The notes under the pieces are model-generated. The model searched no databases. It saw only the letters and a list, made by a program, of their open reading frames with translations, and had not been told where the DNA came from. Shown one piece after another: positions 1 through 64,000 of a DNA stretch of 64,000 bases. Position 1 is the first letter of the stretch; the number at the start of each line of letters is the position of its first letter. The translations under genes were made by a program, and so were the position numbers. This DNA comes from a virus, in the IMG/VR virus record IMGVR_UViG_3300028920_000001, positions 188,001-252,000 of that record. One strand, given 5' to 3'.

Positions 1-374
1 TTGATGCTGCGAAACTGGAACAGCTCCAGCATCGGGTTCTGAAGCTCAGGCTTGGCCTTGTCGATCTCGTCCACGAGAAGGACGGTCTCCTTGGCTTCAG
101 CTTCACTCACGAGCGGGAACCCCTCTGGAAGGGCGTAGATGCTCTTGTTGGTCTGCTCATTCACGGTAGGCAGACCCAGCAGGTCCGGTGCCTCTAGAAC
201 GGACAGGTTCAGGTACTTGTGACCGAGACCCGTCTCCTCACAAGCCTGCATGGCGATCTCGGTCTTGCCAATACCGGCCGGACCGAACGTCATCAGATTG
301 CTACCACGATGGATCGTGAAGATCATCAGGTGCTTGAGTGTCGCTTGGTTAATTTCGCTGACTTGGGTTAGCAT
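1..374 (-). CDS. MoxR-type AAA+ ATPase, N-terminal part (runs off left edge)
   Basis: The first 124 codons of a leftward gene, open to the window edge. Walker A GPAGIGKT lies at residues 31-38 and Walker B LLVDEID at about 99-105, followed by KAKPELQNPMLE, the usual helix after Walker B in MoxR-like ATPases. These are ring ATPases that remodel or activate partner proteins, often alongside a VWA-domain protein. The ATG at 374 has a good site, AGGAGGTGAC, 5 nt upstream. It shares the 375-661 gap with a divergent gene. Family assignment is firm; the phage role is not known. Confidence 0.85.
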   Translation of the reverse strand, partial: MLTQVSEINQATLKHLMIFTIHRGSNLMTFGPAGIGKTEIAMQACEETGLGHKYLNLSVLEAPDLLGLPTVNEQTNKSIYALPEGFPLVSEAEAKETVLLVDEIDKAKPELQNPMLELFQFRSI

Positions 375-661
375 GATATTGTCACCTCCTGTGGGCCAAA
401 GCCGCACCCACTGATACAGCAGGCACCAAGCGATCTACATGATGCGATGTATCGAATTGAGACAGAATTGGCCATCACAGGCACATACGCGAGACAAAGA
501 AAAGTTTACGCACTGTTCATTTTGGAATACACTCACACAACCCTCACGTATAAGTTTGATTCATATATAGCATAAATTGAAAAAATATATACTATACACT
601 TGATCATTGTTCAGTCAACCTTGACACAAACTCAATTGTAAATTTAATTATATAGAGGAAA
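375..661. promoter_or_regulatory. Divergent intergenic region with AT-rich promoter-like repeat
   Basis: No gene seen. The part from about 540 to 653 is very AT-rich. TTTGATTCATATAT (555-568) recurs exactly at 26733-26746, and in both places it is followed by a CATA-A-ATTGA block, so the repeat probably spans 555-580 and 26733-26758. Both copies lie ahead of a rightward gene after a quiet stretch, which suggests a promoter or operator. TTGACA near 612 may be a -35 box but has no convincing -10. Confidence 0.4.
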
Positions 662-991
662 GTGCAATTGATATTTGAAGCTGACTGCGTAATTCGAGAT
701 TTTGTTCCAGTTGTCTTTGACGCCGCTGGTTGGTCTGATGTTGCTCAGAAGATTAGAGCACTCCCGCCCCTGGAAAACGCTGAAGCGATTATTGAAGCGT
801 TTGAATACTTAGATATGCTTCAAGGTGAACCACCTAGTGAAGCATGGGCACAAGCAATTGAGGACTGTTGTTTTTGGTGCGAAGCAGCTGTATGGGCCGC
901 AATTAGAGAGGAACACAATTCCTTCAACGACTATATGGAACGGGCCCAACGAGCTTTAAGTCTCGAATTTAGATCAGTCCCTATTCACTAA
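662..991 (+). CDS. Unknown 109-aa acidic protein
   Basis: Starts at GTG 662 after AGAGGAA. Acidic and probably alpha-helical, with Trp/Cys-rich stretches around residues 60-80 (AWAQAIEDCCFWCEAAVWAA). No family recognised. Its TAA overlaps the stop of the convergent gene at 988 by 3 nt. No IMES tail. Confidence 0.65.
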   Translation: MQLIFEADCVIRDFVPVVFDAAGWSDVAQKIRALPPLENAEAIIEAFEYLDMLQGEPPSEAWAQAIEDCCFWCEAAVWAAIREEHNSFNDYMERAQRALSLEFRSVPIH

Positions 992-1335
992 AGCATCATC
1001 ACCTCAATTATAGTGATGTCTTTTTGATTGATCTCTATCCAACCTTGCTCTTTTAAGGATTCAAACCGTAATTTATGTTCATCACAAAATCCAGCTAGAA
1101 CTAAGTCTCCATCTTGGTGCCATTGAAAAGTGATATGGGCAGCAAATCGTGTAGGTTGCCCATCAATTCTGTCGATTTGACGATTGAGTCGATCTTTTTT
1201 GCAAAACAAACACCTGTTTGAATCATTCAATATTCTGGAATTAGGCGACGATAGTTTATCAATCAATTTCATCAAATCATCTGTATCCATAGCAGATTCC
1301 ACTGCATGAAAGAATGATTTAATACTATATTGCAC
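988..1335 (-). CDS. CxxC/CxxH zinc-binding small protein with IMES-type tail
   Basis: 115 aa, GTG start at 1335 with AGGATT upstream. Likely zinc ligands are C42, C45 (CLFCKK) and C84, H87 (GFCDEH), with about 38 residues between pairs. The same pattern recurs in the genes at 7687, 7992, 8207, 8470, 22380 and 23916. It ends EINQKDITIIEVMML, a variant of the common C-terminal tail. Probably the last gene of the leftward group 2385-988. Function unknown. Confidence 0.75.
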   Translation of the reverse strand: MQYSIKSFFHAVESAMDTDDLMKLIDKLSSPNSRILNDSNRCLFCKKDRLNRQIDRIDGQPTRFAAHITFQWHQDGDLVLAGFCDEHKLRFESLKEQGWIEINQKDITIIEVMML

Positions 1336-1378
1336 GTGTTAATCCTAATCGATTACAATGTCATGACCTGTAATCTAT

Positions 1379-2008
1379 CTACGAACACATTACCTCCGAA
1401 GTCAAGACTAACCTACGAGCTTCTTCAACTGTAGAAACGGACTCTATAACAGAAGACTCGAGTTTCAACAAATGGATTAAGAATAAATACTTAGGATTGA
1501 GCGGATCAGATGCCAACAATTTATCAAGCGCTTGATGCACACTTCTAATCTGCCAATCTGACTGAGTAGTAGATTCAGCCTGACTCCTAAAATATCTTTG
1601 AGCTCTATCTAAAATGTCTTCTTCGTTGAAATATGAAATAAACTGTAGAAAATCACTGGACATGGACAACTTGATGAACTGCCTCACCAAGCCAGGACGC
1701 AGAGACTTCCCATAACGCTTATCATATTGCAATGCAAGCTGTGTCAGGCCGACCGAAACCGGGAAAGCTGGCACAATAGCATTTGGCTTCTTCTTGGTCT
1801 GCCAAAATTTAATATCCAATCGCCTGTCAAGATAGACTTGAAGGATGGCGCTAGGATCGCATTTATCACATGAAAATACGTGGTTTTTCACCACACGGTA
1901 AAAAACCTGGTTATCAACTAGGAATTCTCGAACAGGACCGGAGCGGTCACACTTTGGGTGGCCATTATTGCCCACCCCATTCCCTTTGATGGAAATGATG
2001 CAGTCCAT
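1379..2008 (-). CDS. Unknown 209-aa protein, N-terminal zinc site, tail EVMCS
   Basis: A HxxC...CxxC set (H17, C20, C47, C50) suggests a small N-terminal zinc module, followed by a mostly helical region. The C-terminus EEARRLVLTSEVMCS fits the shared tail. The start ATG 2008 overlaps the upstream stop by 1 nt (TAATG), so it is translationally coupled to the 2008-2385 gene. No family recognised. Confidence 0.75.
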   Translation of the reverse strand: MDCIISIKGNGVGNNGHPKCDRSGPVREFLVDNQVFYRVVKNHVFSCDKCDPSAILQVYLDRRLDIKFWQTKKKPNAIVPAFPVSVGLTQLALQYDKRYGKSLRPGLVRQFIKLSMSSDFLQFISYFNEEDILDRAQRYFRSQAESTTQSDWQIRSVHQALDKLLASDPLNPKYLFLIHLLKLESSVIESVSTVEEARRLVLTSEVMCS

Positions 2009-2385
2009 TAGTCGTTTGCAGATTGACTACACTGCCAAACTCGACACGGAATCTGGAATTGTACACCGTTATGGGCTTCATGCCAATCATGATGGAAGAA
2101 CCAGAAGTGACCATCCTTGTGATCGTCAGTCAGTGTCAACGTCTTTAGAGGAAGACTCGAGAACAAACTTCCGGAAAAGGAAGCCCACCCCTTTCCAAGG
2201 TACCAAGATCCTCCGTCGGAGCTTTGGAACCACCCATCATCGTAATCCCAGATATGAGAAATCCGACGGACCACTCCATCCGAAAAAAGCACATAGTCAC
2301 CACATCGTGGCCTAGTGCTTTTGTCAAACTCGGCCTGGCGTTCCTTCAAAATCTCGGCGTCTCTATCATCAAACTCTGGATGCAT
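2008..2385 (-). CDS. Unknown 125-aa protein, aromatic-rich
   Basis: ATG 2385 follows AGAGGTGAC. The segment RCGDYVLFSDGVVRRISHIW (residues 28-47) looks like an SH3/tudor-like beta barrel of the kind found in many small phage proteins. The C-terminal half is rich in Trp, Phe and His. It ends CSQSAND without the common tail. First gene of a leftward operon with 1379-2008. Confidence 0.7.
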   Translation of the reverse strand: MHPEFDDRDAEILKERQAEFDKSTRPRCGDYVLFSDGVVRRISHIWDYDDGWFQSSDGGSWYLGKGWASFSGSLFSSLPLKTLTLTDDHKDGHFWFFHHDWHEAHNGVQFQIPCRVWQCSQSAND

Positions 2386-2484
2386 GTCACCTCTTATGAT
2401 CGAGATACGCGGGCAGATGTTCGATCTTCGCTACGTGCGCACATGCACGCACGTCGCGCGTATACACAGATCAGAAGGTGGCGC

Positions 2485-3057
2485 ATGTATGTAGTGTATA
2501 TACCCAAACTCGAATCAGCTAGGCAGAACCTTCCACTCATCAATGTCTGCGGATACGAAGTCACTGGTAAAAAGACCACTATTTATTACCATAAAGGTCC
2601 TGAGAATCTCGATCTAATCAATAAACCAGACCATTTTAAAATGAGGTCTCTTAGTCTCAGTCGTGCGAAGTCAGCCAAGCATCTTGAATCAACCATCCTA
2701 GATCACTGGTGGCCAGCCTCTCTTCAATTTATTGAAGTTGATGAGCTTGAAGTTGACAGTGCAAACCATGGGGCAGTTAAAGAAGCTAAACAACGTGTTA
2801 AAGTTGCTAAGGAACTAATCAAAACTTTGGCAGAATGGAAGCAGTGCGTCATTCATCTCAGAGGCCAAGTCAAAAAGATCACGGACGGTTCATTCAAGGA
2901 ACTCCGTCATGACAGCAGGAGAGCGGACGCAAAAGAGTACATTAAAGACACTGTAAAGACTTGTGTTTCAGTATATCACATCAAATTTGATGAAATAGTC
3001 GATCTAGCAGAGGAAGCAGTCAAAGAACTTCAAGTTGAAAATATCATGGAAGGATAG
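2485..3057 (+). CDS. Unknown 190-aa helical protein with tail NIMEG
   Basis: The open frame extends upstream to 2224, but that part overlaps the leftward gene. ATG 2485 is preceded by AAGGTGGCGC, matching the GGAGGTGACGC leaders of neighbours, so I start there. The N-terminus MYVVYIPKLES is beta-like; residues 90-190 are charged helices. It ends AVKELQVENIMEG, a variant of the shared tail. No family recognised. Confidence 0.7.
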   Translation: MYVVYIPKLESARQNLPLINVCGYEVTGKKTTIYYHKGPENLDLINKPDHFKMRSLSLSRAKSAKHLESTILDHWWPASLQFIEVDELEVDSANHGAVKEAKQRVKVAKELIKTLAEWKQCVIHLRGQVKKITDGSFKELRHDSRRADAKEYIKDTVKTCVSVYHIKFDEIVDLAEEAVKELQVENIMEG

Positions 3058-3070
3058 GCGCAAATCCAAC

Positions 3071-3107
3071 AGGATTGCACGTATCCCGACATGGAGGTGA
3101 CGCACGC
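3071..3107 (+). promoter_or_regulatory. GTATC/GGAGG leader of the 3108 gene
   Basis: CACGTATCCCGAC followed by TGGAGGTGACGC and then ATG 3108. It shares the ACGTATC-spacer-GGAGGTGACGC layout of many leaders in the left half, but I find no clear stem here. Confidence 0.5.
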
Positions 3108-3425
3108 ATGCTGACTGAGCAAGACATGCTAAATGCCTTAGACGGAACTCCGGATGGGGCAACCGTCTTTGTGAGTTATAATGCCGGCCGGCCGCCAACG
3201 GCCAGAGCCATCCGTGAAGCCCAGCCTGCAAAAGATATGGGCCTCAATCTGCGTCATTTCGTGGGTAAGCTGTCCAGCGTGTGGATGACCAAGAAAAGCC
3301 AGATTGTAATGACCGTTCTGTGTGACAACCGGTGCAATGAAGACAATGACATGCAACCGCCGCACTACCGGACTTTCAACCCGAGTCTAGGTACCATGCA
3401 TCTCGTCAAGGTGATCGATGCCTGA
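3108..3425 (+). CDS. Unknown 105-aa protein
   Basis: Start at ATG 3108, chosen over 3075 because of the GGAGGTGACGC site. Opens MLTEQDMLNALDGTPDGATV, then a likely beta-barrel region with VFVSYNAGRPP. No tail and no recognised family. The downstream gene starts 8 nt before its stop. Confidence 0.7.
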   Translation: MLTEQDMLNALDGTPDGATVFVSYNAGRPPTARAIREAQPAKDMGLNLRHFVGKLSSVWMTKKSQIVMTVLCDNRCNEDNDMQPPHYRTFNPSLGTMHLVKVIDA

Positions 3426-3672
3426 CGTACAGCTCCTAAGAACCAAGATAGAAAATCTTGGATCAATGACTTATTGGAAAATTCATTTCATGCTAGGTCC
3501 CCAACGCTTTCTCATGACCTTCATCGACGATCATCATAAAACATATCGTCTGTACAGACGAGAGCCTCGTTATAATCCCACATCTTGTCAGGATGTAACC
3601 GACGATCCAACCTCCTCAGAGGCTATGAAAGCCGGTAAGCAAGTCTTAATTCAAGAGGTGATGGAAACATGA
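3418..3672 (+). CDS. Unknown 84-aa protein with tail EVMET
   Basis: ATG 3418 overlaps the previous gene and follows AAGGTGATCG. A beta-rich N-terminal half (IHFMLGPQRFLMTFIDDHHK) is followed by the helix GKQVLIQEVMET, a copy of the shared C-terminal tail. Its stop overlaps the next ATG (ATGA). Confidence 0.75.
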   Translation: MPDVQLLRTKIENLGSMTYWKIHFMLGPQRFLMTFIDDHHKTYRLYRREPRYNPTSCQDVTDDPTSSEAMKAGKQVLIQEVMET

Positions 3673-4067
3673 GAATTTATCTCTCAATGGAAGATGAAAA
3701 CCGGTCATTCGAGACGGAACATCAATTTAGTACCGTCTCATCTGAAAACGAGCTTCATGAAATCATTAGGCGCCTGACCGTAGAAACATGGTCTAGCCTG
3801 ACTGAAAATCGTGGAGTATTGCTCCAGGCAGTGCCTCGTTCCAACTGGATACAAGCGATTAAGATCGTCCGAAATCATTCGGACATGGGCTTGAAAGAAG
3901 CTAAGGATTTCGTCGAACGAGTAATTGATGGCGTCCCATTAGCTTTTCTTGTAAATTTGAAAGATAGAGACGTAATAACTTGCGTAGAACAACTAACGCA
4001 AATTGATTGCAAAGCGACGCCATGTACCAAAGCTGAATATGATGTGTGTGAATTGATGGGGTCGTAA
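3669..4067 (+). CDS. Ribosomal protein L7/L12 C-terminal-domain-like protein with tail ELMGS
   Basis: 132 aa. Residues 61-93, with KIVRNHSDMGLKEAKDFVE, match the signature of the bacterial bL12 C-terminal domain (VIK-VR--TGLGLKEAKDLVE), the part of the stalk that recruits translation factors. The bL12 N-terminal dimerisation domain and hinge are absent; residues 1-55 are unrelated. It ends CTKAEYDVCELMGS, the common tail. Phages are known to carry ribosomal proteins including bL12. Whether this one joins ribosomes or is a ClpS-like fold reused elsewhere is open. Confidence 0.65.
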   Translation: MRIYLSMEDENRSFETEHQFSTVSSENELHEIIRRLTVETWSSLTENRGVLLQAVPRSNWIQAIKIVRNHSDMGLKEAKDFVERVIDGVPLAFLVNLKDRDVITCVEQLTQIDCKATPCTKAEYDVCELMGS

Positions 4068-4393
4068 TGGAACTTATCAAATATATGGGCGAAGTTGTTG
4101 GTTGGAGTTGTCCACAGTGCGGATTTATAGACAGGCATTCCCTCACGGAACCGTCTCAGTGCAAGCAATGCCAAGAGAAATCTAGACAAAAGCGGGATCA
4201 TTGGAAACAGGACACCCCGCGTGAACAGATGGTAGTCCTGACTCAAGCTATCGCTGGCTACGCGGTATGCGCTGATGATTTGGAATGGACACCTGAACGA
4301 ATGCGCCGAGTTCTTAAGTATATTAAAGAACACTGCGACGATCTATTTGAGCTTTCCAAGTGGATGGATTCTCAATGGGAACCACGAACGTAG
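4067..4393 (+). CDS. Zinc-ribbon small protein, 108 aa
   Basis: Overlaps the previous stop by 1 nt (TAATG). Zinc ligands C15/C18 (CPQCGF) and C32/C35 (CKQCQE) form a compact ribbon; a helical C-terminal half (residues 50-108) follows. Ends MDSQWEPRT without the common tail. Nucleic-acid or protein binding is possible but not shown. Confidence 0.75.
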   Translation: MELIKYMGEVVGWSCPQCGFIDRHSLTEPSQCKQCQEKSRQKRDHWKQDTPREQMVVLTQAIAGYAVCADDLEWTPERMRRVLKYIKEHCDDLFELSKWMDSQWEPRT

Positions 4394-5007
4394 TCATTAT
4401 TTCATATATGCCTATGTTGACACACAGGCCCGAAACTATTGACTTTGAAAATGGTGAATTTCCGGATTTGGATGATTTGCCAGATGGCACAGCTAGTGGC
4501 TGCGTTTGGATGATCAATAATGGCACTCCCACACCAGTGTTGGTTATGGATAATGCTCATCAAATTATTGATCATCTCATCACGTGGGCCGAAGAAAAAC
4601 CCGTAGAATGGTTTGACTTAGCCATTAAACGCAAAGATGGTAAATATATTATAGCTCTTCTTCCGAAGTTGCACAAATCAATTGAAAGATGGAGAATTGC
4701 TTTTCAACTTCAATATGGCTATCCATATCCTGAAAAAGACCCGAATATCAGGATTCTTTTCAAGCCAATCCACTTCGTCTCAGGAAGCGCCAACTGCTTA
4801 GACGAATTGACTTTGCAGGAAAATATGGAGGTAGGCTTCTTGGATACCAAGCATCTTAACTATCAAAATCCGGACAAGATGGGTGAGCATATTAAGTTTA
4901 TTGGCCCCTTCAAGCAAGAACATGACCCTTACTTTAATACTTATCTCGACCAAGCTTTGGGGGACGCAACAGAGCCCACTGAGAAATCTCATAGATTTGC
5001 AACATGA
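4375..5007 (+). CDS. Unknown 210-aa protein
   Basis: Possible starts are ATG 4360, 4375 and 4408; 4375 overlaps the previous gene by 19 nt. The acidic N-terminal region DFENGEFPDLDDLPDGTASG is followed by a mixed alpha/beta domain (HQIIDHLITWAEEKPVEWF; YIIALLPKLHKSIERWRIAF). No family recognised, no tail. Confidence 0.65.
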   Translation: MGTTNVVIISYMPMLTHRPETIDFENGEFPDLDDLPDGTASGCVWMINNGTPTPVLVMDNAHQIIDHLITWAEEKPVEWFDLAIKRKDGKYIIALLPKLHKSIERWRIAFQLQYGYPYPEKDPNIRILFKPIHFVSGSANCLDELTLQENMEVGFLDTKHLNYQNPDKMGEHIKFIGPFKQEHDPYFNTYLDQALGDATEPTEKSHRFAT

Positions 5008-5056
5008 TTTGCAAATCATGTGTGTAGGTTTCCGATCGTCGCACGTACCACCGGAC

Positions 5057-5341
5057 ATGGCGAACAACGTACCCAACGTCCCCAATCTTGACGCAATGGA
5101 CCAGGACGAACTGTGGGACTTTTGGAAGAAATTCCATCGCCCAAGTCGCAAAGACGCAGCTTGGCTGGTTGGAGACCGTCGTCCAGGGTACACCAATTTT
5201 GCATCAACTCTGGCCAATTACGCCTGTAATAAGGCGGTTGCCATGAAGTGTCGGCTGGACGGCAATATTCAAGGAGCCGAATGCTACGAATCGGCTGCAG
5301 AAATCTGCTACAAAGAACTGCCTGAGGATCTAAAGTGGTAA
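5057..5341 (+). CDS. Conserved-type phage protein, 94 aa
   Basis: The open frame extends to 4883, but that part overlaps the previous gene; ATG 5057 follows CCGGA. The core reads ASTLANYACNKAVAMKCRL then GNIQGAECYESAAEICYKEL and ends PEDLKW. I recognise this as a helical small-protein type seen in many phages, without a known function. Confidence 0.65.
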   Translation: MANNVPNVPNLDAMDQDELWDFWKKFHRPSRKDAAWLVGDRRPGYTNFASTLANYACNKAVAMKCRLDGNIQGAECYESAAEICYKELPEDLKW

Positions 5342-5394
5342 TCCCAATCCTCACCATCTGCATTGGTTTCCTCATCGTTTTGGGAGGATGGTAA
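5335..5394 (+). CDS. Tiny 19-aa transmembrane peptide
   Basis: GTG 5335 (GAGGAT about 8 nt upstream) opens a 19-codon frame reading VVIPILTICIGFLIVLGGW, a single hydrophobic helix. It overlaps the end of the previous gene and the start of the next (TAATG at 5392-5396). The arrangement supports translation; function unknown. Confidence 0.4.
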   Translation: MVIPILTICIGFLIVLGGW

Positions 5395-5609
5395 TGATCT
5401 TGGCAGTTGCTACTCGGGTAGTGGTATATTACCGTTCCATTTCAAGACAACAACTGTCTCGCCTCTTCAAAATTGATAATTTTGCCGAACGTAAACAGCA
5501 ACTTTGGAATGAATCCGAATCTCACGCGGTTATAGCTTCAAACCAAATTGAGGCTACATTGCAAGTCACTGAACCCGAAAGCTGGGGACAACTGGAAAAG
5601 CAACTGTAA
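5394..5609 (+). CDS. Unknown 71-aa protein with short hydrophobic N-terminus
   Basis: ATG 5394 sits 6 nt after GGAGG and overlaps the tiny TM frame's stop, so it is preferred to ATG 5388. The N-terminus MILAVATRVVVYYRS could touch the membrane; the rest is a charged helix (NFAERKQQLWNESESHAV). No family recognised. Confidence 0.6.
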   Translation: MILAVATRVVVYYRSISRQQLSRLFKIDNFAERKQQLWNESESHAVIASNQIEATLQVTEPESWGQLEKQL

Positions 5610-5777
5610 ATGGAACCCAAGATTCCTATTAATCTGCCTGGCGTCTGGGACAAGGAGATGCTAAAATCTCCCGCCCCAGAACAGCAGCGTTTCATTGATT
5701 TCCATGAAAGGCTACATATCAAACTTCATGCCCAGCATTTGGAGCAAAAACTCCATCAGGAAAAGAATGTACATTGA
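5610..5777 (+). CDS. Unknown 55-aa His-rich small protein
   Basis: ATG 5610 directly follows the previous stop. Sequence opens MEPKIPINLPGVWDKEML and ends in a His/Gln-rich helix (LHIKLHAQHLEQKLHQEK). Its end overlaps the next small gene by 11 nt. Length and tight spacing suggest a real gene; no family recognised. Confidence 0.55.
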   Translation: MEPKIPINLPGVWDKEMLKSPAPEQQRFIDFHERLHIKLHAQHLEQKLHQEKNVH

Positions 5778-5859
5778 TGATGGTGATGGACGTGAATGGA
5801 AGATCGGTCTTTTGCTAGGATTGATCCTAGCCGGAATCGTGTTTGGAGGTCTAATCTAA
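5767..5859 (+). CDS. Tiny 30-aa membrane protein
   Basis: ATG 5767 lies 7 nt after AGGA. Sequence is MYIDDGDGREWK followed by one hydrophobic helix of about 18 residues (IGLLLGLILAGIVFGGLI). The stop TAA overlaps the ATG of the next gene. Short acidic head plus one TM helix is typical of phage micro-membrane proteins. Confidence 0.6.
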   Translation: MYIDDGDGREWKIGLLLGLILAGIVFGGLI

Positions 5860-6122
5860 TGGTCCGTTTGCAAAGGTGGGGGAGCTCCCCAGTCAATTGG
5901 CGCGTCCAACGTCCTGAGGGTGGAGATAAGGTCGTGCCGGCAGATGCACTGACTGACGAAGAAATCAACCTCGCCATCGAGGAAGCCAACCGCTTCAAGA
6001 AATATCATGCAGAACGGCCTAAAACCGATCCACATCGAGCCGGTCTTGTTCAGTTCGAACAAAATATCCTGATGGATCTCCAAACCATTCTCGAGAAGAG
6101 AGCACGAAAGCATGCATCATAA
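5859..6122 (+). CDS. Unknown 87-aa protein
   Basis: Start ATG 5859 is set by GGAGGT at 5845-5850 and the TAATG overlap; the longer frame from 5796 is out. Basic N-terminus (MVRLQRWGSSPVNWRVQ), then a helical region with DEEINLAIEEANRFKKYH. No family recognised. Confidence 0.7.
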   Translation: MVRLQRWGSSPVNWRVQRPEGGDKVVPADALTDEEINLAIEEANRFKKYHAERPKTDPHRAGLVQFEQNILMDLQTILEKRARKHAS

Positions 6123-6303
6123 TTGGGGAGAGGCGTTACGCCAAAAGATCCGTGAAGCGGAAGAACTAAGGCACACTCCTCCACAAAAATGGCCTCGCGC
6201 GTTCCTCTTGCCGGACGCTTCCGGGCACATGCCTAAAGAAGCACTCGACCAGGCAATTGAAGAATTGAAGAAGCTTTCCCCAAAGAAGATCCACACAAGG
6301 TAA
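6112..6303 (+). CDS. Unknown 63-aa protein
   Basis: ATG 6112 overlaps the previous gene by 11 nt. Two short helices (WGEALRQKIREAEELR; KEALDQAIEELKKLS) are joined by a Pro-rich link. No tail, no family recognised. Confidence 0.65.
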   Translation: MHHNWGEALRQKIREAEELRHTPPQKWPRAFLLPDASGHMPKEALDQAIEELKKLSPKKIHTR

Positions 6304-6306
6304 ACG

Positions 6307-6510
6307 ATGCAACATCCTGAGCAACTCTGTTACTTCATCGACTGGCACTACATGGATGCGCATGGTTGGCCAGAGTGGTTGTGTCGACAACTCCGTAAAG
6401 ATCTTGCCAGCCTGGATGAACTCCAAGATGAATGCGCCGAGATTTTCGTCGAAGCGGTGGAAAAGAAGTACGGTGGAAAATCAATCCACGAACTTCGTAG
6501 CTTAGCATGA
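6307..6510 (+). CDS. Unknown 67-aa protein
   Basis: Aromatic N-terminus (YFIDWHYMDAHGWPEWLC) followed by charged helices. Its stop overlaps the next ATG by 4 nt (ATGA). No family recognised. Confidence 0.65.
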   Translation: MQHPEQLCYFIDWHYMDAHGWPEWLCRQLRKDLASLDELQDECAEIFVEAVEKKYGGKSIHELRSLA

Positions 6511-6716
6511 AGTATTTAATCCAAAGCGGCGGGCTCTTTATTGGTCCCCATGCCTTAGATAAAGGGAAAGCCGGTTGGACGTTTGATCTTAACGAAGCTT
6601 TTCGGTATTCTTCTGTTGAAGAAGCAACCAAAGAACAGGGGAGTCTCAAATTCCCCATTCAAGGAAAGGTGATTACTGAAGACGAAGCTCAAGTTTGGGC
6701 AATCATGAGATCATAA
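6507..6716 (+). CDS. MKYVI-type small protein with tail AIMRS
   Basis: 69 aa. One of a family in this window with the plan MKYxI...W...L-EA...EEA...VIT-EA-V--IM-S: here MKYLIQSGG, GWTFDLNEAFRYSSVEEA, then VITEDEAQVWAIMRS. Probably a small alpha/beta fold. Its TAA is directly followed by the first base of tRNA-Leu. Confidence 0.75.
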   Translation: MKYLIQSGGLFIGPHALDKGKAGWTFDLNEAFRYSSVEEATKEQGSLKFPIQGKVITEDEAQVWAIMRS

Positions 6717-7064
6717 GGCCCAGTGGCGGAATGGCATACGCAGGGGATTTCAACGGAATCCCATCAACAGAAATGTTGATCCAAAAAAACCCTGGAAATT
6801 GCTGGAAACCCCTTAGAGCCTGATACACCACAACATGACTGGAAACGGTAAGTGTGACGGTTTGAAAAGAATCAGGATTGGGCAATCAGCAGCCGAGCCC
6901 CTTGACTGGGGAAGGTTCAGAGACTCGCGCTCAGGGCACCTGACCAGATAATGCTGAAGGTGAAGATACAGTCCAGACCACAACGGAAACGGCTCGCGAA
7001 ATCGAGAGTGGTACGAAAATCCCTCGCCCTAACGGGATTGTGAGTTCGAATCTCACCTGGGCTA
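6717..7064 (+). tRNA. tRNA-Leu(UAA) interrupted by a group I intron
   Basis: Exons 6717-6750 and 7016-7064. Acceptor GGCCCAG/CTGGGCT, D stem GCG/CGC, anticodon stem GGGGA/TCCCT with loop TTTAAAA (anticodon TAA), long variable arm CCC-TAAC-GGG, T arm GTGAG-TTCGAAT-CTCAC and discriminator A, all as expected for Leu. CCA is not encoded. The intron lies between U34 and A35, the same site as in the cyanobacterial/plastid tRNA-Leu(UAA) intron. Confidence 0.92.
6751..7015 (+). ncRNA. Group I intron (265 nt) in the tRNA-Leu anticodon loop
   Basis: P1 pairs the exon end GGGATTT with GGAATCCC at 6755-6762, giving the required U-G wobble at the splice site. P2 is ATCAACA-GAAA-TGTTGAT. The conserved core is present: P (AATTGCTGGAAA), Q (AATCAGCAGCC), R (GTTCAGAGACT), S (AAGATACAGTCC). 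The last intron base is G (omega-G, 7015). There is no room for a homing endonuclease gene, so it is a minimal ribozyme that should self-splice. Confidence 0.92.
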
Positions 7065-7171
7065 CTATGGTGATAGGCTATGACAATATCATTCTGTGTG
7101 ATAATGCCATTCAGACGGCACAAAGATCTGAACGGAGGCAGTTTCCGGTCTGGCAGATAAAACCGGATTTC

Positions 7172-7244
7172 GGGAGTATAGCTCAGTCGGCAGAGCCACC
7201 GGCTTTTAACCGGTAGGTCCAGAGTTCGAGTCTCTGTGCTCCCA
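7172..7244 (+). tRNA. tRNA-Lys(UUU)
   Basis: Acceptor GGGAGTA/TGCTCCC, anticodon arm ACCGG-CTTTTAA-CCGGT (anticodon TTT), T arm CAGAG-TTCGAGT-CTCTG, discriminator A. CCA is not fully encoded. No intron. Confidence 0.93.
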
Positions 7245-7248
7245 CAAA

Positions 7249-7428
7249 ATGAAATCTGACGCTCAAAAAATGAAAGCTATCCGATTCTTGCTTACAAACG
7301 GTAGTCGCGGAAGCGAATGGCAAGAAGCAGGACTGCTTTGTGCAATCGAAAAAGTCGTCAACGAAGATTATAAAAATCTTTCCACAAGAACCTTACAAAG
7401 CCTCCTAGAGGAGGCTAAAAAATATTAA
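7249..7428 (+). CDS. Unknown 59-aa protein
   Basis: ATG 7249 starts 5 nt after tRNA-Lys. Begins MKSDAQKMKAIRFLL and ends in a helix (TLQSLLEEAKKY). It lies on the same transcript as the tRNAs and has no strong ribosome-binding site. No family recognised. Confidence 0.6.
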   Translation: MKSDAQKMKAIRFLLTNGSRGSEWQEAGLLCAIEKVVNEDYKNLSTRTLQSLLEEAKKY

Positions 7429-7438
7429 TGCAGCTACC

Positions 7439-7690
7439 ATGAAGCAAAATTTACTACAGCTCGCACAAAATACTCCTGGAACTGTAAACCCTAACGGGTA
7501 TCATACCTGGACACTTCATATAGCGTCGCATCTAGGAAATACTTGGAGATGTACGAGATGCAATTTTATTTATCCTAGTGGTAGTACCAGTCTTTTGATT
7601 AAACCATGCATCCACCAAGTGGACGATCAAGGACATTTTTGCAGAGATAGAATTCGTTCTCAGTTGATAGAAGAAGTCATGGAATCATGA
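7439..7690 (+). CDS. Small zinc-type protein with exact EVMES tail
   Basis: 83 aa. CTRC at residues 38-41 plus C57, H59 and H66/C68 form a possible zinc site in a Trp/His-rich domain (GYHTWTLHIASHLGNTWRC). Ends RSQLIEEVMES; the tail codons ATGGAATCATGA also make the 4-nt overlap with the next start. First of four coupled genes to 8730. Confidence 0.75.
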   Translation: MKQNLLQLAQNTPGTVNPNGYHTWTLHIASHLGNTWRCTRCNFIYPSGSTSLLIKPCIHQVDDQGHFCRDRIRSQLIEEVMES

Positions 7691-7995
7691 CTTTTCTTGA
7701 TCCTTCTAAAATAGTGCAGGTATCTGACTATTCATATGATTGCTACGAATGCTCGCGCCTAGGGCTCTTACATCGAGATCATCCGATCACAGGTTATGCT
7801 ATAACCACCATTAGCATGTGGTCTACTAACCCATTAGCCCCACTTTCTGAAAAAGAACGTTTAGTGGAAATATTGATTCGTGGATTCTGTAAAGAACATG
7901 ACCACATCCACACTTATCGTAACTATCCTAATTGGACGTGTATATCTAAGTCCGAATACGAACTACTTCAAGTAATTCAAACGATGCTAGAATGA
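7687..7995 (+). CDS. CxxC/CxxH zinc protein, 102 aa
   Basis: Ligands C19/C22 (CYEC) and C68/H71 (GFCKEH) in a beta-rich domain. The C-terminal helix SKSEYELLQVIQTMLE is a divergent tail with Met at -3. Coupled by ATGA overlaps on both sides. Paralogous in layout to 988, 8207 and 8470. Confidence 0.75.
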   Translation: MTFLDPSKIVQVSDYSYDCYECSRLGLLHRDHPITGYAITTISMWSTNPLAPLSEKERLVEILIRGFCKEHDHIHTYRNYPNWTCISKSEYELLQVIQTMLE

Positions 7996-8210
7996 GAGAT
8001 ATAGTCTATATCAAAGGCTTCGCCTGGCATAAGAAATGCTCCACTGGCTGCGGTAGACCTCCCACTCATTGGTATTCTTTAGAAACCCTATCTAGCACCC
8101 GAATCCAGATATTCGGTAGATGCGAAAAGCACCGACGTAATCCTTTACCTAAAAACTGTTACTGTGTGCCTATCCCAGATCCCATTGTGTTCATAGTAAT
8201 GGCATCATGA
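7992..8210 (+). CDS. CxxxC/CxxH zinc protein, 72 aa
   Basis: C16, C20 (CSTGC) and C44, H47 (GRCEKH). The intervening THWYSLETLSSTRIQIFG aligns with the THW/TSWVYRE segments of its neighbours. Ends DPIVFIVMAS, the shared tail. ATGA overlaps on both sides. Confidence 0.75.
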   Translation: MRDIVYIKGFAWHKKCSTGCGRPPTHWYSLETLSSTRIQIFGRCEKHRRNPLPKNCYCVPIPDPIVFIVMAS

Positions 8211-8473
8211 TCAACTTCGATAAATATGTAAGACTAGTCGATCGTTCAAACGTCTGTGAAGCTTGTCTTGCTCGAAATCCTCAAAATTCACCTACGTCTT
8301 GGGTTTATCGAGAATTTCTAGCTAAAGAACGATCAAACAAATTGGTCTGTCATGTTATCGGCCTTTGCAATCATCATCTCAATGATCAGGATGCGCTTTT
8401 AAAAGCTGGTTGGGAGTGGATTTCTAAAGAAGACTTGAAGCTATTCAGAATTGCCCTCCTTATGAAGTCATGA
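8207..8473 (+). CDS. CxxC/CxxH zinc protein, 88 aa
   Basis: C17/C20 (CEAC) and C54/H57 (GLCNHH). After the zinc core comes a Trp-containing turn (AGWEWISKED) and the tail DLKLFRIALLMKS. Coupled by ATGA overlaps. Clearly paralogous to 988-1335, where the same GWIEINQKD turn precedes the tail. Confidence 0.78.
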   Translation: MINFDKYVRLVDRSNVCEACLARNPQNSPTSWVYREFLAKERSNKLVCHVIGLCNHHLNDQDALLKAGWEWISKEDLKLFRIALLMKS

Positions 8474-8730
8474 TCTCTATCATCGACAAATCGGACGTCT
8501 GCGTCATTTGCAAACAATATGGTGAGTCCTACGATCCACCAACCGCTTGGAGTATTAAGACTGAAGTCAATGGAATTTTTTCTTCTGGCACTTTTTTAGA
8601 AATTACTGTACTTGGATTTTGCAATGTCCACTCTGATGAATGGAGCGTGCAAGTTCGTAAGCCTCCATGGGAAGATTTACCTTCATGGAAATTAGCTCAA
8701 TTTCAAGCTTTTGTTGTAATGTTTCAGTAA
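8470..8730 (+). CDS. CxxC/CxxH zinc protein, 86 aa
   Basis: C11/C14 (CVIC) and C51/H54 (GFCNVH). Ends WKLAQFQAFVVMFQ, a tail with Met at -3. Last gene of the coupled group 7439-8730; a stem-loop at 8764 follows. Confidence 0.75.
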   Translation: MISIIDKSDVCVICKQYGESYDPPTAWSIKTEVNGIFSSGTFLEITVLGFCNVHSDEWSVQVRKPPWEDLPSWKLAQFQAFVVMFQ

Positions 8731-8763
8731 TGCTCTCCCCAACTGAAAAGAACAGCATACGTA

Positions 8764-8779
8764 AGGCCCTTTAGGGCCT
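8764..8779. terminator. Stem-loop between zinc-protein operon and tRNA
   Basis: AGGCCC-TTTA-GGGCCT, 6 GC-rich pairs with a 4-nt loop. No U-run follows, so it may be a terminator or a processing stem ahead of the tRNA at 8791. Confidence 0.45.
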
Positions 8780-8790
8780 ATTCCTGTTTC

Positions 8791-8885
8791 GGGGGAGTAG
8801 CTTAGCCTGGTTCAAAGCACCGGCCCTATAACCCGGTTAGCGTCTGATAAGCGCGAGATCGTGGGTTCAAATCCCACCTCCCCTA
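8791..8885 (+). tRNA. Unusual 95-nt tRNA, probably Ile, with two anticodon-like loops
   Basis: Acceptor GGGGGAG/CTCCCCT, D arm GCTT...AAGC and T arm GTGGG-TTCAAAT-CCCAC are normal. Between the D and T arms lie 41-42 nt instead of about 22. The last part, CTGATAA-GCGCG-AGATC, looks exactly like a tRNA-Ile(GAU) loop, 3' stem and variable region. Just before it, CCGG-CCCTATAAC-CCGG forms a second arm with TAT. It could be a class I tRNA-Ile with a 20-nt insertion, or a damaged or class II-like tRNA. Discriminator A at 8885. Confidence 0.6.
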
Positions 8886-8904
8886 CCGAAGATCTCGGTG
8901 CCTG

Positions 8905-8931
8905 TGTCGTATCCGATTATGGAGGCGATCC
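8905..8931 (+). promoter_or_regulatory. GTATC/GGAGG leader of the 8932 gene
   Basis: GTCGTATCCGATTATGGAGGCGATCC then ATG. Same order of elements as other leaders in the left half; stem not obvious. Confidence 0.45.
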
Positions 8932-9285
8932 ATGTCACACGAAGTTGATCCAGAGCAGATGCTCGAAAAGGTTGAAACCATAAGGGAGCAGACTACTGAA
9001 TTGATGACAAACCTGTGGCAGTTGAAAGCCAAGATCAAGCAACTGGCCTGGGTAGTTTCTACTCAGGACGAAGACTTATTCAGTCTCTTGCTCAAATTGG
9101 CTGATGTCAAAGATAATATGAGCAAGTATCACACTGAATTACCACCAGACCAGGCCAAGCTAGAACACACAAATCGAGATGCTGCCCATCAAAAATACTG
9201 GTCTGATTTGTGCAATGAAGACCGACGCTTGACTGATAAATTGGCTATAATTGGACGCCAGTTCCGAGAAGCCAAAGAGCCGTGA
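8932..9285 (+). CDS. Coiled-coil protein, 117 aa
   Basis: Long charged helices with heptad-like spacing (MLEKVETIREQTTELMTNLW; LKAKIKQLAWVVS). Likely an oligomerising all-alpha protein. Stop overlaps the next GTG (GTGA). No tail and no family recognised. Confidence 0.7.
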   Translation: MSHEVDPEQMLEKVETIREQTTELMTNLWQLKAKIKQLAWVVSTQDEDLFSLLLKLADVKDNMSKYHTELPPDQAKLEHTNRDAAHQKYWSDLCNEDRRLTDKLAIIGRQFREAKEP

Positions 9286-9482
9286 AATATGTAGTTAAGT
9301 GCCGTACAGGATGGTATTGGAATGATTCCATCAGACTGTGGCGGGCAAACTTAGATGAAGCTACTTTATTTACTAAACCACAAGCTATCGAACTAGTAAC
9401 TCTTTTTCAAAAAGACCCGAGCATAGGCGGAGAAGCCAAACTTTTCCGTGAAGAATTGGTCTATCAAATAATGGAATCATAA
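9282..9482 (+). CDS. MKYVI-type small protein with exact QIMES tail
   Basis: 66 aa, GTG start overlapping the previous stop. Plan: MKYVVKCRTGWYWND, WRANLDEATLFTKPQA, then LFREELVYQIMES. The tail is encoded ATAATGGAATCATAA with no following overlap, so it is not explained by start/stop coupling. Confidence 0.78.
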   Translation: MKYVVKCRTGWYWNDSIRLWRANLDEATLFTKPQAIELVTLFQKDPSIGGEAKLFREELVYQIMES

Positions 9483-9500
9483 CGACCGGAAATTCTGGCT

Positions 9501-9531
9501 CATGCGCCGTACGCATTCGCGGAGGTGACGC
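9501..9531 (+). promoter_or_regulatory. Leader of the 9532 gene
   Basis: GCGCCGTACGCATTCGC then GGAGGTGACGC and ATG 9532. GCG/CGC can pair around the CGTACGCATT loop, placing the 3' arm next to GGAGG as in the other leaders. Confidence 0.45.
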
Positions 9532-9936
9532 ATGACTCGACCCGCAACTGGCCCTGGATCCCGTTACGTGGAAGTTCCAGCCCAGGCCATTGAGGATTTC
9601 CTTCAGAGCAAAGGTTTCACCCGTACGACCCAGCGCAACGAGGTCGTTTACGTGCGATCGCATCACGAATGGCCTTGCGTGAAGGTGAAGGTGTATACTT
9701 CCATCAAGGACGGACACACGTCAGTTCGCAAGCGTGGGGCTGATGCCATCAAGGTGTGCACCGTCTATGAAGGCAAAAAGCGAAAGCCTTTTGGGATTGG
9801 CAAGTTCCCGCATGTGCTCCGAACCGGAGATACCCAAGCGGTCTTGGATCGCATGTACGACCGCATGCGTGCAGCATATCGACGTGCCAACGAATGGGTT
9901 GCCAACACTCAGGTTAAACAGGTGATGAACTCTTGA
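9532..9936 (+). CDS. Unknown 134-aa basic protein with tail QVMNS
   Basis: Start after GGAGGTGACGC. Two-part sequence: VEVPAQAIEDFLQSKGF helix, then beta strands VVYVRSHHEWPCVKVKVYTS, and a basic helix RMYDRMRAAYRRANEWV. Ends TQVKQVMNS, the shared tail. A small alpha/beta fold is likely; nucleic-acid binding is possible from charge only. Confidence 0.75.
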   Translation: MTRPATGPGSRYVEVPAQAIEDFLQSKGFTRTTQRNEVVYVRSHHEWPCVKVKVYTSIKDGHTSVRKRGADAIKVCTVYEGKKRKPFGIGKFPHVLRTGDTQAVLDRMYDRMRAAYRRANEWVANTQVKQVMNS

Positions 9937-10181
9937 AATACCTGAAGAAAATCGCCAACCGGGCCAAGACCGGGATCTTCAAGCCCTTTCAATGGGAAGG
10001 GACTCAATACAAAATCAAACCAGTTCCAGGTAGAGAGTATAAATGGCTCCTATGGGAGGAACGCCCCTTTTACATGAAGGCCACCTGCATTAGCCTTGAT
10101 GAACTCACAGCTGAAGAACTATTGGGCGCCATCCATCAATTGGTAGCCTACCGTATCCTCGAGGAGATCCACGAATCATGA
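9933..10181 (+). CDS. Unknown 82-aa protein with degenerate tail EIHES
   Basis: Starts at TTG 9933, overlapping the stop as TTGA. Basic N-terminus (MKYLKKIANRAKTG), beta-like centre, then TAEELLGAIHQLVAYRILEEIHES. The tail has His where Met is usual. ATGA overlap with the next gene. Confidence 0.7.
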   Translation: MKYLKKIANRAKTGIFKPFQWEGTQYKIKPVPGREYKWLLWEERPFYMKATCISLDELTAEELLGAIHQLVAYRILEEIHES

Positions 10182-10405
10182 CCGGTGAACTCGTCGTCAA
10201 GGCTATCCGCAATCTGGAAACTAATCGTAAAACTGAAGCTAAAATAATGAATGATCTCGGATGGGATGGTCAAGTCTGGGGTGGTATTAGGAGCCTGCTT
10301 CAGACGATAAACAATCATTCCAAGAACGAGCTAAAGCAGCGAGAATCCGAAGGTAAGCTCCCTCTCGGCGTACGTGAAAAAGTCAAGAAGGTGATGGAAT
10401 CATGA
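10178..10405 (+). CDS. Unknown 75-aa helical protein with KVMES tail
   Basis: Charged helices throughout (VKAIRNLETNRKTEAKIMND); ends LGVREKVKKVMES. Start and stop both form ATGA overlaps. Confidence 0.72.
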   Translation: MTGELVVKAIRNLETNRKTEAKIMNDLGWDGQVWGGIRSLLQTINNHSKNELKQRESEGKLPLGVREKVKKVMES

Positions 10406-10713
10406 AGCGAGCCGTCAAGACCATCGACAAGCAGTGCTGCAAAGGCGGCCAGTCCATGAACTACACCGAGGTCGTTATCCTCGGGAAGGATCGGGTTCGC
10501 ATTGACATTCGCAGCGACTCCTACAAAGAGCAATGCTATGCACGCTGTCAGCTGTGGTCTGGCGGTAAGTGGCAGCTCATTCACAACATCCTCCCTGCTT
10601 TGATGCAGACTCCATCTGAGCTTGTCTACAAGAAGACAGCCGCCGAGAACGATTTCATGAAGGATCGTACTCAACTACTCAACGTGGCTGAACAGGTTCT
10701 ATTCTCAAACTGA
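10402..10713 (+). CDS. Unknown 103-aa protein
   Basis: Coupled by ATGA overlap. Possible internal start MNYTEVVILGKDRVRIDIRS at residue 19. A beta-rich half is followed by a helix. No tail, no family recognised. Confidence 0.65.
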   Translation: MKRAVKTIDKQCCKGGQSMNYTEVVILGKDRVRIDIRSDSYKEQCYARCQLWSGGKWQLIHNILPALMQTPSELVYKKTAAENDFMKDRTQLLNVAEQVLFSN

Positions 10714-10720
10714 GGTCGTC

Positions 10721-10927
10721 ATGAGCGCTGAAATGGAACGTGAGAAGAGAGCCATCCGCATGTTCGTGGCTACGGCTCTCGACCAAGAGCATCAAGCCGT
10801 CCTGGAAGGAGAACGGGAAGATTCCTCCTACGCTGAGTATTTGGACGACTCTGATCTTCAGCGTGACCCAAGCGGATGGACCATCAAGCTCCGTAACGGA
10901 CGTACTTTCAAGGTGACGGTACTGTGA
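10721..10927 (+). CDS. Unknown 68-aa acidic protein
   Basis: GAGGTCGTC precedes ATG 10721. Helical acidic N-terminal half (EMEREKRAIRMFVATALDQE), then a short beta hairpin (WTIKLRNGRTFKVTVL). No family recognised. Confidence 0.65.
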   Translation: MSAEMEREKRAIRMFVATALDQEHQAVLEGEREDSSYAEYLDDSDLQRDPSGWTIKLRNGRTFKVTVL

Positions 10928-11001
10928 CCGGAGCTTTAGCGGTAGAAGCTCTCCAGCAAGAGCTATTTGATCGGAGATATGAACAATTTCCCTTGTTCTG
11001 A
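10924..11001 (+). CDS. Possible 25-aa peptide
   Basis: GTG 10924 overlaps the previous stop (GTGA) and encodes MTGALAVEALQQELFDRRYE plus QFPLF. The overlap geometry is that of true neighbours, but the length gives little support. Another short frame (ATG 10979, 21 codons) overlaps it. Confidence 0.3.
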   Translation: MTGALAVEALQQELFDRRYEQFPLF

Positions 11002-11119
11002 ATTGATCGATCAAATGCTGAAACTACTGGAAACAGCATCTTAAGTTCCAGCAGATGCGAGGAAACCAAGCCTTTCGCTGAGATTCGCAGATCCGAATCT
11101 CTCGCGCGTACAACCAAAC

Positions 11120-11380
11120 ATGGAAGACTCGCGCATCCAGTCGCTGTTTGAGAAAATGGCGGATCAGTATCCACATCGTGTCCAGCTGGAAAAGTGGCAC
11201 GATGATGGGTCGGCGACTATCACCATCTTCAATGAGCGGAACGTCCTGATCTCAGAAAGTCGTCTCAGCTGGCACACCTTCAATGGTGTTCACCTCGTCC
11301 ACATCTGGCCCAAAGACGGCAGAGTGGACTTGCACGTATCGCCCATTGCATCTGCCGTTATCGCAGTTCTCACGAGATAG
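11120..11380 (+). CDS. Unknown 86-aa protein
   Basis: Begins MEDSRIQSLFEKMADQY and continues as beta strands (GSATITIFNERNVLISES). Upstream CTCGCGCGTACAACCAAAC recalls the GCGTA leaders but lacks GGAGG. No family recognised. Confidence 0.6.
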   Translation: MEDSRIQSLFEKMADQYPHRVQLEKWHDDGSATITIFNERNVLISESRLSWHTFNGVHLVHIWPKDGRVDLHVSPIASAVIAVLTR

Positions 11381-11382
11381 TC

Positions 11383-11568
11383 ATGGGAAAAATAAAGCAG
11401 CTCCTAATCCAAGAGCAAGAACGTGAGTACAATGCTCACGAAGAATGGTTGCTGCGTCGTCACGAAGAAGAGGCAAATGGCGCGGCAGAACAGCTCGACA
11501 CCCTGGAACATCATGGCCTCGTAAATGAGACCATTTACCCGAATCTGAGCAAGCCAACATGCCGATAA
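11383..11568 (+). CDS. Unknown 61-aa charged helical protein
   Basis: Mostly one Glu/His/Arg-rich helix (QLLIQEQEREYNAHEEWLLR). Starts 2 nt after the previous stop. Overlaps the frameshifted candidate gene at 11559. Confidence 0.55.
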   Translation: MGKIKQLLIQEQEREYNAHEEWLLRRHEEEANGAAEQLDTLEHHGLVNETIYPNLSKPTCR

Positions 11569-11737
11569 AGAAGCTCCCCCGCTGGGATGAATCCGGCTCA
11601 ATCGGGCCGCACTTCAAAAAGTCAATGGCACCACTTTTGATGAGTCTGGGCAGCTGAGCCGCGAAACCTTCAGATGCAAGCCGGATGGCAAGCCACTCCT
11701 TGGAATTCTAGACGACGATGCCGGATCTGACGATTGA
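11559..11737 (+). pseudogene. Frameshifted 59-codon gene (possible -1 frameshift)
   Basis: ATG 11559 opens MPIKKLPRWDESGSIGPHFK and meets a stop at about 11652. Shifting -1 at CAAAAAG (11615-11621) gives VNGTTFDESGQLSRETFRCK and continues to TGA 11735, which overlaps the next gene. The second part has no start of its own because a stop closes its frame upstream at about 11587. Either a programmed -1 slip on AAAAAG or a disabling indel. Confidence 0.5.
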
Positions 11738-12035
11738 GTATCACTACATGTGCACCAGCTTAGAGAGCTGGACCTGTCAGGTTCCTAGCTCTCACGGACG
11801 AGGCTATTACCTTGTCCAGTACCATCATTTCGAAATTAACTCTCCATCTGAAGGATGGAGCTGCGAATGTAAGAGCTTCAAGTTTCGTAAAAAGTGTAGC
11901 CATATTGAACAAGCTAAAGCTCAACACTGTGGTTGGCATGGACAGTTCGATGAAGGGGAGAGTGATATTGACCCGGAGAACCCGAAATGTCCACGATGCG
12001 GTGCTGAAGCTGTGTCTGTAAGATGCGGAGTCTGA
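11718..12035 (+). CDS. SWIM zinc-finger plus zinc-ribbon protein, 105 aa
   Basis: A SWIM motif CxC-x8-CxH (C49, C51, C60, H62; WSCECKSFKFRKKCSHIEQA) is followed by a C-terminal ribbon (CPRCGAEAVSVRCGV, C91/C94/C103). SWIM domains bind DNA or protein and also occur at the N-terminus of the DNA ligase at 16458. It may act with repair or DNA-handling enzymes. Confidence 0.75.
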   Translation: MPDLTIEYHYMCTSLESWTCQVPSSHGRGYYLVQYHHFEINSPSEGWSCECKSFKFRKKCSHIEQAKAQHCGWHGQFDEGESDIDPENPKCPRCGAEAVSVRCGV

Positions 12036-12036
12036 A

Positions 12037-12444
12037 ATGGGAAGTTCTACCTATAGCGATATCGTTCCATTCGTAGCACCTTGCGTGTACGAATCTAACA
12101 ATCCTTACGAAGAAACACCAAGGATCGGATTTACCCGAGACATGGCCCTCCGTCTCTGTTGTCCTGAAGATGAAGAATGTGACAGCCCTTACAGTCATCA
12201 AGGATGGAAATACCAAAAAGATTCTGAGGAGATTGGTAAACGTCAACGTCTGATTGCAAGAGCTTGGGTCAAAGGCAAACATCGAGTGTGGATTATCAAT
12301 GAATCAGAGTACGCAGCCGGTGGTGATTATCAAATTTCACTTATCGCCAATGATTCAGACTCCATCACAGAATTTGCCAAAGATTGGGACATCGAACTCA
12401 AGCTCGGTATCGAGGAGAATGATACCGTTCAACAGACTCTGTAA
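12037..12444 (+). CDS. Unknown 135-aa acidic protein
   Basis: Starts 1 nt after the previous stop. Contains LCCPEDEEC, possibly a metal site, and an acidic C-terminal half (SITEFAKDWDIELKLGIEEN). No family recognised. Confidence 0.6.
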   Translation: MGSSTYSDIVPFVAPCVYESNNPYEETPRIGFTRDMALRLCCPEDEECDSPYSHQGWKYQKDSEEIGKRQRLIARAWVKGKHRVWIINESEYAAGGDYQISLIANDSDSITEFAKDWDIELKLGIEENDTVQQTL

Positions 12445-12466
12445 ATGTGGTCGAAATTCATCAGCA

Positions 12467-12718
12467 ATGAGAAAAGAATTCATCAATTACACCAGATACG
12501 TTGTCTGGCATGAGTATCACGGCTTCATCTCTGCCAAGTCGGATTCACGTAGTAAATTTTGGACTAAAGATCTTGAACGCGCAGCCTATTGGAAAAGAGA
12601 AGACGAAGCCTATATTAATCGAAGAGAATTGATAGACTGTGGAATCGTAACCAGTCTTTCCGCCGTGCATGTTATGAATTGGAACCAAGTTTTGATTCAG
12701 GAATTGATGGAATCATGA
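12467..12718 (+). CDS. Unknown 83-aa protein with exact ELMES tail
   Basis: Start ATG 12467 chosen because the upstream part of the open frame overlaps the previous gene. Aromatic beta-like N-terminus (YTRYVVWHEYHGFISAKS) with KFWTKDLERAAYWKREDEA, similar to the W...L-EA plan of the MKYVI family. Ends NWNQVLIQELMES. Confidence 0.7.
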   Translation: MRKEFINYTRYVVWHEYHGFISAKSDSRSKFWTKDLERAAYWKREDEAYINRRELIDCGIVTSLSAVHVMNWNQVLIQELMES

Positions 12719-12727
12719 GGTAACGAA

Positions 12728-13024
12728 ATGTCAGCTCTTTTGGATAAAATGTGGGAAGAAGCTCAGAAGCTCCTCAAGCCCAACGTGACTAAAATCGAAT
12801 ACCCGAGATTTCTTCGTGAAGATATTATTGAAATTTCCGTCAAGACATATCGCACACCAACTGGTCCGTGTGAAGACGACTGTGACGGAACAGCTTGGCC
12901 TGATGAAGATGCTGATAAAGCAGCACAGCAAATTGCTGTAAATTGTGGTATCAAATTCGAGAGCTATGAACCTGTTGAAAAGGGATGGGGAGCCTATCTC
13001 TACAAAACTAATCACCTGAAGTGA
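12728..13024 (+). CDS. Unknown 98-aa protein
   Basis: Follows GAGGTAACGAA. Starts with a helix (MSALLDKMWEEAQKLLKP), then a beta region with CEDDCDG. No tail, no family recognised. Confidence 0.6.
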   Translation: MSALLDKMWEEAQKLLKPNVTKIEYPRFLREDIIEISVKTYRTPTGPCEDDCDGTAWPDEDADKAAQQIAVNCGIKFESYEPVEKGWGAYLYKTNHLK

Positions 13025-13078
13025 AAAGAAGATTCTAGTCACTCAGGCGTAGAACCAGCCAACCTAACGAGGTGAACC

Positions 13079-14005
13079 ATGATCGATTCAGGAGTCAGCG
13101 AAGCACTTGCTGTCGTCTCTAGCGACGACGCCATCAATACCTGGACTGACGAAAAGAAAAACGAATTCGTCGCCACTTTCGAGCAACGTGCACGCGTGAC
13201 CAGGTATCTGCTCATCACCTGTGCTCACAAGATCTTCCAAACTGCCAATTCCCGACAATACATTGGCAACCAACACGTCAACGAAATCCAGAAGGTATTG
13301 GTCCGCACGGACGATCTCTACGATCCCTCTCAAGAACGCTGGTCATGTTCAAACAAGGTCGGTGGTCGGTCTTGTGAAGAGTTGAACAAGATCGCTACGG
13401 AACGATCCGAGGCCGTCTTGGATGAACTCCCACCACTTCGTCAGGCAGTCAACATCATCAAGCCAGAAGTCGCGAAGAAGCTCGACAGACGCGCGGTCAT
13501 CCTCAAGCAGCTCAAGGAGCTCAAGGGAGAGCTGGAGGAACTGGGTGGAGAGATTCGCTTGAGCGAAGTGGATCAGAACATGACGATCGGCGCCTTTCGC
13601 AAGGCCATCAAGGCTCGCAACCAGCAGCGCAGTCGGTTGGCTCTCAAGCTCAAGGAACTGGCCGAAGAGGGCAATGAACTGGACAAGGACATCAACAAGG
13701 CCATGTACAAGGGCCTGCCCGGCTTGAGCGATGCAGTGACCAGGGTCATCAAGCAACATGTCGAACGAGCCACTGCCCTGGATGCAACCACTCGACGGGT
13801 GGCCGAAAAGGTGAAGTTCGGAGACAGCGCCACGGCAGTGGAATTGCTGCGCAATTTCGAAAAGGATGAAGCTCAGGTCTCGGATGAGATCAAGGAAGAG
13901 TTCAGCGAAGCGATGAAGGTTCTCCGTCTTGCTGGCAAGCCAGCAAAGAAGACAGCAAAGAAGACAGCAAAGAAGACCGCAAAGAAGACCGCCAAGAAGA
14001 GGTAA
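13079..14005 (+). CDS. Coiled-coil protein with histone H1-like KTAKK tail, 308 aa
   Basis: ATG 13079 follows CGAGGTGAACC. Residues 1-130 are helical with CSNKVGGRSCEEL; residues 130-215 form strong coiled coils (ILKQLKELKGELEELGGEIR). The last 21 residues are five AKK units separated by Thr, like the C-terminal tails of histone H1 and bacterial H1-like proteins. Such tails bind DNA without sequence specificity. A DNA-compacting or tethering role is plausible. Codon use is GC-richer than in its neighbours. Confidence 0.7.
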   Translation: MIDSGVSEALAVVSSDDAINTWTDEKKNEFVATFEQRARVTRYLLITCAHKIFQTANSRQYIGNQHVNEIQKVLVRTDDLYDPSQERWSCSNKVGGRSCEELNKIATERSEAVLDELPPLRQAVNIIKPEVAKKLDRRAVILKQLKELKGELEELGGEIRLSEVDQNMTIGAFRKAIKARNQQRSRLALKLKELAEEGNELDKDINKAMYKGLPGLSDAVTRVIKQHVERATALDATTRRVAEKVKFGDSATAVELLRNFEKDEAQVSDEIKEEFSEAMKVLRLAGKPAKKTAKKTAKKTAKKTAKKR

Positions 14006-14010
14006 GACTC

Positions 14011-14646
14011 ATGGACATAGAGGTCCCCAATTGGTTGAAGGGGAACACTACGTCACCAGAAGCCCCGGTATCCGGAAAAGCCGGATACCAGGAGAACGAG
14101 GATGACGCTGTGTTTCATCCTGTTTACATTTTTGTCAAGGCAGCTACAGAGTACTTGCGCAAACATGGACAGGAAAGACATGTACACAATTGTCCCCCAT
14201 CGCGTTCCAAAGGTCTCCTTGATGAGACCAGAGAGGCGATTACGAAGGCTCCAATCCATATCACTCAAAAGGGTGCTAAATTCAACGCCCAAGCACGTGT
14301 TAGACATGAAGTTCCATGCGAAACGCGAGCCCGCCTAGGTCTTCGACACAACGAGATTCAACAAGAAAATCTAGATGAATACGACCGTCGAAAGCGGGAA
14401 ATCTGGGAAAAATACCCATATAGTAAGTTCGAGTTAGACCTTCATAACTATGGTGGCGAAACTCACCCAGATCTCTTGAAGAGAGAAGAAGAACTTCGGA
14501 AACTAGATGAATGGGAAAAAACCCATCCACGTACAATCACAGATCCCATCCCTGAAGGAACGGAACGCCAACTCGTCGTTGAGGGTAACAACTATAAGGA
14601 CCGCAAATGGGAAATCCACGTCCTGAACGACACAATCAGTCTCTAG
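14011..14646 (+). CDS. Unknown 211-aa protein, paralogue of the next gene
   Basis: GC-neutral, charged protein. Its C-terminus (PIPEGTERQLVVEG...KWEIHVLNDTISL) aligns with the end of 14607-15254 (PIPENIGH...HWAYHVTNNDIKL), and a central ETRARLGL matches EIRERLKL there. The two are probably tandem duplicates. No family recognised. Confidence 0.7.
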   Translation: MDIEVPNWLKGNTTSPEAPVSGKAGYQENEDDAVFHPVYIFVKAATEYLRKHGQERHVHNCPPSRSKGLLDETREAITKAPIHITQKGAKFNAQARVRHEVPCETRARLGLRHNEIQQENLDEYDRRKREIWEKYPYSKFELDLHNYGGETHPDLLKREEELRKLDEWEKTHPRTITDPIPEGTERQLVVEGNNYKDRKWEIHVLNDTISL

Positions 14647-15254
14647 ACCTACCTGAAGGATTCACGGGCAACAAGACTCGCTGGAATAAAGGTCAGTGTC
14701 AGCCAATTGTTGACTATGATCAGCTGGCAATGATGGGTATCACTGAAGATGATGATTGTGTCGTTTGTTTTAATCATCTAGATGGACAGTGGCAGGCAGA
14801 TAGGTATGTAAATGAACATGATCCTATCCCAGATCCTGATTCAGAAGACGAGAATGAGAAAATCTCTTGGTGGGGAGGAAGCCTAAGAAAAGCACTTCAG
14901 AACCTGCCAGTTACCATTAACAACAAACGTGTTAGCTTTGGTAAGGTATTATTTCAACCTGAGTCGGACCGTGAAATACGAGAACGACTCAAGCTTTCTG
15001 GTCCAAAGCTAAATGCAATCCCTGAAGATAGGGCTCCAGAATGGGATTCATTCTTGGATGAACTCAATGAAAAATATCGTGGAGGAGAAATTTCTCACCA
15101 AGATCATGACACAATCATGAATCGTAAGTGGGCCGAGCTTTGCGGAGCCGATCCGATTCCTGAAAACATAGGGCATGGTGTGTCAGTACAGAGTTTGAAC
15201 CGCACTTCTTATCACTGGGCCTACCACGTCACCAACAACGATATCAAATTATAA
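14607..15254 (+). CDS. Unknown 215-aa protein, paralogue of the previous gene
   Basis: Overlaps the upstream paralogue by 40 nt with AAGGACC ahead of the ATG. Contains DDDCVVCFNH and an acidic loop (DPIPDPDSEDENEK). Ends in the same motif as 14011-14646 (W--HV-N--I-L). Confidence 0.68.
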   Translation: MGNPRPERHNQSLDLPEGFTGNKTRWNKGQCQPIVDYDQLAMMGITEDDDCVVCFNHLDGQWQADRYVNEHDPIPDPDSEDENEKISWWGGSLRKALQNLPVTINNKRVSFGKVLFQPESDREIRERLKLSGPKLNAIPEDRAPEWDSFLDELNEKYRGGEISHQDHDTIMNRKWAELCGADPIPENIGHGVSVQSLNRTSYHWAYHVTNNDIKL

Positions 15255-15259
15255 GAACA

Positions 15260-15535
15260 ATGAAATATATAGTTCGCAGCATAGGTGATGATGGTTGGCT
15301 GGAATATCTGAAGGAAAGCCGTGGGTGGGGACATTTATTGAAAGAGGCTAAAACCTTTCCGAAAGGAATGGCCGAGGAGATTGCTAATTCTTTTACAGAT
15401 GATGTTCAAGCCATATCCTACGAAGAAGCCTGCTTGGATATAATTGAAGATATAATTAAGTCACTTCGCAAAGAGCAGATTTCTATCTCAGACATCTTTC
15501 ATAAATTGGCGGTCCGAGAGGTGATGACTTCATAA
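15260..15535 (+). CDS. MKYVI-type protein, 91 aa, tail EVMTS
   Basis: Opens MKYIVRSIGDDGWLEYLKES and carries two helices before the tail HKLAVREVMTS. Longer insertion between core and tail than in its relatives (YEEACLDIIEDIIKS). Confidence 0.72.
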   Translation: MKYIVRSIGDDGWLEYLKESRGWGHLLKEAKTFPKGMAEEIANSFTDDVQAISYEEACLDIIEDIIKSLRKEQISISDIFHKLAVREVMTS

Positions 15536-15538
15536 ATT

Positions 15539-15796
15539 ATGGAAACTAAATATAAGCCCGTATTTGGTGATAGAGTTCGCCACAAGAAACATGGACTTGG
15601 ACTAGTTCTTGGTAAAGGTGTCCTTCCGAACGCCACTATTGTGCAATGGTACAAAAAATGGAACTTGGAAGGACGGGCCAACATCGCCAAAACATCCGAG
15701 CTAAAATTCGTTAGTAAAAGTGCAGCTTCGGGAGGCCCTTACTTTCACCGAGTAGGAAACGAATTGTTTCCAATCAAGAGGAATCATCGTGCTTAA
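15539..15796 (+). CDS. SH3/KOW-like small protein, 85 aa
   Basis: GDRVRHKKHGLGLVLGKGV (residues 10-28) is the classic turn of CarD/UvrD-C-like tudor/KOW barrels. Ends with a basic stretch FPIKRNHRA. Could bind RNA polymerase or nucleic acid; no closer family seen. Confidence 0.65.
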   Translation: METKYKPVFGDRVRHKKHGLGLVLGKGVLPNATIVQWYKKWNLEGRANIAKTSELKFVSKSAASGGPYFHRVGNELFPIKRNHRA

Positions 15797-15908
15797 GTGG
15801 CTTAAATTTACTACTATAGGACATAGCGTCAATTTAGACGCTGAGACCCATCAGAAGATTCAGGAGATTACCAAGAAATTGGGCCTCCCTCAAAACGAAA
15901 CCGGCTAA
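15789..15908 (+). CDS. Unknown 39-aa protein
   Basis: GTG 15789, 7 nt after AGAGG, overlapping the previous gene by 8 nt. Reads MLKWLKFTTIGHSVNLD then a helix HQKIQEITKKLGLPQNETG. Its TAA overlaps the next ATG (TAATG), strong context for a real gene. Confidence 0.55.
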   Translation: MLKWLKFTTIGHSVNLDAETHQKIQEITKKLGLPQNETG

Positions 15909-16168
15909 TGGACGCTTACTGCCTAGATATTCACACGCTCAAAAAGCGGCCACCTAAAGATTGGGTGCTGCATGATGTATGGGTCCAAAAATACGGACCA
16001 AAGCAAATCAAAGGCAAGCTCAAGGTATGGGTGGTGAGGCAGACTGATAGGAAATATGCACTAACTCATCTTGTGAATGGGGACGAATCTCAGCTATTCG
16101 ACACTGCTGAAGATGCTCAAGTAGAGTGTGACCGACTCAATCAAGTATCACTTATAATGGACTCGTGA
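15908..16168 (+). CDS. Unknown 86-aa protein with tail LIMDS
   Basis: Beta-rich (WVLHDVWVQKYGPKQIKG; KVWVVRQTDRKYAL), then the helix DAQVECDRLNQVSLIMDS. The Ser codon here is TCG and the stop forms a GTGA overlap. Confidence 0.72.
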   Translation: MDAYCLDIHTLKKRPPKDWVLHDVWVQKYGPKQIKGKLKVWVVRQTDRKYALTHLVNGDESQLFDTAEDAQVECDRLNQVSLIMDS

Positions 16169-16413
16169 TGCTTAAACGACTTTGGTGTTTCTTTTGGGGC
16201 CATCATTTTAGATATCATTGTTGCACCCGAGCCGCACCTGTAAGGGATTTCAAGACTAAAAATCTTAATTGCGATCAAATCATGCGTCTTGCGCAAGGAA
16301 GTCATATTCTGACCTTCATTTGCTCTCGCTGCGCAAAGTCAAAACAGGTTGTATCGGTTGGTGAAGTGTTAGAATTGAAAGAACATCTTGTAAAAGAAAT
16401 TATGGAATCGTAA
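16165..16413 (+). CDS. Zinc-type protein, 82 aa, exact EIMES tail
   Basis: GTG 16165 or ATG 16168. LWCFFWGHHF...CCT at the start and CSRCAKSK near residue 51 give a probable C/H-H and CxxC zinc site. Ends LELKEHLVKEIMES, encoded ATTATGGAATCGTAA, with no downstream overlap. A relative of the zinc protein at 63793. Confidence 0.72.
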   Translation: MMLKRLWCFFWGHHFRYHCCTRAAPVRDFKTKNLNCDQIMRLAQGSHILTFICSRCAKSKQVVSVGEVLELKEHLVKEIMES

Positions 16414-16420
16414 GTCGCAG

Positions 16421-16457
16421 CCGATCTCGCGTACCTGAGATCGAGGTGACGCATAGT
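16421..16457 (+). promoter_or_regulatory. Hairpin leader of the DNA ligase gene
   Basis: CGATCTC (16422-16428) pairs perfectly with GAGATCG (16437-16443) around loop GCGTACCT. The 3' arm runs straight into the ribosome-binding site GAGGTGAC. Same layout as 17979, 29905, 32032 and 37104 but with different stem bases. Confidence 0.7.
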
Positions 16458-17570
16458 ATGGCACTAGACCACGACGGCGATACTGCATCAATCCCTGGCA
16501 AGCCCTACAAGCTTCGAAACATCGGCGGGGTAATTGATTGCAGCTGCCCGGCTTGGCGCAATCAGTCAAAGCCCATCGACCAGCGTACGTGCAAGCACAT
16601 CATTGCCGTTCGTGGAGTGGAAGTTGAACGAGCTCGGGTAGGCAATGAAAACATGCCCACCAAGTTCAAGAACGCCATCAACCCAAACATGAGTCCTGCG
16701 GCTGCAGCAGCCGTTCAGGCCATCCCTCCCGGGACTCCTCCGGTCCAGACCGTCCAGCAGATGGTGTCGGCCGTCCAGCTTCAGAATATCATCAACGAAA
16801 AGGCAAACCCGCTAGGCGTCCTACTCGCCAAGAAATATGAGTGGGATTGGGATCCCAAAGGATATCTGATGAGTGAAAAGCTCGATGGTGTTCGAGCTTA
16901 CTGGGATGGTGAAAACTTCCTCACGCGCAACGGCAATGTACTGTACGCGCCCGATTGGTTCAAGGCCGGAATGCCCAAGGATGCTCGCGATGGCGAGCTA
17001 TGGATTGGGAGGCACAGGTTCCAAGAAACGATAAGCATCGTCCGTCGTCAGGATGCAGGGGACGGCTGGAAACAGGTCAAGTACCGCATGTTCGATGCCC
17101 CGGACTTCGAGGGCAGGTTCGAAGACCGGCTGAAGTATTGCGAAAGCGAACCAATACCGGCTCATTGCAGTGTGGTCGAGCACATCGTGTGCGAAGGCAA
17201 GGATCACCTGGAGCGGTACGTTCATGAAATCATCAAGTTGGACGGTGAAGGAGCCATGTTGCGAAAGCCCGGCTCCCACTATGTGCGATCTCGTTCAGAC
17301 ACTTTGTGGAAGGTCAAGCGGTTTCGAGACAGCGAGGCAGTCGTCATCGCGCACACTGCTGGCAAGGGCAAATACAAGGGAATGCTAGGAGCCCTGATCT
17401 GCAGATGGATCAAGAATGGTGCCGAATTCAACGTAGGTAGTGGCTTGTCAGACGCTGAACGACTAGAACCACCACCCGTCGGCAGTACTATCACCTTCCG
17501 CTACACAGAAACTACGAAGGCAGGTAAGCCTAAGTGCGGTTCTTTCGTTTGCGTAAGGGACTACGAATAA
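16458..17570 (+). CDS. ATP-dependent DNA ligase with N-terminal SWIM zinc finger
   Basis: 370 aa. SWIM motif C28, C30, C45, H47. After a Pro/Ala-rich linker comes the ligase core: motif I SEKLDGVRAYW with nucleophile K141, DGELW (178-182), VKYRMFDAP (motif III), EGAMLR (264-269, motif IV) and LWKVKR (283-288, motif V), then an OB-like C-terminal domain. It seals nicks in duplex DNA through a lysyl-AMP intermediate. The fused SWIM finger probably replaces a DNA-binding domain. ATG 16458 chosen after GAGGTGACGC. PolX lies two genes downstream, suggesting gap-filling repair. Confidence 0.9.
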   Translation: MALDHDGDTASIPGKPYKLRNIGGVIDCSCPAWRNQSKPIDQRTCKHIIAVRGVEVERARVGNENMPTKFKNAINPNMSPAAAAAVQAIPPGTPPVQTVQQMVSAVQLQNIINEKANPLGVLLAKKYEWDWDPKGYLMSEKLDGVRAYWDGENFLTRNGNVLYAPDWFKAGMPKDARDGELWIGRHRFQETISIVRRQDAGDGWKQVKYRMFDAPDFEGRFEDRLKYCESEPIPAHCSVVEHIVCEGKDHLERYVHEIIKLDGEGAMLRKPGSHYVRSRSDTLWKVKRFRDSEAVVIAHTAGKGKYKGMLGALICRWIKNGAEFNVGSGLSDAERLEPPPVGSTITFRYTETTKAGKPKCGSFVCVRDYE

Positions 17571-17971
17571 TGAGTGTAGTAGGCAAAGCCCGGGATGAGG
17601 TTCTCAAGATCGTGCTCGAGCATGGCTTCACTGAAGAAGCAGTGAGGCAAGTCAAGAGCTTGGGCTATTTCTTCTATCTCAACACCAACGGCCATCACAA
17701 ATTCCTTGATCGCCGATATGCCCGTATTTTCACTAGTCACTTGATGAGAGTGGTAAGCGGGAGTGAACGACGGGCAGAGTTCATGAAGCTAGAGCCTCAC
17801 ATTTACTTGGAGCATTTCTATAATTTGAGCAATCACCCGGAAGTGACCACTAAAAGCTTGCGTGCCTGGTTAGAGGACCAATTTGGAACAGGCAGTCAAT
17901 TTGGCCTGGAAGGGACGTCCCGAGAATTTTCCAGTAAGATCCAGGCTTTACTAGAACAGCCGAAATCGTAG
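17570..17971 (+). CDS. Unknown 133-aa protein downstream of ligase
   Basis: Starts inside the ligase stop (TAATG), so the frame upstream to 17534 is not used. Helical throughout (RDEVLKIVLEHGFTEEAVRQ; SLRAWLEDQFGTG). Position between ligase and PolX hints at a repair role only by context. Confidence 0.7.
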   Translation: MSVVGKARDEVLKIVLEHGFTEEAVRQVKSLGYFFYLNTNGHHKFLDRRYARIFTSHLMRVVSGSERRAEFMKLEPHIYLEHFYNLSNHPEVTTKSLRAWLEDQFGTGSQFGLEGTSREFSSKIQALLEQPKS

Positions 17972-17975
17972 ATCC

Positions 17976-18013
17976 CATCCGATCGTGCGTATCTCTGATC
18001 GGAGGTAACGCAT
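17976..18013 (+). promoter_or_regulatory. Hairpin leader of the PolX gene
   Basis: CCGATC (17979-17984) pairs with GATCGG (17997-18002) around loop GTGCGTATCTCT; AGGTAACGCAT and ATG 18014 follow. The stem's last GG is the start of the ribosome-binding site GGAGG. Confidence 0.7.
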
Positions 18014-18958
18014 ATGACAGAACTGCATAAGATCAATCGCGAGGTAGCAAGCCATCTGCGGATGATCATGCAGCTCTATCAAATGGATGATGCAAAGAAG
18101 CATAAATTTCGCATCAAGACCTTCGGGGAAGCAGCCGAGAAAATCGCCGCCCTGAACAAATCTGTCACTGAAGTGGAGCTGAGTAAGCTCCGCGGGTTCG
18201 GTTCCAGTGTCACCGAGGTCGTCAACGACTACCTCGGAACGGGCACTAGCCAGCGTCTCTGCGAACTAGGGAAGAAATGGCCGGTGGAATGCCTCACCAT
18301 GACGGTAGTTGATGGTATCGGCCCCAAGACTGCCCTAGGGTTGCATCGTGAAGGAATCCACAATTTTGACCAGCTGGTGGAAGCTGCCAAGAAGAATCAG
18401 CTCAAGGAGAGATTTATCAAGAATGTCCTGGCCGCTGCGTCCAAGCAAAATGGTCGGGTGCCCCACGAAACGGCCAAGGCTATCGCAGATTACGTCGTCT
18501 CCAAGATTGATTGTCTGTTCGTTACGGTCTGCGGATCACTACGCCGCAAAACCCGAGATAGCAAAGATATTGATATTATCGCCTGCCCGGATCCGATTGA
18601 CCGCGAGAAGGTCCTAGATGGGTTCTGCTCGGCTGGCGAGGTCATCAATCGAGGAGACCATAAGGCCACCCTACGAGTGACCCGAGATGGCGTCCAGATG
18701 AACGTAGATCTATGGCTTGTCGAATCCTGGCATGTAGGCGCGGCTCTCATCTACGCCACAGGCTCCAAGGAACACTGCGTGGCCCTGAGGTCCCGTGCCA
18801 AGTCCCGGGGATTCACACTGAACGAGTACGGGATCTTCCCGGCCACGTGCGATGTCTACAACGAGCAGAATCAATCGGTAGGCAAGACCGAGGAAGAGGT
18901 TTACAAGTTCCTCGACCTGCCCTGCCTGGTGCCTGAAAACCGAACAGGACGTATCTAA
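18014..18958 (+). CDS. polX: PolX-family DNA polymerase (Pol beta-like)
   Basis: 314 aa. N-terminal 8-kDa-type domain, helix-hairpin-helix VDGIGPKTALGLH (99-111), then the nucleotidyltransferase core: GSLRRKTRDSKDIDII with catalytic D185 and D187, third Asp D232 (NVDLW), and GAALIYATGSKEH (242-254) with the downstream LNEYGIF signature. No C-terminal PHP exonuclease domain, so it is the short form. Fills gaps in base-excision or end-joining repair. Shares a leader type with the ligase. Confidence 0.92.
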   Translation: MTELHKINREVASHLRMIMQLYQMDDAKKHKFRIKTFGEAAEKIAALNKSVTEVELSKLRGFGSSVTEVVNDYLGTGTSQRLCELGKKWPVECLTMTVVDGIGPKTALGLHREGIHNFDQLVEAAKKNQLKERFIKNVLAAASKQNGRVPHETAKAIADYVVSKIDCLFVTVCGSLRRKTRDSKDIDIIACPDPIDREKVLDGFCSAGEVINRGDHKATLRVTRDGVQMNVDLWLVESWHVGAALIYATGSKEHCVALRSRAKSRGFTLNEYGIFPATCDVYNEQNQSVGKTEEEVYKFLDLPCLVPENRTGRI

Positions 18959-19221
18959 TGAAAGTAAATCAAGAAACCTGGGACTGGATTCGGGCTGAAG
19001 TGAAGAAACTTCGGCCTGAAAAACCGGCTGCAAGCAATTTACTCCTGATGTGGGTTTGGAATACCGCTACTGCGACGCCACCCGAGCAAGATAAATTGAT
19101 CGAGTCTCTCAACAAAACTCTGGAATTGATTACGACCAAGCACCCGGAAGCGGTTCTTGGTCAGGAACTTCCCCAGCTAGAAAACAAGATCCGAAGTTTC
19201 CTGGAAAGGATCCAAACATGA
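18958..19221 (+). CDS. Unknown 87-aa helical protein
   Basis: ATG 18958 overlaps the polymerase stop (TAATG). Charged helices with a hydrophobic segment LLLMWVWNTATAT. No family recognised. ATGA overlap with the next gene. Confidence 0.68.
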   Translation: MKVNQETWDWIRAEVKKLRPEKPAASNLLLMWVWNTATATPPEQDKLIESLNKTLELITTKHPEAVLGQELPQLENKIRSFLERIQT

Positions 19222-19622
19222 AGAGTGCAACCCGAGCCAAGAAACTCATTCTCTCCTACCTGAGAAAGGTAGAGAAACAGCAAGCCGAAAAGGGCGAAGA
19301 TTCCTCCGTCAGCGGCAATTACGATGATGTAGAAACCATGCTCAACGAGCTGGCGGACTACCACATCATGGTCAGCGAAGATGTCGCCGACGACACCAAT
19401 ACCCTGGACTTGCAGGAGGGCCAGGTCTCAGCTTTCGAAGCCGGAATCAAGTTGGGAAAGCAATTGGCATCCAATCCCGTTACGCAATTGTTCTATATCT
19501 CTCTCAGTGGGCCGGATGAAGAAGATATTGACTCTCTTGGTCTGGACTACCACCTGGCATATTTCGTCGCCAAAGATGCGAACGAGGTATACGATCGCGT
19601 AAAGGAATATTTGGAGTCATGA
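19218..19622 (+). CDS. Unknown 134-aa protein (AGIxLGxxL family), tail EYLES
   Basis: Contains FEAGIKLGKQLASNPVTQLF and HLAYFVAKDANEVYDRV. The same pattern recurs in 19836-20198 (AAGIQLGIDAK...FYLLAKDVKDAR) and 36363-36620 (NGIRLGRKLGSNPRAKLF...FVYTDEDEL). So three paralogues are present. Ends VYDRVKEYLES, a degenerate shared tail. Confidence 0.72.
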   Translation: MKSATRAKKLILSYLRKVEKQQAEKGEDSSVSGNYDDVETMLNELADYHIMVSEDVADDTNTLDLQEGQVSAFEAGIKLGKQLASNPVTQLFYISLSGPDEEDIDSLGLDYHLAYFVAKDANEVYDRVKEYLES

Positions 19623-19822
19623 AGTTTACTGACCTTCATCCTGGACGTACCACCCTATCCCTGTCGGTGGCAGCGGTACTTGGGGTGTTGGCAAATCTGA
19701 TTGTCCGAACCTGGGTTGATCCTGGTCCGGTGATCCTCACTTTGACTATTGGTTTGCCAGTGGGATTTGCGGTGGGTTGGTGGACAGCCCACTATGTGAA
19801 AAAGAACAAAGGCGACCTATGA
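19619..19822 (+). CDS. Small membrane protein, two TM helices
   Basis: 67 aa. Hydrophobic segments at about residues 12-30 (LSLSVAAVLGVLANLIV) and 38-57 (VILTLTIGLPVGFAVGWWTA), then a basic end HYVKKNKGDL. ATGA overlap with the previous gene. Confidence 0.75.
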   Translation: MKFTDLHPGRTTLSLSVAAVLGVLANLIVRTWVDPGPVILTLTIGLPVGFAVGWWTAHYVKKNKGDL

Positions 19823-19835
19823 AAGATCACCTAGC

Positions 19836-20198
19836 ATGAGGTATTCCAATCAATATCCAAAGCCAATCTTCGCAATAGGGCTCGAGACCTGGGTTCAATG
19901 CCAGGCTCTGGACAAGCATGCCGGTGAGCTGGATAACTTGGTGCCACGACTTCGTCAACTCTGCGGTTATTACCACGAGATTGGCTTGGACGGCAGAGTT
20001 GACACTGACCACCTACTTCCTCTCCGGGACGAGTGGATCGCGGCCGGAATCCAACTCGGGATTGATGCCAAAACCGCCGGCCTGAGGATTTACCTATTCG
20101 AAATCAATGACTTTCCGAGGAACAAAGTTCATGTCTTTTATCTCCTCGCTAAAGATGTGAAGGACGCTAGGAAAAAGCTTCAGCCGGTTCTTGGCTGA
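19836..20198 (+). CDS. Unknown 120-aa protein (AGIxLGxxL family)
   Basis: Paralogue of 19218 and 36363: AAGIQLGIDAK, then a beta strand and VFYLLAKDVKDARKK. No tail. Last gene of the rightward block; its stop lies in a 7-bp stem (20179-20199). Confidence 0.7.
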   Translation: MRYSNQYPKPIFAIGLETWVQCQALDKHAGELDNLVPRLRQLCGYYHEIGLDGRVDTDHLLPLRDEWIAAGIQLGIDAKTAGLRIYLFEINDFPRNKVHVFYLLAKDVKDARKKLQPVLG

Positions 20199-20203
20199 AA
20201 CCT

Positions 20204-20273
20204 TAAAGCCCGCCTAAAGGTGCGTTGCCTCCAATCAGCGCAGCCGGTCACGGTTTCCTTTAGGCGGGCTTTA
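20204..20273. terminator. Bidirectional terminator-like 17-bp stem
   Basis: TAAAGCCCGCCTAAAGG (20204-20220) pairs perfectly with CCTTTAGGCGGGCTTTA (20257-20273), with a 36-nt loop. It sits between convergent gene blocks. The loop is long for a plain terminator and holds TTGCCTCCAATCAGCG, a near-reverse of the CAATC...GGAGG leader elements. Confidence 0.65.
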
Positions 20274-20284
20274 GGGTATTTCAA

Positions 20285-20437
20285 CATCAACTTTATCATC
20301 AACTTGACGATAAAGTTGATGATAAACTTGACGACTCAATTTTAACAACTTTATTATCAACTTGATAGACCGCCTCTATCAACTTGATAATCAACTTGAA
20401 AACGGGTCAAAGGGCCGACGAGCGTCAAGTTGATGAC
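20285..20437. repeat. Cluster of TCAACTTGAT-like repeats
   Basis: About eight copies of (A)TCAACTTGA(T), in both orientations, in 150 nt of gene-free DNA, some abutting (AACTTGATAATCAACTTGAA). AT-rich DNA follows to 20501. Two further copies lie at about 28565-28582. The spacing and imperfect palindromy look like binding sites for one protein: an iteron origin, a partition site or an operator. Confidence 0.65.
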
Positions 20438-20501
20438 GTAGCCTATTGAATATATATTAATTTATTATTCACAAAAAATGTAGGACAGTGTAGGATAAAC
20501 C

Positions 20502-20708
20502 TCATGATTCCATTACCTCACGAATCTCGGCTTCCTTCAAGGGCAAAATCTCCATTAAATGCCGGTTCCTGACGCCGATGGTTTCAACAATGTCAATGGC
20601 TTCTTGATAGGAAAACTGATCAGCATTTTCCAACCTGCCTCCCTGGCCCCAATAAACAAATCCCAAAGCGCCTTTCCAACGGATCACATAATCGAGTCGG
20701 ACTACCAT
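20502..20708 (-). CDS. MKYVI-type protein, 68 aa, exact EVMES tail
   Basis: Last gene of the leftward block. LDYVIRWKGALGFVYWGQGG, RLENADQFSYQEAID, then LPLKEAEIREVMES. Starts 1 nt after the upstream stop. Confidence 0.75.
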   Translation of the reverse strand: MVVRLDYVIRWKGALGFVYWGQGGRLENADQFSYQEAIDIVETIGVRNRHLMEILPLKEAEIREVMES

Positions 20709-20924
20709 TTAAGATTCCATGATCAACCGGACTTCAAGCTCATCAGTAGAGATAATTCGAGCATAATTTGGCAATCCATAGGAACCACAATTCAAACTAA
20801 ATATTTGTTGGGCCATCTCCCGTTCTTTATAGATCTTAGCCTCAAATCGGGAACCAGACTCTCCGGTCCAATAGAAATGGCCGTAGCGAGGATTCTCCCA
20901 AGTGATTATAAATCCGGATTTCAT
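20709..20924 (-). CDS. MKYVI-type protein, 71 aa, exact LIMES tail
   Basis: Start at ATG 20924 (ATGA overlap) rather than 20948. MKSGFIITWENPRYGHFYWT, FEAKIYKEREMAQQ, then IISTDELEVRLIMES. The final Ser is TCT and the stop TAA. Confidence 0.75.
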   Translation of the reverse strand: MKSGFIITWENPRYGHFYWTGESGSRFEAKIYKEREMAQQIFSLNCGSYGLPNYARIISTDELEVRLIMES

Positions 20925-21346
20925 GAATCCATGATCTTGCCGACCCATTTGAGATTTCTTTGAGCTCGAGCCTCACGAAGATTTCGATAAATAACTATTG
21001 CCCAAATCAACACGGTGATGGCCAAGCAAGGGCGAATGAAACCGCCATTTGAATAATATGAATAGCCCCAAGCTGCTGTACCACCTAAAGCATTCCATAA
21101 TTGAAGATACAACCAAAACATAGGTCGCTTTGAGAACATCGTTAATAGACGATTTCGAAATAACTTGAGCCGATATCGAAACTTGGCCTCAGAAAAAGTG
21201 ATAACGCGAAGGAAAGAATAACCCTGACTGCAACGTAAGGCTTCAGCCCGGGAGTTATAGACCTTGGCTCCCAAAGGATCTGGAGTAAACCAGCCAGTGT
21301 CTGGACTATAATTATCGCCATTAACGTTGATGACCACCCACTTCAT
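20921..21346 (-). CDS. MKYVI-type head fused to a two-TM segment, tail KIMDS
   Basis: 141 aa. Residues 1-60 match the small family (MKWVVINVNGDNY, AKVYNSRAEALRC, RVITFSEAKFRYR). Instead of ending there it continues with two hydrophobic helices (FWLYLQLWNALGGTAAWGYS; CLAITVLIWAIVIYRN) and ends RNLKWVGKIMDS. A membrane-anchored version of the family. Confidence 0.75.
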   Translation of the reverse strand: MKWVVINVNGDNYSPDTGWFTPDPLGAKVYNSRAEALRCSQGYSFLRVITFSEAKFRYRLKLFRNRLLTMFSKRPMFWLYLQLWNALGGTAAWGYSYYSNGGFIRPCLAITVLIWAIVIYRNLREARAQRNLKWVGKIMDS

Positions 21347-21600
21347 AAATCCATGATCTCCATAACTTTAGCTTCGTTTAAGCTTACTACACGAATATTC
21401 TCAGCAAATTCAGGATACTCGCCTTGGACGATTTGAAGAACGATATCAGCTGCAGCTTTATATGGATAGCAGGTGGCCAATTTCATACTAGTCCATTCGT
21501 GGACCCGGCTCCAATAACTGAAAGTCTCGTCCTCGGGAAACAGGGGTTCGCAATAGATAATATAACCACATTTTTCTGGCCGATTGAGATCTACGGTCAC
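21343..21600 (-). CDS. MKYVI-type protein, 85 aa, tail EIMDL
   Basis: GTG start at 21600 overlapping the upstream stop (GTGA). CGYIIYCEPLFPEDETFSYW, ...YPYKAAADIV..., RVVSLNEAKVMEIMDL. Confidence 0.74.
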   Translation of the reverse strand: MTVDLNRPEKCGYIIYCEPLFPEDETFSYWSRVHEWTSMKLATCYPYKAAADIVLQIVQGEYPEFAENIRVVSLNEAKVMEIMDL

Positions 21601-21839
21601 GACTCCATTACTTCCAGAGCTAGAGCCTCACTGACAGTCATAATCTGCAGCTGATGTTGCAGATATTGCCAAATTTCCCTCTGAACCGCCTCTTCGGCAT
21701 ATTGCTTAGTATAAAATATAGTCGCATATTGAAGCGGATGCCAAATCGGATCGCCGCTAGGAATCTTAGATGCCCAACCCCAAAAACCGTGTCCGGGATT
21801 GCAAATTACATATTTATCGTCGCAAGGTTCGTTATTCAT
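21597..21839 (-). CDS. MKYVI-type protein, 80 aa, exact EVMES tail
   Basis: DDKYVICNPGHGFWGWASKI, LQYATIFYTKQYAEEAV, QIMTVSEALALEVMES. ATGA overlap upstream, GTGA downstream. Confidence 0.75.
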   Translation of the reverse strand: MNNEPCDDKYVICNPGHGFWGWASKIPSGDPIWHPLQYATIFYTKQYAEEAVQREIWQYLQHQLQIMTVSEALALEVMES

Positions 21840-22150
21840 GACTGCATCAGATAAATTACATGGGCCTCGTCTAAACTGCAGACCTGCCCATCGAGCCCAT
21901 GACGTTCAATGAAATTGAGAGCGGCCTGTTCAGAATCGAATAAAATTGCCTCTGGAAGCTTAACGTTCCAGCCATTTCCTAAATTATTGCTGCACCAGAA
22001 GAAATACGATCCCTTAAATATTAGATAGATGACAAAAATATATAAGGGAGGGTTTGCTGAACTATATTCTATATAATGGCCGTCTTCATCAACCAACAAA
22101 CGTTGGCCCGGGATTGGGATAGGAGGATTTAAATGAATGGATTTAGTCAT
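21836..22150 (-). CDS. MKYVI-type protein, 104 aa, tail YLMQS
   Basis: Pro-rich N-terminal extension (SIHLNPPIPIPGQRLL), then YIFVIYLIFKGSYFFW, KLPEAILFDSEQAALN, VCSLDEAHVIYLMQS. The start ATG 22150 lies inside the possible read-through part of the upstream gene. Confidence 0.74.
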   Translation of the reverse strand: MTKSIHLNPPIPIPGQRLLVDEDGHYIEYSSANPPLYIFVIYLIFKGSYFFWCSNNLGNGWNVKLPEAILFDSEQAALNFIERHGLDGQVCSLDEAHVIYLMQS

Positions 22151-22373
22151 TCATCACCGCCTTAACCTCAACCAATTAGGCTTCCTCAAGGGAAATGACT
22201 CTAAGAGAAGCCGCAGAATCGATCGAAAGAGATAAAAGTGCGGCCTTGGCTTCAGCGAAAGAAGGAAACTGTTGAGTATGTTCAAAATCGACCCATTCAT
22301 TCTCCTCGAAATCTCGATAAAATCCGTCGGAGAAAATGAAGGCACGCAGCGGGTTATAAATCAGATAGGTCAT
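22143..22373 (-). CDS. MKYVI-type protein with TAA inside the conserved tail
   Basis: MTYLIYNPLRAFIFSDGFYR, ...SFAEAKAALLS..., RVISLEEA, then TAA at 22176-22178. Reading on in frame gives LVEVKAVMND and a second TAA at 22143-22145, which overlaps the next gene's start. The part after the first stop still looks like the family tail. Annotated end includes it; the conventional product ends at 22176. Nonsense mutation or read-through; cannot tell. Confidence 0.6.
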
Positions 22374-22379
22374 GATTTA

Positions 22380-22646
22380 CTATGAGGTCATGATTTCGAT
22401 TATCCGGTCCACTGACCGGGCTTCTCCTAAATTGAGGATAAAAACTAAGCCAGGCGAGGCTTTGGTCCAATTCTTAATCCAGTCTTGATGGCAATCAAAA
22501 CAACGGCCGGAAATGAATCGGTGAGGGTAAAGGGAACTTGAAGGATGATGAGGAATGGGATAAACCCAAACGACGGCCGGAGCGGCACCGCAGATAAAAC
22601 AATCCTCTAAGAGGAAATTGGAAGGACGTTTCCCAAGCTCAGACAT
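22380..22646 (-). CDS. CxxC/CxxC zinc protein, 88 aa, tail EIMTS
   Basis: C16/C19 (CFICGAAPAVVW) and RFISGRCFDCHQDW (CxxCH) bracket a His/Pro-rich link (PIPHHPSSSLYPHRF). Nearly the same core is in 23916-24158. Ends SVDRIIEIMTS. Confidence 0.77.
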   Translation of the reverse strand: MSELGKRPSNFLLEDCFICGAAPAVVWVYPIPHHPSSSLYPHRFISGRCFDCHQDWIKNWTKASPGLVFILNLGEARSVDRIIEIMTS

Positions 22647-22647
22647 T

Positions 22648-22878
22648 TCATAAATCCATAATGTGTTGGACCTGGGCCAATTTCAGGGTTATAACTTTAA
22701 CGTCACCTAATTTATAAGTGTTGACAGTGCATAGGGCATCTGCCCGAGAAGTATAGATAAGGGCTTGGCTCAATTTACCCCACCCAGTTTCGTCAGGCCA
22801 ATTTTTACCGCCCCAATAAAAGAAGGCTCCAGGTCGGGTGACGGAAGAGGCAAGACAGGCTTGAATCACCCATTTCAT
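22648..22878 (-). CDS. MKYVI-type protein, 76 aa, tail HIMDL
   Basis: MKWVIQACLAS, GAFFYWGGKNWPDETGW, LSQALIYTSRADAL, VITLKLAQVQHIMDL. ATGA overlap with the upstream gene. Confidence 0.75.
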   Translation of the reverse strand: MKWVIQACLASSVTRPGAFFYWGGKNWPDETGWGKLSQALIYTSRADALCTVNTYKLGDVKVITLKLAQVQHIMDL

Positions 22879-23177
22879 GAGCTCATCACCTCAACCAACG
22901 CTAGAGCTTCGACAATATGGAGAAGATTAGATTCAGGAAAAGGTCCAGTCAATTCCTCTTGAATGGCAATTTGATAGGTGCCATCAAAATTGAGCTGGAT
23001 TGAGACACCGGTTGGTGCCATCTTACCCGATGAATTTGTACCCCAAAGACGCAAGGTGCACGGACCTATATTGACCAATTCCACCTTATATTTTCGTAAA
23101 TTAGGATTATGCTCTTCGGCAAACTTAATGGTCCGCTGTAGAAAAGATTCCTCTAATTTGGCCAATCCCCATTTCAT
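22875..23177 (-). CDS. Unknown 100-aa protein, tail EVMSS
   Basis: Starts like the family (MKWGLAKLEES) but the core differs: a beta domain with GPCTLRLWGTNSSGK and VSIQLNFDGTYQIAIQEE. Ends LLHIVEALALVEVMSS. The NFDGTYQI strand resembles LSLNGTCQMSFIE in 54494-54832. Confidence 0.72.
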   Translation of the reverse strand: MKWGLAKLEESFLQRTIKFAEEHNPNLRKYKVELVNIGPCTLRLWGTNSSGKMAPTGVSIQLNFDGTYQIAIQEELTGPFPESNLLHIVEALALVEVMSS

Positions 23178-23407
23178 GAATCCATCACCTCCAACACTTG
23201 GGCGTCTTGAAGGGTTATGACTTGGAGCTTATGGAGTTGATTTCCCTGAATGGTTTTAAGCACCACATTAGAATTCATTTCTGTTTGGGCTAAATCCAAG
23301 GTCTTGTAAGTATAAGCGAAATCCAAAGTCCCCCAAACAGGATAGGGTTCATCACCGCCCCAGAAATAGTCGCCGAAAGGCGGATTGTGGAGGTAAATGA
23401 CGTACAT
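23174..23407 (-). CDS. MKYVI-type protein, 77 aa, tail EVMDS
   Basis: MYVIYLHNPPFGDYFWGGDE, TLDFAYTYKTLDLAQ, QVITLQDAQVLEVMDS. ATGA overlap downstream. Confidence 0.75.
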   Translation of the reverse strand: MYVIYLHNPPFGDYFWGGDEPYPVWGTLDFAYTYKTLDLAQTEMNSNVVLKTIQGNQLHKLQVITLQDAQVLEVMDS

Positions 23408-23413
23408 AGGATT

Positions 23414-23629
23414 TCAGGATGTCATGATTTCTTGGACCAAAGCTTGATTCAGGGTGATGATGTAGCGGGTATAACAATCAAGATTTGGGGTGGACTCCCG
23501 ACCCTCTTCAGCAGCTTTCCTATCAGAATAAATAGTAGCCCGGTTGAGACGACTCCATTCTTCAGTATCTTGATTCCAATACCACCGGACGGATTGGTCA
23601 CTGGAAAAGGAGAAGATGACGTAGGACAT
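23414..23629 (-). CDS. MKYVI-type protein, 71 aa, tail EIMTS
   Basis: MSYVIFSFSSDQSVRWYWNQ, WSRLNRATIYSDRKAAE, YIITLNQALVQEIMTS. This is the clearest consensus member. First gene of the block 23629-20502. Confidence 0.75.
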   Translation of the reverse strand: MSYVIFSFSSDQSVRWYWNQDTEEWSRLNRATIYSDRKAAEEGRESTPNLDCYTRYIITLNQALVQEIMTS

Positions 23630-23915
23630 GCGGTGGTTTATTGACTCAGGTGTGGTTTATGCTGGGACCCTAGAATTTATTGTCTCTTGGACCCTGGAAT
23701 TTCTTGGACTCCGGAATTATCCCTCTTTACCCTTGAGACCCTCAGGTTTTGTTCCTTGTTCCTCGGGACCTTTGGGTTTTTGGCCGGATAATCACCCTCT
23801 CACCGGGATGGGTTCAGAATTAGACAAAGAAAAGACCATAAGGTATTAATTTCCTTTCGAAGAAATTAATTGACTGCATCGATAACTCACGAAACGGCTT
23901 CTTTGCTGAAGAGTT
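23630..23915. other. Gene-free stretch with short direct repeats
   Basis: No gene seen on either strand. GGACCCTAGAATTTATTG and GGACCCTGGAATTTCTTG (about 23664-23706) are near-identical neighbours, and TGGTTTATTG/TGGTTTATGC recur just before. May hold the promoter of the leftward block 23629-20502. Confidence 0.4.
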
Positions 23916-24158
23916 CTAGGACCACATAACCTCGAGAATTATCTCCATGGCCATGGAATCCTGGAGGTTATTCAGAACCACCAAGTCTACGCCCATTTCT
24001 TTCCAATTCTCTATCCAGCCTGGATGACATTCCTCACATCTACCTGAAATAAATCTATGTGGGAAGATGCTGAGTCGATGAGGACAATAGGTCCAATAAG
24101 CGGCTGGTTTCCCGCAGATGAAGCACTCACTGAGGTCAGGATAAATTGATGGTCTCAT
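23916..24158 (-). CDS. CxxC/CxxC zinc protein, 80 aa, tail EVMWS
   Basis: Start ATG 24158 fixed by the ATGA overlap; the longer frame to 24269 is not used. CFICGKPAAYWTYCPHRLS and HRFISGRCEECHPGWIENW match 22380-22646. Ends MAMEIILEVMWS. Confidence 0.76.
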   Translation of the reverse strand: MRPSIYPDLSECFICGKPAAYWTYCPHRLSIFPHRFISGRCEECHPGWIENWKEMGVDLVVLNNLQDSMAMEIILEVMWS

Positions 24159-24601
24159 TCTTCCATTAGCTCCATGACCACCAAAGAATTCACGAAATTG
24201 CGGAGGTCTCCGTAGTAGTACATCTCGGGCTGAATGACCCGATGAACTCCATTTATCAGCATCCCCCACTGAAATTGGAGATTGTAGAACCGGAAAATTG
24301 GCTCCTGAGTGCAGTGTTTTTCATCTATAAATTTGACGGCTGTTAAGCCCGGAAGGCTCCCGTCTGAAAACGTAGTCAAAGTGGCCACCCGACGTACGCT
24401 CTTGTAAATTTTAAACTCACCTAAGCAAGACGCGGGAATTGGTGTAATTCCTAAAGTAACTACTAAATAGCCATGACGGGCGAACTCCGGTTCAATTTTG
24501 TTCCGGAGTTTCATCTTCAATTTGCGATCTAATCCTGCGACCTTCATCAACCCGGCTCCCAAACCATAAATTTGGTCCATTAACCAAATTTTGTGATACA
24601 C
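24155..24601 (-). CDS. Unknown 148-aa protein, tail ELMEE
   Basis: Likely starts at ATG 24601 or 24580. Basic N-terminal helix (MKVAGLDRKLKMKLRNKIEP), then a beta domain with HCTQEPIFRFYNLQFQWG; a related DNA segment occurs at about 26005-26045. Ends NSLVVMELMEE. Confidence 0.68.
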   Translation of the reverse strand: MYHKIWLMDQIYGLGAGLMKVAGLDRKLKMKLRNKIEPEFARHGYLVVTLGITPIPASCLGEFKIYKSVRRVATLTTFSDGSLPGLTAVKFIDEKHCTQEPIFRFYNLQFQWGMLINGVHRVIQPEMYYYGDLRNFVNSLVVMELMEE

Positions 24602-24605
24602 CTAT

Positions 24606-24633
24606 GCCCTGGGAAGAGTGAACTTCCCAGGGC
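24606..24633 (-). terminator. Terminator-like hairpin after the 24648 gene
   Basis: GCCCTGGGAAG (24606-24616) pairs with CTTCCCAGGGC (24623-24633), 11 bp, loop AGTGAA. It lies 15 nt past the stop of the leftward gene. Confidence 0.65.
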
Positions 24634-24647
24634 CAGATGCGTCAGGT

Positions 24648-25124
24648 TCAGTTGGCGCTGAACAGGGCCGCCAACTCCGCCTTGGCGGGGTCCTTGGCGC
24701 ACTCTTCGGCTCGGAAGTGGGCCGCGAGCTGCCGGCCGTATCGGGCCGTGATGGTCCGGGCCTGCTCCAGCTCCTCTCCCTCGAGGGTGCCCTCTTCGGC
24801 AGCCTTCTTGGCGAGCTTGGTGCCCACGACCGCGTGGCTTGACATGAAGCCCTGCCGGTTGCGGGTCTCGGTGGAACCGTTGGACTGCTCGGAAGCCGTC
24901 TGCCGGTCGTACAGGATGCCCAAGCATCGCACGCAGAACTCGTCGTCGGACTCGACCTGTGCGACGATGTCCTTCTTGCTGCGGAAGGGGTACGGCTTGG
25001 GATTCTTGTTGACGCGCTTCTTGCGGGTCTTCTTCGGGGCGGTTGCGGTTTCGGCCTGCACGGGTGCTTCTGCGGCCTCTTCCGCCTGGACTTCGATCGT
25101 CTCTGCGGTGTTGGTGTTGCTCAT
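24648..25124 (-). CDS. GFMSSHAV-family protein 1, 158 aa
   Basis: Start ATG 25124 (AGGAGAATCCCAA upstream) preferred to 25157. Acidic Ala/Glu-rich N-terminus, a basic patch KKTRKKRVNKNPK, then the family core: DEFCVRCLGILYDRQT, RNRQGFMSSHAVVGTKLAKK, RYGRQLAAHFRAEE. Paralogues at 27962 and 35473 share LYRRQT...RGFMSSHAV-GS...YTKQLAAH-RAEQ. Function unknown; more divergent and longer than the other two. Confidence 0.75.
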   Translation of the reverse strand: MSNTNTAETIEVQAEEAAEAPVQAETATAPKKTRKKRVNKNPKPYPFRSKKDIVAQVESDDEFCVRCLGILYDRQTASEQSNGSTETRNRQGFMSSHAVVGTKLAKKAAEEGTLEGEELEQARTITARYGRQLAAHFRAEECAKDPAKAELAALFSAN

Positions 25125-25299
25125 TTGGGATTCTCCTGGTTTGTCTGAGCGGAACAAGGTCCGCGTCGCAGTCCAGGGTACGTCGGCCCGCAGCGGATCT
25201 GCGCGGGTCTCTTCCCAATCAATTTTGCAACCTATTACTCAAAAACAAGACGGAAGCCGTATTGATCTGCGCGTACAGCAGCGCACGGAGGTCAAATCA
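25125..25299. promoter_or_regulatory. Divergent region between GFMSSHAV-1 and the KH gene
   Basis: No gene. Contains short GC-rich inverted repeats such as GCGGACCTTGTTCCGC (on the minus strand). Probably holds promoters for both genes. The rightward gene has CACGGAGGTCAAATCA directly before ATG 25300. Confidence 0.4.
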
Positions 25300-25584
25300 A
25301 TGAGTGAGAATCAAGTCAAATCAAGTGAACCCATGGTCGAAGAGGATCTGCTGCACGAGCTGGTGGTGGGTCTGGTCCAGCGACCGGGAGAGGTCGAAAT
25401 CACCAACTTCGCCGGCCCTGAGGGTCACAAGAACCTGGTCATCCACTGCGCCAGTGAAGATCGTGGCCGGATCATCGGCAAGCAAGGTTGCAACATCGCG
25501 GCCCTGCGCGCCTACTTCCGCAGCTACGCCACCTTCGACGGAGGTCGCCGGCTGTACGTCCACCTGGAAAAGCTGGACGACTAA
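25300..25584 (+). CDS. KH-domain RNA-binding protein, 94 aa (KhpA-like)
   Basis: A single KH domain with the GxxG loop in RGRIIGKQGCNIAALRAYFR (residues 61-80) and flanking strands (KNLVIHCASED; RLYVHLEKLDD). Size and layout match bacterial KhpA/YlqC, small RNA-binding regulators. The acidic N-terminus (SSEPMVEEDLLHELVVGL) is as in that family. The longer open frame upstream is a shadow. Confidence 0.85.
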   Translation: MSENQVKSSEPMVEEDLLHELVVGLVQRPGEVEITNFAGPEGHKNLVIHCASEDRGRIIGKQGCNIAALRAYFRSYATFDGGRRLYVHLEKLDD

Positions 25585-25787
25585 TGAAGTATCAGATACT
25601 CGTCCATGACGGCTGCAACGGCTGGAAGCAGGCAGGCGAAATGGAGATGGACCCTCCCAAGTCCGGGTCAATCAAAATCAACGATCCAGACTACGATCCT
25701 CCGGAGCGAGAGTTTATCGACCGAGGGAACGGAGTCTATGAAGAAGCGGAAGAAGGACTGGAGATGTGGGTCCCTATTGAGCCCTGA
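25584..25787 (+). CDS. Unknown 67-aa protein
   Basis: ATG 25584 overlaps the KH stop (TAATG). MKYQILVHDGCNGWKQAGEM recalls the MKYVI family start, but no tail follows; it ends EEGLEMWVPIEP. Acidic. Confidence 0.65.
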   Translation: MKYQILVHDGCNGWKQAGEMEMDPPKSGSIKINDPDYDPPEREFIDRGNGVYEEAEEGLEMWVPIEP

Positions 25788-25799
25788 GGAGTCAAGCTA

Positions 25800-26114
25800 A
25801 TGCGCGTTTTTCGAATCCCAATTCGTTTGGTCATCAACGGGATAGCCGAAGTGGCTGTCCCGAACAATGGCACGGCGGAGGACGCTGAAAAGAAGGTTCG
25901 TGACCTGCAGTTCGCAGGCATAATGTCCCCTTCCTGCACCACAGTTATCAACATCAATGACTCTGACATTGAGTTTGTGGGAGCAGCACAGGAAAGAAAA
26001 ATATTGCACTCAGGAGCCGATCTACAATCTTCAATTTCAGTGGGACCCAACGATTTTGGTTTTGCTTCAGCCGACCCGGACATTCCAGACCCGGACCACG
26101 GAGGACCCAGTTGA
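25800..26114 (+). CDS. Unknown 104-aa protein, possibly frame-disrupted
   Basis: Opens MRVFRIPIRLVINGIAEVAV, an alpha/beta start. At about 26005-26045 the DNA matches the gene at 24155, but the matching peptide (CTQEPIYNLQFQW) is in another frame here. So the C-terminal half may be read out of the ancestral frame. Its stop overlaps the next ATG (TGATG), so the present frame may still be used. Confidence 0.5.
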   Translation: MRVFRIPIRLVINGIAEVAVPNNGTAEDAEKKVRDLQFAGIMSPSCTTVININDSDIEFVGAAQERKILHSGADLQSSISVGPNDFGFASADPDIPDPDHGGPS

Positions 26115-26281
26115 TGCGTCAAATCCAAAAGCCGCATCCGAAAGACCAACGGTTCTGGCCTGGTTACCGCACGGCCATCAGCAAGCACTTGGCGCGTAAG
26201 CAGGGAATCATGGTCATCAAGTTGCGGCCTGTGAAGATAGAGGCCGAAGACTTGCTTGGCCTGCCGAAAATCCTACCCTAA
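26114..26281 (+). CDS. Unknown 55-aa basic protein
   Basis: ATG 26114 overlaps the previous stop. MRQIQKPHPKDQRFWPGYRT followed by a basic helix and EAEDLLGLPKILP. No family recognised. Confidence 0.5.
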   Translation: MRQIQKPHPKDQRFWPGYRTAISKHLARKQGIMVIKLRPVKIEAEDLLGLPKILP

Positions 26282-26305
26282 AGCGAACAACCGCCAGCGA
26301 CACAG

Positions 26306-26329
26306 CCCGGACAGCGTAAGTTGTCCGGG
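26306..26329. terminator. Terminator-like hairpin followed by GCGTATC
   Basis: CCCGGACA/TGTCCGGG, 8 bp, 8-nt loop; then TCGCCGCGTATCTGG. Combines a stop signal for the upstream gene with the GCGTATC element of the next. Confidence 0.55.
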
Positions 26330-26386
26330 TCGCCGCGTATCTGGCGTAGGGCTGCAAGTCTCACGTTCGTCATCGTACCAATCAGT

Positions 26387-26623
26387 ATGATGAACGCAAC
26401 CGACGTGATGACGAGCAGGTTTTCGAAGCCATCCCGAATTCAGCAATTTCGGACCATCAACGAAACCGAGACTGCTGGAACCGTGGATGGGTATGAAGTT
26501 GACCCACACACCGCGTTCATCGTCTGTAGTGTCTACGACAAGGTCAATTCCCAAAACCAGCAAGCACTTGATCAACTTTCTACCCGAGACCTGATCGCAG
26601 TTTCCATTCAAATGGTGATGTAA
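26387..26623 (+). CDS. Unknown 78-aa protein
   Basis: ATG 26387 within CATCGTACCAATCAGTATGA, nearly repeated at 27577-27595 ahead of another ORF. Sequence MMNATDVMTSRFSKPSRIQQ then NSQNQQALDQLSTRDLIAVS. Weak ribosome-binding site. The strand is supported by the following 14-bp terminator. Confidence 0.45.
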   Translation: MMNATDVMTSRFSKPSRIQQFRTINETETAGTVDGYEVDPHTAFIVCSVYDKVNSQNQQALDQLSTRDLIAVSIQMVM

Positions 26624-26666
26624 GAACAACCAGGGCAGTTCGCCTCCAACCATACTGACCCTGACC

Positions 26667-26708
26667 TGCGCCCGATGTGCTTTCGCGTTGCCTCGCACAT
26701 CGGGCGCA
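26667..26708 (+). terminator. Strong intrinsic terminator
   Basis: TGCGCCCGATGTGC (26667-26680) pairs fully with GCACATCGGGCGCA (26695-26708); AATTTAT follows. Ends the rightward group before the AT-rich region. Confidence 0.75.
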
Positions 26709-26732
26709 AATTTATGAATTATATAGCATAAA

Positions 26733-26758
26733 TTTGATTCATATATGCCATATATTGA
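26733..26758 (+). promoter_or_regulatory. AT-rich promoter-like repeat ahead of the HAD gene
   Basis: TTTGATTCATATAT followed by GCCATATATTGA, sharing its first 14 bases with 555-568. A terminator precedes and a gene follows, so a promoter is likely here. Confidence 0.45.
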
Positions 26759-26829
26759 TAAATTAAGTAGAAAACTTGATAGTTATTTTAACCACGCAAA
26801 CAGTTCTGTTCGGGCCGTAAAGTTGATCG

Positions 26830-27282
26830 ATGACCGAGCCAACCTTGGATATTCTTATCTTGGATATTGATGGGGTCCTTAACACTCGTGAGGATCTTCT
26901 TCAAGAGGTTGAAATTACCAAAGTTTGCATGGATGAGCTAGAGCGGATCGTTGAGACTACTGGCTGCAAAATTGTGATTAGTAGCTCTTGGCGGTGCCTG
27001 GGTAAAAAGCACATCGTGCGCATGTTCAATCATGCGCTAGGTCGAGTCGGCTCAGCCGTTCGAGCCATCGTTGGTATGACCCCTAACCGACTCAAAAATA
27101 GCGATTTGAGAGGTGACGAGATTCAGGCTTGGCTAGACCAGAATCCGAACGTCGGTAAAATCGTCATTCTAGACGATGACGTTGATATGGGTCATTTAAT
27201 ACCTCATTTGGTCAGGACGGACCCGGCAGTAGGCTTGACGCCTGAAATCGCAGACGAGGTGATCAGTCGATTTCAGAACTAA
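26830..27282 (+). CDS. HAD-superfamily phosphatase-like protein, 150 aa
   Basis: Motif I DIDGVLN (12-18; nucleophile and acid D12/D14), motif II SSSWRC (51-56), GDEIQAWL (residues 95-102) and motif IV ILDDDVDM. This set matches the small HAD proteins related to the HAD domain of 'Swiss army knife' RNA-repair proteins, and phage 5'-nucleotidase/phosphatase-like proteins. The substrate may be a nucleic-acid end or nucleotide phosphate. Confidence 0.82.
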   Translation: MTEPTLDILILDIDGVLNTREDLLQEVEITKVCMDELERIVETTGCKIVISSSWRCLGKKHIVRMFNHALGRVGSAVRAIVGMTPNRLKNSDLRGDEIQAWLDQNPNVGKIVILDDDVDMGHLIPHLVRTDPAVGLTPEIADEVISRFQN

Positions 27283-27363
27283 AGCCCGCTTATGTGCTCT
27301 AATAAGAAATTCTCGAGCTCCAGTTGACAACTGCTCGCGAGCTCGTCGAGTTGGAAAAAGTTG

Positions 27364-27437
27364 TGGGACCCGTCGGGTTCGAACCGACAACAGCCCGCTT
27401 ATGAGGCGGGGGCTCTGACCGATTGAGCTAGAGTCCC
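27364..27437 (-). tRNA. tRNA-Met(CAU), elongator type or Ile2
   Basis: Read on the minus strand: acceptor GGGACTC/GGGTCCC, anticodon arm CCCGC-CTCATAA-GCGGG, T arm GTCGG-TTCGAAC-CCGAC, discriminator A. A paired G1-C72 argues against initiator tRNA. A CAU anticodon could also be tRNA-Ile2 if C34 is modified. The string GCCCGCTTATG also occurs at 27285-27295. Confidence 0.9.
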
Positions 27438-27592
27438 TTGAGTTCAGAAAACCATACAGTAAAGCTTTGAATCAATTATGTGGGAAGAAATTGATTGAAA
27501 TATCCCTATATACTTTGAAGCCGAGCTTCAAAAATTCCCTCGATGAAGCTCGGCTCGGCGGAAATCTCAGTGTGGCCATCGTACCTATCGGT
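27438..27592. terminator. Gap with an 11-bp hairpin
   Basis: AGCCGAGCTTC (27519-27529) pairs with GAAGCTCGGCT (27545-27555). It precedes the CATCGTACCTATCGGTATGA leader of the next ORF. No other gene seen in this stretch. Confidence 0.5.
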
Positions 27593-27712
27593 ATGAAACG
27601 GAACGCGGCCAGCATTTGCATGTCGATCGCATACGTGTGCCTGCCGCCGATCTGCGGCCCTGTAGATGCGCGCATTTCGCGCGTATCAGAACACGTGCGG
27701 ATAGCGAATTGA
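27593..27712 (+). CDS. Possible 39-aa protein with hydrophobic N-terminus
   Basis: ATG 27593 in a leader nearly identical to that at 26372-26390. MKRNAASICMSIAYVCLPPI looks like a short signal or membrane segment. Support is context only. Confidence 0.35.
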   Translation: MKRNAASICMSIAYVCLPPICGPVDARISRVSEHVRIAN

Positions 27713-27747
27713 CGCTAACACTCCGACTCCGGTACTATCCGGTTGAA

Positions 27748-27876
27748 ATGTCACGAAAGCCACTGAGGTCCGGCAGGCTGAGTAAGTCCGGTGTCCCTTT
27801 GGTGAAGGCAGCCCCCGGAAGGAGAGAAACCTTCCGGGCGGTGGCTTATACGTCTGAGACTATCTTTGAAAACTAG
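27748..27876 (+). CDS. Possible 42-aa basic protein
   Basis: Reads MSRKPLRSGRLSKSGVPLVK then AAPGRRETFRAVAYTSETIF. It spans the hairpin 27814-27838. Weak ribosome-binding site; may be non-coding. Confidence 0.3.
   Translation: MSRKPLRSGRLSKSGVPLVKAAPGRRETFRAVAYTSETIFEN
27814..27838. terminator. Hairpin CCCGGAAGG/CCTTCCGGG
   Basis: Nine perfect pairs with loop AGAGAAA. No U-run. A second hairpin, GAGCCGGG/CCCGGCTC, lies at 27917-27942 beside the stop of the leftward gene. Confidence 0.45.
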
Positions 27877-27916
27877 CTTTTGAAGGTCCTTAGGAAAAGA
27901 AGCGTTAGATACTTTT

Positions 27917-27942
27917 GAGCCGGGCTCCGAAGAACCCGGCTC
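27917..27942 (-). terminator. Hairpin downstream of GFMSSHAV-2
   Basis: GAGCCGGG (27917-27924) pairs with CCCGGCTC (27935-27942), 20 nt past the stop of the leftward gene. Confidence 0.55.
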
Positions 27943-27961
27943 TAGCTGGTGTTGGCGTAAA

Positions 27962-28357
27962 TCACACGCCGAACTTGGCGCGGATTTGCTCCTGGGCCTC
28001 TTCGTCCAGGTGCATCTGCTGCTCTGCCCGGAAATGGGCTGCGAGCTGCTTGGTGTAGCGGCAAGGGATCTCCTCGGCCTTCCCTTCCTCCTCTTCCGTC
28101 AGCTCCTCGCCCGAGATCACCTTCTCGGCGATCTTGCTGCCCCACACTGCGTGCGAGGACATGAAGCCACGACGGTTCTTGTACTTGGTATCCTTCTCAT
28201 CCCGCTCGTCTTCCGTCTGACGCCGGTACAGGACGAGGATGCACTGCAGACGGAAGTCCGCATCCTCTTCCAGACGTGCCTTGACCTGCGCCTTGGTCAC
28301 GTACGGGTAGGAGTTGGTGGGGTTGGTGTTGATTGCAAAAGTCGGTTGGTTGCTCAT
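27962..28357 (-). CDS. GFMSSHAV-family protein 2, 131 aa
   Basis: Start ATG 28357 after GGAGGTAACGCAACC; the longer frame is not used. Core: VTKAQVKARLEEDADFRLQC, LVLYRRQTEDERDEKDTKYK, RRGFMSSHAVWGSKIAEKVI, RYTKQLAAHFRAEQ. Very close to protein 3 at 35473, including NPT-NSYPYVTK near the N-terminus. Alone on this strand, flanked by a terminator and a conserved RNA element. Function unknown. Confidence 0.78.
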   Translation of the reverse strand: MSNQPTFAINTNPTNSYPYVTKAQVKARLEEDADFRLQCILVLYRRQTEDERDEKDTKYKNRRGFMSSHAVWGSKIAEKVISGEELTEEEEGKAEEIPCRYTKQLAAHFRAEQQMHLDEEAQEQIRAKFGV

Positions 28358-28384
28358 GGTTGCGTTACCTCCAGTGTCCGATAC
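28358..28384 (-). promoter_or_regulatory. GTATC/GGAGG leader of GFMSSHAV-2
   Basis: On the minus strand: AACGTATCGGACACTGGAGGTAACGCAACC then ATG. Same leader type as on the plus strand elsewhere. Confidence 0.55.
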
Positions 28385-28489
28385 GTTGCGCAGCAGGAGA
28401 CTTCCGGCAGCGGAAATGAGCAGCAACCAAACGTAAACGCTGATGGGGAAGAGTAGCAGCAGCGCGAATTAACTGATTTTAAATACTTT

Positions 28490-28552
28490 TCCCCGAAGCG
28501 TTCCTACTTCGTCCGGGTTTATCACTCTGTGTGAAATTACCGTCCGCTTCAA
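28490..28552 (-). ncRNA. Conserved structured RNA element, copy 1 (riboswitch-like)
   Basis: 56-nt element closed by GAAGCG/CGCTTC, with an internal TCAC-ACAGA-GTGA hairpin and conserved single-stranded blocks GACGGT, CCGGACG and AGTAG. Copy 2 (35979-36040) has the same length, the same blocks and a CGGC-ACAAG-GCCG hairpin at the same place: three compensatory pair changes. It lies 138 nt upstream of GFMSSHAV-2. Strand is inferred from the gene. Confidence 0.65.
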
Positions 28553-28849
28553 TCAAGTGTACGCATCAACTTGATCAACTTGCGGATTTTATAGGTCTAT
28601 GCCTAAAGAAAACAAACATCTTGGACGGCAGGACACCGCTCCCTCCCGCAGGAACCGTCTGGTTCAGAAGCGTTTGGTTCGTCCTGCCGCCAGGCCCTTA
28701 CTGTCGCTCACTGCGCCCCGTCGGAACGGATTACGTGAACCGGGAACCCACAGACTGTTACGCGGCAATTGATCGCATTTCCGCCTGTCTTTTGAAGGTG
28801 ATCCCCTAAAGCCAAAGAAAATGCGCCCATTTCGCGCGTAAAAAGGAAC
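28553..28849. other. Gap before 28850 with two repeat copies
   Basis: CATCAACTTGATCAACTTG at about 28564-28582 holds two copies of the repeat clustered at 20285-20437. A 92-codon frame exists (28531-28809) but overlaps the RNA element and lacks a ribosome-binding site, so I do not call it. TTCGCGCGTAAAAAGGAAC precedes ATG 28850. Confidence 0.4.
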
Positions 28850-29056
28850 ATGCGAGTTTCTCAGTTGATCGACGCTTTGAGCAAGCTGGACCAAGACGCG
28901 TTCGTTCGAGTTTCGGTTGGATGGGCTGCAGACACGGCCATCAGCAGTCGGTACGACGATACGTTGACGGTAGTGGCCAAAGGAGACACCGTGGAGATCG
29001 GTGGTTGGCTTCCCAACTGTGGCACTGAGTTGGAAATCTACGAGGACGAAGAATAA
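28850..29056 (+). CDS. Small phage-type protein, 68 aa (MRVxxLIxxLxxLD family)
   Basis: MRVSQLIDALSKLDQDAFVR VSV is the start common to many short phage proteins (helix then strand). Ends with an acidic stretch LEIYEDEE. A paralogue is at 29687-29896. Its TAATG overlap couples the next gene. Confidence 0.7.
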   Translation: MRVSQLIDALSKLDQDAFVRVSVGWAADTAISSRYDDTLTVVAKGDTVEIGGWLPNCGTELEIYEDEE

Positions 29057-29280
29057 TGGCGGACAAAACCGAGGACGTCAGCGAAGAGATCCGTGTGTTC
29101 ATGGCCGAACGCCTGGCCCCGACTCAGATTTTGCTCGATTCTCTTCAAAAGCTGACCGAATACGACGACGTCGACTGGGATCAAGTCGAAGAAGAGGTGC
29201 TAGCTGCAGGGGACCGGCTAGCTGAAAGCTTGTTAGGCGAAATCAAAGACAAGCTGGAAGTGGACGAGGACGGCGAGTAA
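29056..29280 (+). CDS. Unknown 74-aa acidic helical protein
   Basis: Very acidic (DDVDWDQVEEEVLAAGD; KLEVDEDGE). TAATG overlap with the previous gene. No family recognised. Confidence 0.66.
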   Translation: MADKTEDVSEEIRVFMAERLAPTQILLDSLQKLTEYDDVDWDQVEEEVLAAGDRLAESLLGEIKDKLEVDEDGE

Positions 29281-29326
29281 ACAGGACTGAGGTCGCCGTT
29301 TCATTGCGGGTAAGCTCCTCAAAGAC

Positions 29327-29347
29327 GGGCCGGAGATCATCCGGCCC
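29327..29347. terminator. Hairpin followed by GTATC leader
   Basis: GGGCCGG (29327-29333) pairs with CCGGCCC (29341-29347), then GAGCCGTATCTCTCATC and ATG 29365. Confidence 0.55.
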
Positions 29348-29364
29348 GAGCCGTATCTCTCATC

Positions 29365-29652
29365 ATGGCCAATTCGATTGTTTGTTTCAGGCTCAGAAAA
29401 GGTGAAGCACCGGAGCTTGCTTCACCGACCATCTATCGAAATTGGAAGCGAGCCGTTCGAATCAACCTGGGCACCAAGGGCACCAAGGGACGTTTGGTCC
29501 TCGAAACCCAAAACAGCAAGGTCTTCGAGGCTGACGATTTGATTTGGGTTGGTGACGGATACGGCCCCTGTCATCTGGTTTTCTTGGATGTTGAGGCAGA
29601 CTTCCAAGAAACCTTGGCCTCTATTCGCAAACGAATACCGTCCGCAGATTGA
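29365..29652 (+). CDS. Unknown 95-aa protein
   Basis: Beta-rich (SIVCFRLRKGEAPEL; RAVRINLGTKGTKGRLVLET) with a helix at the end (FQETLASIRKRI). No family recognised. Confidence 0.65.
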   Translation: MANSIVCFRLRKGEAPELASPTIYRNWKRAVRINLGTKGTKGRLVLETQNSKVFEADDLIWVGDGYGPCHLVFLDVEADFQETLASIRKRIPSAD

Positions 29653-29686
29653 CGCACAGCACGCGTATCTTTGACTGGAGGCACAC
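29653..29686 (+). promoter_or_regulatory. GTATC/GGAGG leader
   Basis: GCACGCGTATCTTTGACTGGAGGCACAC then GTG 29687. Member of the repeated leader set; stem weak. Confidence 0.5.
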
Positions 29687-29896
29687 GTGAGAATTAAGGA
29701 CTTGCTCGCCCGGTTAGTGCACTATGATCCTGAAATGGAGGTTGTAGTGGTCAACGAAGAGACTGGCAGGCTGGAAGAGGCTTGCCTCGTCCAGGTTTGT
29801 AACACCAACCTTGTGCCAGACACGGGCGAAGAACAAGAAGGACCATTCCTAGTCATAAACTGGGTGCCAGACTGGGTGCCAGACGAAACTCGGTAA
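29687..29896 (+). CDS. Small phage-type protein, 69 aa (paralogue of 28850)
   Basis: GTG start. MRIKDLLARLVHYDPEMEVV aligns with MRVSQLIDALSKLDQDAFVR. Contains a tandem NWVPDWVPDE at the end. Acidic. Confidence 0.7.
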   Translation: MRIKDLLARLVHYDPEMEVVVVNEETGRLEEACLVQVCNTNLVPDTGEEQEGPFLVINWVPDWVPDETR

Positions 29897-29900
29897 ATCT

Positions 29901-29934
29901 CACGCTAGTCCGCGTATCCGGGACTGGAGGCAAC
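29901..29934 (+). promoter_or_regulatory. Hairpin leader (7-bp stem)
   Basis: CTAGTCC (29905-29911) pairs with GGACTGG (29921-29927; one T-G pair), loop GCGTATCCG, then AGGCAAC and ATG 29935. The 3' arm includes the first GG of GGAGG. Confidence 0.7.
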
Positions 29935-30237
29935 ATGCAGGCTCAGATTCATTCAGCAACATACTGCGACAAAGATGAAGCAGTGTGGTCTGGATACGAC
30001 CCGGATCACGCACACCATGTGTTGACCCCAGAAGGTAGCCTTCTCGTCGTCCGCAACGACGAGGACGGCCCTGTGGTCTTTGCCCTACCCGGGGCCACGA
30101 ACAAGCTTATGGCGGCCGTCGAGCAGTTCCTTTCCCCGGACCCGGCAACGGGAGACGTGAGCTACGACGAGTCTGCATTCGACAGCTCTGCCCACACGGC
30201 AGCCCAGTTGTTGGCGGATTACCTACAAAACAAGTAA
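29935..30237 (+). CDS. Unknown 100-aa protein
   Basis: MQAQIHSATYCDKDEAVWSG, then a strand-rich region (LLVVRNDEDGPVVFALPGAT) and an acidic helical end. No family recognised. Confidence 0.65.
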   Translation: MQAQIHSATYCDKDEAVWSGYDPDHAHHVLTPEGSLLVVRNDEDGPVVFALPGATNKLMAAVEQFLSPDPATGDVSYDESAFDSSAHTAAQLLADYLQNK

Positions 30238-30242
30238 GGAAA

Positions 30243-30281
30243 TCGCGCGTCAGCACGCGTATCCACGTCTGGAGGCAACAC
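30243..30281 (+). promoter_or_regulatory. GTATC/GGAGG leader
   Basis: CAGCACGCGTATCCACGTCTGGAGGCAACAC then GTG 30282. CAG/CTG can pair next to GGAGG. Confidence 0.5.
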
Positions 30282-30503
30282 GTGGATTTGACGATCATCA
30301 TCCTGTACGACGATGGGCTGTGTGAACACTACGTTGGTGCTTGGCCTGGCCCAATCCCTTCGGACGTAAGAAAAAGCCTGGCGAGGCAGTACCGGGCCGT
30401 CATTGACGGCGAACCTGGTTCTCACGAAGAGAATGCTCGTACCATCAGCTTCCGTGAAGTCCGGGCTGGTGCAGGTGATTTGGTCAACATCTGGAACTCG
30501 TAG
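30282..30503 (+). CDS. Unknown 73-aa protein
   Basis: GTG start. MDLTIIILYDDGLCEHYVG; ends EVRAGAGDLVNIWNS. Mixed alpha/beta, no family recognised. Confidence 0.62.
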   Translation: MDLTIIILYDDGLCEHYVGAWPGPIPSDVRKSLARQYRAVIDGEPGSHEENARTISFREVRAGAGDLVNIWNS

Positions 30504-30541
30504 ATTCTACGCAAGCACGTGTATCCGTGACTGGAGGTAAT
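30503..30541 (+). promoter_or_regulatory. GTATC/GGAGG leader
   Basis: CACG (30516-30519) pairs with CGTG (30526-30529) around TGTATC; CTGGAGGTAAT and GTG 30542 follow. Confidence 0.55.
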
Positions 30542-30817
30542 GTGGCGAAACCGAAATACGAAGCACTTCAAATCGACGACGCTTGCTGCGAACTCATCGC
30601 ACTCGACAAGGTAGTCCAAGTCGGATCCTGTCTCATCGGTATACTGGGAGGCAGAGCCGGTCAGTATACGCTCATTGGTCCAGCCGATGAGGTCAAGATG
30701 GTCAAGATGCTCTACGATGAGCACGAAAAGGAACTGAACGCACGGGAAGAGGATTACGACGAAGACGAGGGTGAATGGTTCGATTTGGTTCAAATCGCTC
30801 GTAAAGCGTTAGAGTAA
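30542..30817 (+). CDS. Unknown 91-aa acidic protein
   Basis: GTG 30542 is the start (GGAGG 6 nt upstream), not the earlier in-frame GTG at 30527, which lies inside the leader. AKPKYEALQIDDACCELIAL, ... EDYDEDEGEWFDLVQIARKA. No family recognised. Confidence 0.66.
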   Translation: MAKPKYEALQIDDACCELIALDKVVQVGSCLIGILGGRAGQYTLIGPADEVKMVKMLYDEHEKELNAREEDYDEDEGEWFDLVQIARKALE

Positions 30818-30819
30818 AT

Positions 30820-30855
30820 CACGCGCCAGTATACGTATCCGTGGGTGGAGGCGAC
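30820..30855 (+). promoter_or_regulatory. GTATC/GGAGG leader
   Basis: CGCCAGTATACGTATCCGTGGGTGGAGGCGAC then ATG 30856. CCA/TGG may pair across the loop. Confidence 0.5.
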
Positions 30856-31077
30856 ATGCGATACGTAAGAATCAACTGTAACGTGAGCCCGGCCCGATAC
30901 AGCGGAACCCTATATGCGGGCACTGTGGCCACAGTGCGCGTTGTGAAGAGGTGGCAGCTGAAGATCGAGCTGCATGATGGCAATTGCTACTGGTTATACA
31001 AAGACCAGGTGGACGAAATCACACAGCAGGAATACGCAGCACAGCATCCGGTGATGGAGGCAACACATGAAACCTGA
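30856..31077 (+). CDS. Unknown 73-aa SH3-like protein
   Basis: Start ATG 30856 (the frame from 30841 includes the leader). MRYVRINCNVSPARYSGTLY with TVATVRVVKRWQLKIEL looks like a small beta barrel. DEITQQEYAAQHPVMEAT resembles the I-x-EEY...VM-x arrangement of the shared tail, displaced from the end. Confidence 0.62.
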   Translation: MRYVRINCNVSPARYSGTLYAGTVATVRVVKRWQLKIELHDGNCYWLYKDQVDEITQQEYAAQHPVMEATHET

Positions 31078-31348
31078 GCAAGTTCGCGAAGCGATCGAAG
31101 CGGTCTACGAGGTCCGGGACTATTCGGGTCGTGCCATGTTCGGCAAGCAGTGTGTGGGCATCGAGGTAGATGACCCAACCAAGGCCATACTCGAAATCGT
31201 GGAGGAGTTCTACCGGTCCACGGACACGGAAGAAGAGCCAGGCGCACTTCCGGACTTGTGCTACGAACTGAAGAATCATCGGGTTGATATGATGGGTCTC
31301 GGCAGCATCCTCTACTGGCCCAGCATCCCGTGGGAAGCGGACGAGTAG
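31067..31348 (+). CDS. Unknown 93-aa protein
   Basis: ATG 31067 after GATGGAGGCAACAC, overlapping the previous gene by 11 nt. Helical start (KPEQVREAIEAVYEVRDYSG), acidic centre. No family recognised. Confidence 0.64.
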   Translation: MKPEQVREAIEAVYEVRDYSGRAMFGKQCVGIEVDDPTKAILEIVEEFYRSTDTEEEPGALPDLCYELKNHRVDMMGLGSILYWPSIPWEADE

Positions 31349-31349
31349 A

Positions 31350-31388
31350 TCTCGCGCCAGCACGCGTATCGGTGAGTGGAGGCAACAC
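31350..31388 (+). promoter_or_regulatory. GTATC/GGAGG leader
   Basis: CTCGCGCCAGCACGCGTATCGGTGAGTGGAGGCAACAC then ATG 31389, directly after the previous TAG. One of the closest matches to the leader consensus. Confidence 0.6.
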
Positions 31389-31802
31389 ATGGCGCAGATC
31401 ATCAGCAGGCGAGAGCACCACGAAGAGAAGGTCTACAACCTGGCCTTTCATTGGCGGGACGACCCGGGTGCCGGTTTTTCCTTCCCGTGTGACAAGGACG
31501 GGAACGTGGACGAAGACCACGTTCCCGAGAGCTATTACAAGTGCCTAAGCGGCGAATACGACGTCGTGGCTGATGGGGTAGTCTGCTACACCCATCGGTG
31601 GACGTCGCCAACCGTCATCAGGTGCACTTGTGGCGCAGAGGTGGAACTGTACGGATTCACGAACACCTGCCACGTATGTGAGGCCGACTACAACATGAGC
31701 GGCCAGAGGTTGGCTCCTCGATGCCAATGGGGTGAGGAAACCGGCGAGTCACTGTCGGACATCATGGCTGCGGACACCGACCCATGGGGAGGCGACTACT
31801 GA
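31389..31802 (+). CDS. Zinc-ribbon protein, 137 aa
   Basis: Zinc ligands C79, C81 (RCTCGAEVELYG) and C94, C97 (TNTCHVCEADYN). This GFTNTC...DYNMSGQ-LAPR-QWGEETGE layout is a type seen in many phage and bacterial hypotheticals. N-terminal half is beta-rich. Stop overlaps the next ATG (TGATG). Confidence 0.75.
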   Translation: MAQIISRREHHEEKVYNLAFHWRDDPGAGFSFPCDKDGNVDEDHVPESYYKCLSGEYDVVADGVVCYTHRWTSPTVIRCTCGAEVELYGFTNTCHVCEADYNMSGQRLAPRCQWGEETGESLSDIMAADTDPWGGDY

Positions 31803-32023
31803 TGGCGTGCTATCAGCGTGAACAAACCGGCAACTGCAACCACCATCAGTGTCAGTTCAGTTCGGATACTGATCACGGATACGAATGCGTGGAACTAGCT
31901 TCCGGTTTCTGTGAATGTGGTGAAGACTGCCTCGCCAAGTGTCCTCACTCTTGGCGAACTTCTGCTCGGGCAGAACAGGCAGACACAGCTTTTCGCAGGA
32001 AGTACCCAGAAATCAAATTGTAG
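31802..32023 (+). CDS. Cys-rich 73-aa protein
   Basis: Nine Cys plus several His: CYQREQTGNCNHHQCQF and GFCECGEDCLAKCPHSW. Likely binds one or two zinc ions. Start ATG 31802 is fixed by the TGATG overlap. Confidence 0.68.
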   Translation: MACYQREQTGNCNHHQCQFSSDTDHGYECVELASGFCECGEDCLAKCPHSWRTSARAEQADTAFRRKYPEIKL

Positions 32024-32061
32024 ATCTTGCGCCAATCCGCGTATCCGTGATTGGAGGCAAC
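32022..32061 (+). promoter_or_regulatory. Hairpin leader (perfect 6-bp stem)
   Basis: CCAATC (32032-32037) pairs with GATTGG (32049-32054) around CGCGTATCCGT, then AGGCAAC and ATG 32062. A textbook member of the family. Confidence 0.72.
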
Positions 32062-32271
32062 ATGAGCCACGTCACTCTGAATCAGGAAGAGGCTGAACAA
32101 GCCTCCAACTTCCTGTCTGCATACAGCGCTTACTTGGATAACCACGGATACAAACATGATCCGGATTGGAAGACCAAGATAGACCAAGCTGAAAAGCTGA
32201 TTGATATCCTGGAAGGACGACGACCCTGCGCTGAGTGTGGTTACTACCCTTGCTGTTGTGAGGCGACATGA
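32062..32271 (+). CDS. Unknown 69-aa protein with C-terminal Cys cluster
   Basis: Start set by the leader, so the long upstream frame is ignored. Helical body (NQEEAEQASNFLSAYSAYLD), then PCAECGYYPCCCEAT. ATGA overlap with the next gene. Confidence 0.68.
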   Translation: MSHVTLNQEEAEQASNFLSAYSAYLDNHGYKHDPDWKTKIDQAEKLIDILEGRRPCAECGYYPCCCEAT

Positions 32272-32519
32272 CGTACCAAGTCTTCTATACCAACCACGGA
32301 TACTACAGCTCAGAGCAACCGGTCAATTTCCAGGATGCCCTGACCGTGGCGCGTGCCAGCGGTTTCGAAGCCCGAATCGACAGAGACGGGCAGCCTATTG
32401 GTGCCTGGTCTCCCTTGTACGGCTACAGGTCACTGTTCTACGTCCGGTTCTTCGGGGAGCTACCCACCGAAGCCGAAATTGACGTGGCTTTCGAAGAACT
32501 GAGACAATTCGGCTGGTAG
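32268..32519 (+). CDS. Unknown 83-aa protein
   Basis: MTYQVFYTNHGYYSSEQPVN, then NFQDALTVARASGFEARID, similar in plan to the MKYVI family (strand, helix, strand) but without the tail. Ends FEELRQFGW. Confidence 0.66.
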   Translation: MTYQVFYTNHGYYSSEQPVNFQDALTVARASGFEARIDRDGQPIGAWSPLYGYRSLFYVRFFGELPTEAEIDVAFEELRQFGW

Positions 32520-32558
32520 ATTTCACGCTAGGCGTTGTATCCTTGACCGGAGGCGACG
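32520..32558 (+). promoter_or_regulatory. GTATC/GGAGG leader
   Basis: ATTTCACGCTAGGCGTTGTATCCTTGACCGGAGGCGACG then ATG 32559. Confidence 0.5.
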
Positions 32559-32711
32559 ATGGCACGGACCCAGAAGCAGACCAAACCCCGGAAGACCCGC
32601 AATATGATCGCCTTCGGGCTGATCGTCCAGGGTCGAAATCGGGTGATGCGTGACCGGCGTAAGCGCCGACCTGGCGATCGTACCGACAACTGGCGCAAGG
32701 AGCTGGACTGA
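32559..32711 (+). CDS. Small basic protein, 50 aa
   Basis: MARTQKQTKPRKTRNMIAFG and VMRDRRKRRPGDRTDNWRKE: about one third Lys/Arg. Looks like a small nucleic-acid binding protein. Its stop overlaps the next start (TGATG). Confidence 0.6.
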   Translation: MARTQKQTKPRKTRNMIAFGLIVQGRNRVMRDRRKRRPGDRTDNWRKELD

Positions 32712-32896
32712 TGCGAATCAAGCTTGGTGATCTTGTCAGAGTGGTTCAAGGAAGAAGGACGTGCAGCACTCACGAGCTGGCACGTTTGCTTCTGGAGCTA
32801 CCGGAGACCCCTATCCGAAAAGTGGAGCAGACCGTAGCTTGGTCCGGTCCTCTAGCAAAGGAAGAGGACGTCCAGATTGGCGTCCGAGCTTGGTAA
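32711..32896 (+). CDS. Unknown 61-aa protein
   Basis: MRIKLGDLVRVVQGRRTCST then a helix and ...EEDVQIGVRAW. The start resembles the MRIKDLL family. Overlaps the previous stop. Confidence 0.58.
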   Translation: MRIKLGDLVRVVQGRRTCSTHELARLLLELPETPIRKVEQTVAWSGPLAKEEDVQIGVRAW

Positions 32897-32941
32897 GTTC
32901 ATTCCGTCCAATCGTCGAAGGCATTTGGAAAGGACTAACCC

Positions 32942-33142
32942 GTGGGAGCAAAGCTGACGATTGAGCAAGACCGTCTTGGTTGGTGGTGTGCGTACGAGCA
33001 CAGCCCGATTCCAGGCCAAGGAAAACGCATCGTCGTTGCCCGTAAGGACCGGAAGGAAGCAGAACGCGATGCCCGGACGTTCCTCAAGAAGGAACGTGAT
33101 GGGTCTATCTTCAAAGCAGAGCGATCGGTGGTGGGCGCGTAG
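32942..33142 (+). CDS. Unknown 66-aa basic protein
   Basis: GTG 32942. MGAKLTIEQDRLGWWCAYEH, then VVARKDRKEAERDARTFLKK; strand-strand-helix. No family recognised. Confidence 0.6.
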   Translation: MGAKLTIEQDRLGWWCAYEHSPIPGQGKRIVVARKDRKEAERDARTFLKKERDGSIFKAERSVVGA

Positions 33143-33175
33143 ATCGCCAGTCATCTGGCGTAAAGGCGAACATGA
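33136..33175 (+). repeat. 40-nt leader repeat, copy 1
   Basis: Identical to 33459-33498. Contains the stop TAG, CGCCAG-TCAT-CTGGCG (33145-33160), then TAAAGGCGAAC and ATG 33172. A hairpin leader variant using AAGGCG rather than GGAGG. Confidence 0.7.
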
Positions 33176-33465
33176 CACTGCATGAACAACTTAAGACCCT
33201 GAATGATGATTTCGGGGTTGTCACTCACACCCGTGACAAGGATGAATTCAGCAGTGGGGAATTGTGGGACAACCTCGTATATACCTGCTTGCAAAGGCAG
33301 AGGCATGAACAAGTGCATCTTTCCTTTGTGATTAGGTATGATGCGTTGGGTGTTGTTGCCTATGACACCGTAGTCACGACCAAAATGATCACTCAGGAGC
33401 AAGCTCGTCAGTACCTTGACTTACTGAATCAAGTCACTGAAAAGGAAGAACAAGAAGACGCGTAG
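33172..33465 (+). CDS. Unknown 97-aa protein
   Basis: MTLHEQLKTLNDDFGVVTHT, beta strands (VHLSFVIRYDALGVVAYDTV), then a helix ending EKEEQEDA. No family recognised. Confidence 0.65.
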   Translation: MTLHEQLKTLNDDFGVVTHTRDKDEFSSGELWDNLVYTCLQRQRHEQVHLSFVIRYDALGVVAYDTVVTTKMITQEQARQYLDLLNQVTEKEEQEDA

Positions 33466-33498
33466 ATCGCCAGTCATCTGGCGTAAAGGCGAACATGA
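33459..33498 (+). repeat. 40-nt leader repeat, copy 2
   Basis: Exact copy of 33136-33175 with hairpin CGCCAG/CTGGCG at 33468-33483; ATG 33495 follows. Identity stops at the first codons of each gene. Confidence 0.7.
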
Positions 33499-33944
33499 GG
33501 CAGGCATTGATCACGGCAAGTCAGCAGAAGCCACTTCCGCCTTGGGTGCGGGATGTGGCAGATGCCGCCAGGGCTGGCGGAACTCTTGTTCCGGAATCCA
33601 CCTGGACCTGGCTTGGTGCCTGGCTGGCCACCCTAGCGGAAACCGAGCTGGACCTAGAGGATTGTCTCCCTCAGATCCTGTCGGCCGAATTCATCTATCT
33701 CCAGAACCACGCTAGATCCCAGGACCACCGAGAGTGGATCGAGGACCAGCTTCACCGAATCCAGGACGAAAACCCGGGCCAAACTGTTTGGTTCATTCCG
33801 GTTGACGAGCTGCTCTGCCTCCATCTGCAGGATGAGTACGGCAGTGACGGAATCCAGCTGGAGCGACTGGTGTTCGTGGGGACCGAACCCGAGCTACTTG
33901 CGGCCATTCATCAATTGACGCACGTCGACCTGCCGGTGCCGTAA
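33495..33944 (+). CDS. Unknown 149-aa protein
   Basis: Alpha-rich, with a Trp cluster (STWTWLGAWLATLAETELDL) and HREWIEDQLHRIQDENPGQ. No family recognised, no tail. Confidence 0.66.
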   Translation: MRQALITASQQKPLPPWVRDVADAARAGGTLVPESTWTWLGAWLATLAETELDLEDCLPQILSAEFIYLQNHARSQDHREWIEDQLHRIQDENPGQTVWFIPVDELLCLHLQDEYGSDGIQLERLVFVGTEPELLAAIHQLTHVDLPVP

Positions 33945-33959
33945 ACACAAGAGGAAAGC

Positions 33960-34211
33960 ATGGCTGAAGCTGTTCGTCACCCGTACGATTTATGGGATGT
34001 CCTCAAAGGCCGAGTCATCGTGGCGGCAGATGAATGCAAAAGTCTGTTCGTCACCTGGAACCGGTCAGACACCTTTCAGGTCTTCTACGTAGATAAAGGA
34101 TTCGAGGACGTAACGTACCGCGAATGTCAAATTGCAACCGGATTCGACGTCCCAAGAAACGATCTCGAAGCGGCAATCCACGTCGCCGAGCAGCTTCTAC
34201 GAGAAAGCTAG
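33960..34211 (+). CDS. Unknown 83-aa protein
   Basis: ATG 33960 after GAGGAAAGC. MAEAVRHPYDLWDVLKGRVI, then strands (FQVFYVDKGFEDVTYRE) and the helix ...HVAEQLLRES. Ends in -ES like the tail but lacks IM. Confidence 0.64.
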   Translation: MAEAVRHPYDLWDVLKGRVIVAADECKSLFVTWNRSDTFQVFYVDKGFEDVTYRECQIATGFDVPRNDLEAAIHVAEQLLRES

Positions 34212-34309
34212 GCAGGTGTGATTGGTGCGGAGGCCGAATCGTTGAGGGTGACGAGGTTCACCCCGGTTATCGAGGCTGGCCCTGTTGCGAAGACTGTAAG
34301 GCGGTGTGA
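34124..34309 (+). CDS. Small zinc protein; start uncertain
   Basis: The C-terminal 33 residues, GRCDWCGGRIVEGDEVHPGY and CCEDCKAV, form a convincing CxxC...CxxC zinc module. The first ~28 residues from ATG 34124 are Arg-rich and overlap the previous gene, so the true start may be a non-ATG codon near 34190-34210. GTGA overlap with the next gene. Confidence 0.5.
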   Translation: MSNCNRIRRPKKRSRSGNPRRRAASTRKLGRCDWCGGRIVEGDEVHPGYRGWPCCEDCKAV

Positions 34310-34551
34310 TGGCTGTCGAGTACTTGATCGGTGAGGTTCCAGGAAGCGTGGAGGAACGGGTGGCGTTGGTAGACAGCGTTACCAGCGTCTGTGTGCCGGT
34401 TCACACCTTCAGAAGCCCGGAAGCGGCCGAGGATTTTCTCACGTACGTACGTGAAAACCAAGCTGGTGTTGACGTACGCCAGCTCAACCAACGGACCCTC
34501 AGCGGTTTGTGGAACAATTGGTGGGAAGAACGCGGCAAATCCCTGGCATAG
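34306..34551 (+). CDS. Unknown 81-aa protein
   Basis: GTG 34306 or ATG 34309. AVEYLIGEVPGSVEERVALV then FRSPEAAEDFLTYVREN: the strand-helix plan of the MKYVI family, with SPEAAEDF like the SREEAE segment; no tail. Confidence 0.64.
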   Translation: MMAVEYLIGEVPGSVEERVALVDSVTSVCVPVHTFRSPEAAEDFLTYVRENQAGVDVRQLNQRTLSGLWNNWWEERGKSLA

Positions 34552-34587
34552 GGTTTAAAGAAATATATACCATATATTGCTGCCATC

Positions 34588-34665
34588 ATGGCCTCTGATG
34601 CGGTCTTGACCGCAATCATTTTGGTAGGAAGTTGGTACCGACTCTCGCGTAAGCCAGCTGCCTAG
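34588..34665 (+). CDS. Possible 25-aa membrane peptide
   Basis: MASDAVLTAIILVGSWYRLS then RKPAA. One short hydrophobic helix. No ribosome-binding site; AATATATACCATATATTG just upstream resembles the AT-rich promoter-like motif. Confidence 0.25.
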   Translation: MASDAVLTAIILVGSWYRLSRKPAA

Positions 34666-34681
34666 TCGCGTATCCAACAAC

Positions 34682-34855
34682 ATGACGAGGCTACTCATAG
34701 CTCTGTTAGTGGCAGTTGGGCTTTACATCTTGCTGTTCATCTTCTTACCCATCACCCAGGAAACGGCCGTCGTCATCCCCCTACTCGGCAAGTTCGAGTG
34801 GTCCTTTGGTGGGCTAGGGTGTACGGGCATTTTCGCGATCATTATGGGGAAGTGA
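34682..34855 (+). CDS. Small membrane protein, 57 aa, two TM helices
   Basis: MTRLLIALLVAVGLYILLFI (TM1) and GGLGCTGIFAIIMGK (TM2). CGCGTATCCAACAAC precedes the ATG: the GTATC part of the leader without GGAGG. Could be a spanin or holin-type accessory by size only. Confidence 0.6.
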   Translation: MTRLLIALLVAVGLYILLFIFLPITQETAVVIPLLGKFEWSFGGLGCTGIFAIIMGK

Positions 34856-34890
34856 GCGTAAATTTTAGGGTGGGGATCGTAGAAAAACCT

Positions 34891-35283
34891 ATGCTAAGAT
34901 TCGCTGCGATATATATCCTAACCATCGTTGTCAGTCTCCCATTGATGATTGCGGGAGGAGTGTGGGCAGCGCAAGCATACTTAGAACATAAGCAAGAAAT
35001 ATCTACCCAGGAGCCAGCTCCATTACCTGTCCTAGTTCTTCCTAAGACTACTACAGTCTCGGCTCCCTCGGCTCAGCCAACTGCCTCTGCAAAGCCGGCT
35101 CGAGAGAAACCTAAGCTCCACCCGACCAAGCCACGTTTTATCCGTAAAGCTCCCAAGCGGAAGCACGGACCGTGCTTTTACGGGGCGAATGGTCAATGCT
35201 ATCCGATAGACGCCTACTCAAACTGGCGTGCAACACCAGTGATGCGTCCAGACGGCACCTATCCGGAGCCCGGCGAATACTGA
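34891..35283 (+). CDS. Membrane-anchored Pro/Ala/Lys-rich protein, 130 aa
   Basis: TM helix at residues 4-27 (FAAIYILTIVVSLPLMIAGG), then a Pro-rich linker (PAPLPVLVLPKTTTVSAPSA) and a basic stretch (KPKLHPTKPRFIRKAPKRK), with GPCFYGANGQCYP near the end, possibly a disulfide loop. GTG 34852, overlapping the previous stop, is an alternative start. Resembles periplasm-exposed phage proteins in plan. Confidence 0.62.
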   Translation: MLRFAAIYILTIVVSLPLMIAGGVWAAQAYLEHKQEISTQEPAPLPVLVLPKTTTVSAPSAQPTASAKPAREKPKLHPTKPRFIRKAPKRKHGPCFYGANGQCYPIDAYSNWRATPVMRPDGTYPEPGEY

Positions 35284-35422
35284 GATAGTCGTCCTCCTAC
35301 GGGCGTGCCACGGGTTGGTTACCGCTGGCCGGCCAAGGCACCAATATGCTGTGGTCTTGGACACCGCTGCACATATGATACTGTAGTGATAGCGGACGGC
35401 TATCCCACTTGAGTGTACGCTT

Positions 35423-35452
35423 GAGCCCGGCCAACTTCCGTCAGCCGGGCTC
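35423..35452. terminator. Bidirectional terminator between convergent genes
   Basis: GAGCCCGGC (35423-35431) pairs with GCCGGGCTC (35444-35452). Located 20 nt past the stop of the leftward gene and 140 nt past the rightward one. The rest of 35284-35422 shows no gene. Confidence 0.65.
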
Positions 35453-35472
35453 TGTGGGTTGGGTTGTCGGGA

Positions 35473-35874
35473 TCAGACCCCGAACTTCTCGTGAATCTGG
35501 GCGGCAGCTTCGTCGTCCAAGCAGGCCGTCTGCTCTGCTCGGTAGTGGGCCGTCAACTGCTTGCTGTACTTGCAGACGATCCCTTCGATCTTGCCGGACT
35601 CTTCCTCGGTCAGCTCCTCACCTGCGATCACCTTCTCGGCCAGCCGGCTGCCGTTCACGGCATGGCTGCTCATGAAGCCACGCTTGTTCTTCCACTTGGT
35701 GTCTTTGGTCTCCCGCTCGTCCTCGGTCTGCCGGCGATACAGGACCAGCAGGCACTGCAGGCGGAAGTCTGCGTCGTCGGCCAGCCGTTCGGCGACCTGC
35801 TTCTTGGTGACGTAGGGGTAGCTGTTGTTGGCTGCGGGGTTGATCGCGAAAGTCGGAATCTTGGTGTCGGTCAT
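35473..35874 (-). CDS. GFMSSHAV-family protein 3, 133 aa
   Basis: ATG 35874 after GGAGGCAACGACA. Core: VTKKQVAERLADDADFRLQC, LVLYRRQTEDERETKDTKWK, KRGFMSSHAVNGSRLAEKVI, KYSKQLTAHYRAEQ. Close paralogue of protein 2, sharing ETKDTK-KN-RGFMSSHAV. Alone on its strand. Confidence 0.78.
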   Translation of the reverse strand: MTDTKIPTFAINPAANNSYPYVTKKQVAERLADDADFRLQCLLVLYRRQTEDERETKDTKWKNKRGFMSSHAVNGSRLAEKVIAGEELTEEESGKIEGIVCKYSKQLTAHYRAEQTACLDDEAAAQIHEKFGV

Positions 35875-35898
35875 TGTCGTTGCCTCCAGCCAAGGATA
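35875..35898 (-). promoter_or_regulatory. GTATC/GGAGG leader of GFMSSHAV-3
   Basis: On the minus strand: CTCCGTATCCTTGGCTGGAGGCAACGACA then ATG 35874. Confidence 0.55.
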
Positions 35899-35978
35899 CG
35901 GAGTTCGACCCGAGACCTACGCAGGGAATCTGTCGCGAAGCGTGAATCGGCCGGCTGGTCCGGATTTCGGACAGATCT

Positions 35979-36040
35979 CCCCGAAGCGTGTCTACTCCGT
36001 CCGGATTTACGGCCTTGTGCCGGGTCACCGTCCGCTTCAA
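35979..36040 (-). ncRNA. Conserved structured RNA element, copy 2 (riboswitch-like)
   Basis: GAAGCG/CGCTTC closing stem (35983-36038), internal CGGC-ACAAG-GCCG hairpin, conserved GACGGT, CCGGACG and AGTAG. Same 56-nt length as copy 1 with base changes that keep pairing. A second small hairpin, GTCCG-AAATC-CGGAC, follows downstream on the minus strand. Lies 109 nt before GFMSSHAV-3. Confidence 0.65.
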
Positions 36041-36075
36041 AGATAAGTACGTAAAGATAAGGAAGATCTGCACCG

Positions 36076-36183
36076 ATGACTGCCGCTGCGAGGTGGTTTT
36101 CCCACGGCTTCTTCGGCCCGTTCGGTTCTAGAAACCGCACGGTTGCCATCGGTGCAGTGAAGTATACGAAGTGGCCACCATGA
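36076..36183 (+). CDS. Possible 35-aa protein
   Basis: MTAAARWFSHGFFGPFGSRN then RTVAIGAVKYTKWPP. Overlaps the next small frame by ATGA. No ribosome-binding site seen; low support. Confidence 0.28.
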   Translation: MTAAARWFSHGFFGPFGSRNRTVAIGAVKYTKWPP

Positions 36184-36290
36184 TTTCCGGCTGCGGAAGT
36201 GCGGATCCGGCCTGCGTATCCGACAGTGACAGCGGGCACGGTTGGCTTCTCAGAGCCGACCCAACTTCCGCTTGCAGCCCCTTGCCGTGA
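36180..36290 (+). CDS. Possible 36-aa protein
   Basis: Starts in an ATGA overlap; MISGCGSADPACVSDSDSGH then GWLLRADPTSACSPLP. The GCCTGCGTATCCGACAG inside it resembles the leader motif, so this region may be regulatory rather than coding. Confidence 0.22.
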   Translation: MISGCGSADPACVSDSDSGHGWLLRADPTSACSPLP

Positions 36291-36297
36291 CAGCCCA

Positions 36298-36331
36298 CCT
36301 CCCGCCCGGACCATCGCGGCCGGGCGGGAGG
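36298..36331. terminator. 12-bp GC-rich hairpin
   Basis: CCTCCCGCCCGG (36298-36309) pairs with CCGGGCGGGAGG (36320-36331). No U-run follows on the plus strand. Confidence 0.5.
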
Positions 36332-36362
36332 AAATCTTGGGGTACGACAGGTACACGAGGAC

Positions 36363-36620
36363 ATGATGGCTGATTTGACCAAGCTCTGCGCCAGCAAAGA
36401 TCCGGATGACCTGTTTACCGTTTGCAATGGGACTTGCACGGCCGGGTTCGACCAAGACGGGTCTACGGGCCGAGAGATCTACGAGAACGGAATCCGACTC
36501 GGCCGAAAGCTCGGGTCAAACCCAAGAGCCAAGCTCTTCACGTACTCAAACGGCCAAACGGCCTGGTTTTTCGTGTACACAGACGAAGACGAGCTGGTCA
36601 CCCGGCTGAACACCATCTGA
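36363..36620 (+). CDS. Unknown 85-aa protein (AGIxLGxxL family)
   Basis: NGIRLGRKLGSNPRAKLFTY and WFFVYTDEDELVTRL match 19218-19622 and 19836-20198. Shorter N-terminus than those two. Starts at ATG 36363 or 36366. Confidence 0.68.
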   Translation: MMADLTKLCASKDPDDLFTVCNGTCTAGFDQDGSTGREIYENGIRLGRKLGSNPRAKLFTYSNGQTAWFFVYTDEDELVTRLNTI

Positions 36621-36668
36621 CCGGAAATCTCACGCCACGCCAGGTAGAAGAAACCGGAGGCAATTGAA

Positions 36669-37037
36669 ATGAAAAAGACGACCAAAGCTCACCTGATCGC
36701 GGTTTCCCTTCTCGGACTGGCCATGGCAGCAGCCCCTGCGTCCATGATTCTCAACGCGCCTGATGCCAACGCGCGGGTCGCCCATCCGGCTCCTTCCGCA
36801 AGCGAAGCTACTGTGGCTCCGGAGGCGTCCGTTCCGGCTCCTCCGGCCGTCGTTGAGCTGGACGAGGTCAAGGTCGTGGGGAACCCGAAGCCTGCGACGT
36901 CGGCCCGTCCTGCGGCCAAGAAGACCCACAAGAGCTGGACCTGTCACCGGGTGCCGCTCGCGCAGAACCGGCCTGCCCTGGCGACCAAGGACAGCGCCCC
37001 GGCCAACCAGACGGTCCAGCTCTGCGAGTGGCTGTAA
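36669..37037 (+). CDS. Secreted or membrane-targeted Ala/Pro-rich protein, 122 aa
   Basis: CGGAGGCAATTGAA precedes the ATG. Sec-type signal: KKTTK, hydrophobic HLIAVSLLGLAMAAAP, likely cleavage near residues 24-36. Then a low-complexity Ala/Pro region (SEATVAPEASVPAPPAVVEL), VKVVGNPKP, and a C-terminal CHR...QLCEWL with two Cys that could form a disulfide. Probably acts in the periplasm or outside. Confidence 0.7.
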   Translation: MKKTTKAHLIAVSLLGLAMAAAPASMILNAPDANARVAHPAPSASEATVAPEASVPAPPAVVELDEVKVVGNPKPATSARPAAKKTHKSWTCHRVPLAQNRPALATKDSAPANQTVQLCEWL

Positions 37038-37096
37038 GTCTCTTCGGGCAGGGGAGGCCCAAAACCTCCCCTGCCCGGCCTCCACCTCGGAGGTCC

Positions 37097-37132
37097 CAAC
37101 GGACTCGGCGTATCCGAGAGTGGAGGCGACAC
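37097..37132 (+). promoter_or_regulatory. Hairpin leader
   Basis: CTCGG (37104-37108) pairs with CCGAG (37114-37118) around CGTAT; AGTGGAGGCGACAC and ATG 37133 follow. Confidence 0.62.
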
Positions 37133-37219
37133 ATGGTAGTTCTTTCACTCATCGCGATTTTCGTTCCCATCATTTGGGTAGCGTGTCCGAACCGGCCCTA
37201 TCGCCGAGATCTGGCCTGA
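37133..37219 (+). CDS. Tiny membrane protein, 28 aa
   Basis: MVVLSLIAIFVPIIWVACPN then RPYRRDLA: one TM helix and a basic tail. The strong leader makes this small gene credible. Confidence 0.55.
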   Translation: MVVLSLIAIFVPIIWVACPNRPYRRDLA

Positions 37220-37283
37220 TGGCCAAAAGACGACCGGTGGCCTGCTAGGCGTTCATGGCCAGTCTGCCTTAGCGTTCCACCTA

Positions 37284-37313
37284 GAGCCCGGCCAGCGGAA
37301 GTTGGTCGGGCTC
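37284..37313 (+). terminator. Terminator hairpin joined to GCGTATC leader
   Basis: GAGCCCG (37284-37290) pairs with CGGGCTC (37307-37313); AAGCGTATCAGAGATTGGAGG follows at once. Confidence 0.6.
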
Positions 37314-37343
37314 AAGCGTATCAGAGATTGGAGGCAACGCAAA
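37314..37343 (+). promoter_or_regulatory. GTATC/GGAGG leader
   Basis: AAGCGTATCAGAGATTGGAGGCAACGCAAA then ATG 37344. Confidence 0.55.
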
Positions 37344-37463
37344 ATGAAGAGATGCCCACACTGTGGAAGGACTGACTGTGCGGTTCATGCCGAGGACGGT
37401 GGAGTGACCGAACTCTGCAGCGTGACTGGCAAGGTCATTCCTCCGGCCAAGAAGACCCGTTAA
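37344..37463 (+). CDS. Small CxxC protein, 39 aa
   Basis: MKRCPHCGRTDCAVHAEDGG then VTELCSVTGKVIPPAKKTR. CPHC, C12, H15 and C25 suggest a zinc site. The strong leader supports translation. Confidence 0.62.
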   Translation: MKRCPHCGRTDCAVHAEDGGVTELCSVTGKVIPPAKKTR

Positions 37464-37521
37464 GGGTCCACGGCGTAAATGTGATAGCCTGCGGTGTACC
37501 TGAAATTGGAGGCAACGCGAA

Positions 37522-37836
37522 ATGAGCGAAGAGCATCATCCTAGGTACTGCAAGACCGTCGATCTCATCGGGCGCATTCGAAAAGCCCCTGCTGAGATCA
37601 GCTATCGCGATGCGGCCGTCAAGCTGATTCAGGAGGGAGCCTGTACGCCCGAGGAAGCGTTCTTCGCGGAAATGGGTGCCAGAATCTTGAACAAACCCTC
37701 CTGTGAGGTCTGTGGCGGTTTCTTGACCAACGACGAGGCCCGGGTCGGTGTCCTGTGCACCGGATGCCACGACGAGATGTTCGGCGACCGCGGACCGGTC
37801 GCACATCTCGGTACCCGACCCGTACGGATGTGGTGA
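37522..37836 (+). CDS. Zinc-type protein, 104 aa
   Basis: TTGGAGGCAACGCGAA precedes the ATG. Helical N-terminal half; CEVCGGFLTNDEARVGVLCT and CHDEMFG form a CxxC...CxxC site. No family recognised. Confidence 0.68.
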   Translation: MSEEHHPRYCKTVDLIGRIRKAPAEISYRDAAVKLIQEGACTPEEAFFAEMGARILNKPSCEVCGGFLTNDEARVGVLCTGCHDEMFGDRGPVAHLGTRPVRMW

Positions 37837-37845
37837 GGAGGCAAG

Positions 37846-38049
37846 ATGCAAGATCTCGAGAGCCGTATCAACCAATTGCTGGAAGACTCTGACCGGGCCG
37901 ACAAGATGGGCCTGACCAACCGCAGCATGAAGCTGCTCAGTCAGGCGGCCGAACTCGAAACCGAGCTGCTGAAGAAGCGCAAGGAAGCGGCCAGGGCCCG
38001 GTCCGTCGAACGGATGGTGCGAGAAGCTCTCGCCGATTGTGGTCAGTAG
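37846..38049 (+). CDS. Coiled-coil protein, 67 aa
   Basis: Follows GAGGAGGCAAG. One long charged helix (ESRINQLLEDSDRADKMGL; AELETELLKKRKEAARARSV). Probably oligomeric. Confidence 0.66.
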   Translation: MQDLESRINQLLEDSDRADKMGLTNRSMKLLSQAAELETELLKKRKEAARARSVERMVREALADCGQ

Positions 38050-38088
38050 ATCTTCCAAGCCTTCCCGTATTCGTGACTGGAGGTCACG
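38050..38088 (+). promoter_or_regulatory. GTATT/GGAGG leader
   Basis: ATCTTCCAAGCCTTCCCGTATTCGTGACTGGAGGTCACG then ATG 38089. GTGAC-TGGAG-GTCAC can also form a hairpin that would hide the ribosome-binding site. Confidence 0.55.
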
Positions 38089-38256
38089 ATGGCGCAAATT
38101 GGTTGGAAGGGTCAAGGGCAGGATGGGTCAAAGCTCTGCGTTCAACGGCATGGGCACAAGCGCGGAAAGGCCCGTCGTTCATACAACGCGGCTGAAAAGG
38201 CCGCTGAGACGCGAGTTCGGCAGGCCGGCAAGAAAATCTGCCGAGATTGGCAATAG
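38089..38256 (+). CDS. Small basic protein, 55 aa
   Basis: MAQIGWKGQGQDGSKLCVQR then a Lys/Arg/Ala-rich helix (RGKARRSYNAAEKAAETRVR). Likely nucleic-acid binding by charge. Confidence 0.58.
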   Translation: MAQIGWKGQGQDGSKLCVQRHGHKRGKARRSYNAAEKAAETRVRQAGKKICRDWQ

Positions 38257-38265
38257 GGAAAGCAA

Positions 38266-38288
38266 GAGCCCGGAAATTCTCCGGGCTC
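38266..38288 (+). terminator. Terminator hairpin joined to GCGTATC (copy A)
   Basis: GAGCCCGG-AAATTCT-CCGGGCTC followed by ACGCGTATCTGG. The same hairpin and flank recur at 38527. Confidence 0.65.
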
Positions 38289-38304
38289 ACGCGTATCTGG
38301 AATT

Positions 38305-38490
38305 GTGATAGCGGCTCTTCTCGTCTTGCTAGCTCTCGCTATCTGGCTGCTTCTCCTCCTACGGACTGAGAAAAAGCCACAAGCGATTCCAGTCTGGGCG
38401 AATGTAAGGACCCGCTGTCCTTGTGTACAGACACGCATAGCACAAGTACCCTCTATGAAACCAAGGTTCGGAGGTGGCCACCCGCCTTAG
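38305..38490 (+). CDS. Small membrane protein, 61 aa
   Basis: GTG 38305. TM helix IAALLVLLALAIWLLLLL, then a basic region with TRCPCVQTR. No family recognised. Confidence 0.55.
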   Translation: MIAALLVLLALAIWLLLLLRTEKKPQAIPVWANVRTRCPCVQTRIAQVPSMKPRFGGGHPP

Positions 38491-38526
38491 GTACGTCAGC
38501 TTTACAACCATCAAAGAACGACTGCA

Positions 38527-38549
38527 GAGCCCGGAAATTCTCCGGGCTC
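38527..38549 (+). terminator. Terminator hairpin joined to GCGTATT (copy B)
   Basis: GAGCCCGG-AAATTCT-CCGGGCTC, identical to copy A, then ATGCGTATTTGAGATCGG. No gene follows closely, so the leader part is orphaned. Confidence 0.6.
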
Positions 38550-38874
38550 ATGCGTATTTGAGATCGGAAACGAGTTCGGCCGAACTTGAGAACTCTCGTA
38601 AACTCGCCCTATAACTCCGTACCTAGAAACATGGGAACACGGATTATGGAGATAGGAGGTGGTAAGAGACATATCTACGTAAATACCCTATACTTATAGG
38701 TATACGCCCCATATAGGATGGTATAGGGGATATAATGTAAATAGGATTCCCCAGTAGATATCTTTGGGTGGGGAAATTTATGCACCCCTTTGAAATGGGT
38801 CCTCGCGTTCGAAAGATATTCCTTTAAATTAGACGGGGCGAAGCCTTCTTTCGAAATATTTAATATTTTAAAGC
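38550..38874. other. Gene-free junction between GC-balanced and AT-rich halves
   Basis: No gene seen. Contains palindrome-rich DNA such as CTATACTTATAGGTATAC and GGTATAGGGGATATAATG (TATAAT at about 38734-38741 could be a -10). GGAGGTGGTAAGAG at about 38660 looks like a ribosome site with no frame behind it. The base composition changes here. Confidence 0.4.
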
Positions 38875-38899
38875 AACATTCAAACTACACTTGAATGTT
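38875..38899 (-). terminator. Hairpin after the 38915 gene
   Basis: AACATTCAA (38875-38883) pairs with TTGAATGTT (38891-38899), loop ACTACAC; 16 nt past the leftward stop. Confidence 0.55.
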
Positions 38900-38914
38900 G
38901 GAACAATATGAGGT

Positions 38915-39091
38915 TTAGGAATAGTTGTAAGAACGTGTTTCCCACCAAATTGCCATTGTGACTGTTATTTGTCCGTTTGTATCAAAGCAAGAGTTAACTG
39001 CATCACGCACCACATGAATCCGGTCAGTTTTCCATTTATTAATTAATTCTTCTACTTCTTTTGGTTTTCCCACAAACAGTTTTAGTTGCAT
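38915..39091 (-). CDS. Unknown 58-aa protein
   Basis: MQLKLFVGKPKEVEELINKW then RIHVVRDAVNSCFDTNGQIT and VTMAIWWE. Strand-helix-strand-strand plan, similar in outline to Cse60-type small proteins, a weak resemblance only. AT-rich codons like the right half. Confidence 0.58.
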   Translation of the reverse strand: MQLKLFVGKPKEVEELINKWKTDRIHVVRDAVNSCFDTNGQITVTMAIWWETRSYNYS

Positions 39092-39163
39092 ATTAAATAT
39101 TACATTTTAATCCTTAAAATATCAGCCACTGCTAACGTCTTTGATGGGTTTGATAAGGTTAAT

Positions 39164-39331
39164 CTACTTGAAAATGTACGTCTGAACCAAATATAAAACT
39201 AGACCAAACATTAGGGCTGCAATTATATAAAATCCGGCTAACCCGAAGATTGTCTTGGCGCTAAATAAATTCTTACAACTACAGTCTTCTTCATTATGTA
39301 AGATCCTGCCACAATTACCACATCTTCGCAT
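39164..39331 (-). CDS. Zinc-knuckle plus TM protein, 55 aa
   Basis: MRRCGNCGRILHNEEDCSCK (C4, C7, C17, C19), then one TM helix (IFGLAGFYIIAALMFGLVLY). Cytosolic zinc head and membrane anchor. Probably a transcript with the 38915 gene. Confidence 0.6.
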   Translation of the reverse strand: MRRCGNCGRILHNEEDCSCKNLFSAKTIFGLAGFYIIAALMFGLVLYLVQTYIFK

Positions 39332-39378
39332 ATTTTAATTTACACAGCTTCGAATCATAAAACAATATATTTCCGAAG

Positions 39379-39397
39379 TTTCGCGAAGCGAAACTAA
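39379..39397. promoter_or_regulatory. Inverted repeat AGTTTCGC-GAA-GCGAAACT
   Basis: Eight perfect pairs, 3-nt centre, upstream of the 39464 gene. A similar palindrome GTTCGC-TTC-GCGAAC lies at about 40573-40587, upstream of the NADAR gene. Possible operators for one regulator. Confidence 0.4.
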
Positions 39398-39463
39398 ACC
39401 CTTTTTGAGAAATATACTATTTGAGCCCTTTCAATTTTCGGGTCCTTCTTTGTACCTTAATAA

Positions 39464-39682
39464 GTGATTGACCTCGGTACTTATATCAAATTTAATCATC
39501 AGAGTTTCCCCGGATTATTTTATGGGAGAATCATTGCTAAAACTAGTGAAAGATATGGTATTTCGATTTTTGACCCTCAGCAAATTACAGAAACTTGGTT
39601 TGCTTGGATTTTTCTCAAACATATTAAGAAAATTTATATTAATCGGGAAGAGATGTTGGTTGAATTCATCATGGAGTTATGA
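39464..39682 (+). CDS. SH3/tudor-like protein, 72 aa, tail FIMEL
   Basis: GTG 39464. LGTYIKFNHQSFPGLFYGRI IAKTSE is a small-barrel turn; ends YINREEMLVEFIMEL. The overlapping +4 frame from 39468 lacks the tail and is a shadow. ATGA overlap with the next gene. Confidence 0.7.
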   Translation: MIDLGTYIKFNHQSFPGLFYGRIIAKTSERYGISIFDPQQITETWFAWIFLKHIKKIYINREEMLVEFIMEL

Positions 39683-39753
39683 GTAAAATCATTCGTAAAC
39701 TCGGGGAGGGTTCGTGTCGGGTTTGTTATTTACTCGAGCAATTATTAAGATAG
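39679..39753 (+). CDS. Possible 24-aa CxxC peptide
   Basis: ATGA overlap with the previous stop. MSKIIRKLGEGSCRVCYLLE then QLLR. Runs 9 nt into the convergent gene. Confidence 0.4.
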   Translation: MSKIIRKLGEGSCRVCYLLEQLLR

Positions 39754-39948
39754 CATAATTCGAGCAATTTCATATTCTTCTCGAGAAATCGACTGTTTAC
39801 TTGGGCCTAATAATTTAGAGCAATGGTCACAACAGGCTTTGAGATAGAGGTCAGTTTTTCCAAAAATCAAATAAAATTGGGTCGCTTCTGCCGTGCACGA
39901 CGGTTCCCCGGTCGTTAGCAGTAGGTTATAGTTGTCACATATAGGCAT
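39745..39948 (-). CDS. Cys-rich zinc-type protein, 67 aa, tail RIMLS
   Basis: C4, C18 and ACCDHCSKLLG near residues 46-56 form a probable zinc site. Ends SISREEYEIARIMLS. Starts 1 nt after the upstream stop. Confidence 0.68.
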   Translation of the reverse strand: MPICDNYNLLLTTGEPSCTAEATQFYLIFGKTDLYLKACCDHCSKLLGPSKQSISREEYEIARIMLS

Positions 39949-40215
39949 TTAAACTTCCATAATATCTTCAACCAACAACCGGTCGTATTCCATGAGTTCG
40001 CCGGTCCCGTATTCTTGTAACACTTTAGCCAAACGTCTTTCCGCATCTTTCTTGCAAACAAAAACGCTGGCTAAATTAATATGGCAGGTCCAACGATAGG
40101 TTTGCCGAGAACCCTTCTTCATATAATACACACGTTCTGAATCCTTCTTCATATAGTACATACCCCAAGGCACGTTGCAGAGTTCGAGTTCGGTGGTTGT
40201 AATTACGTACCTCAT
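39949..40215 (-). CDS. MKYVI-type protein, 88 aa, tail DIMEV
   Basis: MRYVITTTELELCNVPWGMY; an internal repeat YYMKKDSERV/YYMKKGSRQT; then VCKKDAERRLAKV and DRLLVEDIMEV. Confidence 0.7.
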   Translation of the reverse strand: MRYVITTTELELCNVPWGMYYMKKDSERVYYMKKGSRQTYRWTCHINLASVFVCKKDAERRLAKVLQEYGTGELMEYDRLLVEDIMEV

Positions 40216-40249
40216 TTTATACGGTTCATTTTATGTACAATTTGAATAG

Positions 40250-40456
40250 ATGAATGTTACCAAAGCAGAAGAAAAATCTTTAAGGAAAAATATTTGTCCT
40301 GATTGTGGACATGAAGAATTTATAGCTGGGCCTGAAGGTGGAGGCAGTCAAAATTTTAAATGCCGTCATTGTGGTAGCCGATTTAATGATATGGGTCCAT
40401 TCGGTATTGAGCGTATTGGAACTCCTGTAAGGAAACGAATCTTCGTTAAGAAATAA
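40250..40456 (+). CDS. Zinc-ribbon protein, 68 aa (CPDCGHEEF type)
   Basis: C16/C19 and C38/C41 with FIAGPEGGGSQNFKCRHCGS and FNDMGPFGIERI. This small ribbon is a well-spread phage hypothetical. No tail. Confidence 0.75.
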   Translation: MNVTKAEEKSLRKNICPDCGHEEFIAGPEGGGSQNFKCRHCGSRFNDMGPFGIERIGTPVRKRIFVKK

Positions 40457-40603
40457 TTTTTAATAATCACCGCCCTAGGGTAACGGCGGCGTTTTAAAGA
40501 AAGTTCGTGCCGCCTGTAAACTTGGCTATGAGTCATTTATTCAAATACGTTTCCGATTAGTATATTTACGAAGTTCGCTTCGCGAACAAATGTAATTTAT
40601 TGA
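40457..40603. other. Gap before the NADAR gene
   Basis: Hairpin-forming CACCGCCCTAGGGTAACGGCGG (about 40465-40486) with a following GTTTT looks like a terminator for 40250. GTTCGC-TTC-GCGAAC at about 40573-40587 may be an operator. Confidence 0.45.
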
Positions 40604-41170
40604 GTGATTTTATTTTATCGACCCCAGGACCCGCACGGTCATTATTCTAATTTTTCGAGTCATCCCGTCCATTTCATAGGCCAGGATTGGGATACTAGTG
40701 AACATGCCTTTCAGGCCATGAAATATTGGCCCCATCGGCCTGACCTGGTCAAAGCGGTTCATGACGCTAAAACTCCTGGGAAGGCTGCCATGATTGGTCG
40801 AGACCGTTCTTTACCGTTGCGACCTGATTGGGATTTGTCTCCAAACAATGATGTGCGAGTTCGCATTCCGGATCTGTTGAATATTGGACCAGTGTGGATG
40901 GATGATGGACGCGGGGTTTCACCCCCACCTCAGCCCATCTTTGCCAAAACCAAAGATGTGTTTATGTATGAGGTCGTTTGGCATAAATTCCATCAACATG
41001 CGAATCTCAAGCAAGCTCTGCTGGACACTGGAGAACAGCCTTTAATTGAGGACGCCGTTGGCGATCCTTATTGGGGTTGGGGTTGTTCCCGAGTTGGGCA
41101 AAACATGCTAGGGAGGATTTTGATGTTGGCTCGGCGTTCATTCCGAGTTGGAGGCTATATTCCGGCATGA
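40604..41170 (+). CDS. NADAR-family hydrolase (YbiA-like), 188 aa
   Basis: GTG 40604. Motifs: GHYSNFSSHPVHFIGQDWDT, SEHAFQAMKYW, KTPGKAAMIGRD, MYEVVWHKFHQHANLKQALL, DPYWGWG and GQNMLGRILMLARR, in the order and spacing of the NADAR fold. Members cleave N-glycosidic bonds; some remove ADP-ribose from guanine in DNA and act as antitoxins to DarT toxins. So this may counter host ADP-ribosylation defence or serve NAD metabolism. Confidence 0.88.
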   Translation: MILFYRPQDPHGHYSNFSSHPVHFIGQDWDTSEHAFQAMKYWPHRPDLVKAVHDAKTPGKAAMIGRDRSLPLRPDWDLSPNNDVRVRIPDLLNIGPVWMDDGRGVSPPPQPIFAKTKDVFMYEVVWHKFHQHANLKQALLDTGEQPLIEDAVGDPYWGWGCSRVGQNMLGRILMLARRSFRVGGYIPA

Positions 41171-41230
41171 TTAGGCCCGGCACTCCCGTCAGATTTCCGT
41201 TAAATTTCCTGATGGTGATGCTTATATTGA

Positions 41231-41473
41231 ATGTACAATATTAGAATGAAATCTGGTACGCCTATTCGATATAAATTTAGTTTTAATCCCCGTAGCTTTT
41301 CTTCGGTTCAACACACGTTTATTGGATATGGGCGTTTAGCTTATACGATGCGCGATGTGATGAATTCGCATGTAATTAGGGATATAAGCGGACATGAATA
41401 TTCATTTACACCTGATGAGCTCGAGCCAATTACTGAAGAAGAATTTGTAATTGCTCAGATTATGCAATCATGA
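41231..41473 (+). CDS. SH3/tudor-like protein, 80 aa, tail QIMQS
   Basis: MYNIRMKSGTPIRYKFSF, FIGYGRLAYTMRDVM, EYSFTPDELEPITEEEFVIA QIMQS. Paralogue of 45927-46154 (PLTGYGRFLYATQDVLDPII; CFSPSNLKRISEEEYL). Confidence 0.72.
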   Translation: MYNIRMKSGTPIRYKFSFNPRSFSSVQHTFIGYGRLAYTMRDVMNSHVIRDISGHEYSFTPDELEPITEEEFVIAQIMQS

Positions 41474-41499
41474 AACCAATTATCTGAATTGGTTTCATG
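41471..41499 (+). terminator. Hairpin after 41231 gene
   Basis: ATGAAACCAATT pairs with AATTGGTTTCAT around ATCTG, 12 bp, overlapping the stop codon. Confidence 0.55.
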
Positions 41500-41527
41500 G
41501 CTGGATTCTAAAAATGTAATATAAAAT

Positions 41528-41887
41528 ATGGCTAGGTACCCATTTCTTTACCGAACCCGAAGTGGCAAATATCCGAGCCTAAAATTACTAGACGAGCTTA
41601 ATTTGTTATCTGAGCCCGTAATGGAAAAATTTATCGCCAAGATGAAGGTTGATTTTCCAATTTCTTATCATGATGGCTTAATCATTGTTGGAAATCCGAT
41701 TTACAACATAACTGGTATTCAACGGATGTTAATCAAACGTTATACTAATGTCCGCCGTTTAAATAAACGGGCCAAACAACGAAAAGCCAACTACAAGAAA
41801 CTCCGGCGGGAAATTCTATACCAGTATAAGCTCGAGGCTTATGAGCTCAATCAATTGATGGCTGAAGCTAATAGTCGTAACAAATAA
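41528..41887 (+). CDS. Unknown 119-aa basic protein
   Basis: C-terminal half is a Lys/Arg-rich helix (RRLNKRAKQRKANYKKLRRE). N-terminal half mixed. Could bind nucleic acid. No tail. TAATG overlap with the next gene. Confidence 0.66.
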   Translation: MARYPFLYRTRSGKYPSLKLLDELNLLSEPVMEKFIAKMKVDFPISYHDGLIIVGNPIYNITGIQRMLIKRYTNVRRLNKRAKQRKANYKKLRREILYQYKLEAYELNQLMAEANSRNK

Positions 41888-42132
41888 TGTTTGTGATTCG
41901 TCTTTTAAATCCGGTAATTAGACTCGAAGACGCTGGAAAACCTATCTTTGTTTATTTAGATAAAGAAGGGCCAACTCCTGATGTTGTTTGGAACTGCACT
42001 GATCCTAAAGAAGCTACCCGATTTTCATTAGTTGACGCCAAAATCTTCCAAAATCGAAATCCAAAATGTGAGGTTATTGATGAAATCATTTTGAATGAAT
42101 ATGTTCAATTATTCGACATCATGGAATCATGA
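41887..42132 (+). CDS. MKYVI-type protein, 81 aa, exact DIMES tail
   Basis: MFVIRLLNPVIRLEDAGKPI, NCTDPKEATRFSLVDAKIF, EIILNEYVQLFDIMES. Confidence 0.74.
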   Translation: MFVIRLLNPVIRLEDAGKPIFVYLDKEGPTPDVVWNCTDPKEATRFSLVDAKIFQNRNPKCEVIDEIILNEYVQLFDIMES

Positions 42133-42155
42133 GTTCGTAGCTGTAATCTAAAGAA

Positions 42156-42380
42156 ATGGAAATTGAGCCTGGAGAGCTCGTTCGGTCTATTTTAGACGGC
42201 CTCTACGGCTGTGTTGTTACTAAAAGTAATATCTTCGATCAAGACGGTCATCGGATTACATTTGATGTGGTGTGGTTTGAAGATGAAGATGACTTAAGAA
42301 CTGATAGAGCTATCGACAGTTCACAAATTCAGCTCGCCACTAACGATGAAAGAATGGTCTTCCACATCATGTGTTCCTAA
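42156..42380 (+). CDS. SH3/tudor-like protein, 74 aa, tail HIMCS
   Basis: EPGELVRSILDGLYGCVVTK and FDVVWFEDEDDLRT form a barrel; ends LATNDERMVFHIMCS. Ser is TCC and the TAA overlaps the next ATG. Confidence 0.72.
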   Translation: MEIEPGELVRSILDGLYGCVVTKSNIFDQDGHRITFDVVWFEDEDDLRTDRAIDSSQIQLATNDERMVFHIMCS

Positions 42381-42595
42381 TGATTAACCGCCCTATCATA
42401 TGGATGTGTGTTTTTTGTTCAACTAAACAGACTCATATGTTTATTGAAAGGACTGACCATCCTGGAATTGCACTTTATGGATATTGTGAGCATTGTCTTA
42501 AATTTGAGAATGTTCGTAATCATATGAATGACTCAAACATGAAATTTCATGTTCGAGAAGAGATAGAGATTATTTTACCAGTCATGCAGTCTTGA
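42380..42595 (+). CDS. CxxC/CxxC zinc protein, 71 aa, tail PVMQS
   Basis: Start ATG 42380 by overlap. CVFCSTKQTHMFIERTDH and YGYCEHCLKFENV; ends REEIEIILPVMQS. Confidence 0.74.
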   Translation: MINRPIIWMCVFCSTKQTHMFIERTDHPGIALYGYCEHCLKFENVRNHMNDSNMKFHVREEIEIILPVMQS

Positions 42596-42596
42596 T

Positions 42597-42869
42597 ATGG
42601 TTGCACTTCAAAAATTTCCTGATCTTTATATTCTTCCTGATTATCCTTATTGGGGCTTAGATTTTGTCGATGATTTTAAAATCAATTTATACTTTATTAG
42701 AGGAGTAACTAAAGTAAACGGAAAACTGAGTTATTACATGTGTTCACCGGAGGCTGTCGGCTTTATTTATAAAGGTGAATTTCGATCTTATGAAAAAATC
42801 AGTGTTTCAGTTGGAGTTCTTCACCAATTACTTCAACATTGGGAAGTATTTCGAATGATGGCCACTTAA
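42597..42869 (+). CDS. Unknown 90-aa protein, tail RMMAT
   Basis: Aromatic, beta-rich (YILPDYPYWGLDFVDDFKIN). Ends VLHQLLQHWEVFRMMAT, a variant of the shared tail. Converges with the 42871 gene. Confidence 0.68.
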   Translation: MVALQKFPDLYILPDYPYWGLDFVDDFKINLYFIRGVTKVNGKLSYYMCSPEAVGFIYKGEFRSYEKISVSVGVLHQLLQHWEVFRMMAT

Positions 42870-42870
42870 A

Positions 42871-43143
42871 TCATGACTCCATAATTTTAGCAACTATATA
42901 TTCTTCTTTACTAACTGTAGTTAAAACATCTGTATCAAGTGGGACAATCTCTCCAGGAGAAATTTCGATCATCCGATAAGTATCTTGTTGAGTTGGAATT
43001 TGAAAGAAATCACTAGTCATGAAGCGATTGCCACCTAATTCTCGCATTTCTTCCTTAGATCGAATAATGCCGTAATTGCTAAATGAATGAGTTTGTTGAT
43101 AAGTTCGATTCCAACTTATTTTGACATAGTCACCAATTTTCAT
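42871..43143 (-). CDS. SH3/tudor-like protein, 90 aa, exact KIMES tail
   Basis: MKIGDYVKISWNRTYQQTHS, NYGIIRSKEEMRELG, then VSKEEYIVAKIMES. Third gene of a leftward coupled group from 43402. Confidence 0.74.
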   Translation of the reverse strand: MKIGDYVKISWNRTYQQTHSFSNYGIIRSKEEMRELGGNRFMTSDFFQIPTQQDTYRMIEISPGEIVPLDTDVLTTVSKEEYIVAKIMES

Positions 43144-43241
43144 AGAAACGTCCAGAGTGCTATTAAAGGTGCTAAAATCCCTACTGAAATGCCTAGAATA
43201 GTAGCAATTTTTTCTGATTTAGAATACTTAGCAAACATCAT
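43140..43241 (-). CDS. Tiny membrane protein, 33 aa
   Basis: MMFAKYSKSEKIATILGISV then GILAPLIALWTFL. ATGA overlaps at both ends with the zinc protein upstream and the SH3-like protein downstream. Confidence 0.62.
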   Translation of the reverse strand: MMFAKYSKSEKIATILGISVGILAPLIALWTFL

Positions 43242-43402
43242 TTAGTCACAATCTGTTTTGTCCTAGAACGCCCTGTACCATTACAAGCTGTGCACATCCG
43301 GCTACAAGAATGTGATGCGTCAAACCATCGCCCCTTACCATCACATTCTTTACACATATTTTTAGGCACAATTTTCTTGGTGCGTTGGGGTTGTTTAATC
43401 AT
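43238..43402 (-). CDS. DnaJ-type zinc-finger protein, 54 aa
   Basis: Two CxxCxGxG repeats, CKECDGKG and CTACNGTG, separated by a Trp/His-rich loop (RWFDASHSCSRM): the zinc module of DnaJ without a J domain. Basic N-terminus (IKQPQRTKKIVPK). First gene of the leftward trio ending at 42871. Confidence 0.7.
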   Translation of the reverse strand: MIKQPQRTKKIVPKNMCKECDGKGRWFDASHSCSRMCTACNGTGRSRTKQIVTK

Positions 43403-43419
43403 GGATGTAAAGTACAATT

Positions 43420-43782
43420 ATGGCCAGTTTAGAAGAACAAATGCAGGAAATTGTTGGAGAAGAATCTGAAGGTCATAAATTAGCAATGAGAACTCTCAAA
43501 GATTTTGCTCGAGCATTGCAAAAGGCTATTGGAGACCCCTTTGTCGCCAGATTTGAACCAGGATTTGCTATTTGTGATGGATTACAATTTACGTTAAAAG
43601 TCAAATCTGAGTATGCTGAAGATTCTCTCTTCAGAGTTTATGTTCCGTGTGAAGGATTTCCAGTTAAACATAGAAGGTTCGGATCAGCTAACGATATAGA
43701 AGAATTGAATGATATGTTGTACAATCTTTTAGAAGAACAAAAATTAAGATTACGAAGTGTACTGATCTTAGGAAAGCCATGA
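43420..43782 (+). CDS. Unknown 120-aa protein
   Basis: Helix MASLEEQMQEIVGEESEGHK, then a beta domain (FAICDGLQFTLKVKSEYAED) and a C-terminal helix (ELNDMLYNLLEEQKLRLRS). ATGA overlap with the next gene. Confidence 0.68.
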   Translation: MASLEEQMQEIVGEESEGHKLAMRTLKDFARALQKAIGDPFVARFEPGFAICDGLQFTLKVKSEYAEDSLFRVYVPCEGFPVKHRRFGSANDIEELNDMLYNLLEEQKLRLRSVLILGKP

Positions 43783-44042
43783 ATTTTAAACAAATTATTC
43801 GAAATGCTAGACGTAATTATTTAAAAGATTTTATTCGTGATCAAAAAGTAATTGCAACTGTTCATGGTCAATTTCAAGTTATGGAGAAACAGGAATATGA
43901 AGATTGGATGACGCTTAATCCTGAAGCTTTAAAAAATCCAGATTTCTTTCCGGGTCGTTATTTATTTAATGATACTGAATTCGAGCTTATTAAGCTCGAG
44001 GCTGAACGAGAACGTGAATGGCAGAAGCTTCTTGAATCATGA
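43779..44042 (+). CDS. Unknown 87-aa protein, degenerate tail KLLES
   Basis: Basic N-terminus (MNFKQIIRNARRNYLKDFIR), QKVIATVHGQFQVMEKQEYE, and a C-terminal helix ending EREREWQKLLES. ATGA overlaps at both ends. Confidence 0.68.
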   Translation: MNFKQIIRNARRNYLKDFIRDQKVIATVHGQFQVMEKQEYEDWMTLNPEALKNPDFFPGRYLFNDTEFELIKLEAEREREWQKLLES

Positions 44043-44269
44043 GAGTTTTACTTTCAAATAATTTGAATTCCGGACTTTGTTATTGTAATAATCAATGTCG
44101 TTTACCTTGTACCCGATGGTTTATACGTAAGCCAATTGATGGGAATCTGTATATATTCGGACGTTTCGAAAATCATGTACCTCGGCGATGCGCACCAAAT
44201 ATACGTTCTGAGGAATTAATTGAGATTAGCCATGATGAAATGATGGTGTATAAATTAATGGATAGCTAA
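44039..44269 (+). CDS. Cys-rich zinc-type protein, 76 aa, tail KLMDS
   Basis: CYCNNQCRLPCTRWFIRKPI: four Cys in 11 residues, followed by a YIFGRFENHVPRRC strand like the zinc paralogues. Ends EISHDEMMVYKLMDS with Ser as AGC and stop TAA. Confidence 0.7.
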   Translation: MRVLLSNNLNSGLCYCNNQCRLPCTRWFIRKPIDGNLYIFGRFENHVPRRCAPNIRSEELIEISHDEMMVYKLMDS

Positions 44270-44644
44270 TTATGATTCCATAATTTGTTCGATTAGTAGT
44301 GAAGCTATTGATAAATAACTGATTCCAAAAGTTTCTTCACATTGAGTACGTTCTGCATCAGTTTGATTTACAGGGTACTTAAAACGTCTTTGTTGATCTG
44401 TGAAAAACGCTTCTCGAGCTTCTTTTTCTGTGTTAAATAATTTGGCTTGACGCCAATGCTCTACAAATCTATTATTAAATCCATTTTCATTTGATTTGAT
44501 ATCAGGATTCCCCGTCCAGAATTCAATTGTTCTTCCAAATTTATTAAAAAGACCGTTCTCAGTTCTTTTACAAACTAAATATTTTGTAGCTTCATCCTCT
44601 ATAATATCCACCCAATTCCCATTTTTCCAAACTATATGTTTCAT
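44270..44644 (-). CDS. MKYVI-type protein, 124 aa, exact QIMES tail
   Basis: MKHIVWKNGNWVDIIEDEAT, RTIEFWTGNPDIKSNENGF, WRQAKLFNTEKEAREAFFTD, and SIASLLIEQIMES. A longer member of the family. Confidence 0.73.
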   Translation of the reverse strand: MKHIVWKNGNWVDIIEDEATKYLVCKRTENGLFNKFGRTIEFWTGNPDIKSNENGFNNRFVEHWRQAKLFNTEKEAREAFFTDQQRRFKYPVNQTDAERTQCEETFGISYLSIASLLIEQIMES

Positions 44645-44880
44645 ATGTTCATTACTAAATGAACTGTTGCTTCTGGTTCTGAAATTTCTTCAAATTCATG
44701 TCGATAAAGAATAACTTTAAATCCATCAAAAAAATCGATATAATAAACTGGTTTGTTGCAAATAGTGTTATTCCAATCACAAATTAATAAACCATATTGT
44801 TCCGTATTTGTTCGTTTAACTACATGGTCTTGATGATAATTCTTTTTAACTTGATACTTATCTAGGTCAATTTCTGTCAT
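44641..44880 (-). CDS. Unknown 79-aa beta-rich protein, tail LVMNI
   Basis: QYGLLICDWNNTICNKPVYY and FFDGFKVILYRHEF form strands; ends EISEPEATVHLVMNI. ATGA overlap downstream. Confidence 0.7.
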   Translation of the reverse strand: MTEIDLDKYQVKKNYHQDHVVKRTNTEQYGLLICDWNNTICNKPVYYIDFFDGFKVILYRHEFEEISEPEATVHLVMNI

Positions 44881-44929
44881 TTAAATATTGTACATCGGAA
44901 ATAAAATGATAGTCTGTGTAAATTAGTAC

Positions 44930-45217
44930 ATGTCCCTTGTGGTCATCGAGCTCAAGCCCAACCTTTCGTTTCAGAAAACTCGTAATTTACTTCATTGGTA
45001 CACTCCTAAGATTATCCGGTCTCATCCTGAATATGGAAGATATAAACTCAAGACTGAACCTGCGCAGCATGCTCCTCCAGTTAAAGTCAGGGGCCCATTT
45101 ACTGATGTTGATTCTCGAGGACTTACTTTTGAAGTAGACAATCGAGAAGATGCAGAGAAATTTGCAGCTCATATGCAAAAGTCGGGTTGTGTTGCTAACC
45201 ACTGGATTGAGGACTAA
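44930..45217 (+). CDS. Unknown 95-aa protein
   Basis: Ferredoxin-like alternation of strands and helices, with NREDAEKFAAHMQKSGCVAN near the end. No tail. Followed 3 nt later by the 45220 gene. Confidence 0.66.
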   Translation: MSLVVIELKPNLSFQKTRNLLHWYTPKIIRSHPEYGRYKLKTEPAQHAPPVKVRGPFTDVDSRGLTFEVDNREDAEKFAAHMQKSGCVANHWIED

Positions 45218-45219
45218 TT

Positions 45220-45894
45220 ATGGGATACGATATCTATACTCTTGCTCGATCGATGCAACTTAAGCAGAAGATGCTTAAATTCATGCGTAAAAATCATGTT
45301 ACTTGGGAAAAATTGACGGGCTGTGAGCATCGATATACTTCAAAAATCTTGCATGGACGGCAATTATTCGCGTCTAAGTACGCTCTTGGATTTCATTACG
45401 GAGTGGTAACGGGACTCGAGCGGGAATATGCCTATTCATTGGTTCGATGGATGGCGCTCAAAGTTGGAAAGAGATGTCGCACCTTCGGCCATAATGGAAA
45501 GGAAGGCCGGAGTAACAAGCCTATTCCTTATTATGTGTATGATGGCTTTGAACGCTTTCCAGTGTTTACTGAACAATGTGGACTTCCCTCGGGTACTTAT
45601 CGGGCAGTTGATAACTATGGAATTCTCAAGAGACCATATCTAATAGATTTAAGAATGGCTGGCTTGCATAAAATTCATTTTGATAAGATGAAGAAAACCA
45701 AAGATGGAAAATATTTAATTTTTCCCATCACGGCTGCCGATTGTAAAAAGTATGGACTGAGAAAAGGCAGTCATATGAATACCCCGGCGGCTCAAAAATT
45801 ATTTGAAAGACTGGGACGGGAAGCTGTCCGCCGGGATCGCAAGTTCATCCGAGATGAAATTAAGAGACTCGATGCGTTATGGGAAGGATCATAA
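45220..45894 (+). CDS. Unknown 224-aa basic protein
   Basis: Helical N-terminus (SMQLKQKMLKFMRKNHVTWE), then RYTSKILHGRQLFASKYALG, a middle domain with GLPSGTYRAVDNYGILKRPY, and a basic C-terminal helix (RREAVRRDRKFIRDEIKRLD motif region 200-218). Looks nucleic-acid binding. No family recognised. Confidence 0.68.
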   Translation: MGYDIYTLARSMQLKQKMLKFMRKNHVTWEKLTGCEHRYTSKILHGRQLFASKYALGFHYGVVTGLEREYAYSLVRWMALKVGKRCRTFGHNGKEGRSNKPIPYYVYDGFERFPVFTEQCGLPSGTYRAVDNYGILKRPYLIDLRMAGLHKIHFDKMKKTKDGKYLIFPITAADCKKYGLRKGSHMNTPAAQKLFERLGREAVRRDRKFIRDEIKRLDALWEGS

Positions 45895-45926
45895 TTTTTT
45901 TCAAGTGTAAAATTATTTAAGTAAAA

Positions 45927-46154
45927 ATGAATGTACTTCTTCTGCGGTCTGGCGCCCCTTATAAATATACCGTAAATATACCGTATAACCAGCAGCCTCT
46001 TACTGGTTATGGTAGGTTTTTATATGCTACGCAAGATGTCTTAGATCCAATTATTTTAAGAAGAATTGATGGTATAGAATTGTGCTTTTCTCCATCTAAT
46101 TTGAAAAGAATCAGCGAAGAAGAATATCTAACAGCTGAAGTTATGGAATTATGA
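45927..46154 (+). CDS. SH3/tudor-like protein, 75 aa, tail EVMEL
   Basis: Paralogue of 41231-41473: MNVLLLRSGAPYKYTVNIPY, TGYGRFLYATQDVLDPI, SPSNLKRISEEEYLTAEVM then EL. Confidence 0.72.
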   Translation: MNVLLLRSGAPYKYTVNIPYNQQPLTGYGRFLYATQDVLDPIILRRIDGIELCFSPSNLKRISEEEYLTAEVMEL

Positions 46155-46172
46155 ATAATTGTAAAGTAGGAT

Positions 46173-46367
46173 ATGAAAGCAAGTCTAGAAGCTCGAATAG
46201 CAAAAGTATTGGAAAAACTTGAAGAAGAATCTATATCCATCACTTACAATAAACCAAAACACATGTTAAATGTAGGTGACGCTCAAACTCGAAATGTTCA
46301 AGGAAAATTTCTGAGTCAAACTACTTATAGTGAAATTGTTCAATTACTTGGTGGAACTGTTGATTAA
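46173..46367 (+). CDS. Unknown 64-aa protein
   Basis: Helix (ARIAKVLEKLEEESISITYN) then short strands. No tail. Converges with the 46370 gene. Confidence 0.62.
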   Translation: MKASLEARIAKVLEKLEEESISITYNKPKHMLNVGDAQTRNVQGKFLSQTTYSEIVQLLGGTVD

Positions 46368-46369
46368 AG

Positions 46370-46573
46370 TTAAAGTTCCCAGCCCATTCTTTCTCGAGCC
46401 CAATTTACAAGGATTTTGAAATTATCTTTATCAAAAGTGATAGATTCATGCGCTTGATCAAAAGCCAGACGAATCTTAAAACCTGATTTAGATACTGATA
46501 CATTAAATATTTTTCCTTTACTTTCAAGATAATCGCTTATTTTAAGTAAATCAGCTTTAGGTTCGTCAGACAT
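46370..46573 (-). CDS. Unknown 67-aa protein
   Basis: Helix-strand-strand-helix plan (LLKISDYLESKGKIFNVSVS; FKIRLAFDQAHESITFDKDN). Start overlaps the upstream stop by 1 nt. Confidence 0.64.
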   Translation of the reverse strand: MSDEPKADLLKISDYLESKGKIFNVSVSKSGFKIRLAFDQAHESITFDKDNFKILVNWARERMGWEL

Positions 46574-46884
46574 TATGATTCCATAATTTCTTCTACGTCA
46601 ATAGACTTTACTAAATGAATTAAATCTTCTTGTTCGTAACCTAATGCGTGGGCATGAAGTAAGACTTCACTAAGGTCTTCGTTGGCTTGTTTAATAATCA
46701 TATCTATGGCTTGTTCAATGGCGTCATAAATAGTTTCAGTTTGGATAGTTTTAGTGTTTTCTAGACGGTTTTTAGTGTAAATCCAAGCTCCTTTAGCATC
46801 TAATTCTACCCAAATCATGAGTTTACGTCCAATTTCTAGATGATTACCACTTCCTAACGATTTTTGTAGAACAATTCGATTCAT
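46573..46884 (-). CDS. Unknown 103-aa protein, exact EIMES tail
   Basis: Beta strands, then a long helix (TIYDAIEQAIDMIIKQANED) and DLIHLVKSIDVEEIMES. Confidence 0.72.
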   Translation of the reverse strand: MNRIVLQKSLGSGNHLEIGRKLMIWVELDAKGAWIYTKNRLENTKTIQTETIYDAIEQAIDMIIKQANEDLSEVLLHAHALGYEQEDLIHLVKSIDVEEIMES

Positions 46885-46934
46885 ATCATATTATACATGA
46901 AGAAGTAGAAACGCTATTAGATGTAGATTAAAAC

Positions 46935-47342
46935 ATGAATAATATTCGGGAAGCTGATATTAAGAAAGCTCTGGTTGGATATGAAATTATAAATGTTCGT
47001 AAAAAACGCGGTGGAGAATTTTGTGATGAACAAATGACTCTTACGTTGCGCCATTCTAAAACTAAAGAAGAGCTAAAAGCTAAAATTTTCTATTACAGTA
47101 ACGATCATGAGATTTGGGTTGAAACTTATCAAAGACCTCGAAATAGTAAATCGAAGAAAAAACGTGAACATCAATGGAAACGAATCGGAGACGCTGGAAC
47201 TTGCATTCATGAATCATCCATCTTTAAATGTGAACATTGTGGTTGTATGGCTACTGTTACTGTAGGACATGCCATTAATCCTAAAGATTACCCACCTTGT
47301 GTATCCCGAAGTTTCATGAAAGCTTGGCGCAAGAAACACTAA
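46935..47342 (+). CDS. Unknown 135-aa basic zinc-type protein
   Basis: Beta domain first, basic stretch (RPRNSKSKKKREHQWKRIG), then FKCEHCGCMATVTVGHAINP with CxxCxC and later C124. TAATG overlap with the next gene. Confidence 0.7.
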   Translation: MNNIREADIKKALVGYEIINVRKKRGGEFCDEQMTLTLRHSKTKEELKAKIFYYSNDHEIWVETYQRPRNSKSKKKREHQWKRIGDAGTCIHESSIFKCEHCGCMATVTVGHAINPKDYPPCVSRSFMKAWRKKH

Positions 47343-47548
47343 TGCAGTATGTTATCTGGAGTATTACTTTTAGTAAATATTACTATGAGCATTATAATGG
47401 ATTTGATCACTTTCATAATATTGAAAAAGCTTCATATTATTCTTCCAGAGAAGAAGCTATGCTGGCAGTTAAAAGACGACCAGATCCTGATAGTCTAATC
47501 ATTTATAGCATAGATGAAGCCATAGTCGCGGAGATTATGAGGAAATGA
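47342..47548 (+). CDS. MKYVI-type protein, 68 aa, tail EIMRK
   Basis: Start ATG 47342 by overlap. MQYVIWSITFSKYYYEHYNG, EKASYYSSREEAMLAV, IIYSIDEAIVAEIMRK. Confidence 0.74.
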   Translation: MQYVIWSITFSKYYYEHYNGFDHFHNIEKASYYSSREEAMLAVKRRPDPDSLIIYSIDEAIVAEIMRK

Positions 47549-47820
47549 ACAGTAAATGTCATGCTGCCATGAAGTACGCTATTCGAATTGCAAATGCTCC
47601 ATTTCCAGTCTGGATTGAAGCTATTTATCCTGATCAACTTGGAAAGCCAGGGCCTAAAGATAAATATGGTTTAGGTGCTAGTCATTTTTACACTGATTTT
47701 CCTCGACGTGCGACTTTATACACTACTGTTCAATTAGCGATTGAAGCTAGATGCGTAGAAGATCCGATAGAAATCATTACTGAAGATGAATTACAGGTGT
47801 ATATTATAATGGATGAGTAA
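47545..47820 (+). CDS. MKYVI-type protein, 91 aa, tail IIMDE
   Basis: ATG 47545 (ATGA overlap) or ATG 47572. MKYAIRIANAPFPVWIEAIY, RRATLYTTVQLAIEA, EIITEDELQVYIIMDE. Confidence 0.72.
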   Translation: MNSKCHAAMKYAIRIANAPFPVWIEAIYPDQLGKPGPKDKYGLGASHFYTDFPRRATLYTTVQLAIEARCVEDPIEIITEDELQVYIIMDE

Positions 47821-48139
47821 TTATAAAGAAACATTAGAACGATACATCATTGGTGAATACGTTAAAGTCATGGCTGGTCGGACTAAGTTAACAATCATGC
47901 TCGGTGATGGGGTTATAGCAACCGAACTTGATAAGAATGTATTTCAAATTGGTTCTCGCGTGAGAATTGAATATAATCACAAATACCAAGGAGAACATTA
48001 CGGAACAATAACTGAACGTTTTTCAAATCGCGGAACTTGCATGGTAGAATTCAAAGAATCGATTTTAGAATGGAGAATGCGAGATCTTAAATTAATAAGC
48101 GAAGATGAATTTCAAATAGGCATAATCATGGAGATGTAA
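47813..48139 (+). CDS. SH3/tudor-like protein, 108 aa, tail IIMEM
   Basis: Two barrel-like segments: GEYVKVMAGRTKLTIMLGDG and GSRVRIEYNHKYQGEHYGTI. Ends KLISEDEFQIGIIMEM. Overlaps the previous gene by 8 nt. Confidence 0.74.
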   Translation: MSNYKETLERYIIGEYVKVMAGRTKLTIMLGDGVIATELDKNVFQIGSRVRIEYNHKYQGEHYGTITERFSNRGTCMVEFKESILEWRMRDLKLISEDEFQIGIIMEM

Positions 48140-48364
48140 ATGGGTGATTTATTCAGATCGATGGCTGCCTCTTTAAATAAGCCTGTTCGAATTTTGGATA
48201 ATCATATGTGTGGAACAGTTATTTCTCGAGGATTAGACGGTTCACTTGAAATTCAAATTTATGGTTCTAAAGAAATCCAATTTGTTAGATTTCAAGATGT
48301 TGAGTTCATGGCAGCAGACGAATTTGAACAAATTAAGACATTGTTGGAAATCATGCAATCATGA
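48140..48364 (+). CDS. SH3/tudor-like protein, 74 aa, tail EIMQS
   Basis: NKPVRILDNHMCGTVISRGL and SLEIQIYGSKEIQFVRFQDV; ends EQIKTLLEIMQS. Starts right after the previous stop; ATGA overlap with the next small gene. Confidence 0.73.
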   Translation: MGDLFRSMAASLNKPVRILDNHMCGTVISRGLDGSLEIQIYGSKEIQFVRFQDVEFMAADEFEQIKTLLEIMQS

Positions 48365-48456
48365 TTGAAGTAACGGTATGGCTCGGCTCGAAACTCAAAG
48401 ATTTAATTACCAGAATGTCAAGATTTTTGAATCAATTAGCTTTGAACCGAATTTAA
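48361..48456 (+). CDS. Small 31-aa peptide
   Basis: ATGA overlap with the previous gene. MIEVTVWLGSKLKDLITRMS then RFLNQLALNRI: one amphipathic helix. Confidence 0.45.
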   Translation: MIEVTVWLGSKLKDLITRMSRFLNQLALNRI

Positions 48457-48522
48457 TTGCTTTTAACATAGTTCTTATTTTATCATCCAGGAAGTCATGA
48501 AATTATGACTGTATGTTAAAGT

Positions 48523-49050
48523 GTGAATTTAATCATAGCTTTTATTATAGTATTTAACTTTGGGGTTTGTTTTGCTTTAATCTGGCAGATACGACGTGCC
48601 AAAGATGAGGCTGCTAGATATGAGGCATTGAATATACTAAAAACAAATGTCAGTAAGCTTGATTTAGGTTTATATGAGCAAAGAACTTTTTCTTTTGATT
48701 CCAGTTCTTGTTTTGTTCAGTACGAATCGATTAGGTTCAGTATTAGACTTCATAAATATAAATACAGAAAGTATGACGCAGAAATTACTATTGATTATTT
48801 CAATCAAGTTGAATTTGAAGTATTGGAAAGCAGATTTTGCGGATTATCTTTCAGTGATTTAAGAGCTACCATTCAGCATATGGTCGAGAGACTAAATGCT
48901 AAATTAATCAGAGCTACCATGCATTTAGGTGTTCTTACTCAAAATGATATAATTTCAATTATGCTAGATGAAACTACGAGAGTAAGATCACGCGAAACAT
49001 TAATTACTATTATCGATCAATCGATAGTAAAAAGAATTATGGAAAGTTAG
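48523..49050 (+). CDS. Membrane-anchored 175-aa protein, exact RIMES tail
   Basis: GTG 48523. TM helix IIAFIIVFNFGVCFALIWQI, then a soluble alpha/beta domain. Ends IIDQSIVKRIMES, where Ser is AGT and the stop TAG: the best codon-level evidence that the tail is kept as protein. Confidence 0.76.
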   Translation: MNLIIAFIIVFNFGVCFALIWQIRRAKDEAARYEALNILKTNVSKLDLGLYEQRTFSFDSSSCFVQYESIRFSIRLHKYKYRKYDAEITIDYFNQVEFEVLESRFCGLSFSDLRATIQHMVERLNAKLIRATMHLGVLTQNDIISIMLDETTRVRSRETLITIIDQSIVKRIMES

Positions 49051-49063
49051 TTGTACTATTTAA

Positions 49064-49585
49064 ATGATGATTACGTTTGTTCAATACAGATTAGCTGATG
49101 GTGAAATTGCACCTCGTTGTAAGAGTAACTGTATTGGTCTTTCGTCAAATGCTTTAAAGAGTAATAAAAAGTGGTCCTGTTTACAAATTACGGATCATCC
49201 TCCATTATTTGAATTTTCGAGCAATTACACTATATTAATTTCTCAAATTAACCAACTGAATTTTAAATGCACTAATAAATGGTTACAAAAAATGGCATAT
49301 GAAAAGTTTGTCCAAGATTTTCAAGATTTTTTAGAAAGACAAATATTTAGTGTTTGGCATAGTTGTCCTTTCGTGACTGTTATTTTTGAGCCACTCAATG
49401 TTTCACCAGCTGATAGTCCTCCATCTAAAGGGATGGTTCATTTTATTAACATGACTTTAGTTATGGGGAATCAGCCAGTAGCAAAATCTAATTGTTGCGA
49501 AAAGTGGCTCCCTAAATTTTGGGATTCAGATTTTGTTCAGGAACGTCGTAACTTTTATATGGTTGAAAGGATCATGCAATTATAA
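49064..49585 (+). CDS. Unknown 173-aa protein, tail RIMQL
   Basis: Cys and aromatic-rich with many beta strands (FVTVIFEPLNVSPADSPPSK). Ends ERRNFYMVERIMQL. TAATG overlap with the next gene. No family recognised. Confidence 0.7.
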   Translation: MMITFVQYRLADGEIAPRCKSNCIGLSSNALKSNKKWSCLQITDHPPLFEFSSNYTILISQINQLNFKCTNKWLQKMAYEKFVQDFQDFLERQIFSVWHSCPFVTVIFEPLNVSPADSPPSKGMVHFINMTLVMGNQPVAKSNCCEKWLPKFWDSDFVQERRNFYMVERIMQL

Positions 49586-49776
49586 TGCCTGTTACTCAAG
49601 TGACTCCGTATATGATGAAACCAGGACAATATGTTCGACAAGGTGATCATCTGTCTATAGTTGAATCTTGTGAATTTTGTAATAAGCCCAGATCGATATT
49701 TAATGGGAAGTGGGTTTCAAAGATGAGAGCTCCAACCGAGAAAGAACATATTGTGTCTGATGTGATGCAAACGTAG
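49585..49776 (+). CDS. SH3-like CxxC protein, 63 aa, tail DVMQT
   Basis: KPGQYVRQGDHLSIVESCEF with CEFC; ends APTEKEHIVSDVMQT. Confidence 0.7.
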   Translation: MPVTQVTPYMMKPGQYVRQGDHLSIVESCEFCNKPRSIFNGKWVSKMRAPTEKEHIVSDVMQT

Positions 49777-49790
49777 ATGTAATCTAAATT

Positions 49791-49976
49791 ATGAGTGATT
49801 GGGAAGTTTCTGGTTATTTAAGACGTCAAGACCGGGCTGATAAGGCTTTGTATGAGTCTATTTCTAGAGTAATCAAAGTTTTTGAAGAAATGGAACGAAA
49901 ACCTAAAGTTCTACGAGAACCAATAGCTAAATTAAAGAAACAAACTAAAAAACATAAAAAGGGTGAAGATGAATAA
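49791..49976 (+). CDS. Unknown 61-aa basic helical protein
   Basis: One long helix with a Lys-rich end (PIAKLKKQTKKHKKGEDE). Overlaps the next gene by 14 nt. Confidence 0.62.
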   Translation: MSDWEVSGYLRRQDRADKALYESISRVIKVFEEMERKPKVLREPIAKLKKQTKKHKKGEDE

Positions 49977-50340
49977 TCGAACAGACTTGCCTAAAGATCA
50001 TGCTGAATGGCAAGCTCAGTTAGAAGCAAAAAATCAAGAGTCGCTTCAACTTGCCATATCTGTTTTAAAACGCGTTCCTCAAATTGTTGGTGAATTTGCA
50101 CCTGTACAAGTTCAGCGTACTTTTGCTGGAATTATTAATGGATACAAATATCGGAAACGTCGTAACTCTGGCAACATATTTCTTCATATGTTGCCAGAGT
50201 TAGCAAAACAATCTGCTCGAACATTCGGACTTTTTGAGCCTGATGAATGTGTGCTGATAGCTCAGGCGATTGTTGATGAAACTGCATCTAATAATGAACT
50301 TCACAATCTTTTGAAATACGAAAGGTACGAAAATGACTGA
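49963..50340 (+). CDS. Unknown 125-aa helical protein
   Basis: Helices throughout (EWQAQLEAKNQESLQLAISV; NIFLHMLPELAKQSARTFGL). Overlaps the next gene by 8 nt. No tail. Confidence 0.66.
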   Translation: MKMNNRTDLPKDHAEWQAQLEAKNQESLQLAISVLKRVPQIVGEFAPVQVQRTFAGIINGYKYRKRRNSGNIFLHMLPELAKQSARTFGLFEPDECVLIAQAIVDETASNNELHNLLKYERYEND

Positions 50341-50548
50341 TCAAGAACGAATTGCTGAGCTCGAGCAACGAATCGCTGAGCTTGAATATGCTCTAGCTGG
50401 AACAATGATTTCATTGTCTTCTCGGGATGGTGTAATACCTGATCCTCATATAATTCAAGCGATGCAGGCGAGTAAACAAGTTCAATTTAAAATTATGTTT
50501 GATGACGAACGCATAATAATGGTCAAACTTGAAATTAAAGATGCGTGA
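50333..50548 (+). CDS. Unknown 71-aa protein with N-terminal coiled coil
   Basis: ERIAELEQRIAELEYALAGT is a clear short coiled coil with repeat RIAELE. A beta hairpin follows (VQFKIMFDDERIIMVKLEIK). Confidence 0.68.
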   Translation: MTDQERIAELEQRIAELEYALAGTMISLSSRDGVIPDPHIIQAMQASKQVQFKIMFDDERIIMVKLEIKDA

Positions 50549-50918
50549 AGAAGTATTTAACGTAAAATTTCTACATTATTGCTACGAAATCTTTATCCGA
50601 GGTCCTGGTTATCGGGTTGAGCGTATTACTGTAAGTCCATATGATTATCAAGATATTCTTAAAGGCGGTAAAGAAACGTTAGATCTAACAAATAATCGTT
50701 TTGATTTAAAAAGAGGAAAAGTAGCTACCCTTTTTGGAACAGACTTGTATGTAAACAAAATTGCTCCTATTGGAATAATTGAAATTAAACATGGTAGACA
50801 TAAAATTAAAACATCTCATGTGTTTATTTCAACCTGGGAAAGTCATTCGGGAGCCATTTTAGATTGTAGACATGCTTCTTGTAGAAAGTATTTAATTGCT
50901 CATATAATGGAGACCTAG
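50541..50918 (+). CDS. Unknown 125-aa protein, tail HIMET
   Basis: Start ATG 50541 overlaps the previous gene by 8 nt. Beta-rich (VKFLHYCYEIFIRGPGYRVE) with CRHASCRKYLIAHIMET at the end, joining a C/H motif directly to the tail. Confidence 0.72.
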   Translation: MREEVFNVKFLHYCYEIFIRGPGYRVERITVSPYDYQDILKGGKETLDLTNNRFDLKRGKVATLFGTDLYVNKIAPIGIIEIKHGRHKIKTSHVFISTWESHSGAILDCRHASCRKYLIAHIMET

Positions 50919-50941
50919 ATCCAAATGTAAGTTTAAATAGT

Positions 50942-50996
50942 GAAGATCCTGATCCCCCTTGGGATCTTCCGAGAGCCTGGATACCCTCCGGGCTCT
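50942..50996 (+). terminator. Tandem terminator hairpins
   Basis: GAAGATCC/GGATCTTC (50942-50969) and AGAGCCTGG/CCGGGCTCT (50972-50996), the second followed by TGTTTATTT. Ends the rightward group from 46935. Confidence 0.72.
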
Positions 50997-51003
50997 TGTT
51001 TAT

Positions 51004-51207
51004 TTAGAAATAATTCCAGAGAATGTCTCTCTTATATTTATTTTTAATAATATCAAATTTATCACTTTGAATGAAGTGACAAGTTACTCGTCGCCTTCTT
51101 CTATTACTTTCTTGCTTCCAGCTTTTCAGGGAAGGAAAGTATCCCCAATAACGACAATTGTGATGTTTGGCCCGATGGATATTTTTGCGTCGATAGTTGA
51201 TGTGCAT
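51004..51207 (-). CDS. Small basic protein, 67 aa
   Basis: MHINYRRKNIHRAKHHNCRY, then YFPSLKSWKQESNRRRRR. Strongly basic with His/Cys; GGAGG is 19 nt upstream, rather far. Preferred over the plus-strand frame because of its composition and the leftward genes around it. Confidence 0.5.
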   Translation of the reverse strand: MHINYRRKNIHRAKHHNCRYWGYFPSLKSWKQESNRRRRRVTCHFIQSDKFDIIKNKYKRDILWNYF

Positions 51208-51234
51208 ACTTAAGTCATAACCAAACCTCCAAGT

Positions 51235-51639
51235 CTATTTTACAGTCTGCACAAAATCCTTGATTTCATTAGGTGGATAACCTGATAAGTAACCGACTAA
51301 GTAATGATAATCTTTTCCAGTTAAATTATCCTGACACCATCTTAGTAATTTAGCCATGTCTCTATTTTCAGGCAAATATGCAGATACACCGTCAGATTCC
51401 AGGCCGTATTTTTCAGCGTTTTCTTTAAGTTCATCCTCTCGCCAACCATGTGTTAATGGTTTAGTTCCTTTTTTAACAAATCGACAGGCTTTTTCAACTG
51501 AATAGTCCCAGCCTTTAGTTTTAGGGTCCCAATTCACTGCTTTTTCAAACGCTGGAATATATTCTTCAGGCACCTTATCTTTTATGATAGATACCATTGA
51601 ATCTTCCGTCATTTTACGTGCAATCTTAAATAGATCCAC
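51235..51639 (-). CDS. Unknown 134-aa protein
   Basis: MDLFKIARKMTEDSMVSIIK; the N-terminal MDLxxIAxR helix also begins the 52183 protein. Helical, charged. No family recognised. Confidence 0.68.
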   Translation of the reverse strand: MDLFKIARKMTEDSMVSIIKDKVPEEYIPAFEKAVNWDPKTKGWDYSVEKACRFVKKGTKPLTHGWREDELKENAEKYGLESDGVSAYLPENRDMAKLLRWCQDNLTGKDYHYLVGYLSGYPPNEIKDFVQTVK

Positions 51640-51712
51640 GCTTCAATGACTAGATAAAAATTTAATGGAAAAGTTTAAATGCCTTCTTCTTGATCTCCCT
51701 CTCGCCAGTCAT

Positions 51713-51740
51713 GAAGACCCAGGCTAATGCTTGGGTCTTC
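51713..51740. terminator. Terminator hairpin
   Basis: GAAGACCCA (51713-51721) pairs with TGGGTCTTC (51732-51740); GTTTATTT follows on the plus strand. It overlaps the end of the leftward frame 51724-51900. Confidence 0.6.
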
Positions 51741-51900
51741 GTTTATTTGGGAAGGTATCTATTTCTTCTTGATTAAACTTAATTATTATTTCTTCTACAG
51801 ATTTCCATTCATGTTCACATTGTTTGCAACGATAATAAGTAAGCACATTTATACCATCTGAATGGCCGCCTAATCTTTCTATAAATCTATGATCACACAG
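51724..51900 (-). CDS. Zinc-type small protein without a clear start codon
   Basis: Frame open from about 51921 to TAG 51724 with CDHRFIERLGGHSDGINVLT and YYRCKQCEHEWKSVEE: CxxH...CxxCxHxW, a convincing zinc pattern. No ATG/GTG/TTG; CTG 51900 is one option. It directly follows the 51914 gene, whose tail IMTV is odd, so a frameshift may have separated the parts. Confidence 0.45.
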   Translation of the reverse strand: MCDHRFIERLGGHSDGINVLTYYRCKQCEHEWKSVEEIIIKFNQEEIDTFPNKRRPKH

Positions 51901-51913
51901 AGATAATAATGAA

Positions 51914-52141
51914 TTAAACTGTCATGATTTTGAGCACATTAGCTTCTTTACAGTCTATTGGGACTCCAACGTGTTTTAATAATTCACCAGGAGTAGTTTT
52001 CTTTAATTTGTCGAGCTTAATTTTTGTTCCTCGAGTAGTAATTCTGTGACCACAACCCGGACAGCACCAAGTTCGATGAAGAGTCGGTTGTGCTTCTCTA
52101 ATCTTCACCCAATTATGCTGCTTCATATTTTCATATACCAC
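51914..52141 (-). CDS. Zinc-type protein, 75 aa, tail KIMTV
   Basis: CCPGCGHRITTRGTKIKLDK with several Cys (C26, C27, C30) and later C66. Ends CKEANVLKIMTV, the shared tail with Val last. Confidence 0.68.
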   Translation of the reverse strand: MVYENMKQHNWVKIREAQPTLHRTWCCPGCGHRITTRGTKIKLDKLKKTTPGELLKHVGVPIDCKEANVLKIMTV

Positions 52142-52182
52142 TGGCCTTAATAAATTTACAGTTCTAATCTCTTGGTTCGGAC

Positions 52183-53334
52183 GTGGATTTACACGCGATA
52201 GCCATCCGGATTGCTAGCCGGCATTTAGGATTTAGTGGTGTCCGTGGGTGGCTTTACACTGATGGGAAATACGCTTCACTTAAAGATCGAGATTCAAACA
52301 TGCACCGGGAATTTGCTCAAAAGCATATTCTTGAAGACGCTGGACTAGATCAATTTTTAGAAGCTCAAAAAGGTAAGATTTCAGAGCATACTTTGAAGGA
52401 ATTGGAAAGTGCCCCAACTTTCTCAATTTTTCCAGCGTACATAGGAACTGATGAACAGGAGTTGATAGACTCGGTGGTAGAGAATACCGCACTTACTCCT
52501 GAAATTTACAAAAAATACCAAGAAGACGCCGAAAAAGCCTATTCTGAAGATTATGACGCTATTCGAATTTGGGGTCAGAGCTCAGAATTAACTGCTGACT
52601 TTTATGGATGGGATCGGAAAGCCTTATTAACTCTACAGGATTTTGTAATAGATAATCCGGAAGTTCAGAAGCCGAATCTGAAAGTCAAACTCGGTGATTA
52701 TAAGACCGGAAAGACCTATGATACCACTATTGAAGATTTACTAGCTTATTCCGGGAAGGGTAAATCACTAGTATCTAGTCAATTACGTAGAATTGCAGCT
52801 CGAGTTGCATTTTTCCATCAAGCTTTTACTGGATTACGATGGTGGGTCTTCATCGATGGTAATAAGATTATACCAATAAAGGGATTTCATGATGCTTTTG
52901 CTGAAGCCTATTTACTGAAAGACTTAGGTATTGATAAATATTTAGAAGAAAATCAAGAAAGTTTAGGAGATTTAGGTTATGCTATAAAGGTTTCTGGGCC
53001 TAAAGCTATTTGGTATCGAAAAGTAGAAGAGATCCCAGAGGCAGTGTTTAATGATACTGCTTTGACTCCTGAAGTATTTGAACGTTATAAAGAAGATACT
53101 GAGGAGTCATTTTCTAAAGATTATAATGCAATTCGAATGTGGGAAATGGATCCAGGTACATTAAATGTTGAATATTATAAATGGGATGACGCGGCTCTTC
53201 AGACTTTAAAGAACTTTTTGCGAAAAGAGCACTTAACGGACAATGTATTTATTGAAGAATCGAGTACTGATAGGCATAAATTATTATCTATAAAGGCCGT
53301 ACTCAAGTTACGAAGCATAAATAAACTATTCTAA
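52183..53334 (+). CDS. Internally duplicated 383-aa protein
   Basis: GTG 52183. Two copies of one domain: residues 6-180 (RIASRHLGFSGVRGWLYTDG, NTALTPEIYKKYQEDAEKAY, YDAIRIW, YGWDRKALLTLQDFV) and 206-360 (RIAARVAFFHQAFTGLRWWV, DTALTPEVFERYKEDTEESF, YNAIRMW, YKWDDAALQTLKNFL). Even the leading helix is repeated, so it arose by fusion of full-length copies. Acidic, soluble, no family recognised. Confidence 0.75.
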   Translation: MDLHAIAIRIASRHLGFSGVRGWLYTDGKYASLKDRDSNMHREFAQKHILEDAGLDQFLEAQKGKISEHTLKELESAPTFSIFPAYIGTDEQELIDSVVENTALTPEIYKKYQEDAEKAYSEDYDAIRIWGQSSELTADFYGWDRKALLTLQDFVIDNPEVQKPNLKVKLGDYKTGKTYDTTIEDLLAYSGKGKSLVSSQLRRIAARVAFFHQAFTGLRWWVFIDGNKIIPIKGFHDAFAEAYLLKDLGIDKYLEENQESLGDLGYAIKVSGPKAIWYRKVEEIPEAVFNDTALTPEVFERYKEDTEESFSKDYNAIRMWEMDPGTLNVEYYKWDDAALQTLKNFLRKEHLTDNVFIEESSTDRHKLLSIKAVLKLRSINKLF

Positions 53335-53337
53335 TAA

Positions 53338-53592
53338 TTATTTAGTAATAATAGGTTTGGCTTCAACGCCTTCCTGCGCTAAAATATGATTTTGATCATT
53401 AAGTCGAAGAATGACTTCATGTTTGTGTGTTAGAACGACTTGACCCTCCGGAGTTTGGAGAAAAGGTTGCACACAATGGGCATGGAGTCCCGTGTCCCAT
53501 TCTTCACAGAAATGATCGAGTTGTCCAGTTTTCCCACAATGGAAACATTCACCTTCAAATGGGTCAACTGGCCAGATTCCTCCACAAGGCAT
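53338..53592 (-). CDS. Zinc-type protein, 84 aa
   Basis: ECFHCGKTGQLDHFCEEWDT, then GLHAHCVQPFL: CxxC, HxxC and HxHC ligands in a LIM/RING-like arrangement. Leftward, downstream of the 53604 gene. Confidence 0.68.
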   Translation of the reverse strand: MPCGGIWPVDPFEGECFHCGKTGQLDHFCEEWDTGLHAHCVQPFLQTPEGQVVLTHKHEVILRLNDQNHILAQEGVEAKPIITK

Positions 53593-53603
53593 TACAAACC
53601 ATC

Positions 53604-54476
53604 CTATTGGTTAGTTTTTAATTTTTCTTCTGCTGTTCGGCCAAGAATTTCTGCCATCTTATCTAAAGTTAAATCGCACATGTCATCAACCCAATCCCCG
53701 ATAATATAAAGGTCGCTCCTGCCTTTCAAAATTCCAAATAAAATAGGATCTTTGCGTGCAGCTCTCTCAGCTTTAGTTTCTTCCCATGATTTACCATCCG
53801 GATCATAATGAAGTACAGCGTAATTGTCGAAAATTTCGAGCTCATCAGCTTTCATTTTAAGTTGGGTAAGTTCATCTGGAATTGGCCTGGTGAAATTTTT
53901 AATGTAACTCAGACACATTCCCTTTTTTGATTTCTTGTAAAATTCGACAATAGTTTGTTCTGAAACGTAACTTGTGATACCAACTGAAAGCATGAGCGTT
54001 TCTACTCTAAATGCATTGAGTCCATCTTTCAATTTTTCTAAGAGCGCTATTTGTCCAGCTTGTTTAGCTTTGATAATGGCTTGTTCGTAACCTTTAGCTC
54101 GAGATTCTACTAAATTGATATCCTGGGCAGAGCTTTTTATATTAGTGAAGAACTCTAATATGCTCATCTCAGGAACAGCTTCTTTTATTGGTTTTCGAAA
54201 TATATTTAAAAACCAATTCCAAAATCTTCCCCAAAAGTTTACTGAACGTGCTTCTCCAACAGGACGTACTGCAAGTTGGGTTATTTCTCCTGAATTTCCT
54301 CCTGTAACCATGAAATCAAAGTTATTGCCTGAAAATTCTATATTATCCCCATATTTGGAATTAGAATTCTTTATCCTTTCTTTTCGTTCTTTTTCTAATC
54401 TGATATATTTAGGAAGTCCCATATCAGGATGAAAATCTTCAATAATTGCAAGCCGCTGTTCAGTTCGATCTAACAT
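53604..54476 (-). CDS. Unknown 290-aa protein
   Basis: N-terminal basic helix, a beta region with FMVTGGNSGEITQLAV, a hydrophobic Trp/Phe patch (NFWGRFWNWFLNIF), a long helical part and a C-terminal alpha/beta domain with IIGDWVDDMCDLTLDKMAEI. The patch may contact membrane. No family recognised. Confidence 0.7.
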   Translation of the reverse strand: MLDRTEQRLAIIEDFHPDMGLPKYIRLEKERKERIKNSNSKYGDNIEFSGNNFDFMVTGGNSGEITQLAVRPVGEARSVNFWGRFWNWFLNIFRKPIKEAVPEMSILEFFTNIKSSAQDINLVESRAKGYEQAIIKAKQAGQIALLEKLKDGLNAFRVETLMLSVGITSYVSEQTIVEFYKKSKKGMCLSYIKNFTRPIPDELTQLKMKADELEIFDNYAVLHYDPDGKSWEETKAERAARKDPILFGILKGRSDLYIIGDWVDDMCDLTLDKMAEILGRTAEEKLKTNQ

Positions 54477-54493
54477 AAATGTATTTTACATTT

Positions 54494-54832
54494 ATGGGTA
54501 TACTAAGCTGGGATAAGCCTAAGAAAGTCAAGGAAACTGGAACTTGTTATAAGTATGAATCCAACATGAGCAAAGAAGATGAACAAAAATGGAAAGCTAA
54601 AATTGTTGGTCATCGAGTTGGGAAACCTAGAATTGAAATTCGAAAGATAATGAATGGAACCAATATTAAGGTAATTATTTCAGATGGGAAAAATAAAGGA
54701 ATGAAGCATGCACTTCCTGGATGCAACGTTCATTTATCATTAAATGGAACTTGCCAAATGTCCTTTATAGAATACGATGAACTACATCAAGCCATTGAAG
54801 AAGCTCGAGCAGTAATGGAACAAGCTTTGTAG
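54494..54832 (+). CDS. Unknown 112-aa protein
   Basis: Start ATG 54494 or 54479. Basic, beta-rich (GKPRIEIRKIMNGTNIKVII), with VHLSLNGTCQMSFIEYDELH like the NFDGTYQIAIQEE strand of 22875. Ends in the helix EEARAVMEQAL. Overlaps the next GTG. Confidence 0.66.
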   Translation: MGILSWDKPKKVKETGTCYKYESNMSKEDEQKWKAKIVGHRVGKPRIEIRKIMNGTNIKVIISDGKNKGMKHALPGCNVHLSLNGTCQMSFIEYDELHQAIEEARAVMEQAL

Positions 54833-55155
54833 TGGGTATCAGGTCTTTGCCAAAGCCTATGGGATGGAAACCCCCGCCTTTTCCAAGGCAATCATCTTTT
54901 CAAGAAATCATAAAACGAAAAGAGAAAAGTGCACGAAGAGCATTGTGTTTAAATAAAATAATAATTATCTCTAGTGCTTCTGCTTCAATTTTTAACATGG
55001 TCTCTGCTATTATTCAATGGCGACCTTTTGCATCTAGCTTAAGTTTAATGGGTTCAATCTGTTTTTTGGTTATTACCCTAATATATTTGAAGGGTCGATC
55101 AAACTTAGTTAATGAATTAGATAATGTGATGGTGGAAAATATTATGGAATCCTAA
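54832..55155 (+). CDS. Two-TM membrane protein, 107 aa, exact NIMES tail
   Basis: GTG 54832. Pro-rich N-terminus, helices IIIISSASASIFNMVSAII and LSLMGSICFLVITLIYL, then LVNELDNVMVENIMES, predicted cytosolic. Ser is TCC, stop TAA. Confidence 0.74.
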   Translation: MGIRSLPKPMGWKPPPFPRQSSFQEIIKRKEKSARRALCLNKIIIISSASASIFNMVSAIIQWRPFASSLSLMGSICFLVITLIYLKGRSNLVNELDNVMVENIMES

Positions 55156-55169
55156 TATTAAATTAGGAT

Positions 55170-55595
55170 GTGAATGTTAGTGAAATAATTAAAGATCAAT
55201 TATGGATAGGGAGTAAACCTGATCCCGGTACTTATTGTTTCGATTTAATTGTATTAGCTGCATATGAATATCCGCTACGAATCGTGGGTTCTATTGAAGG
55301 ACCTAAAATAATCGAGGTTGGACTCTCGGACCGAGAATTAAATAATCAACAAGTAACTCGAGCTCTAGAAGCCGCTCAAACAGTAGCTAAATACTTATCA
55401 GAGGGAAAGAAGGTTTGTTGTACTTGTGCGATGGGTATTAACCGGTCTTCTTTAGTGGCTGCCTTATCCTTGGTATTATTAGGCGTATCCCCTCGGAGGG
55501 TAATCTCAAGGATAAGGAAAGCTCGAGGAATAGCCTTGACTAATCCTTGGTTCATTGAACAGATTTATGAAACCTATTTAGGTATAAAGCCCTAA
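55170..55595 (+). CDS. Dual-specificity protein phosphatase, 141 aa
   Basis: GTG 55170. Active-site loop CAMGINRS (C86-x5-R92, then S93), the CX5R signature of cysteine phosphatases; the acid is probably D54 in GLSDREL. Size matches compact DSPs that act on phosphotyrosine or phosphothreonine, or on RNA 5' ends. No signal or TM segment, so it works in the cytosol. Confidence 0.85.
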   Translation: MNVSEIIKDQLWIGSKPDPGTYCFDLIVLAAYEYPLRIVGSIEGPKIIEVGLSDRELNNQQVTRALEAAQTVAKYLSEGKKVCCTCAMGINRSSLVAALSLVLLGVSPRRVISRIRKARGIALTNPWFIEQIYETYLGIKP

Positions 55596-55610
55596 TCTAA
55601 TTATTTGAAT

Positions 55611-56363
55611 GTGAAAAGAAACGCTGCAATAGTCACGATGGAAGATTTAACCAACTTCTTCAAGGGGGAAGCTTGGAAGTCTGTTGATTTAAGAGATTCA
55701 GAATTGTTTGCTAGAGCGAATCAAGCTATAGTTAACGTTGAGGAAAGTGAAACTCAGTATAATGTTAAAATTCAAGCTATAGATGACCCTTATGATTCTG
55801 AAGAAGTCACTACTGGAGAACCGATTAAGGCCATTGTTGATTTTTTAGGGGAGGGACTTCCAGGGGCTGAGTATTTTGAACAAATGGCTTCCAGTCCAAG
55901 AGCTTTTGCATCATACTTGAATTTATTAGCTTATCAAATAGACAAAAAGAATATTGATAAGAAAACGTTGATCGAAACCCTGCGTAGGGTTTCGGTAGCC
56001 TTAAATCGTAACCTATTGCATCATATTGTAATAGCTATGACTAGACTTGCACGGGAAAATGTTGAACAAAAGGAAATGAGTAAATTGCTTAGCGAAATGA
56101 AGAAAAAGGGTTGGAAAGTTAAAGAATCTGAAGATGATCGTGGGGAACTTCAATTAACTGTAAACATATCGGATATTTACGAAGTTGTTATCTCGGTTGA
56201 GAGCATATTATATGATTATATCTTCCAAATCCCAGATCATCCAGATTTAACTGAAGATGGAATAACTGACGACCCTATTCGAGAATTTCAGAAATATGTC
56301 AAAAAACATGACGAGGTGATGTCTTCTATCAAGAGCCCGGAAAATATGGAAATTAGGGCCTGA
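55611..56363 (+). CDS. Unknown 250-aa protein
   Basis: GTG 55611 preferred to TTG 55605. Acidic, alpha-rich, with a long basic/acidic helix region (LARENVEQKEMSKLLSEMKK) and a C-terminal beta part (ELQLTVNISDIYEVVISVES). No family recognised. Confidence 0.68.
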   Translation: MKRNAAIVTMEDLTNFFKGEAWKSVDLRDSELFARANQAIVNVEESETQYNVKIQAIDDPYDSEEVTTGEPIKAIVDFLGEGLPGAEYFEQMASSPRAFASYLNLLAYQIDKKNIDKKTLIETLRRVSVALNRNLLHHIVIAMTRLARENVEQKEMSKLLSEMKKKGWKVKESEDDRGELQLTVNISDIYEVVISVESILYDYIFQIPDHPDLTEDGITDDPIREFQKYVKKHDEVMSSIKSPENMEIRA

Positions 56364-56383
56364 AATTTGTATATTTATATAGA

Positions 56384-56752
56384 ATGCGAATCAAGAGCTT
56401 TAAGATTACTAATGGATTGATATCAATCGAACTAGAAAGATATGAAGCAGATATTATTCTTGAAAAAGTTTCTGATATCATTCGACAGTTAACACGAATC
56501 AACCCTGACCCCGAAAATTTTACTAAAATTTGTCGAGCTGCACTGATTTGTCACAAGCTTTCGAAGCCCGGTAATACTGTTTCTTTAGACAATTTATCTA
56601 AAGAAGACATGAATATTCTTTGTAATTTAAATCTAAATGGTACGATTGTTAATGACTTAAGTGGGCTTAGGATGATAGCTCGATCTTGTGTCATGACCAT
56701 GGTCGAGGCTGACCAGATAGCTAAAGATTTCGAAAATGTAATGACTTGTTAA
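56384..56752 (+). CDS. Unknown 122-aa protein, tail-like end NVMTC
   Basis: RIKSFKITNGLISIELERYE then helices; ends EADQIAKDFENVMTC, which fits the Met-at-minus-3 tail loosely. Confidence 0.64.
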   Translation: MRIKSFKITNGLISIELERYEADIILEKVSDIIRQLTRINPDPENFTKICRAALICHKLSKPGNTVSLDNLSKEDMNILCNLNLNGTIVNDLSGLRMIARSCVMTMVEADQIAKDFENVMTC

Positions 56753-56767
56753 TTGATTCTTTCAGAT

Positions 56768-57151
56768 ATGAAACCGGGCCATCTTCAGAGGATTGCTAGT
56801 AGGCTTGCGGCTGATTTAGATGGAGATCAGAGCAAGAAATCTACACAGTGGAAGTCGTTCCTTAAGCAATTAACTAAAAGTCTTGACCATGGCGTCAAGG
56901 AATTAGAACAAATTATTTTTAATGTGAATCATAATACAAAGCTTCAGGATTTAAAGGGAAACCCTGAAGCCATTCAAATGATTGAAGCTGAAAAAGAAAA
57001 TCTAGTTAGGACGTTAAAATCAAAGAGCGAGAGACTTCAAACAGTCATGGAAGCACTGAAAGAAGCTGAATCTGACCTTGATGACGTTTATTCGGCAATC
57101 AATGCGCTCGAGGAGAGTGCTGAACAAGCTAAGGAATCTAAGACTCCATAA
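56768..57151 (+). CDS. Unknown 127-aa coiled-coil protein
   Basis: ATG 56768 (TTG 56753 also possible). HLQRIASRLAADLDGDQSKK echoes the RIASR start of 52183; then a long coiled coil (LVRTLKSKSERLQTVMEALK). Its end overlaps the convergent gene by 14 nt. Confidence 0.68.
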   Translation: MKPGHLQRIASRLAADLDGDQSKKSTQWKSFLKQLTKSLDHGVKELEQIIFNVNHNTKLQDLKGNPEAIQMIEAEKENLVRTLKSKSERLQTVMEALKEAESDLDDVYSAINALEESAEQAKESKTP

Positions 57152-57644
57152 TTTTAGGAAGATATTTCACAGCATCTTTTCTTACAGCTGTTTTAATTAC
57201 ATTAGCTGTATAGGCTCCGAATTTTTTAAATTTTGGCCTCTTTTGTATCGGTAATCTCAGATTATACTGTAATTTTCTTCTTGGTATAACTGCTCTTACC
57301 CAAGTTTTCTTTAGGGGATAATGTAAATAATTTACCCTTCCAACATTAAGTTCAAGCCAATTTTTTGCAATTAAGATTTCTACACTTAGCCATTCATCTC
57401 CGACTGGATAAATGAAATTTCCATAAACAATGTTTGTTATTTTGAAATAGAGAGTATGACAGGATTTTAAAGGTCTTAGATTTTCATATTTGAGAATAAT
57501 TCCTCTATTGGTAAGGGCACGCAAGAAAGCCCTGATGCCCATTTCATGATAAGGAATCTTGAGATTAGAGATGCTGTTATTTTGGGTAGTTAGCATACTC
57601 TGAACAACTCCGGACTGATATCTATCAATGGCGCGCATGTCCAA
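57138..57644 (-). CDS. Unknown 168-aa basic protein, exact KIMES tail
   Basis: Beta-rich and basic (WVRAVIPRRKLQYNLRLPIQ; KRPKFKKFGAYTANVIKTAV). Ends RKDAVKYLPKIMES. Start ATG 57644 or 57638. Confidence 0.72.
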   Translation of the reverse strand: MDMRAIDRYQSGVVQSMLTTQNNSISNLKIPYHEMGIRAFLRALTNRGIILKYENLRPLKSCHTLYFKITNIVYGNFIYPVGDEWLSVEILIAKNWLELNVGRVNYLHYPLKKTWVRAVIPRRKLQYNLRLPIQKRPKFKKFGAYTANVIKTAVRKDAVKYLPKIMES

Positions 57645-57722
57645 AGTATCTTTCCCTTCTGTATGTCGCCGTCACAGCTTCACGTGCATTGAGAGGTAGG
57701 ATAATCAAATGTACAATGGAAT

Positions 57723-58094
57723 ATGAAATTATTTAAATTATCTAGAGCTATCGGAATGCCGTGCCTTGATCCAAATGATTTACGTTCAGTATTACTAGTC
57801 ACAGCTCCTACTGCACGACATGCTCGAGTTTTAGCTAAACAATACGCTCTTTCAACTGGCGGACTAAAAGAATATGCGGATGAATGGATGAATACTGATG
57901 TAACTACATGTGAAGAACGTGGGTTAGATGAGGGAAGAGTATATGAAGTTCGTTTGAGTAAAATAGTGACTTATCCTGAATCAATACTTACAGACAAATA
58001 TTGTGCCCTTTGTGGAAGGCAATTATTTAGTTGTCCGAGTGGTTTGCTTTGTAAAAATTGTGGAGGCGGAGTTCCTGTTAAAGAATCTGATTGA
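57723..58094 (+). CDS. Zinc-ribbon protein, 123 aa
   Basis: N-terminal alpha/beta domain (TAPTARHARVLAKQYALST), then a C-terminal ribbon C94/C97 and C110/C113 (YCALCGRQLFSC; LLCKNCGGG). Overlaps the convergent DHH gene by 17 nt. Confidence 0.7.
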   Translation: MKLFKLSRAIGMPCLDPNDLRSVLLVTAPTARHARVLAKQYALSTGGLKEYADEWMNTDVTTCEERGLDEGRVYEVRLSKIVTYPESILTDKYCALCGRQLFSCPSGLLCKNCGGGVPVKESD

Positions 58095-59025
58095 GACCTT
58101 TGTGTAAATCAGAAATAATATACCCCAAAGGATAAAGATCAGACTTTACCCTAAATCCGGCAGCCTTAGGATGGCCTCCTCCTTTGTAGAGTTTGGCCAC
58201 TTCATTAATCGGAATCTCTTTTGATCTCAAGGAAATAATAGTGTGGTGTTGGCCATCCATATAAGCTATGAAATAACTAACAGCTATATCACAGTTTTTT
58301 TCTTCTAAAAGAACATGACAAGCTTCAGAAATAATTTTTTCAGTGCAATTAAAATATCCAATTTTAAGTTCACGTCCCTTAATGATCACGGTTTGAATAT
58401 AGGCACTATCGGCTAACACTTCAGCCTTTTTCATCATTTTAGTATATAAAATATCTCCAAACTTGTAAAAATCATCGAATGGAACTGTTCCTTGACGAGC
58501 TCGTTCAATCAGTTCTTTGCTTGAATAAAGCTGCATTCCTTGAGAAATTTCATGAGCTTGTCTCCAATCTGGATGATGAGCTTGCCATGTATCGCGAATA
58601 GAAACAAGATGGGCAATTCTTTCCCAGTTTCCAGCTGGAATCCAGCTTGACTCCACCAATTGTTGCATTACATGCCGAAAAGCCAGTGTAGCGCCTGATT
58701 CAGTTTCGTTTCCGTAAATTCCATTTAGTCCTTCAACTACATGTTTAGTTGTAGCATGATGATCTAAAACAATCGGTTCAAATTCTTTCCATCTTTCCCA
58801 GCCATCTTTGCATGGAGTCATGTCTACAAACATGACTCCATGTTCTGGTTCAAGTTCATTGTGATCTTTAGTATCATACTGAATTAATTTAATATCGGGA
58901 ATACCATACGGAGTTTGACGATAAGCGGCGGCACAAATCATTGCCGCTGTGATGCCATCACCACAACTAGCATGGGAATAAATTTTCTTAATTTTGATTA
59001 AACGGTCCCTTGTAATGGTGTCCAT
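58078..59025 (-). CDS. DHH/DHHA1 phosphoesterase (NrnA-like), 315 aa
   Basis: SHASCGDGITA (17-27; a variant of the H-x-DxDG metal motif), FVDMT with D68, VLDHHAT (DHH 88-90), and C-terminal DHHA1 signature GGGHPKAAGF. The family hydrolyses short oligoribonucleotides, pAp or cyclic dinucleotide products with Mn2+. Overlaps the kinase gene by 28 nt, so both are one transcript; together they could turn RNA/DNA ends into nucleotides. Codons 19-20 differ from the usual DxD. Confidence 0.85.
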   Translation of the reverse strand: MDTITRDRLIKIKKIYSHASCGDGITAAMICAAAYRQTPYGIPDIKLIQYDTKDHNELEPEHGVMFVDMTPCKDGWERWKEFEPIVLDHHATTKHVVEGLNGIYGNETESGATLAFRHVMQQLVESSWIPAGNWERIAHLVSIRDTWQAHHPDWRQAHEISQGMQLYSSKELIERARQGTVPFDDFYKFGDILYTKMMKKAEVLADSAYIQTVIIKGRELKIGYFNCTEKIISEACHVLLEEKNCDIAVSYFIAYMDGQHHTIISLRSKEIPINEVAKLYKGGGHPKAAGFRVKSDLYPLGYIISDLHKGLNQIL

Positions 59026-59909
59026 CCTGGTGTCCTTATGGTAGTAAGTATTTTTTCAACTTTTCGGTCTAAATCTTCTAGAGTCTTGTCATTGTTAATT
59101 ACAAAGTCAAAAGCTCCATCTTCAATCGTGGCTTGTTCAGTTTCTGAACGATGATTGAAAGGAGGTTTGTCGATTCCAGGTCGTTTAATTCTGATAAGGG
59201 CCGGGGTTAAAGCCGGTCCGGCTTTGTTACGAAGATAATTAATTTCATGTTTATGCCTGAAGTCAGCGAAGCAAGTTATAATAACATTTTCTTTAATCAC
59301 TGGGCCATGATTATTAGGTCCATAATATTTTTTAAGTCCTTCCATTTGGCTATACCTGTATTGAGCCAGATTCACGCCAGTTTTAAAAAAATAAGTTTCA
59401 GCTAGTTTTAGACTGGTATCGATCCCTTTATGGATCCAAGTATCTCCATAAAGGGTATTCATGAGTTCGCAGTATTTTTGAAGGGCTTCTCGAGGGGAGA
59501 GCCAAAAACGGGGATCGCCTTGTTGTATAAAGATCCTGGCACTTCCCAACCTAAGTGGGATATAAGGATCATTATTATTGTAAGTTTTTCCAACTCGGTC
59601 TCTTCCCTCAAACCACCAATAAGTGGCGTTATCATCCCAATCTCCAATTAATCCCTCACCTTCCGGTTTAGGACCATTCCATAATCGTAATTTTTCCATT
59701 GCTGGTTTAGGATAACGGAGATCACCACCATTTCGAAATTCACTTGGACCAAATAGCTGCTGCTCTGTAAATTCATAAAGATCAGCCATGTGTCGCTTAG
59801 CTGGGTCGGCTAAACCTAATTGGATTGCGCCCCTCTTTACAAGACTTTTTGCTACTTCATCTTTTCCAGAGCCGGAGAAACCTGATATACCAATACAAAT
59901 GTTCCTCAT
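58998..59909 (-). CDS. Deoxynucleoside monophosphate kinase-like protein, 303 aa
   Basis: P-loop GFSGSGKD (residues 10-17), then KSLVKRGAIQLGLADPAKRH, FTEQQLFGPSEFRN, and DPRFWLSPREALQKYCELMN, matching phage dNMP kinases of the T4 gp1 type, which make dNDPs from several dNMPs. Longer than T4 gp1 because of an insertion around residues 70-140. First gene of the leftward pair. Confidence 0.85.
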   Translation of the reverse strand: MRNICIGISGFSGSGKDEVAKSLVKRGAIQLGLADPAKRHMADLYEFTEQQLFGPSEFRNGGDLRYPKPAMEKLRLWNGPKPEGEGLIGDWDDNATYWWFEGRDRVGKTYNNNDPYIPLRLGSARIFIQQGDPRFWLSPREALQKYCELMNTLYGDTWIHKGIDTSLKLAETYFFKTGVNLAQYRYSQMEGLKKYYGPNNHGPVIKENVIITCFADFRHKHEINYLRNKAGPALTPALIRIKRPGIDKPPFNHRSETEQATIEDGAFDFVINNDKTLEDLDRKVEKILTTIRTPGWTPLQGTV

Positions 59910-59933
59910 GAATAATTATACATTTCAAAAACA

Positions 59934-60308
59934 ATGACAGACACAAGAGATTATCAAGATACTTTTCAGTATTTAACTGAACTAATTAAATCATATAAGA
60001 GGAGACTACGAAAAAGAATAGTTAAGAAAAATCGTAAATCTCGATTTGTACCTTCAGATGCTATTATTGTTCCCCCTGATCATGAAATTTCGCCCATTAT
60101 GCCGTCTGCTTATTTAAAGAACCTCCGTATAGTTTTTCTTTCTACTAGTCATGGCATTGGGATGACTTGTATCCTTCCTGATGAGCTCACTTCGTTTACA
60201 ACTCCGCCTAAATCTGTTCATTGTATTAATGTCCATACCTTAAGTTCTAAGCGACTAGCACGATTCATAACTTATGATTGGATGGTGGAAGATATTATGG
60301 AATCCTAG
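59934..60308 (+). CDS. Unknown 124-aa basic protein, exact DIMES tail
   Basis: Basic N-terminus (KSYKRRLRKRIVKKNRKSRF), then a beta part and FITYDWMVEDIMES. Ser is TCC, stop TAG. Converges with the next gene by 4 nt. Confidence 0.72.
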   Translation: MTDTRDYQDTFQYLTELIKSYKRRLRKRIVKKNRKSRFVPSDAIIVPPDHEISPIMPSAYLKNLRIVFLSTSHGIGMTCILPDELTSFTTPPKSVHCINVHTLSSKRLARFITYDWMVEDIMES

Positions 60309-60781
60309 CTATTCATCAAATCTTGAACTAAAGATAAATCAACAGCTTCTCTAATCTTTTCTTCTGATATTCCTCGTTGTTTGGCTATAGTAACTATCTC
60401 AATTATATCTTCAATCAATGCGCTTTCCGGAATAGGTTCTCTTATGGCTTTCTCAGGGGAGCTAAAATACTCAAGATCACCCTCATATTGTATTTCTTTG
60501 GATGTCACTCTAAAATTACTTCGAATTTGTCGATTGGAATGGGTTAGATTTTCTAATATGTGTCCTATATAATGGTTCATTTTGTCTGATTTAATATGAT
60601 CAAAATAGGCAATAGGTCGTTTTGTACGAATCGCTTCTCGAATAAATCCGATAGCCAATAAAAATGTTCGTCCTTGACCCCGGTTCTTACTATTTAAAAG
60701 CCAGTTGATAGTTCGAAGGTGACTTAATTGATCATCGTTAAGTCGAGCTACTAGGTCATAATAATATTGCCAACCACTCAT
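60305..60781 (-). CDS. Unknown 158-aa helical protein, tail DLMNS
   Basis: DLVARLNDDQLSHLRTINWL, RGQGRTFLLAIGFIREAIRT, ending EKIREAVDLSLVQDLMNS. GRTFLLAI could be read as a P-loop remnant but lacks GxxxxGK[ST]. No family recognised. Confidence 0.7.
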   Translation of the reverse strand: MSGWQYYYDLVARLNDDQLSHLRTINWLLNSKNRGQGRTFLLAIGFIREAIRTKRPIAYFDHIKSDKMNHYIGHILENLTHSNRQIRSNFRVTSKEIQYEGDLEYFSSPEKAIREPIPESALIEDIIEIVTIAKQRGISEEKIREAVDLSLVQDLMNS

Positions 60782-60810
60782 GTTTAGAGTTTACATTGGT
60801 ATCATAAAAT

Positions 60811-61938
60811 ATGGTAGATGCTAGTAAAATTGGTTGGGGTCATTATCGAGAGTACGAAGGACCTTTTTTCAAGGGAAATGCCCCTTTTAAGTTTCCTGAA
60901 GACCCATCTGAAAATCATAAGAGATTAGCAGTTATTACTGCTACTGAAGGTGGACGTTATAACGCCTATAATGGATATGATCGGTGTATTTGTTCACTTG
61001 GTTTGATTCAGTGGTGTGAGGCTAAGTATTATCTAGTTTCAACTATGCTTGGATATGTAGCTGATTTACACCCGGAGGCTCTTCAGCCTCTTCACACTCA
61101 TTTAGCTAAAATTAGAGCTGAATTCAAAAAGAATCATCGTGATCGTTATCGTTTCTTTTTCAAGGATGAACGGGGTGAAGTTGATCAGGGTCAAGAACAA
61201 AAGCAACTTTTCTTGTTAAACTCGAGTGGACTTCGAAATTCCTGGGATGAAGAATCAAAGTATTATGCTAAGCAAATGGCTTCGGTTCTAGCTTCAGTAT
61301 TTGAAGATAATAATGCTCAAAATGCTCAAGCAGTCTACACTGCTAAAAAATTGATTGGATTTGCTACCAAGCAAGCTCAACAAATTTTATTTGGTCATGA
61401 GCCTTCTGGGAAGGCTGAAGATTGGGTAGGAGCCGCTCAAGCTGCATATTTATCATATGCGGCTAATCTACCTGCTGTGGCATCTAAGCATATTATAAAA
61501 TATCAAGAACAAGCTGGTGACTTCCAACCAAATCAAGAATGGGTGGTTGGAATGTTGAAGCAACTCACTTTCGGGCCTAGTATTTCCATTTATCCACATC
61601 GATACAACGCTATTCGTCCAGTTCTCGAGAAGCTCTACAAAATCGATTTACCTGATTTTGCTAAAGAACTGAAGGAACAAGAAGACTTTCATGCTTCAAA
61701 AGTCGATATTGATATTGATGATGATTTTGATAAGTTAAAAGAACCTAAAGCAGTTCAAGAAGCACTTATTAGTCTGGGTTTTGATTTGGGTCCGCATGGA
61801 GCTGATGGAGTAATTGGTCGCAAAACACTTGCAGCTCTTATGGCTTTCCAACAACATCGTGGACTTAAAGTTGATGGAGTTATAGGATCAGATACTCGAA
61901 AGAAATTATGGGAAGCAATAACTGGTCGGTATTGTTAG
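60811..61938 (+). CDS. Peptidoglycan-degrading lysin with PG-binding domain, 375 aa
   Basis: N-terminal catalytic-type region with ATEGGRYNAYNGYDRCICSL and GLIQWCEA (E46 is the candidate acid), the pattern of lysozyme/transglycosylase-like phage enzymes. Residues ~308-372 are a PG_binding_1 domain (EALISLGFDLGPHGADGVIG; FQQHRGLKVDGVIGSDTRKK). No signal peptide or TM, so it needs a holin or acts from the virion. No IMES tail. Confidence 0.82.
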   Translation: MVDASKIGWGHYREYEGPFFKGNAPFKFPEDPSENHKRLAVITATEGGRYNAYNGYDRCICSLGLIQWCEAKYYLVSTMLGYVADLHPEALQPLHTHLAKIRAEFKKNHRDRYRFFFKDERGEVDQGQEQKQLFLLNSSGLRNSWDEESKYYAKQMASVLASVFEDNNAQNAQAVYTAKKLIGFATKQAQQILFGHEPSGKAEDWVGAAQAAYLSYAANLPAVASKHIIKYQEQAGDFQPNQEWVVGMLKQLTFGPSISIYPHRYNAIRPVLEKLYKIDLPDFAKELKEQEDFHASKVDIDIDDDFDKLKEPKAVQEALISLGFDLGPHGADGVIGRKTLAALMAFQQHRGLKVDGVIGSDTRKKLWEAITGRYC

Positions 61939-61941
61939 ATT

Positions 61942-62130
61942 ATGGTATTTGATTATCCCGATAAACCATTGAAGGAATTAACTGATGTTGAACTTTTGAA
62001 TTTATTAGATAAAGTTTCGGGTGAAGTTAAGATTAGAAATAGTCTAAAGTTAGAAGCTATTGGAAGAAATCCTCAAGAGGCTATCAAAACTGCTATAAAT
62101 ACGTTCATGGAGAATATGGATAAAAAATAA
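61942..62130 (+). CDS. Unknown 62-aa protein
   Basis: Starts 4 nt after the lysin. Helical (ELTDVELLNLLDKVSGEVKI; EAIKTAINTFMENMDKK). No TM, so not a holin. Confidence 0.62.
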   Translation: MVFDYPDKPLKELTDVELLNLLDKVSGEVKIRNSLKLEAIGRNPQEAIKTAINTFMENMDKK

Positions 62131-62150
62131 AAACGAACTAATTATCCTGA

Positions 62151-62669
62151 TTAGAATAGCCTCAGAGAATTTCTAGATTCTTCTTCATCATACTTTTGCT
62201 GAAGCCAAAAACGAAGATGAATAAGAGTTTCTTCCAATGCTGCAATAGTGTTTCTTAATTGGTTTGGGTTACAACTACTATCCCAATCAGTTAAGTGGAT
62301 ATAGAGATGTTTATGACTTTCAATAACACTCAATTTGACATCTAATGGAGGAACTCTCATCACTTGAATTCCATCATCCTCCAATTGTAGGTATTCCCAT
62401 TCTTCTTTATTTGAACCATCATAAGGAAAATGACAATAAGTAACTCTTTCGAGCTTCTCAGGTTGAGATCCACGATTAATTTTATTTACCTTAGCTATAC
62501 CGGAAAACGAAATCCAATCGCCGATTTGTAAGCCTGGATTTAATAAATCCTTAAGACGGTACGCTTTTTGATTTAAAGCACATTCAACAGTAACATGGTG
62601 ATTTGGTCCTTTTTGAGTTTCGTAACAAATTCTTCCTGTATCTGTCACATTAATAATCTTAGGATCCAT
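62151..62669 (-). CDS. Unknown 172-aa protein
   Basis: Start ATG 62669 or 62702. OB- or SH3-like centre (LQIGDWISFSGIAKVNKINR) and a C-terminal helix (ALEETLIHLRFWLQQKYDEE). No family recognised. Confidence 0.66.
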   Translation of the reverse strand: MDPKIINVTDTGRICYETQKGPNHHVTVECALNQKAYRLKDLLNPGLQIGDWISFSGIAKVNKINRGSQPEKLERVTYCHFPYDGSNKEEWEYLQLEDDGIQVMRVPPLDVKLSVIESHKHLYIHLTDWDSSCNPNQLRNTIAALEETLIHLRFWLQQKYDEEESRNSLRLF

Positions 62670-62758
62670 ATTACTACAATACAATGAAGCAGTTATTTTC
62701 ACAAAAGGTTAAGTGTTCTAAGTGGTTGCGTTCTATTCGTCTATTAAGTGTAGATCAC

Positions 62759-62995
62759 ATGGCAACTATATTATGGGAATATGAACAGGGCGTATGTAGT
62801 GAATGCGGGTCCCATTCGCATTATGTGCGCAGGTATACAGACGGAAACAAACATAAGATTTTTTGTTTTGCCTGTTGGGACGCACACCAGAACGGTTGTA
62901 TAGTAAGTAGTAGAGAATGGAGAGAATCGGTCTCTTACATTTTCCGTCAGAGGCACAACTTTGGAACCACACAAGCCGCTTCCTGCCTCCATTAA
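62759..62995 (+). CDS. Zinc-type protein, 78 aa
   Basis: ATG 62759 (frame open from 62684). CSECGSHSHYVRRYTDGNKH and FCFACWDAHQNGC: CxxC...CxxC...H. No tail. Overlaps the next gene by 35 nt. Confidence 0.64.
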   Translation: MATILWEYEQGVCSECGSHSHYVRRYTDGNKHKIFCFACWDAHQNGCIVSSREWRESVSYIFRQRHNFGTTQAASCLH

Positions 62996-63641
62996 GAAAT
63001 ATCAACTGTCACTGCAAGATAGCCCCAAAGAATATTTTAAGAAAGCTTATGCTTTCGTAAAGAAGTTTCATCGACAAGAACTGGATTTTATTCAGTCTAC
63101 TAAATTTGAAAAAGTCGATGAAGATTTCTTTTTTAAAGAGTATATTTGGGTTGTATATGCTTCCGGGTTTTCTGCTAAAGTTGTTAGCAAGATGCATCCT
63201 CGATTAGTTGATGCCTTTGGATATTTTGATCAATTAGCACAGAAAGAATTTGATGAAATCTTTGAAAAAGTGAAGCCGATTTGTAGAAATAAACAAAAAG
63301 CGAAATCGGTTTATAATATGGCTGTTTGGATGAGTTCTGAATTGGAGAAATTGTTGTGGGTTGAATTGAAAGATCAAAAATTAAATTCACCCGAAAAATT
63401 AATGAAACTGCCCTATATCGGTAAAATTACTTGTTATCATTTAGCACGCAACATTGGTTTACTCGAATTTGTAAAGCCTGATCTGCATTTAGTTAGAATG
63501 GCAGAACACTGGGGTTATGAGGACTGTATCAAATTATGCGAAGCAGTTCGACCTAAAAATATGTCGTTGGGGGTTGTGGATTTAATATTATGGTATGCTG
63601 CTTCTACTTTCGGCACTCTTGAAATTAAGACCTCTCGTTAA
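62961..63641 (+). CDS. HhH-type DNA glycosylase/endonuclease III-like protein, 226 aa
   Basis: TTG 62961 is the only early start. Helical protein with helix-hairpin-helix KLPYIGKITCYHLARNIG (149-166) and the following KPDLHLVR with D174, the position of the catalytic Asp in HhH-GPD glycosylases. No Fe-S Cys cluster and no Lys in the hairpin (T157-C158), so it would be a monofunctional glycosylase if active. Fits with the ligase and PolX as base-excision repair. Confidence 0.68.
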   Translation: MEPHKPLPASIKKYQLSLQDSPKEYFKKAYAFVKKFHRQELDFIQSTKFEKVDEDFFFKEYIWVVYASGFSAKVVSKMHPRLVDAFGYFDQLAQKEFDEIFEKVKPICRNKQKAKSVYNMAVWMSSELEKLLWVELKDQKLNSPEKLMKLPYIGKITCYHLARNIGLLEFVKPDLHLVRMAEHWGYEDCIKLCEAVRPKNMSLGVVDLILWYAASTFGTLEIKTSR

Positions 63642-63796
63642 AATAAAGGACCGAAGGCGAAATCGAATAAAAGGATTTCAATATTTATTCTTTGTTCTGT
63701 TTCAGATTGTCGATTTAAGTCCTTTGAAATACGTTGATCTTCTTCTTTGCAGACTGTATAATATTCAGGTGGCATGCATTTATTAGATTCATTCAT
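63638..63796 (-). CDS. Unknown 52-aa protein
   Basis: Start ATG 63796 in an ATGA overlap with the upstream gene. MNESNKCMPPEYYTVCKEED, ending INIEILLFDFAFGPLF. Confidence 0.55.
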   Translation of the reverse strand: MNESNKCMPPEYYTVCKEEDQRISKDLNRQSETEQRINIEILLFDFAFGPLF

Positions 63797-63978
63797 AGAA
63801 GTCCCATTCCCTTGGCCCCACAGCGTTTGCATTCCGCCCATATTATTAATGGTTTTCCTGCCCCATTTTTCTTTTTTATAACTAAGTTATGGCCTATAAT
63901 ACGGCAAATCCAAAGTTTAGAAGGTTTGCCTAGATGTGATTGTTTAGCTTTGAATATGAGATTGGATTCTGCTTTCAA
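63793..63978 (-). CDS. Zinc-type protein, 61 aa
   Basis: WICRIIGHNLVIKKKNGAGK and AECKRCGAKGMGLL: C-x-x-x-GH plus CxxC, like the zinc protein at 16165. Coupled to the 63638 gene. Confidence 0.65.
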   Translation of the reverse strand: MKAESNLIFKAKQSHLGKPSKLWICRIIGHNLVIKKKNGAGKPLIIWAECKRCGAKGMGLL

Positions 63979-64000
63979 CTAGTACCACCATAGCTGTTAA

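Follow-up and report, generated by a model that had tools for sequence, protein, structure and literature searches.

What kind of intron interrupts the tRNA-Leu(UAA) gene of this phage, and how did it come to lie between U34 and A35, the position of the intron in the same gene of cyanobacteria and plastids? The tRNA-Leu(UAA) intron is the textbook example of an intron held to predate chloroplasts, and the extent of its sideways movement has long been argued. According to a 2014 review, every group I intron seen in phages until then lay in a protein-coding gene, despite the many tRNA genes of phages (PMC3984707). Enigmatic introns in phage tRNAs were described, in what was stated to be a first report, for the Lak megaphages (Devoto et al., 2019; PMC6784885), and tRNAscan-SE 2.0 is stated not to have been built for tRNAs that contain group I introns (PMC8450103). 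A search of open-access papers turned up no account of a group I intron in a tRNA gene of a phage.

The window, i.e., the whole stretch of 64,000 nucleotides analysed here, covers positions 188001–252000 of the 426,960-base (~427 kb) virus record IMGVR_UViG_3300028920_000001. A large-terminase gene is present in the record (PHROG phrog_2, E 1.2e-24); searches of the genome with the Pfam terminase and Gp23 profiles gave no match, whereas the PHROG terminase did match. Phage-family genes in the window include those for an ATP-dependent DNA ligase, a dNMP kinase and a DHH phosphoesterase; the best match of the ligase is in LR745208.1, an uncultured phage genome of 485 kb (37% identity). The features of the locus, and the evidence for each, are as follows.

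6717–6750, plus strand: 5′ exon, nucleotides 1–34 of tRNA-Leu(UAA) (acceptor strand, D arm, anticodon 5′ stem, U32 U33 U34); sequence, and ARAGORN on the joined exons.
6751–7015, plus strand: group I intron of 265 nt, ORF-less, with a terminal G at 7015; RF00028, boundaries set by the tRNA reconstruction and P1.
6756–6762, plus strand: internal guide sequence GAAUCCC, pairing with exon positions 6744–6750 (GGGAUUU) as P1; sequence.
6763–6780, plus strand: P2, a 7-bp hairpin with a GAAA loop; GNRA cap in all seven aligned introns, compensatory changes.
6790–6795, plus strand: P3 5′ strand CCCUGG, pairing with 6931–6936; covariation.
6799–6804, plus strand: P4 5′ strand UUGCUG, pairing with 6887–6892 (CAGCAG); conserved in all seven.
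6810–6882, plus strand: extended P5 domain, with P5, P5a, the P5b hairpin ACUG-GAAA-CGGU and an A-rich strand; covariation, and the MFE fold agrees.
6922–6925, plus strand: P7 5′ strand GACU, pairing with 6970–6973 (AGUC); invariant among relatives.
6931–6936, plus strand: P3 3′ strand UCAGGG; alignment and pair counts.
6970–7015, plus strand: P7 3′ strand and P9 domain, closing stem ACCAC...GUGGU (6977–6981/7008–7012), of the tRNA-Leu kind; motif AGTCCRGACYACAA.
7016–7064, plus strand: 3′ exon of tRNA-Leu(UAA), from A35 to the discriminator A, with a long variable arm; ARAGORN on the joined exons.
7172–7245, plus strand: tRNA-Lys(UUU), the next gene, of which a second copy lies in the main tRNA array of the phage.

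Removal of 6751–7015 leaves an 83-nt molecule that ARAGORN calls as tRNA-Leu(taa); no tRNA was called by the same program in the unspliced 6717–7064. The insertion point splits the anticodon UAA after U34. A reading made earlier from the sequence alone had described a 265-nt group I intron at this place, with a U-G pair in P1, a GAAA-capped P2, the core strings of the ribozyme and a terminal G, and had proposed a covariance search for the group I subtype. Each of these elements was recovered at the positions given above, and Rfam RF00028 accepts the fold, matching 6739–6996 over its full length (model positions 1–253) with 65 bits against a cut-off of 50 (E 3.3e-14). The same reading had equated the site with that of the cyanobacterial intron, and the Cyanobacteriota locus L064, taken through the same extraction, indeed has its intron at U34|A35. 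A pattern that combines intron and tRNA matches the window at a single place and none of 100 shuffled versions. The description of the intron as “minimal” holds insofar as it is ORF-less but not for its size, as other viral introns at the site are as short as 196 nt, with a median of 210. An extended P5 domain (about 6810–6882), absent from that description, sets the intron of the window apart.

P1 comprises seven base pairs and a 5-nt loop, with the wobble pair U34·G6756 at the 5′ splice site. Within it, an A of the guide faces an unusual exon base, U32, found in place of C32 only once among 119 viral introns at the site; since this unique U32 is matched by the A in the guide, P1 appears to have been kept under selection, or so the pair suggests. 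For the remainder of the fold, a group I structure drawn by hand was counted on an alignment of seven introns of the same type. In this alignment 96.8% of the cells were paired, as against 31–37% when one side was slid, and 28 of the 59 pairs had changed on both sides (14.8 in the shuffles and 2–12 in the slid controls); none of 500 shuffles reached the observed level on any measure. Compensatory pairs were found in P2, P3, P5, P5a, P5b, P8 and P9. In the P3 pseudoknot, four of the five counted pairs had changed on both sides with 100% of the cells paired, and P4 and P7 were also 100% paired while nearly or wholly invariant. The P2 of the window itself is offset by two columns in the alignment, so that the support for this helix comes from the relatives and from a direct reading of the hairpin in the window. 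The group I fold is thus strongly supported by covariation. P5b ends in a GAAA-type loop, followed by the A-rich strand, and the structure of the window-type introns has no P7.1 or P7.2. Compared by hand, the P5 extension recalls subgroups IC1/IC2, rather than IA, in view of the missing P7.1/P7.2, or IC3.

How does this intron relate to others at the same site? A pattern scan for the 3′ end of a group I intron followed by the 3′ half of tRNA-Leu(UAA) returned 21, and later 112, viral stretches and 57 bacterial ones, and both sides of the tRNA were rebuilt for each case. Complete introns at the site were found in 119 viral contigs (96 different introns; the total includes the intron of the window and a locus taken from the core scan described below) and in 32 bacterial cases. 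Two types occupy the site in viruses: most are IC3-like and a few have the extended P5 of the window, some viral introns with ORFs or long inserts being left unclassified by the motif rule. By their core motifs, all 32 resolved bacterial introns at the site are IC3-like. The window type was found in tRNA-Leu of loci L007, L024 (identical to L029), L025, L027, L171, L253 and L197, the last of which begins inside the intron and has a slightly variant P9; with the window this makes eight distinct introns. Across the viral and bacterial scans the extended-P5 tRNA-Leu introns occur in viral contigs only, and the extended-P5 core pattern was present in none of 291 genomes of the phylum to which the Cyanobacteriota locus belongs.

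A scan for the core only gave at least 119 viral stretches, nearly all of those listed lying outside tRNA-Leu. Those inspected interrupt protein genes; judged by eye, L145 has its intron in a capsid-like gene, L026 in that of a family B DNA polymerase, and L121 and L167 in a glycosyltransferase-like one. L018 and some of the genome matches (e.g., L066 and L068) were chance matches to the pattern and were left out. Among annotated phages no near-identical relative was found, the best blastn match being a partial one to introns of the ICP1 group (47% cover); megablast of 25 kb and a plasmid search gave no match. In Vibrio phage ICP1 (L002) at least one group I intron is present (144–435, 77.9 bits with Rfam), and a second stretch, near 1501–1781, resembles the intron of the window; the annotation of the record shows no intron at either place. 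L329, too, has a weak group I match, at about 510–791 (about 167809–168090 of LR745208.1, a record that carries no annotation), inside an apparent tRNA-Ile(UAU) split at U34|A35.

All relatives seen whole (L007, L024, L025, L027, L171 and L253) have an ORF in the loop of P1, and the introns measured are 642–768 nt long. The ORFs of L007 and L027 match HNH_3 (E 2e-6 and 2e-11, respectively). In L024, L027, L171 and L253 the HNH frame contains no stop codon over much of the ribozyme core; translated, this conserved stretch of RNA would read ...GQSAAEPL..EGSET..... The intron of the window has no ORF and hence no HNH endonuclease gene.

The core and the 3′ end of the intron point to different kin. 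The best alignment score of the window core is 96 to an intron in a protein gene (L145), as against 18 to any IC3 tRNA-Leu intron, and the features by which IC3 cores were recognised (a short P5 and AAATTCGG at J3/4-P4) are replaced in the window by an extended P5 and a different P4. For the P9 domain the order is reversed: the best identity among IC3 tRNA-Leu introns is 0.80, that among protein-gene introns 0.70. The P9 motif AGTCCRGACYACAA occurs in 14 of 14 viral IC3 tRNA-Leu introns, in 21 of 31 bacterial tRNA-Leu introns and in none of 81 protein-gene introns with the same core; these counts come from scans that did not demand the motif, two other scans having required bases that overlap it. 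Because the core is nearest to protein-gene introns and P9 to IC3 tRNA-Leu introns, the intron looks like a mosaic of a core of the phage protein-gene type and the P9 end of an IC3 tRNA-Leu intron. The likeness in P9 spans about 46 nt and could be a convergence imposed by the tRNA context.

Trees were built with two programs. FastTree, on 90 introns with the same core (82 from protein genes and eight from tRNA-Leu), placed the tRNA-Leu members in one clade (0.991). IQ-TREE, unrooted, on 68 introns and 177 columns, separated the extended-P5 from the IC3 introns at 100/100, with the tRNA-Leu extended-P5 members adjoining the split and not forming one clade. AU tests rejected none of the arrangements tried: a clade of the tRNA-Leu extended-P5 members (p 0.32), every tRNA-Leu intron on one side (p 0.455) or the window with IC3 (p 0.571).

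We consider it probable that the intron is an ORF-less ribozyme of a lineage that circulates among phages, and that this lineage arose by replacement of the core of a resident IC3 intron. The lineage would move among phages at exactly the U34|A35 site of tRNA-Leu, presumably spread by the HNH homing endonucleases encoded in the P1 loops of the relatives, the copy in the window being without such a gene; at its origin, as the mosaic suggests, an extended-P5 core of the protein-gene kind would have replaced that of an IC3 tRNA-Leu intron, with the P9 end retained. The fuller proposition, that U34|A35 is a homing site shared by phages and bacteria at which the phage lineage swapped the IC3 core from P3 to P8 for a protein-gene one and kept P9, we hold with about even confidence. 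As to activity, the fold predicts self-splicing: pairing of the guide with the 5′ exon would form P1, a guanosine held in P7 would attack after U34, the freed U34 would attack after G7015 and the exons would be joined, yielding a mature class II tRNA-Leu(UAA) able to read UUA codons.

The sequence-only reading had offered a choice between capture of the host tRNA with its intron and independent insertion at the same site. Both now seem disfavoured, and a lineage met so far in phages only, most of its members with HNH genes, at this same site is the better supported account. A purely independent insertion is at odds with a P9 domain of the tRNA-Leu kind, and capture of an intron of the cyanobacterial type with the uniformly IC3-like bacterial introns at the site and the absence of the core from the 291 genomes. 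A different history is simple descent, in which an IC3 tRNA-Leu intron gained a P5 extension, which gave rise to the window group, and members of that group later moved into phage protein genes, where their P9 changed. It agrees with the unrooted order (IC3, then tRNA-Leu extended-P5, then protein-gene extended-P5), with the AU test that leaves all tRNA-Leu introns on one side unrejected and with the P9 domain common to IC3 and the window type. We nevertheless regard it as unlikely, as protein-gene introns are far nearer in core to the window group than any IC3 intron is, and the protein-gene set is the more diverse (82 of 90), whereas the tRNA-Leu set is compact, with eight members.

The tRNA genes of the phage bear on whether the tRNA-Leu(UAA) of a host and the intron in it were taken up as one piece from some as yet unsampled bacterium. 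Besides the split gene, Rfam gives 38 other tRNA matches in the record, 37 above the cut-off and one below. The main array holds five tRNA-Leu genes, among them an intronless tRNA-Leu(UAA); each is 75–76 nt long and lacks the long variable arm that is normal for tRNA-Leu. With the anticodons GAG, UAG, CAA, CAG and UAA, they lie at 8784–12050 of L314 (about 109.8–113.0 kb of G000:C1). The class II build of the split tRNA, unlike theirs, and its position apart from the array, beside the second tRNA-Lys(UUU), indicate that it was probably acquired separately and independently. This much would suit a host origin, yet every resolved bacterial intron at the site is IC3-like, the core pattern is missing from the 291 genomes of the cyanobacterial phylum and the closest kin of the intron lie in phages and carry homing genes, which make such a capture quite improbable; in a variant, tRNA and intron may have been captured together from another phage. 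The class II copy may be better recognised by the host enzyme. At L289, an intron-bearing tRNA with a UAA anticodon has the short build of the tRNA-Leu genes of the array. That the intron is a degenerate, non-splicing relic is very improbable: the intronless tRNA-Leu(UAA) means that loss of the split copy might be tolerated, and the homing gene is gone, but all core pairs are intact, in the 7-bp P1 a compensatory change in the guide matches the unusual base of the exon, and the exons form a complete tRNA.

Other observations concern the surroundings. At 8791–8887 of the window lies a 97-nt tRNA, called as Ile(tat), whose variable arm is long and whose anticodon loop has nine bases; the call is doubtful, and this may instead be a class II tRNA of the tyrosine-like kind. 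At 542–616 of L316 (G000:C1:80542–80615), a tRNA of 74 nt with the anticodon TCA was labelled SeC; it is too short for a selenocysteine tRNA and perhaps reads UGA. A small protein of PHROG 21015, of unknown function, is encoded twice on the minus strand (24648–25157 and 27962–28426 of the window). Between 38000 and 42000, the G+C content falls from 0.43–0.60 in the first 38 kb to about 0.35–0.42 in the remainder.

The 119 viral contigs, with their 96 different introns, contradict the statement that phage group I introns are confined to protein genes. As tRNA finders miss split genes, phage tRNA inventories will be incomplete. Phages with an intron at this site, often with homing genes, would offer a vehicle for its sideways transfer, and the mosaic, if true, would show that exchange of the catalytic domain is possible for group I introns.

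Among known systems, the introns of the Lak megaphages likewise lie in phage tRNA genes and were described as enigmatic, not as group I. The IC3 intron of cyanobacterial and plastid tRNA-Leu(UAA) shares with that of the window the tRNA, the U34|A35 site, the U·G pair of P1, the terminal G and a similar P9; the window, however, has an extended P5, a GAAA-capped P5b, UUGCUG in P4 and GGUUCAGAGACU, where IC3 has a short P5 and AAATTCGG / GGTGTAGAGACT. The extended-P5 introns of phage protein genes (L145, L026, L121) have the same core from P3 to P8 and the same P5 domain, but interrupt protein ORFs and have other P9 ends (the tRNA-Leu P9 motif in 0 of 81). The seven tRNA-Leu relatives (L007, L024/L029, L025, L027, L171, L253 and L197) agree with the intron of the window in core, site and P9, the last in a variant form in L197; those whose length was taken, 642–768 nt, carry an ORF in the P1 loop, which in the intron of the window has 5 nt and no ORF.

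Follow-up and report, generated by a model that had tools for sequence, protein, structure and literature searches.

The 64,000-nucleotide stretch of viral DNA analyzed here (the window) belongs to a viral record of 426,960 bp (G000) and carries two copies of a short element, E1 and E2, together with three paralogous GFMSSHAV genes. The features under study, all on the minus strand, are:

24648..25124 (-): third GFMSSHAV paralogue, with no element nearby
27962..28357 (-): GFMSSHAV gene 1, 131 aa, phrog_21015
28380..28406 (-): predicted own promoter of GFMSSHAV gene 1, CGGAAGTC-N13-CGTATC, rank 11 among all window positions
28445..28494 (-): 3' hairpin P4 of E1, GGGGAAAAGTA / TACTCTTCCCC with one mismatch, abutting P1; p 0.005 against shuffles
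28495..28550 (-): element copy E1, with P1 GAAGCG/CGCTTC, GA, P2 CGG/CCG, P3 TCAC(ACAGA)GTGA and core GACGAAGTAG
28558..28584 (-): predicted E1 promoter, CGCAAGTT-N13-CGTACA, 7 nt ahead of GAAGCG
35473..35874 (-): GFMSSHAV gene 2, 133 aa, 72% identity to gene 1
35895..35921 (-): predicted own promoter of GFMSSHAV gene 2, CGTAGGTC-N13-CGTATC, rank 14 in the window
35924..35982 (-): 3' hairpin P4 of E2, GGGAGATCTGTC / GACAGATTCCC with one bulge; p 0.045 against shuffles
35983..36038 (-): element copy E2, with P1, P2 and core as in E1 and P3 CGGC(ACAAG)GCCG
36046..36072 (-): predicted E2 promoter, TGCAGATC-N13-CGTACT, 7 nt ahead of GAAGCG, with one mismatch in the -35 box

Most genes around the elements are small and have no known function. 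The GFMSSHAV protein is predicted to be helical (AlphaFold model, pLDDT 84), and a comparison of this model with the PDB returned no match. Protein domains recognized in the window include a partial DNA ligase with a SWIM-like segment, an X-family polymerase, NADAR and HAD_SAK_2, a set that fits a jumbo phage. The ligase gene (16458-17570, +) encodes a weak SWIM-like segment together with no more than the C-terminal portion of an ATP-dependent DNA ligase and its OB domain, and the NADAR-domain protein (40604-41170, +; 1.6e-25) is possibly involved in NAD+/ADP-ribose metabolism in defence or counter-defence, a guess made from the domain name. A row of small genes of about 65-140 aa with similar starts (MKWV.., Y/F-W-G motifs) at 20502-23629 (-) is probably a tandem paralogue array. 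The window also contains a Group I intron (6739-6996, +; 65 bits, Rfam) close upstream of a tRNA-Lys at 7172, and a tRNA called as Ile(tat) (8791-8887, +) in which an insertion of ~20 nt after the anticodon arm forms a long variable arm, unusual for this isotype.

E1 and E2 are present as described in an earlier note on this DNA: both measure 56 nt from stem to stem, they have the closing stem GAAGCG/CGCTTC in common, and the change from TCAC/GTGA in E1 to CGGC/GCCG in E2 replaces three base pairs on both sides. The right half of the element, CCGGACGNAGTAGNNNCGCTTCGGGG, occurs exactly twice in the window at up to three mismatches, where shuffles predict zero occurrences. Single-sequence folding of E1 and E2 only slightly beats shuffled sequences (z about -1.1 to -1.3) and, because neither copy on its own folds with unusual stability, the case for an RNA fold is a comparative one.

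Relatives were sought by scanning IMG/VR with patterns derived from E1 and E2 and removing chance matches; most pattern matches in viral contigs were of this kind, many of them inside coding sequence. A covariance model built on three copies recovers all copies of a family of eight, with E-values of 1e-19 to 1e-6 per genome. The family is distributed over five IMG/VR records, so that the homologue search proposed in the earlier note yielded six further copies, with covariation, in four other records:

G001, 286 kb, locus L008: two copies, A with promoter GTTGAATC-13-GTGTTC-7-GAAGCG and B with promoter GTTGATTC-13-GTGTTT-7-GAAGCG
G002, 393 kb, loci L010/L068: one copy, with promoter CGAAAGTC-13-CGTATC-7-GAAGCG
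G003, 17 kb, locus L084: two copies
G007, 274 kb, locus L107: one copy, reached via the GFMSSHAV protein, with promoter CGGAGGTT-13-CGTACC-7-GAAGCG

The eight copies do not amount to eight independent events, because E1 and E2 on the one hand and copies A and B of G001 on the other each sit within a single phage; in G001 the second, diverged copy is inverted and lies 100 bp from the first. The model found nothing convincing in G004, G005, G006, G008, G009 and G010, nor in seven named genomes and 349 genomes of one phylum (15-150 candidates scored per genome). Bacterial and archaeal genomes gave 14 pattern matches, every one without the closing stem, and a 3-mismatch pattern applied to samples of three further phyla gave scattered matches similar in number to those of a reversed control, as judged by eye. 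A blastn search of INPHARED and PLSDB returned chance pieces only, and P0001 is absent from INPHARED. Within their sensitivity, these searches revealed no convincing copy in bacterial genomes, INPHARED phages or plasmids. In agreement with the earlier note, which had recognized no known class, Rfam 15 contains no family that matches the element at the curated threshold or even at E<=10. The glutamine (glnA / downstream-peptide) riboswitches of Rfam have a GACGGAAGUAGG-like strand in common with the element; kinship with them is not supported, as the order of the stems differs and there is no Rfam match at E<=10.

Aligned by hand, all copies follow the layout GAAGCG-GA-CGG-[3-5 nt]-P3 stem-[loop of 5, or 3]-P3'-[2-5 nt] in the 5' part and CCG-GACG(G/A)AG(T/A)AG-NNN-CGCTTC-GGGGA in the 3' part, with the invariant core GCGGAYGG...CCNGACG(G/A)AG. 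P3 is paired in all eight copies although its sequence differs; the four inner, loop-proximal pairs all covary, with two to four pair types each, and the combined p against shuffles is 2.6e-5. Copy A of G001 has a longer P3 with a bulge, and an ungapped script search places this stem differently. The first pair of P2 is C-G in seven copies and U-A in one, a compensatory change. The blocks GACGGT and CCGGACG are identical in E1 and E2, as had been noted, but they are not simply single-stranded, CGG and CCG pairing as P2, and the ACA of the loop, described as kept, is not conserved across the family. Compensatory changes in P2 and P3 across the eight copies show, at the level of sequence comparison, that the element is a selected RNA fold, and its recurrence with covariation in other viral genomes bears out this part of the original claim.

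The outer stem is a different matter. P1 is indeed identical in E1 and E2; apart from the second G003 copy, in which two of six pairs are lost, it is invariant throughout the family and for that reason has no support from covariation; as it also competes with a downstream helix, P1 is a putative closing helix. A helix starting with GGGG (P4) lies beyond P1 and beats shuffles at a combined p of 1e-6. Both G001 copies, E1, E2 and one of the G003 copies support it with differing sequences; in G007 it is present and not significant against shuffles, and G002 and the remaining G003 copy show it weakly or not at all. Folding of longer sequences retains P2-P3 in most cases and usually prefers to pair C5-G6 with C40-G41 across tandem G.A, with the 3' strand of P1 joining the downstream helix. 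P1 and this extended downstream helix exclude each other in folding, their predicted energies differing by 2-12 kcal/mol in seven sequences, and both alternatives rely on invariant bases.

In E1, E2, G002 and G007, that is at four copies in three phages, a predicted bipartite phage promoter, CGNARRTY-N13-CGTAY, stands in identical register, and the element begins 13 nt past the first C of CGTAY. If up to one mismatch in the -35 box is allowed, sites of this kind stand ahead of no more than 0.03-0.11% of positions in the sequences concerned (3e-4 to 1.1e-3), and four out of four in register is therefore not chance. G001 has a different promoter with equal geometry at both copies, so that at six of eight copies the element lies immediately downstream of a promoter in register; neither G003 copy has a recognizable promoter in register. 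Among predicted genes of the window and G002, CGTATC and CGTACC are strongly enriched 20-30 nt upstream of start codons (CGTATC before window genes: 13 observed versus 3.0 expected), with the second box CGNARRTY 13 nt upstream of the CGTAYC-type box. Ranked by a weight matrix that was trained on gene starts, the source of ranks 11 and 14 for the two GFMSSHAV gene promoters, and to which the element promoters were new, the E1 promoter is 47th in the window and the G002 element promoter 21st in the 20-kb L068. After exact promoter copies, at 10 sites in the window and at another 10 in G002, the first Shine-Dalgarno-like motif starts at the element's own 13-nt distance, and this usual position 13 nt past the first C of CGTAY implies very short 5' UTRs. 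In G001, three gene starts have similar promoter sites with an ATG about 13 nt on, which suggests leaderless mRNAs in places. From the promoter spacing and the analogy to bacterial promoters, we predict that transcripts of the element start on the first G of GAAGCG or beside it.

CGNARRTY-N13-CGTAYC precedes many genes of the window, e.g. at 16430+, 17988+, 28385- and 35900-; it is also found in G002 and, at GFMSSHAV genes, apparently in G005 (L104) and G007. The G001 promoter, TTGAATCC-...-GTGTTC, is seen in L008 at 152, 2445, 5510 and 5892 (+) and at 5733 (-). A further motif common to the region upstream of E1 and G002, TTCAAAAGACA, was discarded, its frequency in the window being at or below chance. 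L068 also contains a tRNA-like acceptor stem and T arm (GGGGTTCGAATCCCC) with an odd interior at 12017-12135 (-), where neither Rfam nor ARAGORN calls a tRNA.

The neighborhoods of the element differ between phages. In the window's own genome each element lies 100-200 nt upstream of a GFMSSHAV gene that has its own strong promoter in between; at E2 the -35 box of the gene 2 promoter starts three bases past the P4 arm. In G002 the element follows the stop codon of a GFMSSHAV gene by 55 nt, the gene that comes next is encoded by the other strand and the nearest following + strand gene is ~3.3 kb away, so that the element has no sense gene following it. The G007 element has the end of one gene immediately ahead of it and, apparently, the end of a convergent gene behind it, a layout read by eye because gene calling is unreliable in this GC-rich locus. 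The G001 elements are downstream of a tyrosine recombinase gene. Altogether, four of the eight copies, in three phages with genomes of 270-430 kb and two or three GFMSSHAV genes each, have such a gene no farther than about 1 kb away. This adjacency exceeds chance; the two also occur apart, as five records with GFMSSHAV show no element and the G001 record, which may be a fragment, has no detectable GFMSSHAV gene.

The earlier note proposed a riboswitch or protein-binding leader. In such a model P1-P2-P3 would sense a signal and the P4-extended helix would take the 3' strand of P1 and thereby switch the downstream gene, and the position of E1 and E2 upstream of GFMSSHAV genes and the helices predicted to exclude each other are in line with it. 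Both genes in question, however, have promoters of their own downstream of the element; transcripts from these are predicted to exclude it, and only read-through from the element promoter could join the two. Moreover, in G002 the element comes 3' of the GFMSSHAV gene and no sense gene follows, the G007 element is apparently followed by a convergent gene, and inspection by eye revealed no U-run terminators. The competing GCGT in E2 overlaps the -35 box of the gene promoter and may therefore be there for another reason. The leader reading is weakened by these data, and we consider it improbable. The same association with GFMSSHAV could reflect a complex of the RNA with the GFMSSHAV protein, or one mobile module inserted together with its own promoters. 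The proximity in three phages argues for this possibility; the RNA without a detectable gene in G001, the five GFMSSHAV records without an element and the lack of a PDB match for the protein model argue against it and make it rather unlikely. A type III toxin-antitoxin RNA was also considered and rejected, tandem RNA repeats upstream of a toxin being absent and each locus having a single unit.

Alternatively, the nascent RNA might act in cis on RNA polymerase as HK022 put does, altering pausing or termination as it emerges. The element would be at the extreme 5' end of the predicted transcript under two unrelated promoters and comprises two adjacent helical domains, much as putL, of ~70 nt and with two stem-loops, lies just downstream of its promoter (PMC9378689). 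Yet a long operon on which antitermination could act is lacking: in G000 and G002 the units are short and give way to genes of the opposite orientation, which leaves this mode of action quite improbable. The element could also be a site working at the level of DNA in recombination, replication or packaging, its hairpin acting as single-stranded DNA; in favor of this, the G001 pair forms an inverted repeat downstream of a tyrosine recombinase gene. A gene of this kind was noted at none of the other loci, and the exact promoter register at six copies would be unexpected for a DNA site, so that this reading is most improbable.

Taken together, we consider a new family of small non-coding phage RNAs likely, each transcribed from its own predicted promoter and having the element as its conserved 5' domain. 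In this model, transcription from the adjoining promoter would start at the first base of GAAGCG or next to it, and the 5' domain, followed in most copies by P4, would give an RNA of roughly 105-190 nt. Given that in two phages no sense gene follows, the RNA would act in trans. With less confidence, our best guess is that the invariant core binds a conserved protein; the candidate binding site would comprise probably two tandem G.A pairs between C-G/G-C pairs and the unpaired AGUAG strand. Since no GFMSSHAV gene is detectable in G001, which does have the RNA, a host factor would be a more likely partner than GFMSSHAV. To our knowledge, almost no jumbo-phage non-coding RNAs have been identified by comparative evidence.

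Very few phage non-coding RNAs are known at all (21 cited; PMC8545117). By description, the family resembles HK022 put (PMC9378689) in being a phage RNA directly after a promoter with two adjacent stem-loops, whereas put acts in cis on early operons and the units here are short and isolated, sometimes with nothing in sense downstream. A ~100-nt non-coding RNA of phiKZ, found by Grad-seq, is similar by description in its length, its two stems and its location in jumbo-phage intergenic space; it was attributed to 3'-UTR processing and has no start site of its own (PMC8545117), whereas the family described here has its own predicted promoter. Racrs and solitary repeat units are RNA anti-CRISPRs that mimic host CRISPR repeats (PMC10651486); our family is set apart from them by description, the core being constant here while the hairpin sequence drifts.

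A constant core in phages with different promoters implies a shared and specific partner. Tentatively, these RNAs may constitute a new class of RNA effectors in unrelated jumbo phages that capture or inhibit conserved host machinery, be it a polymerase, nuclease, ribosome or immune complex. The covariance model and the promoter consensus make the RNA directly searchable and testable.
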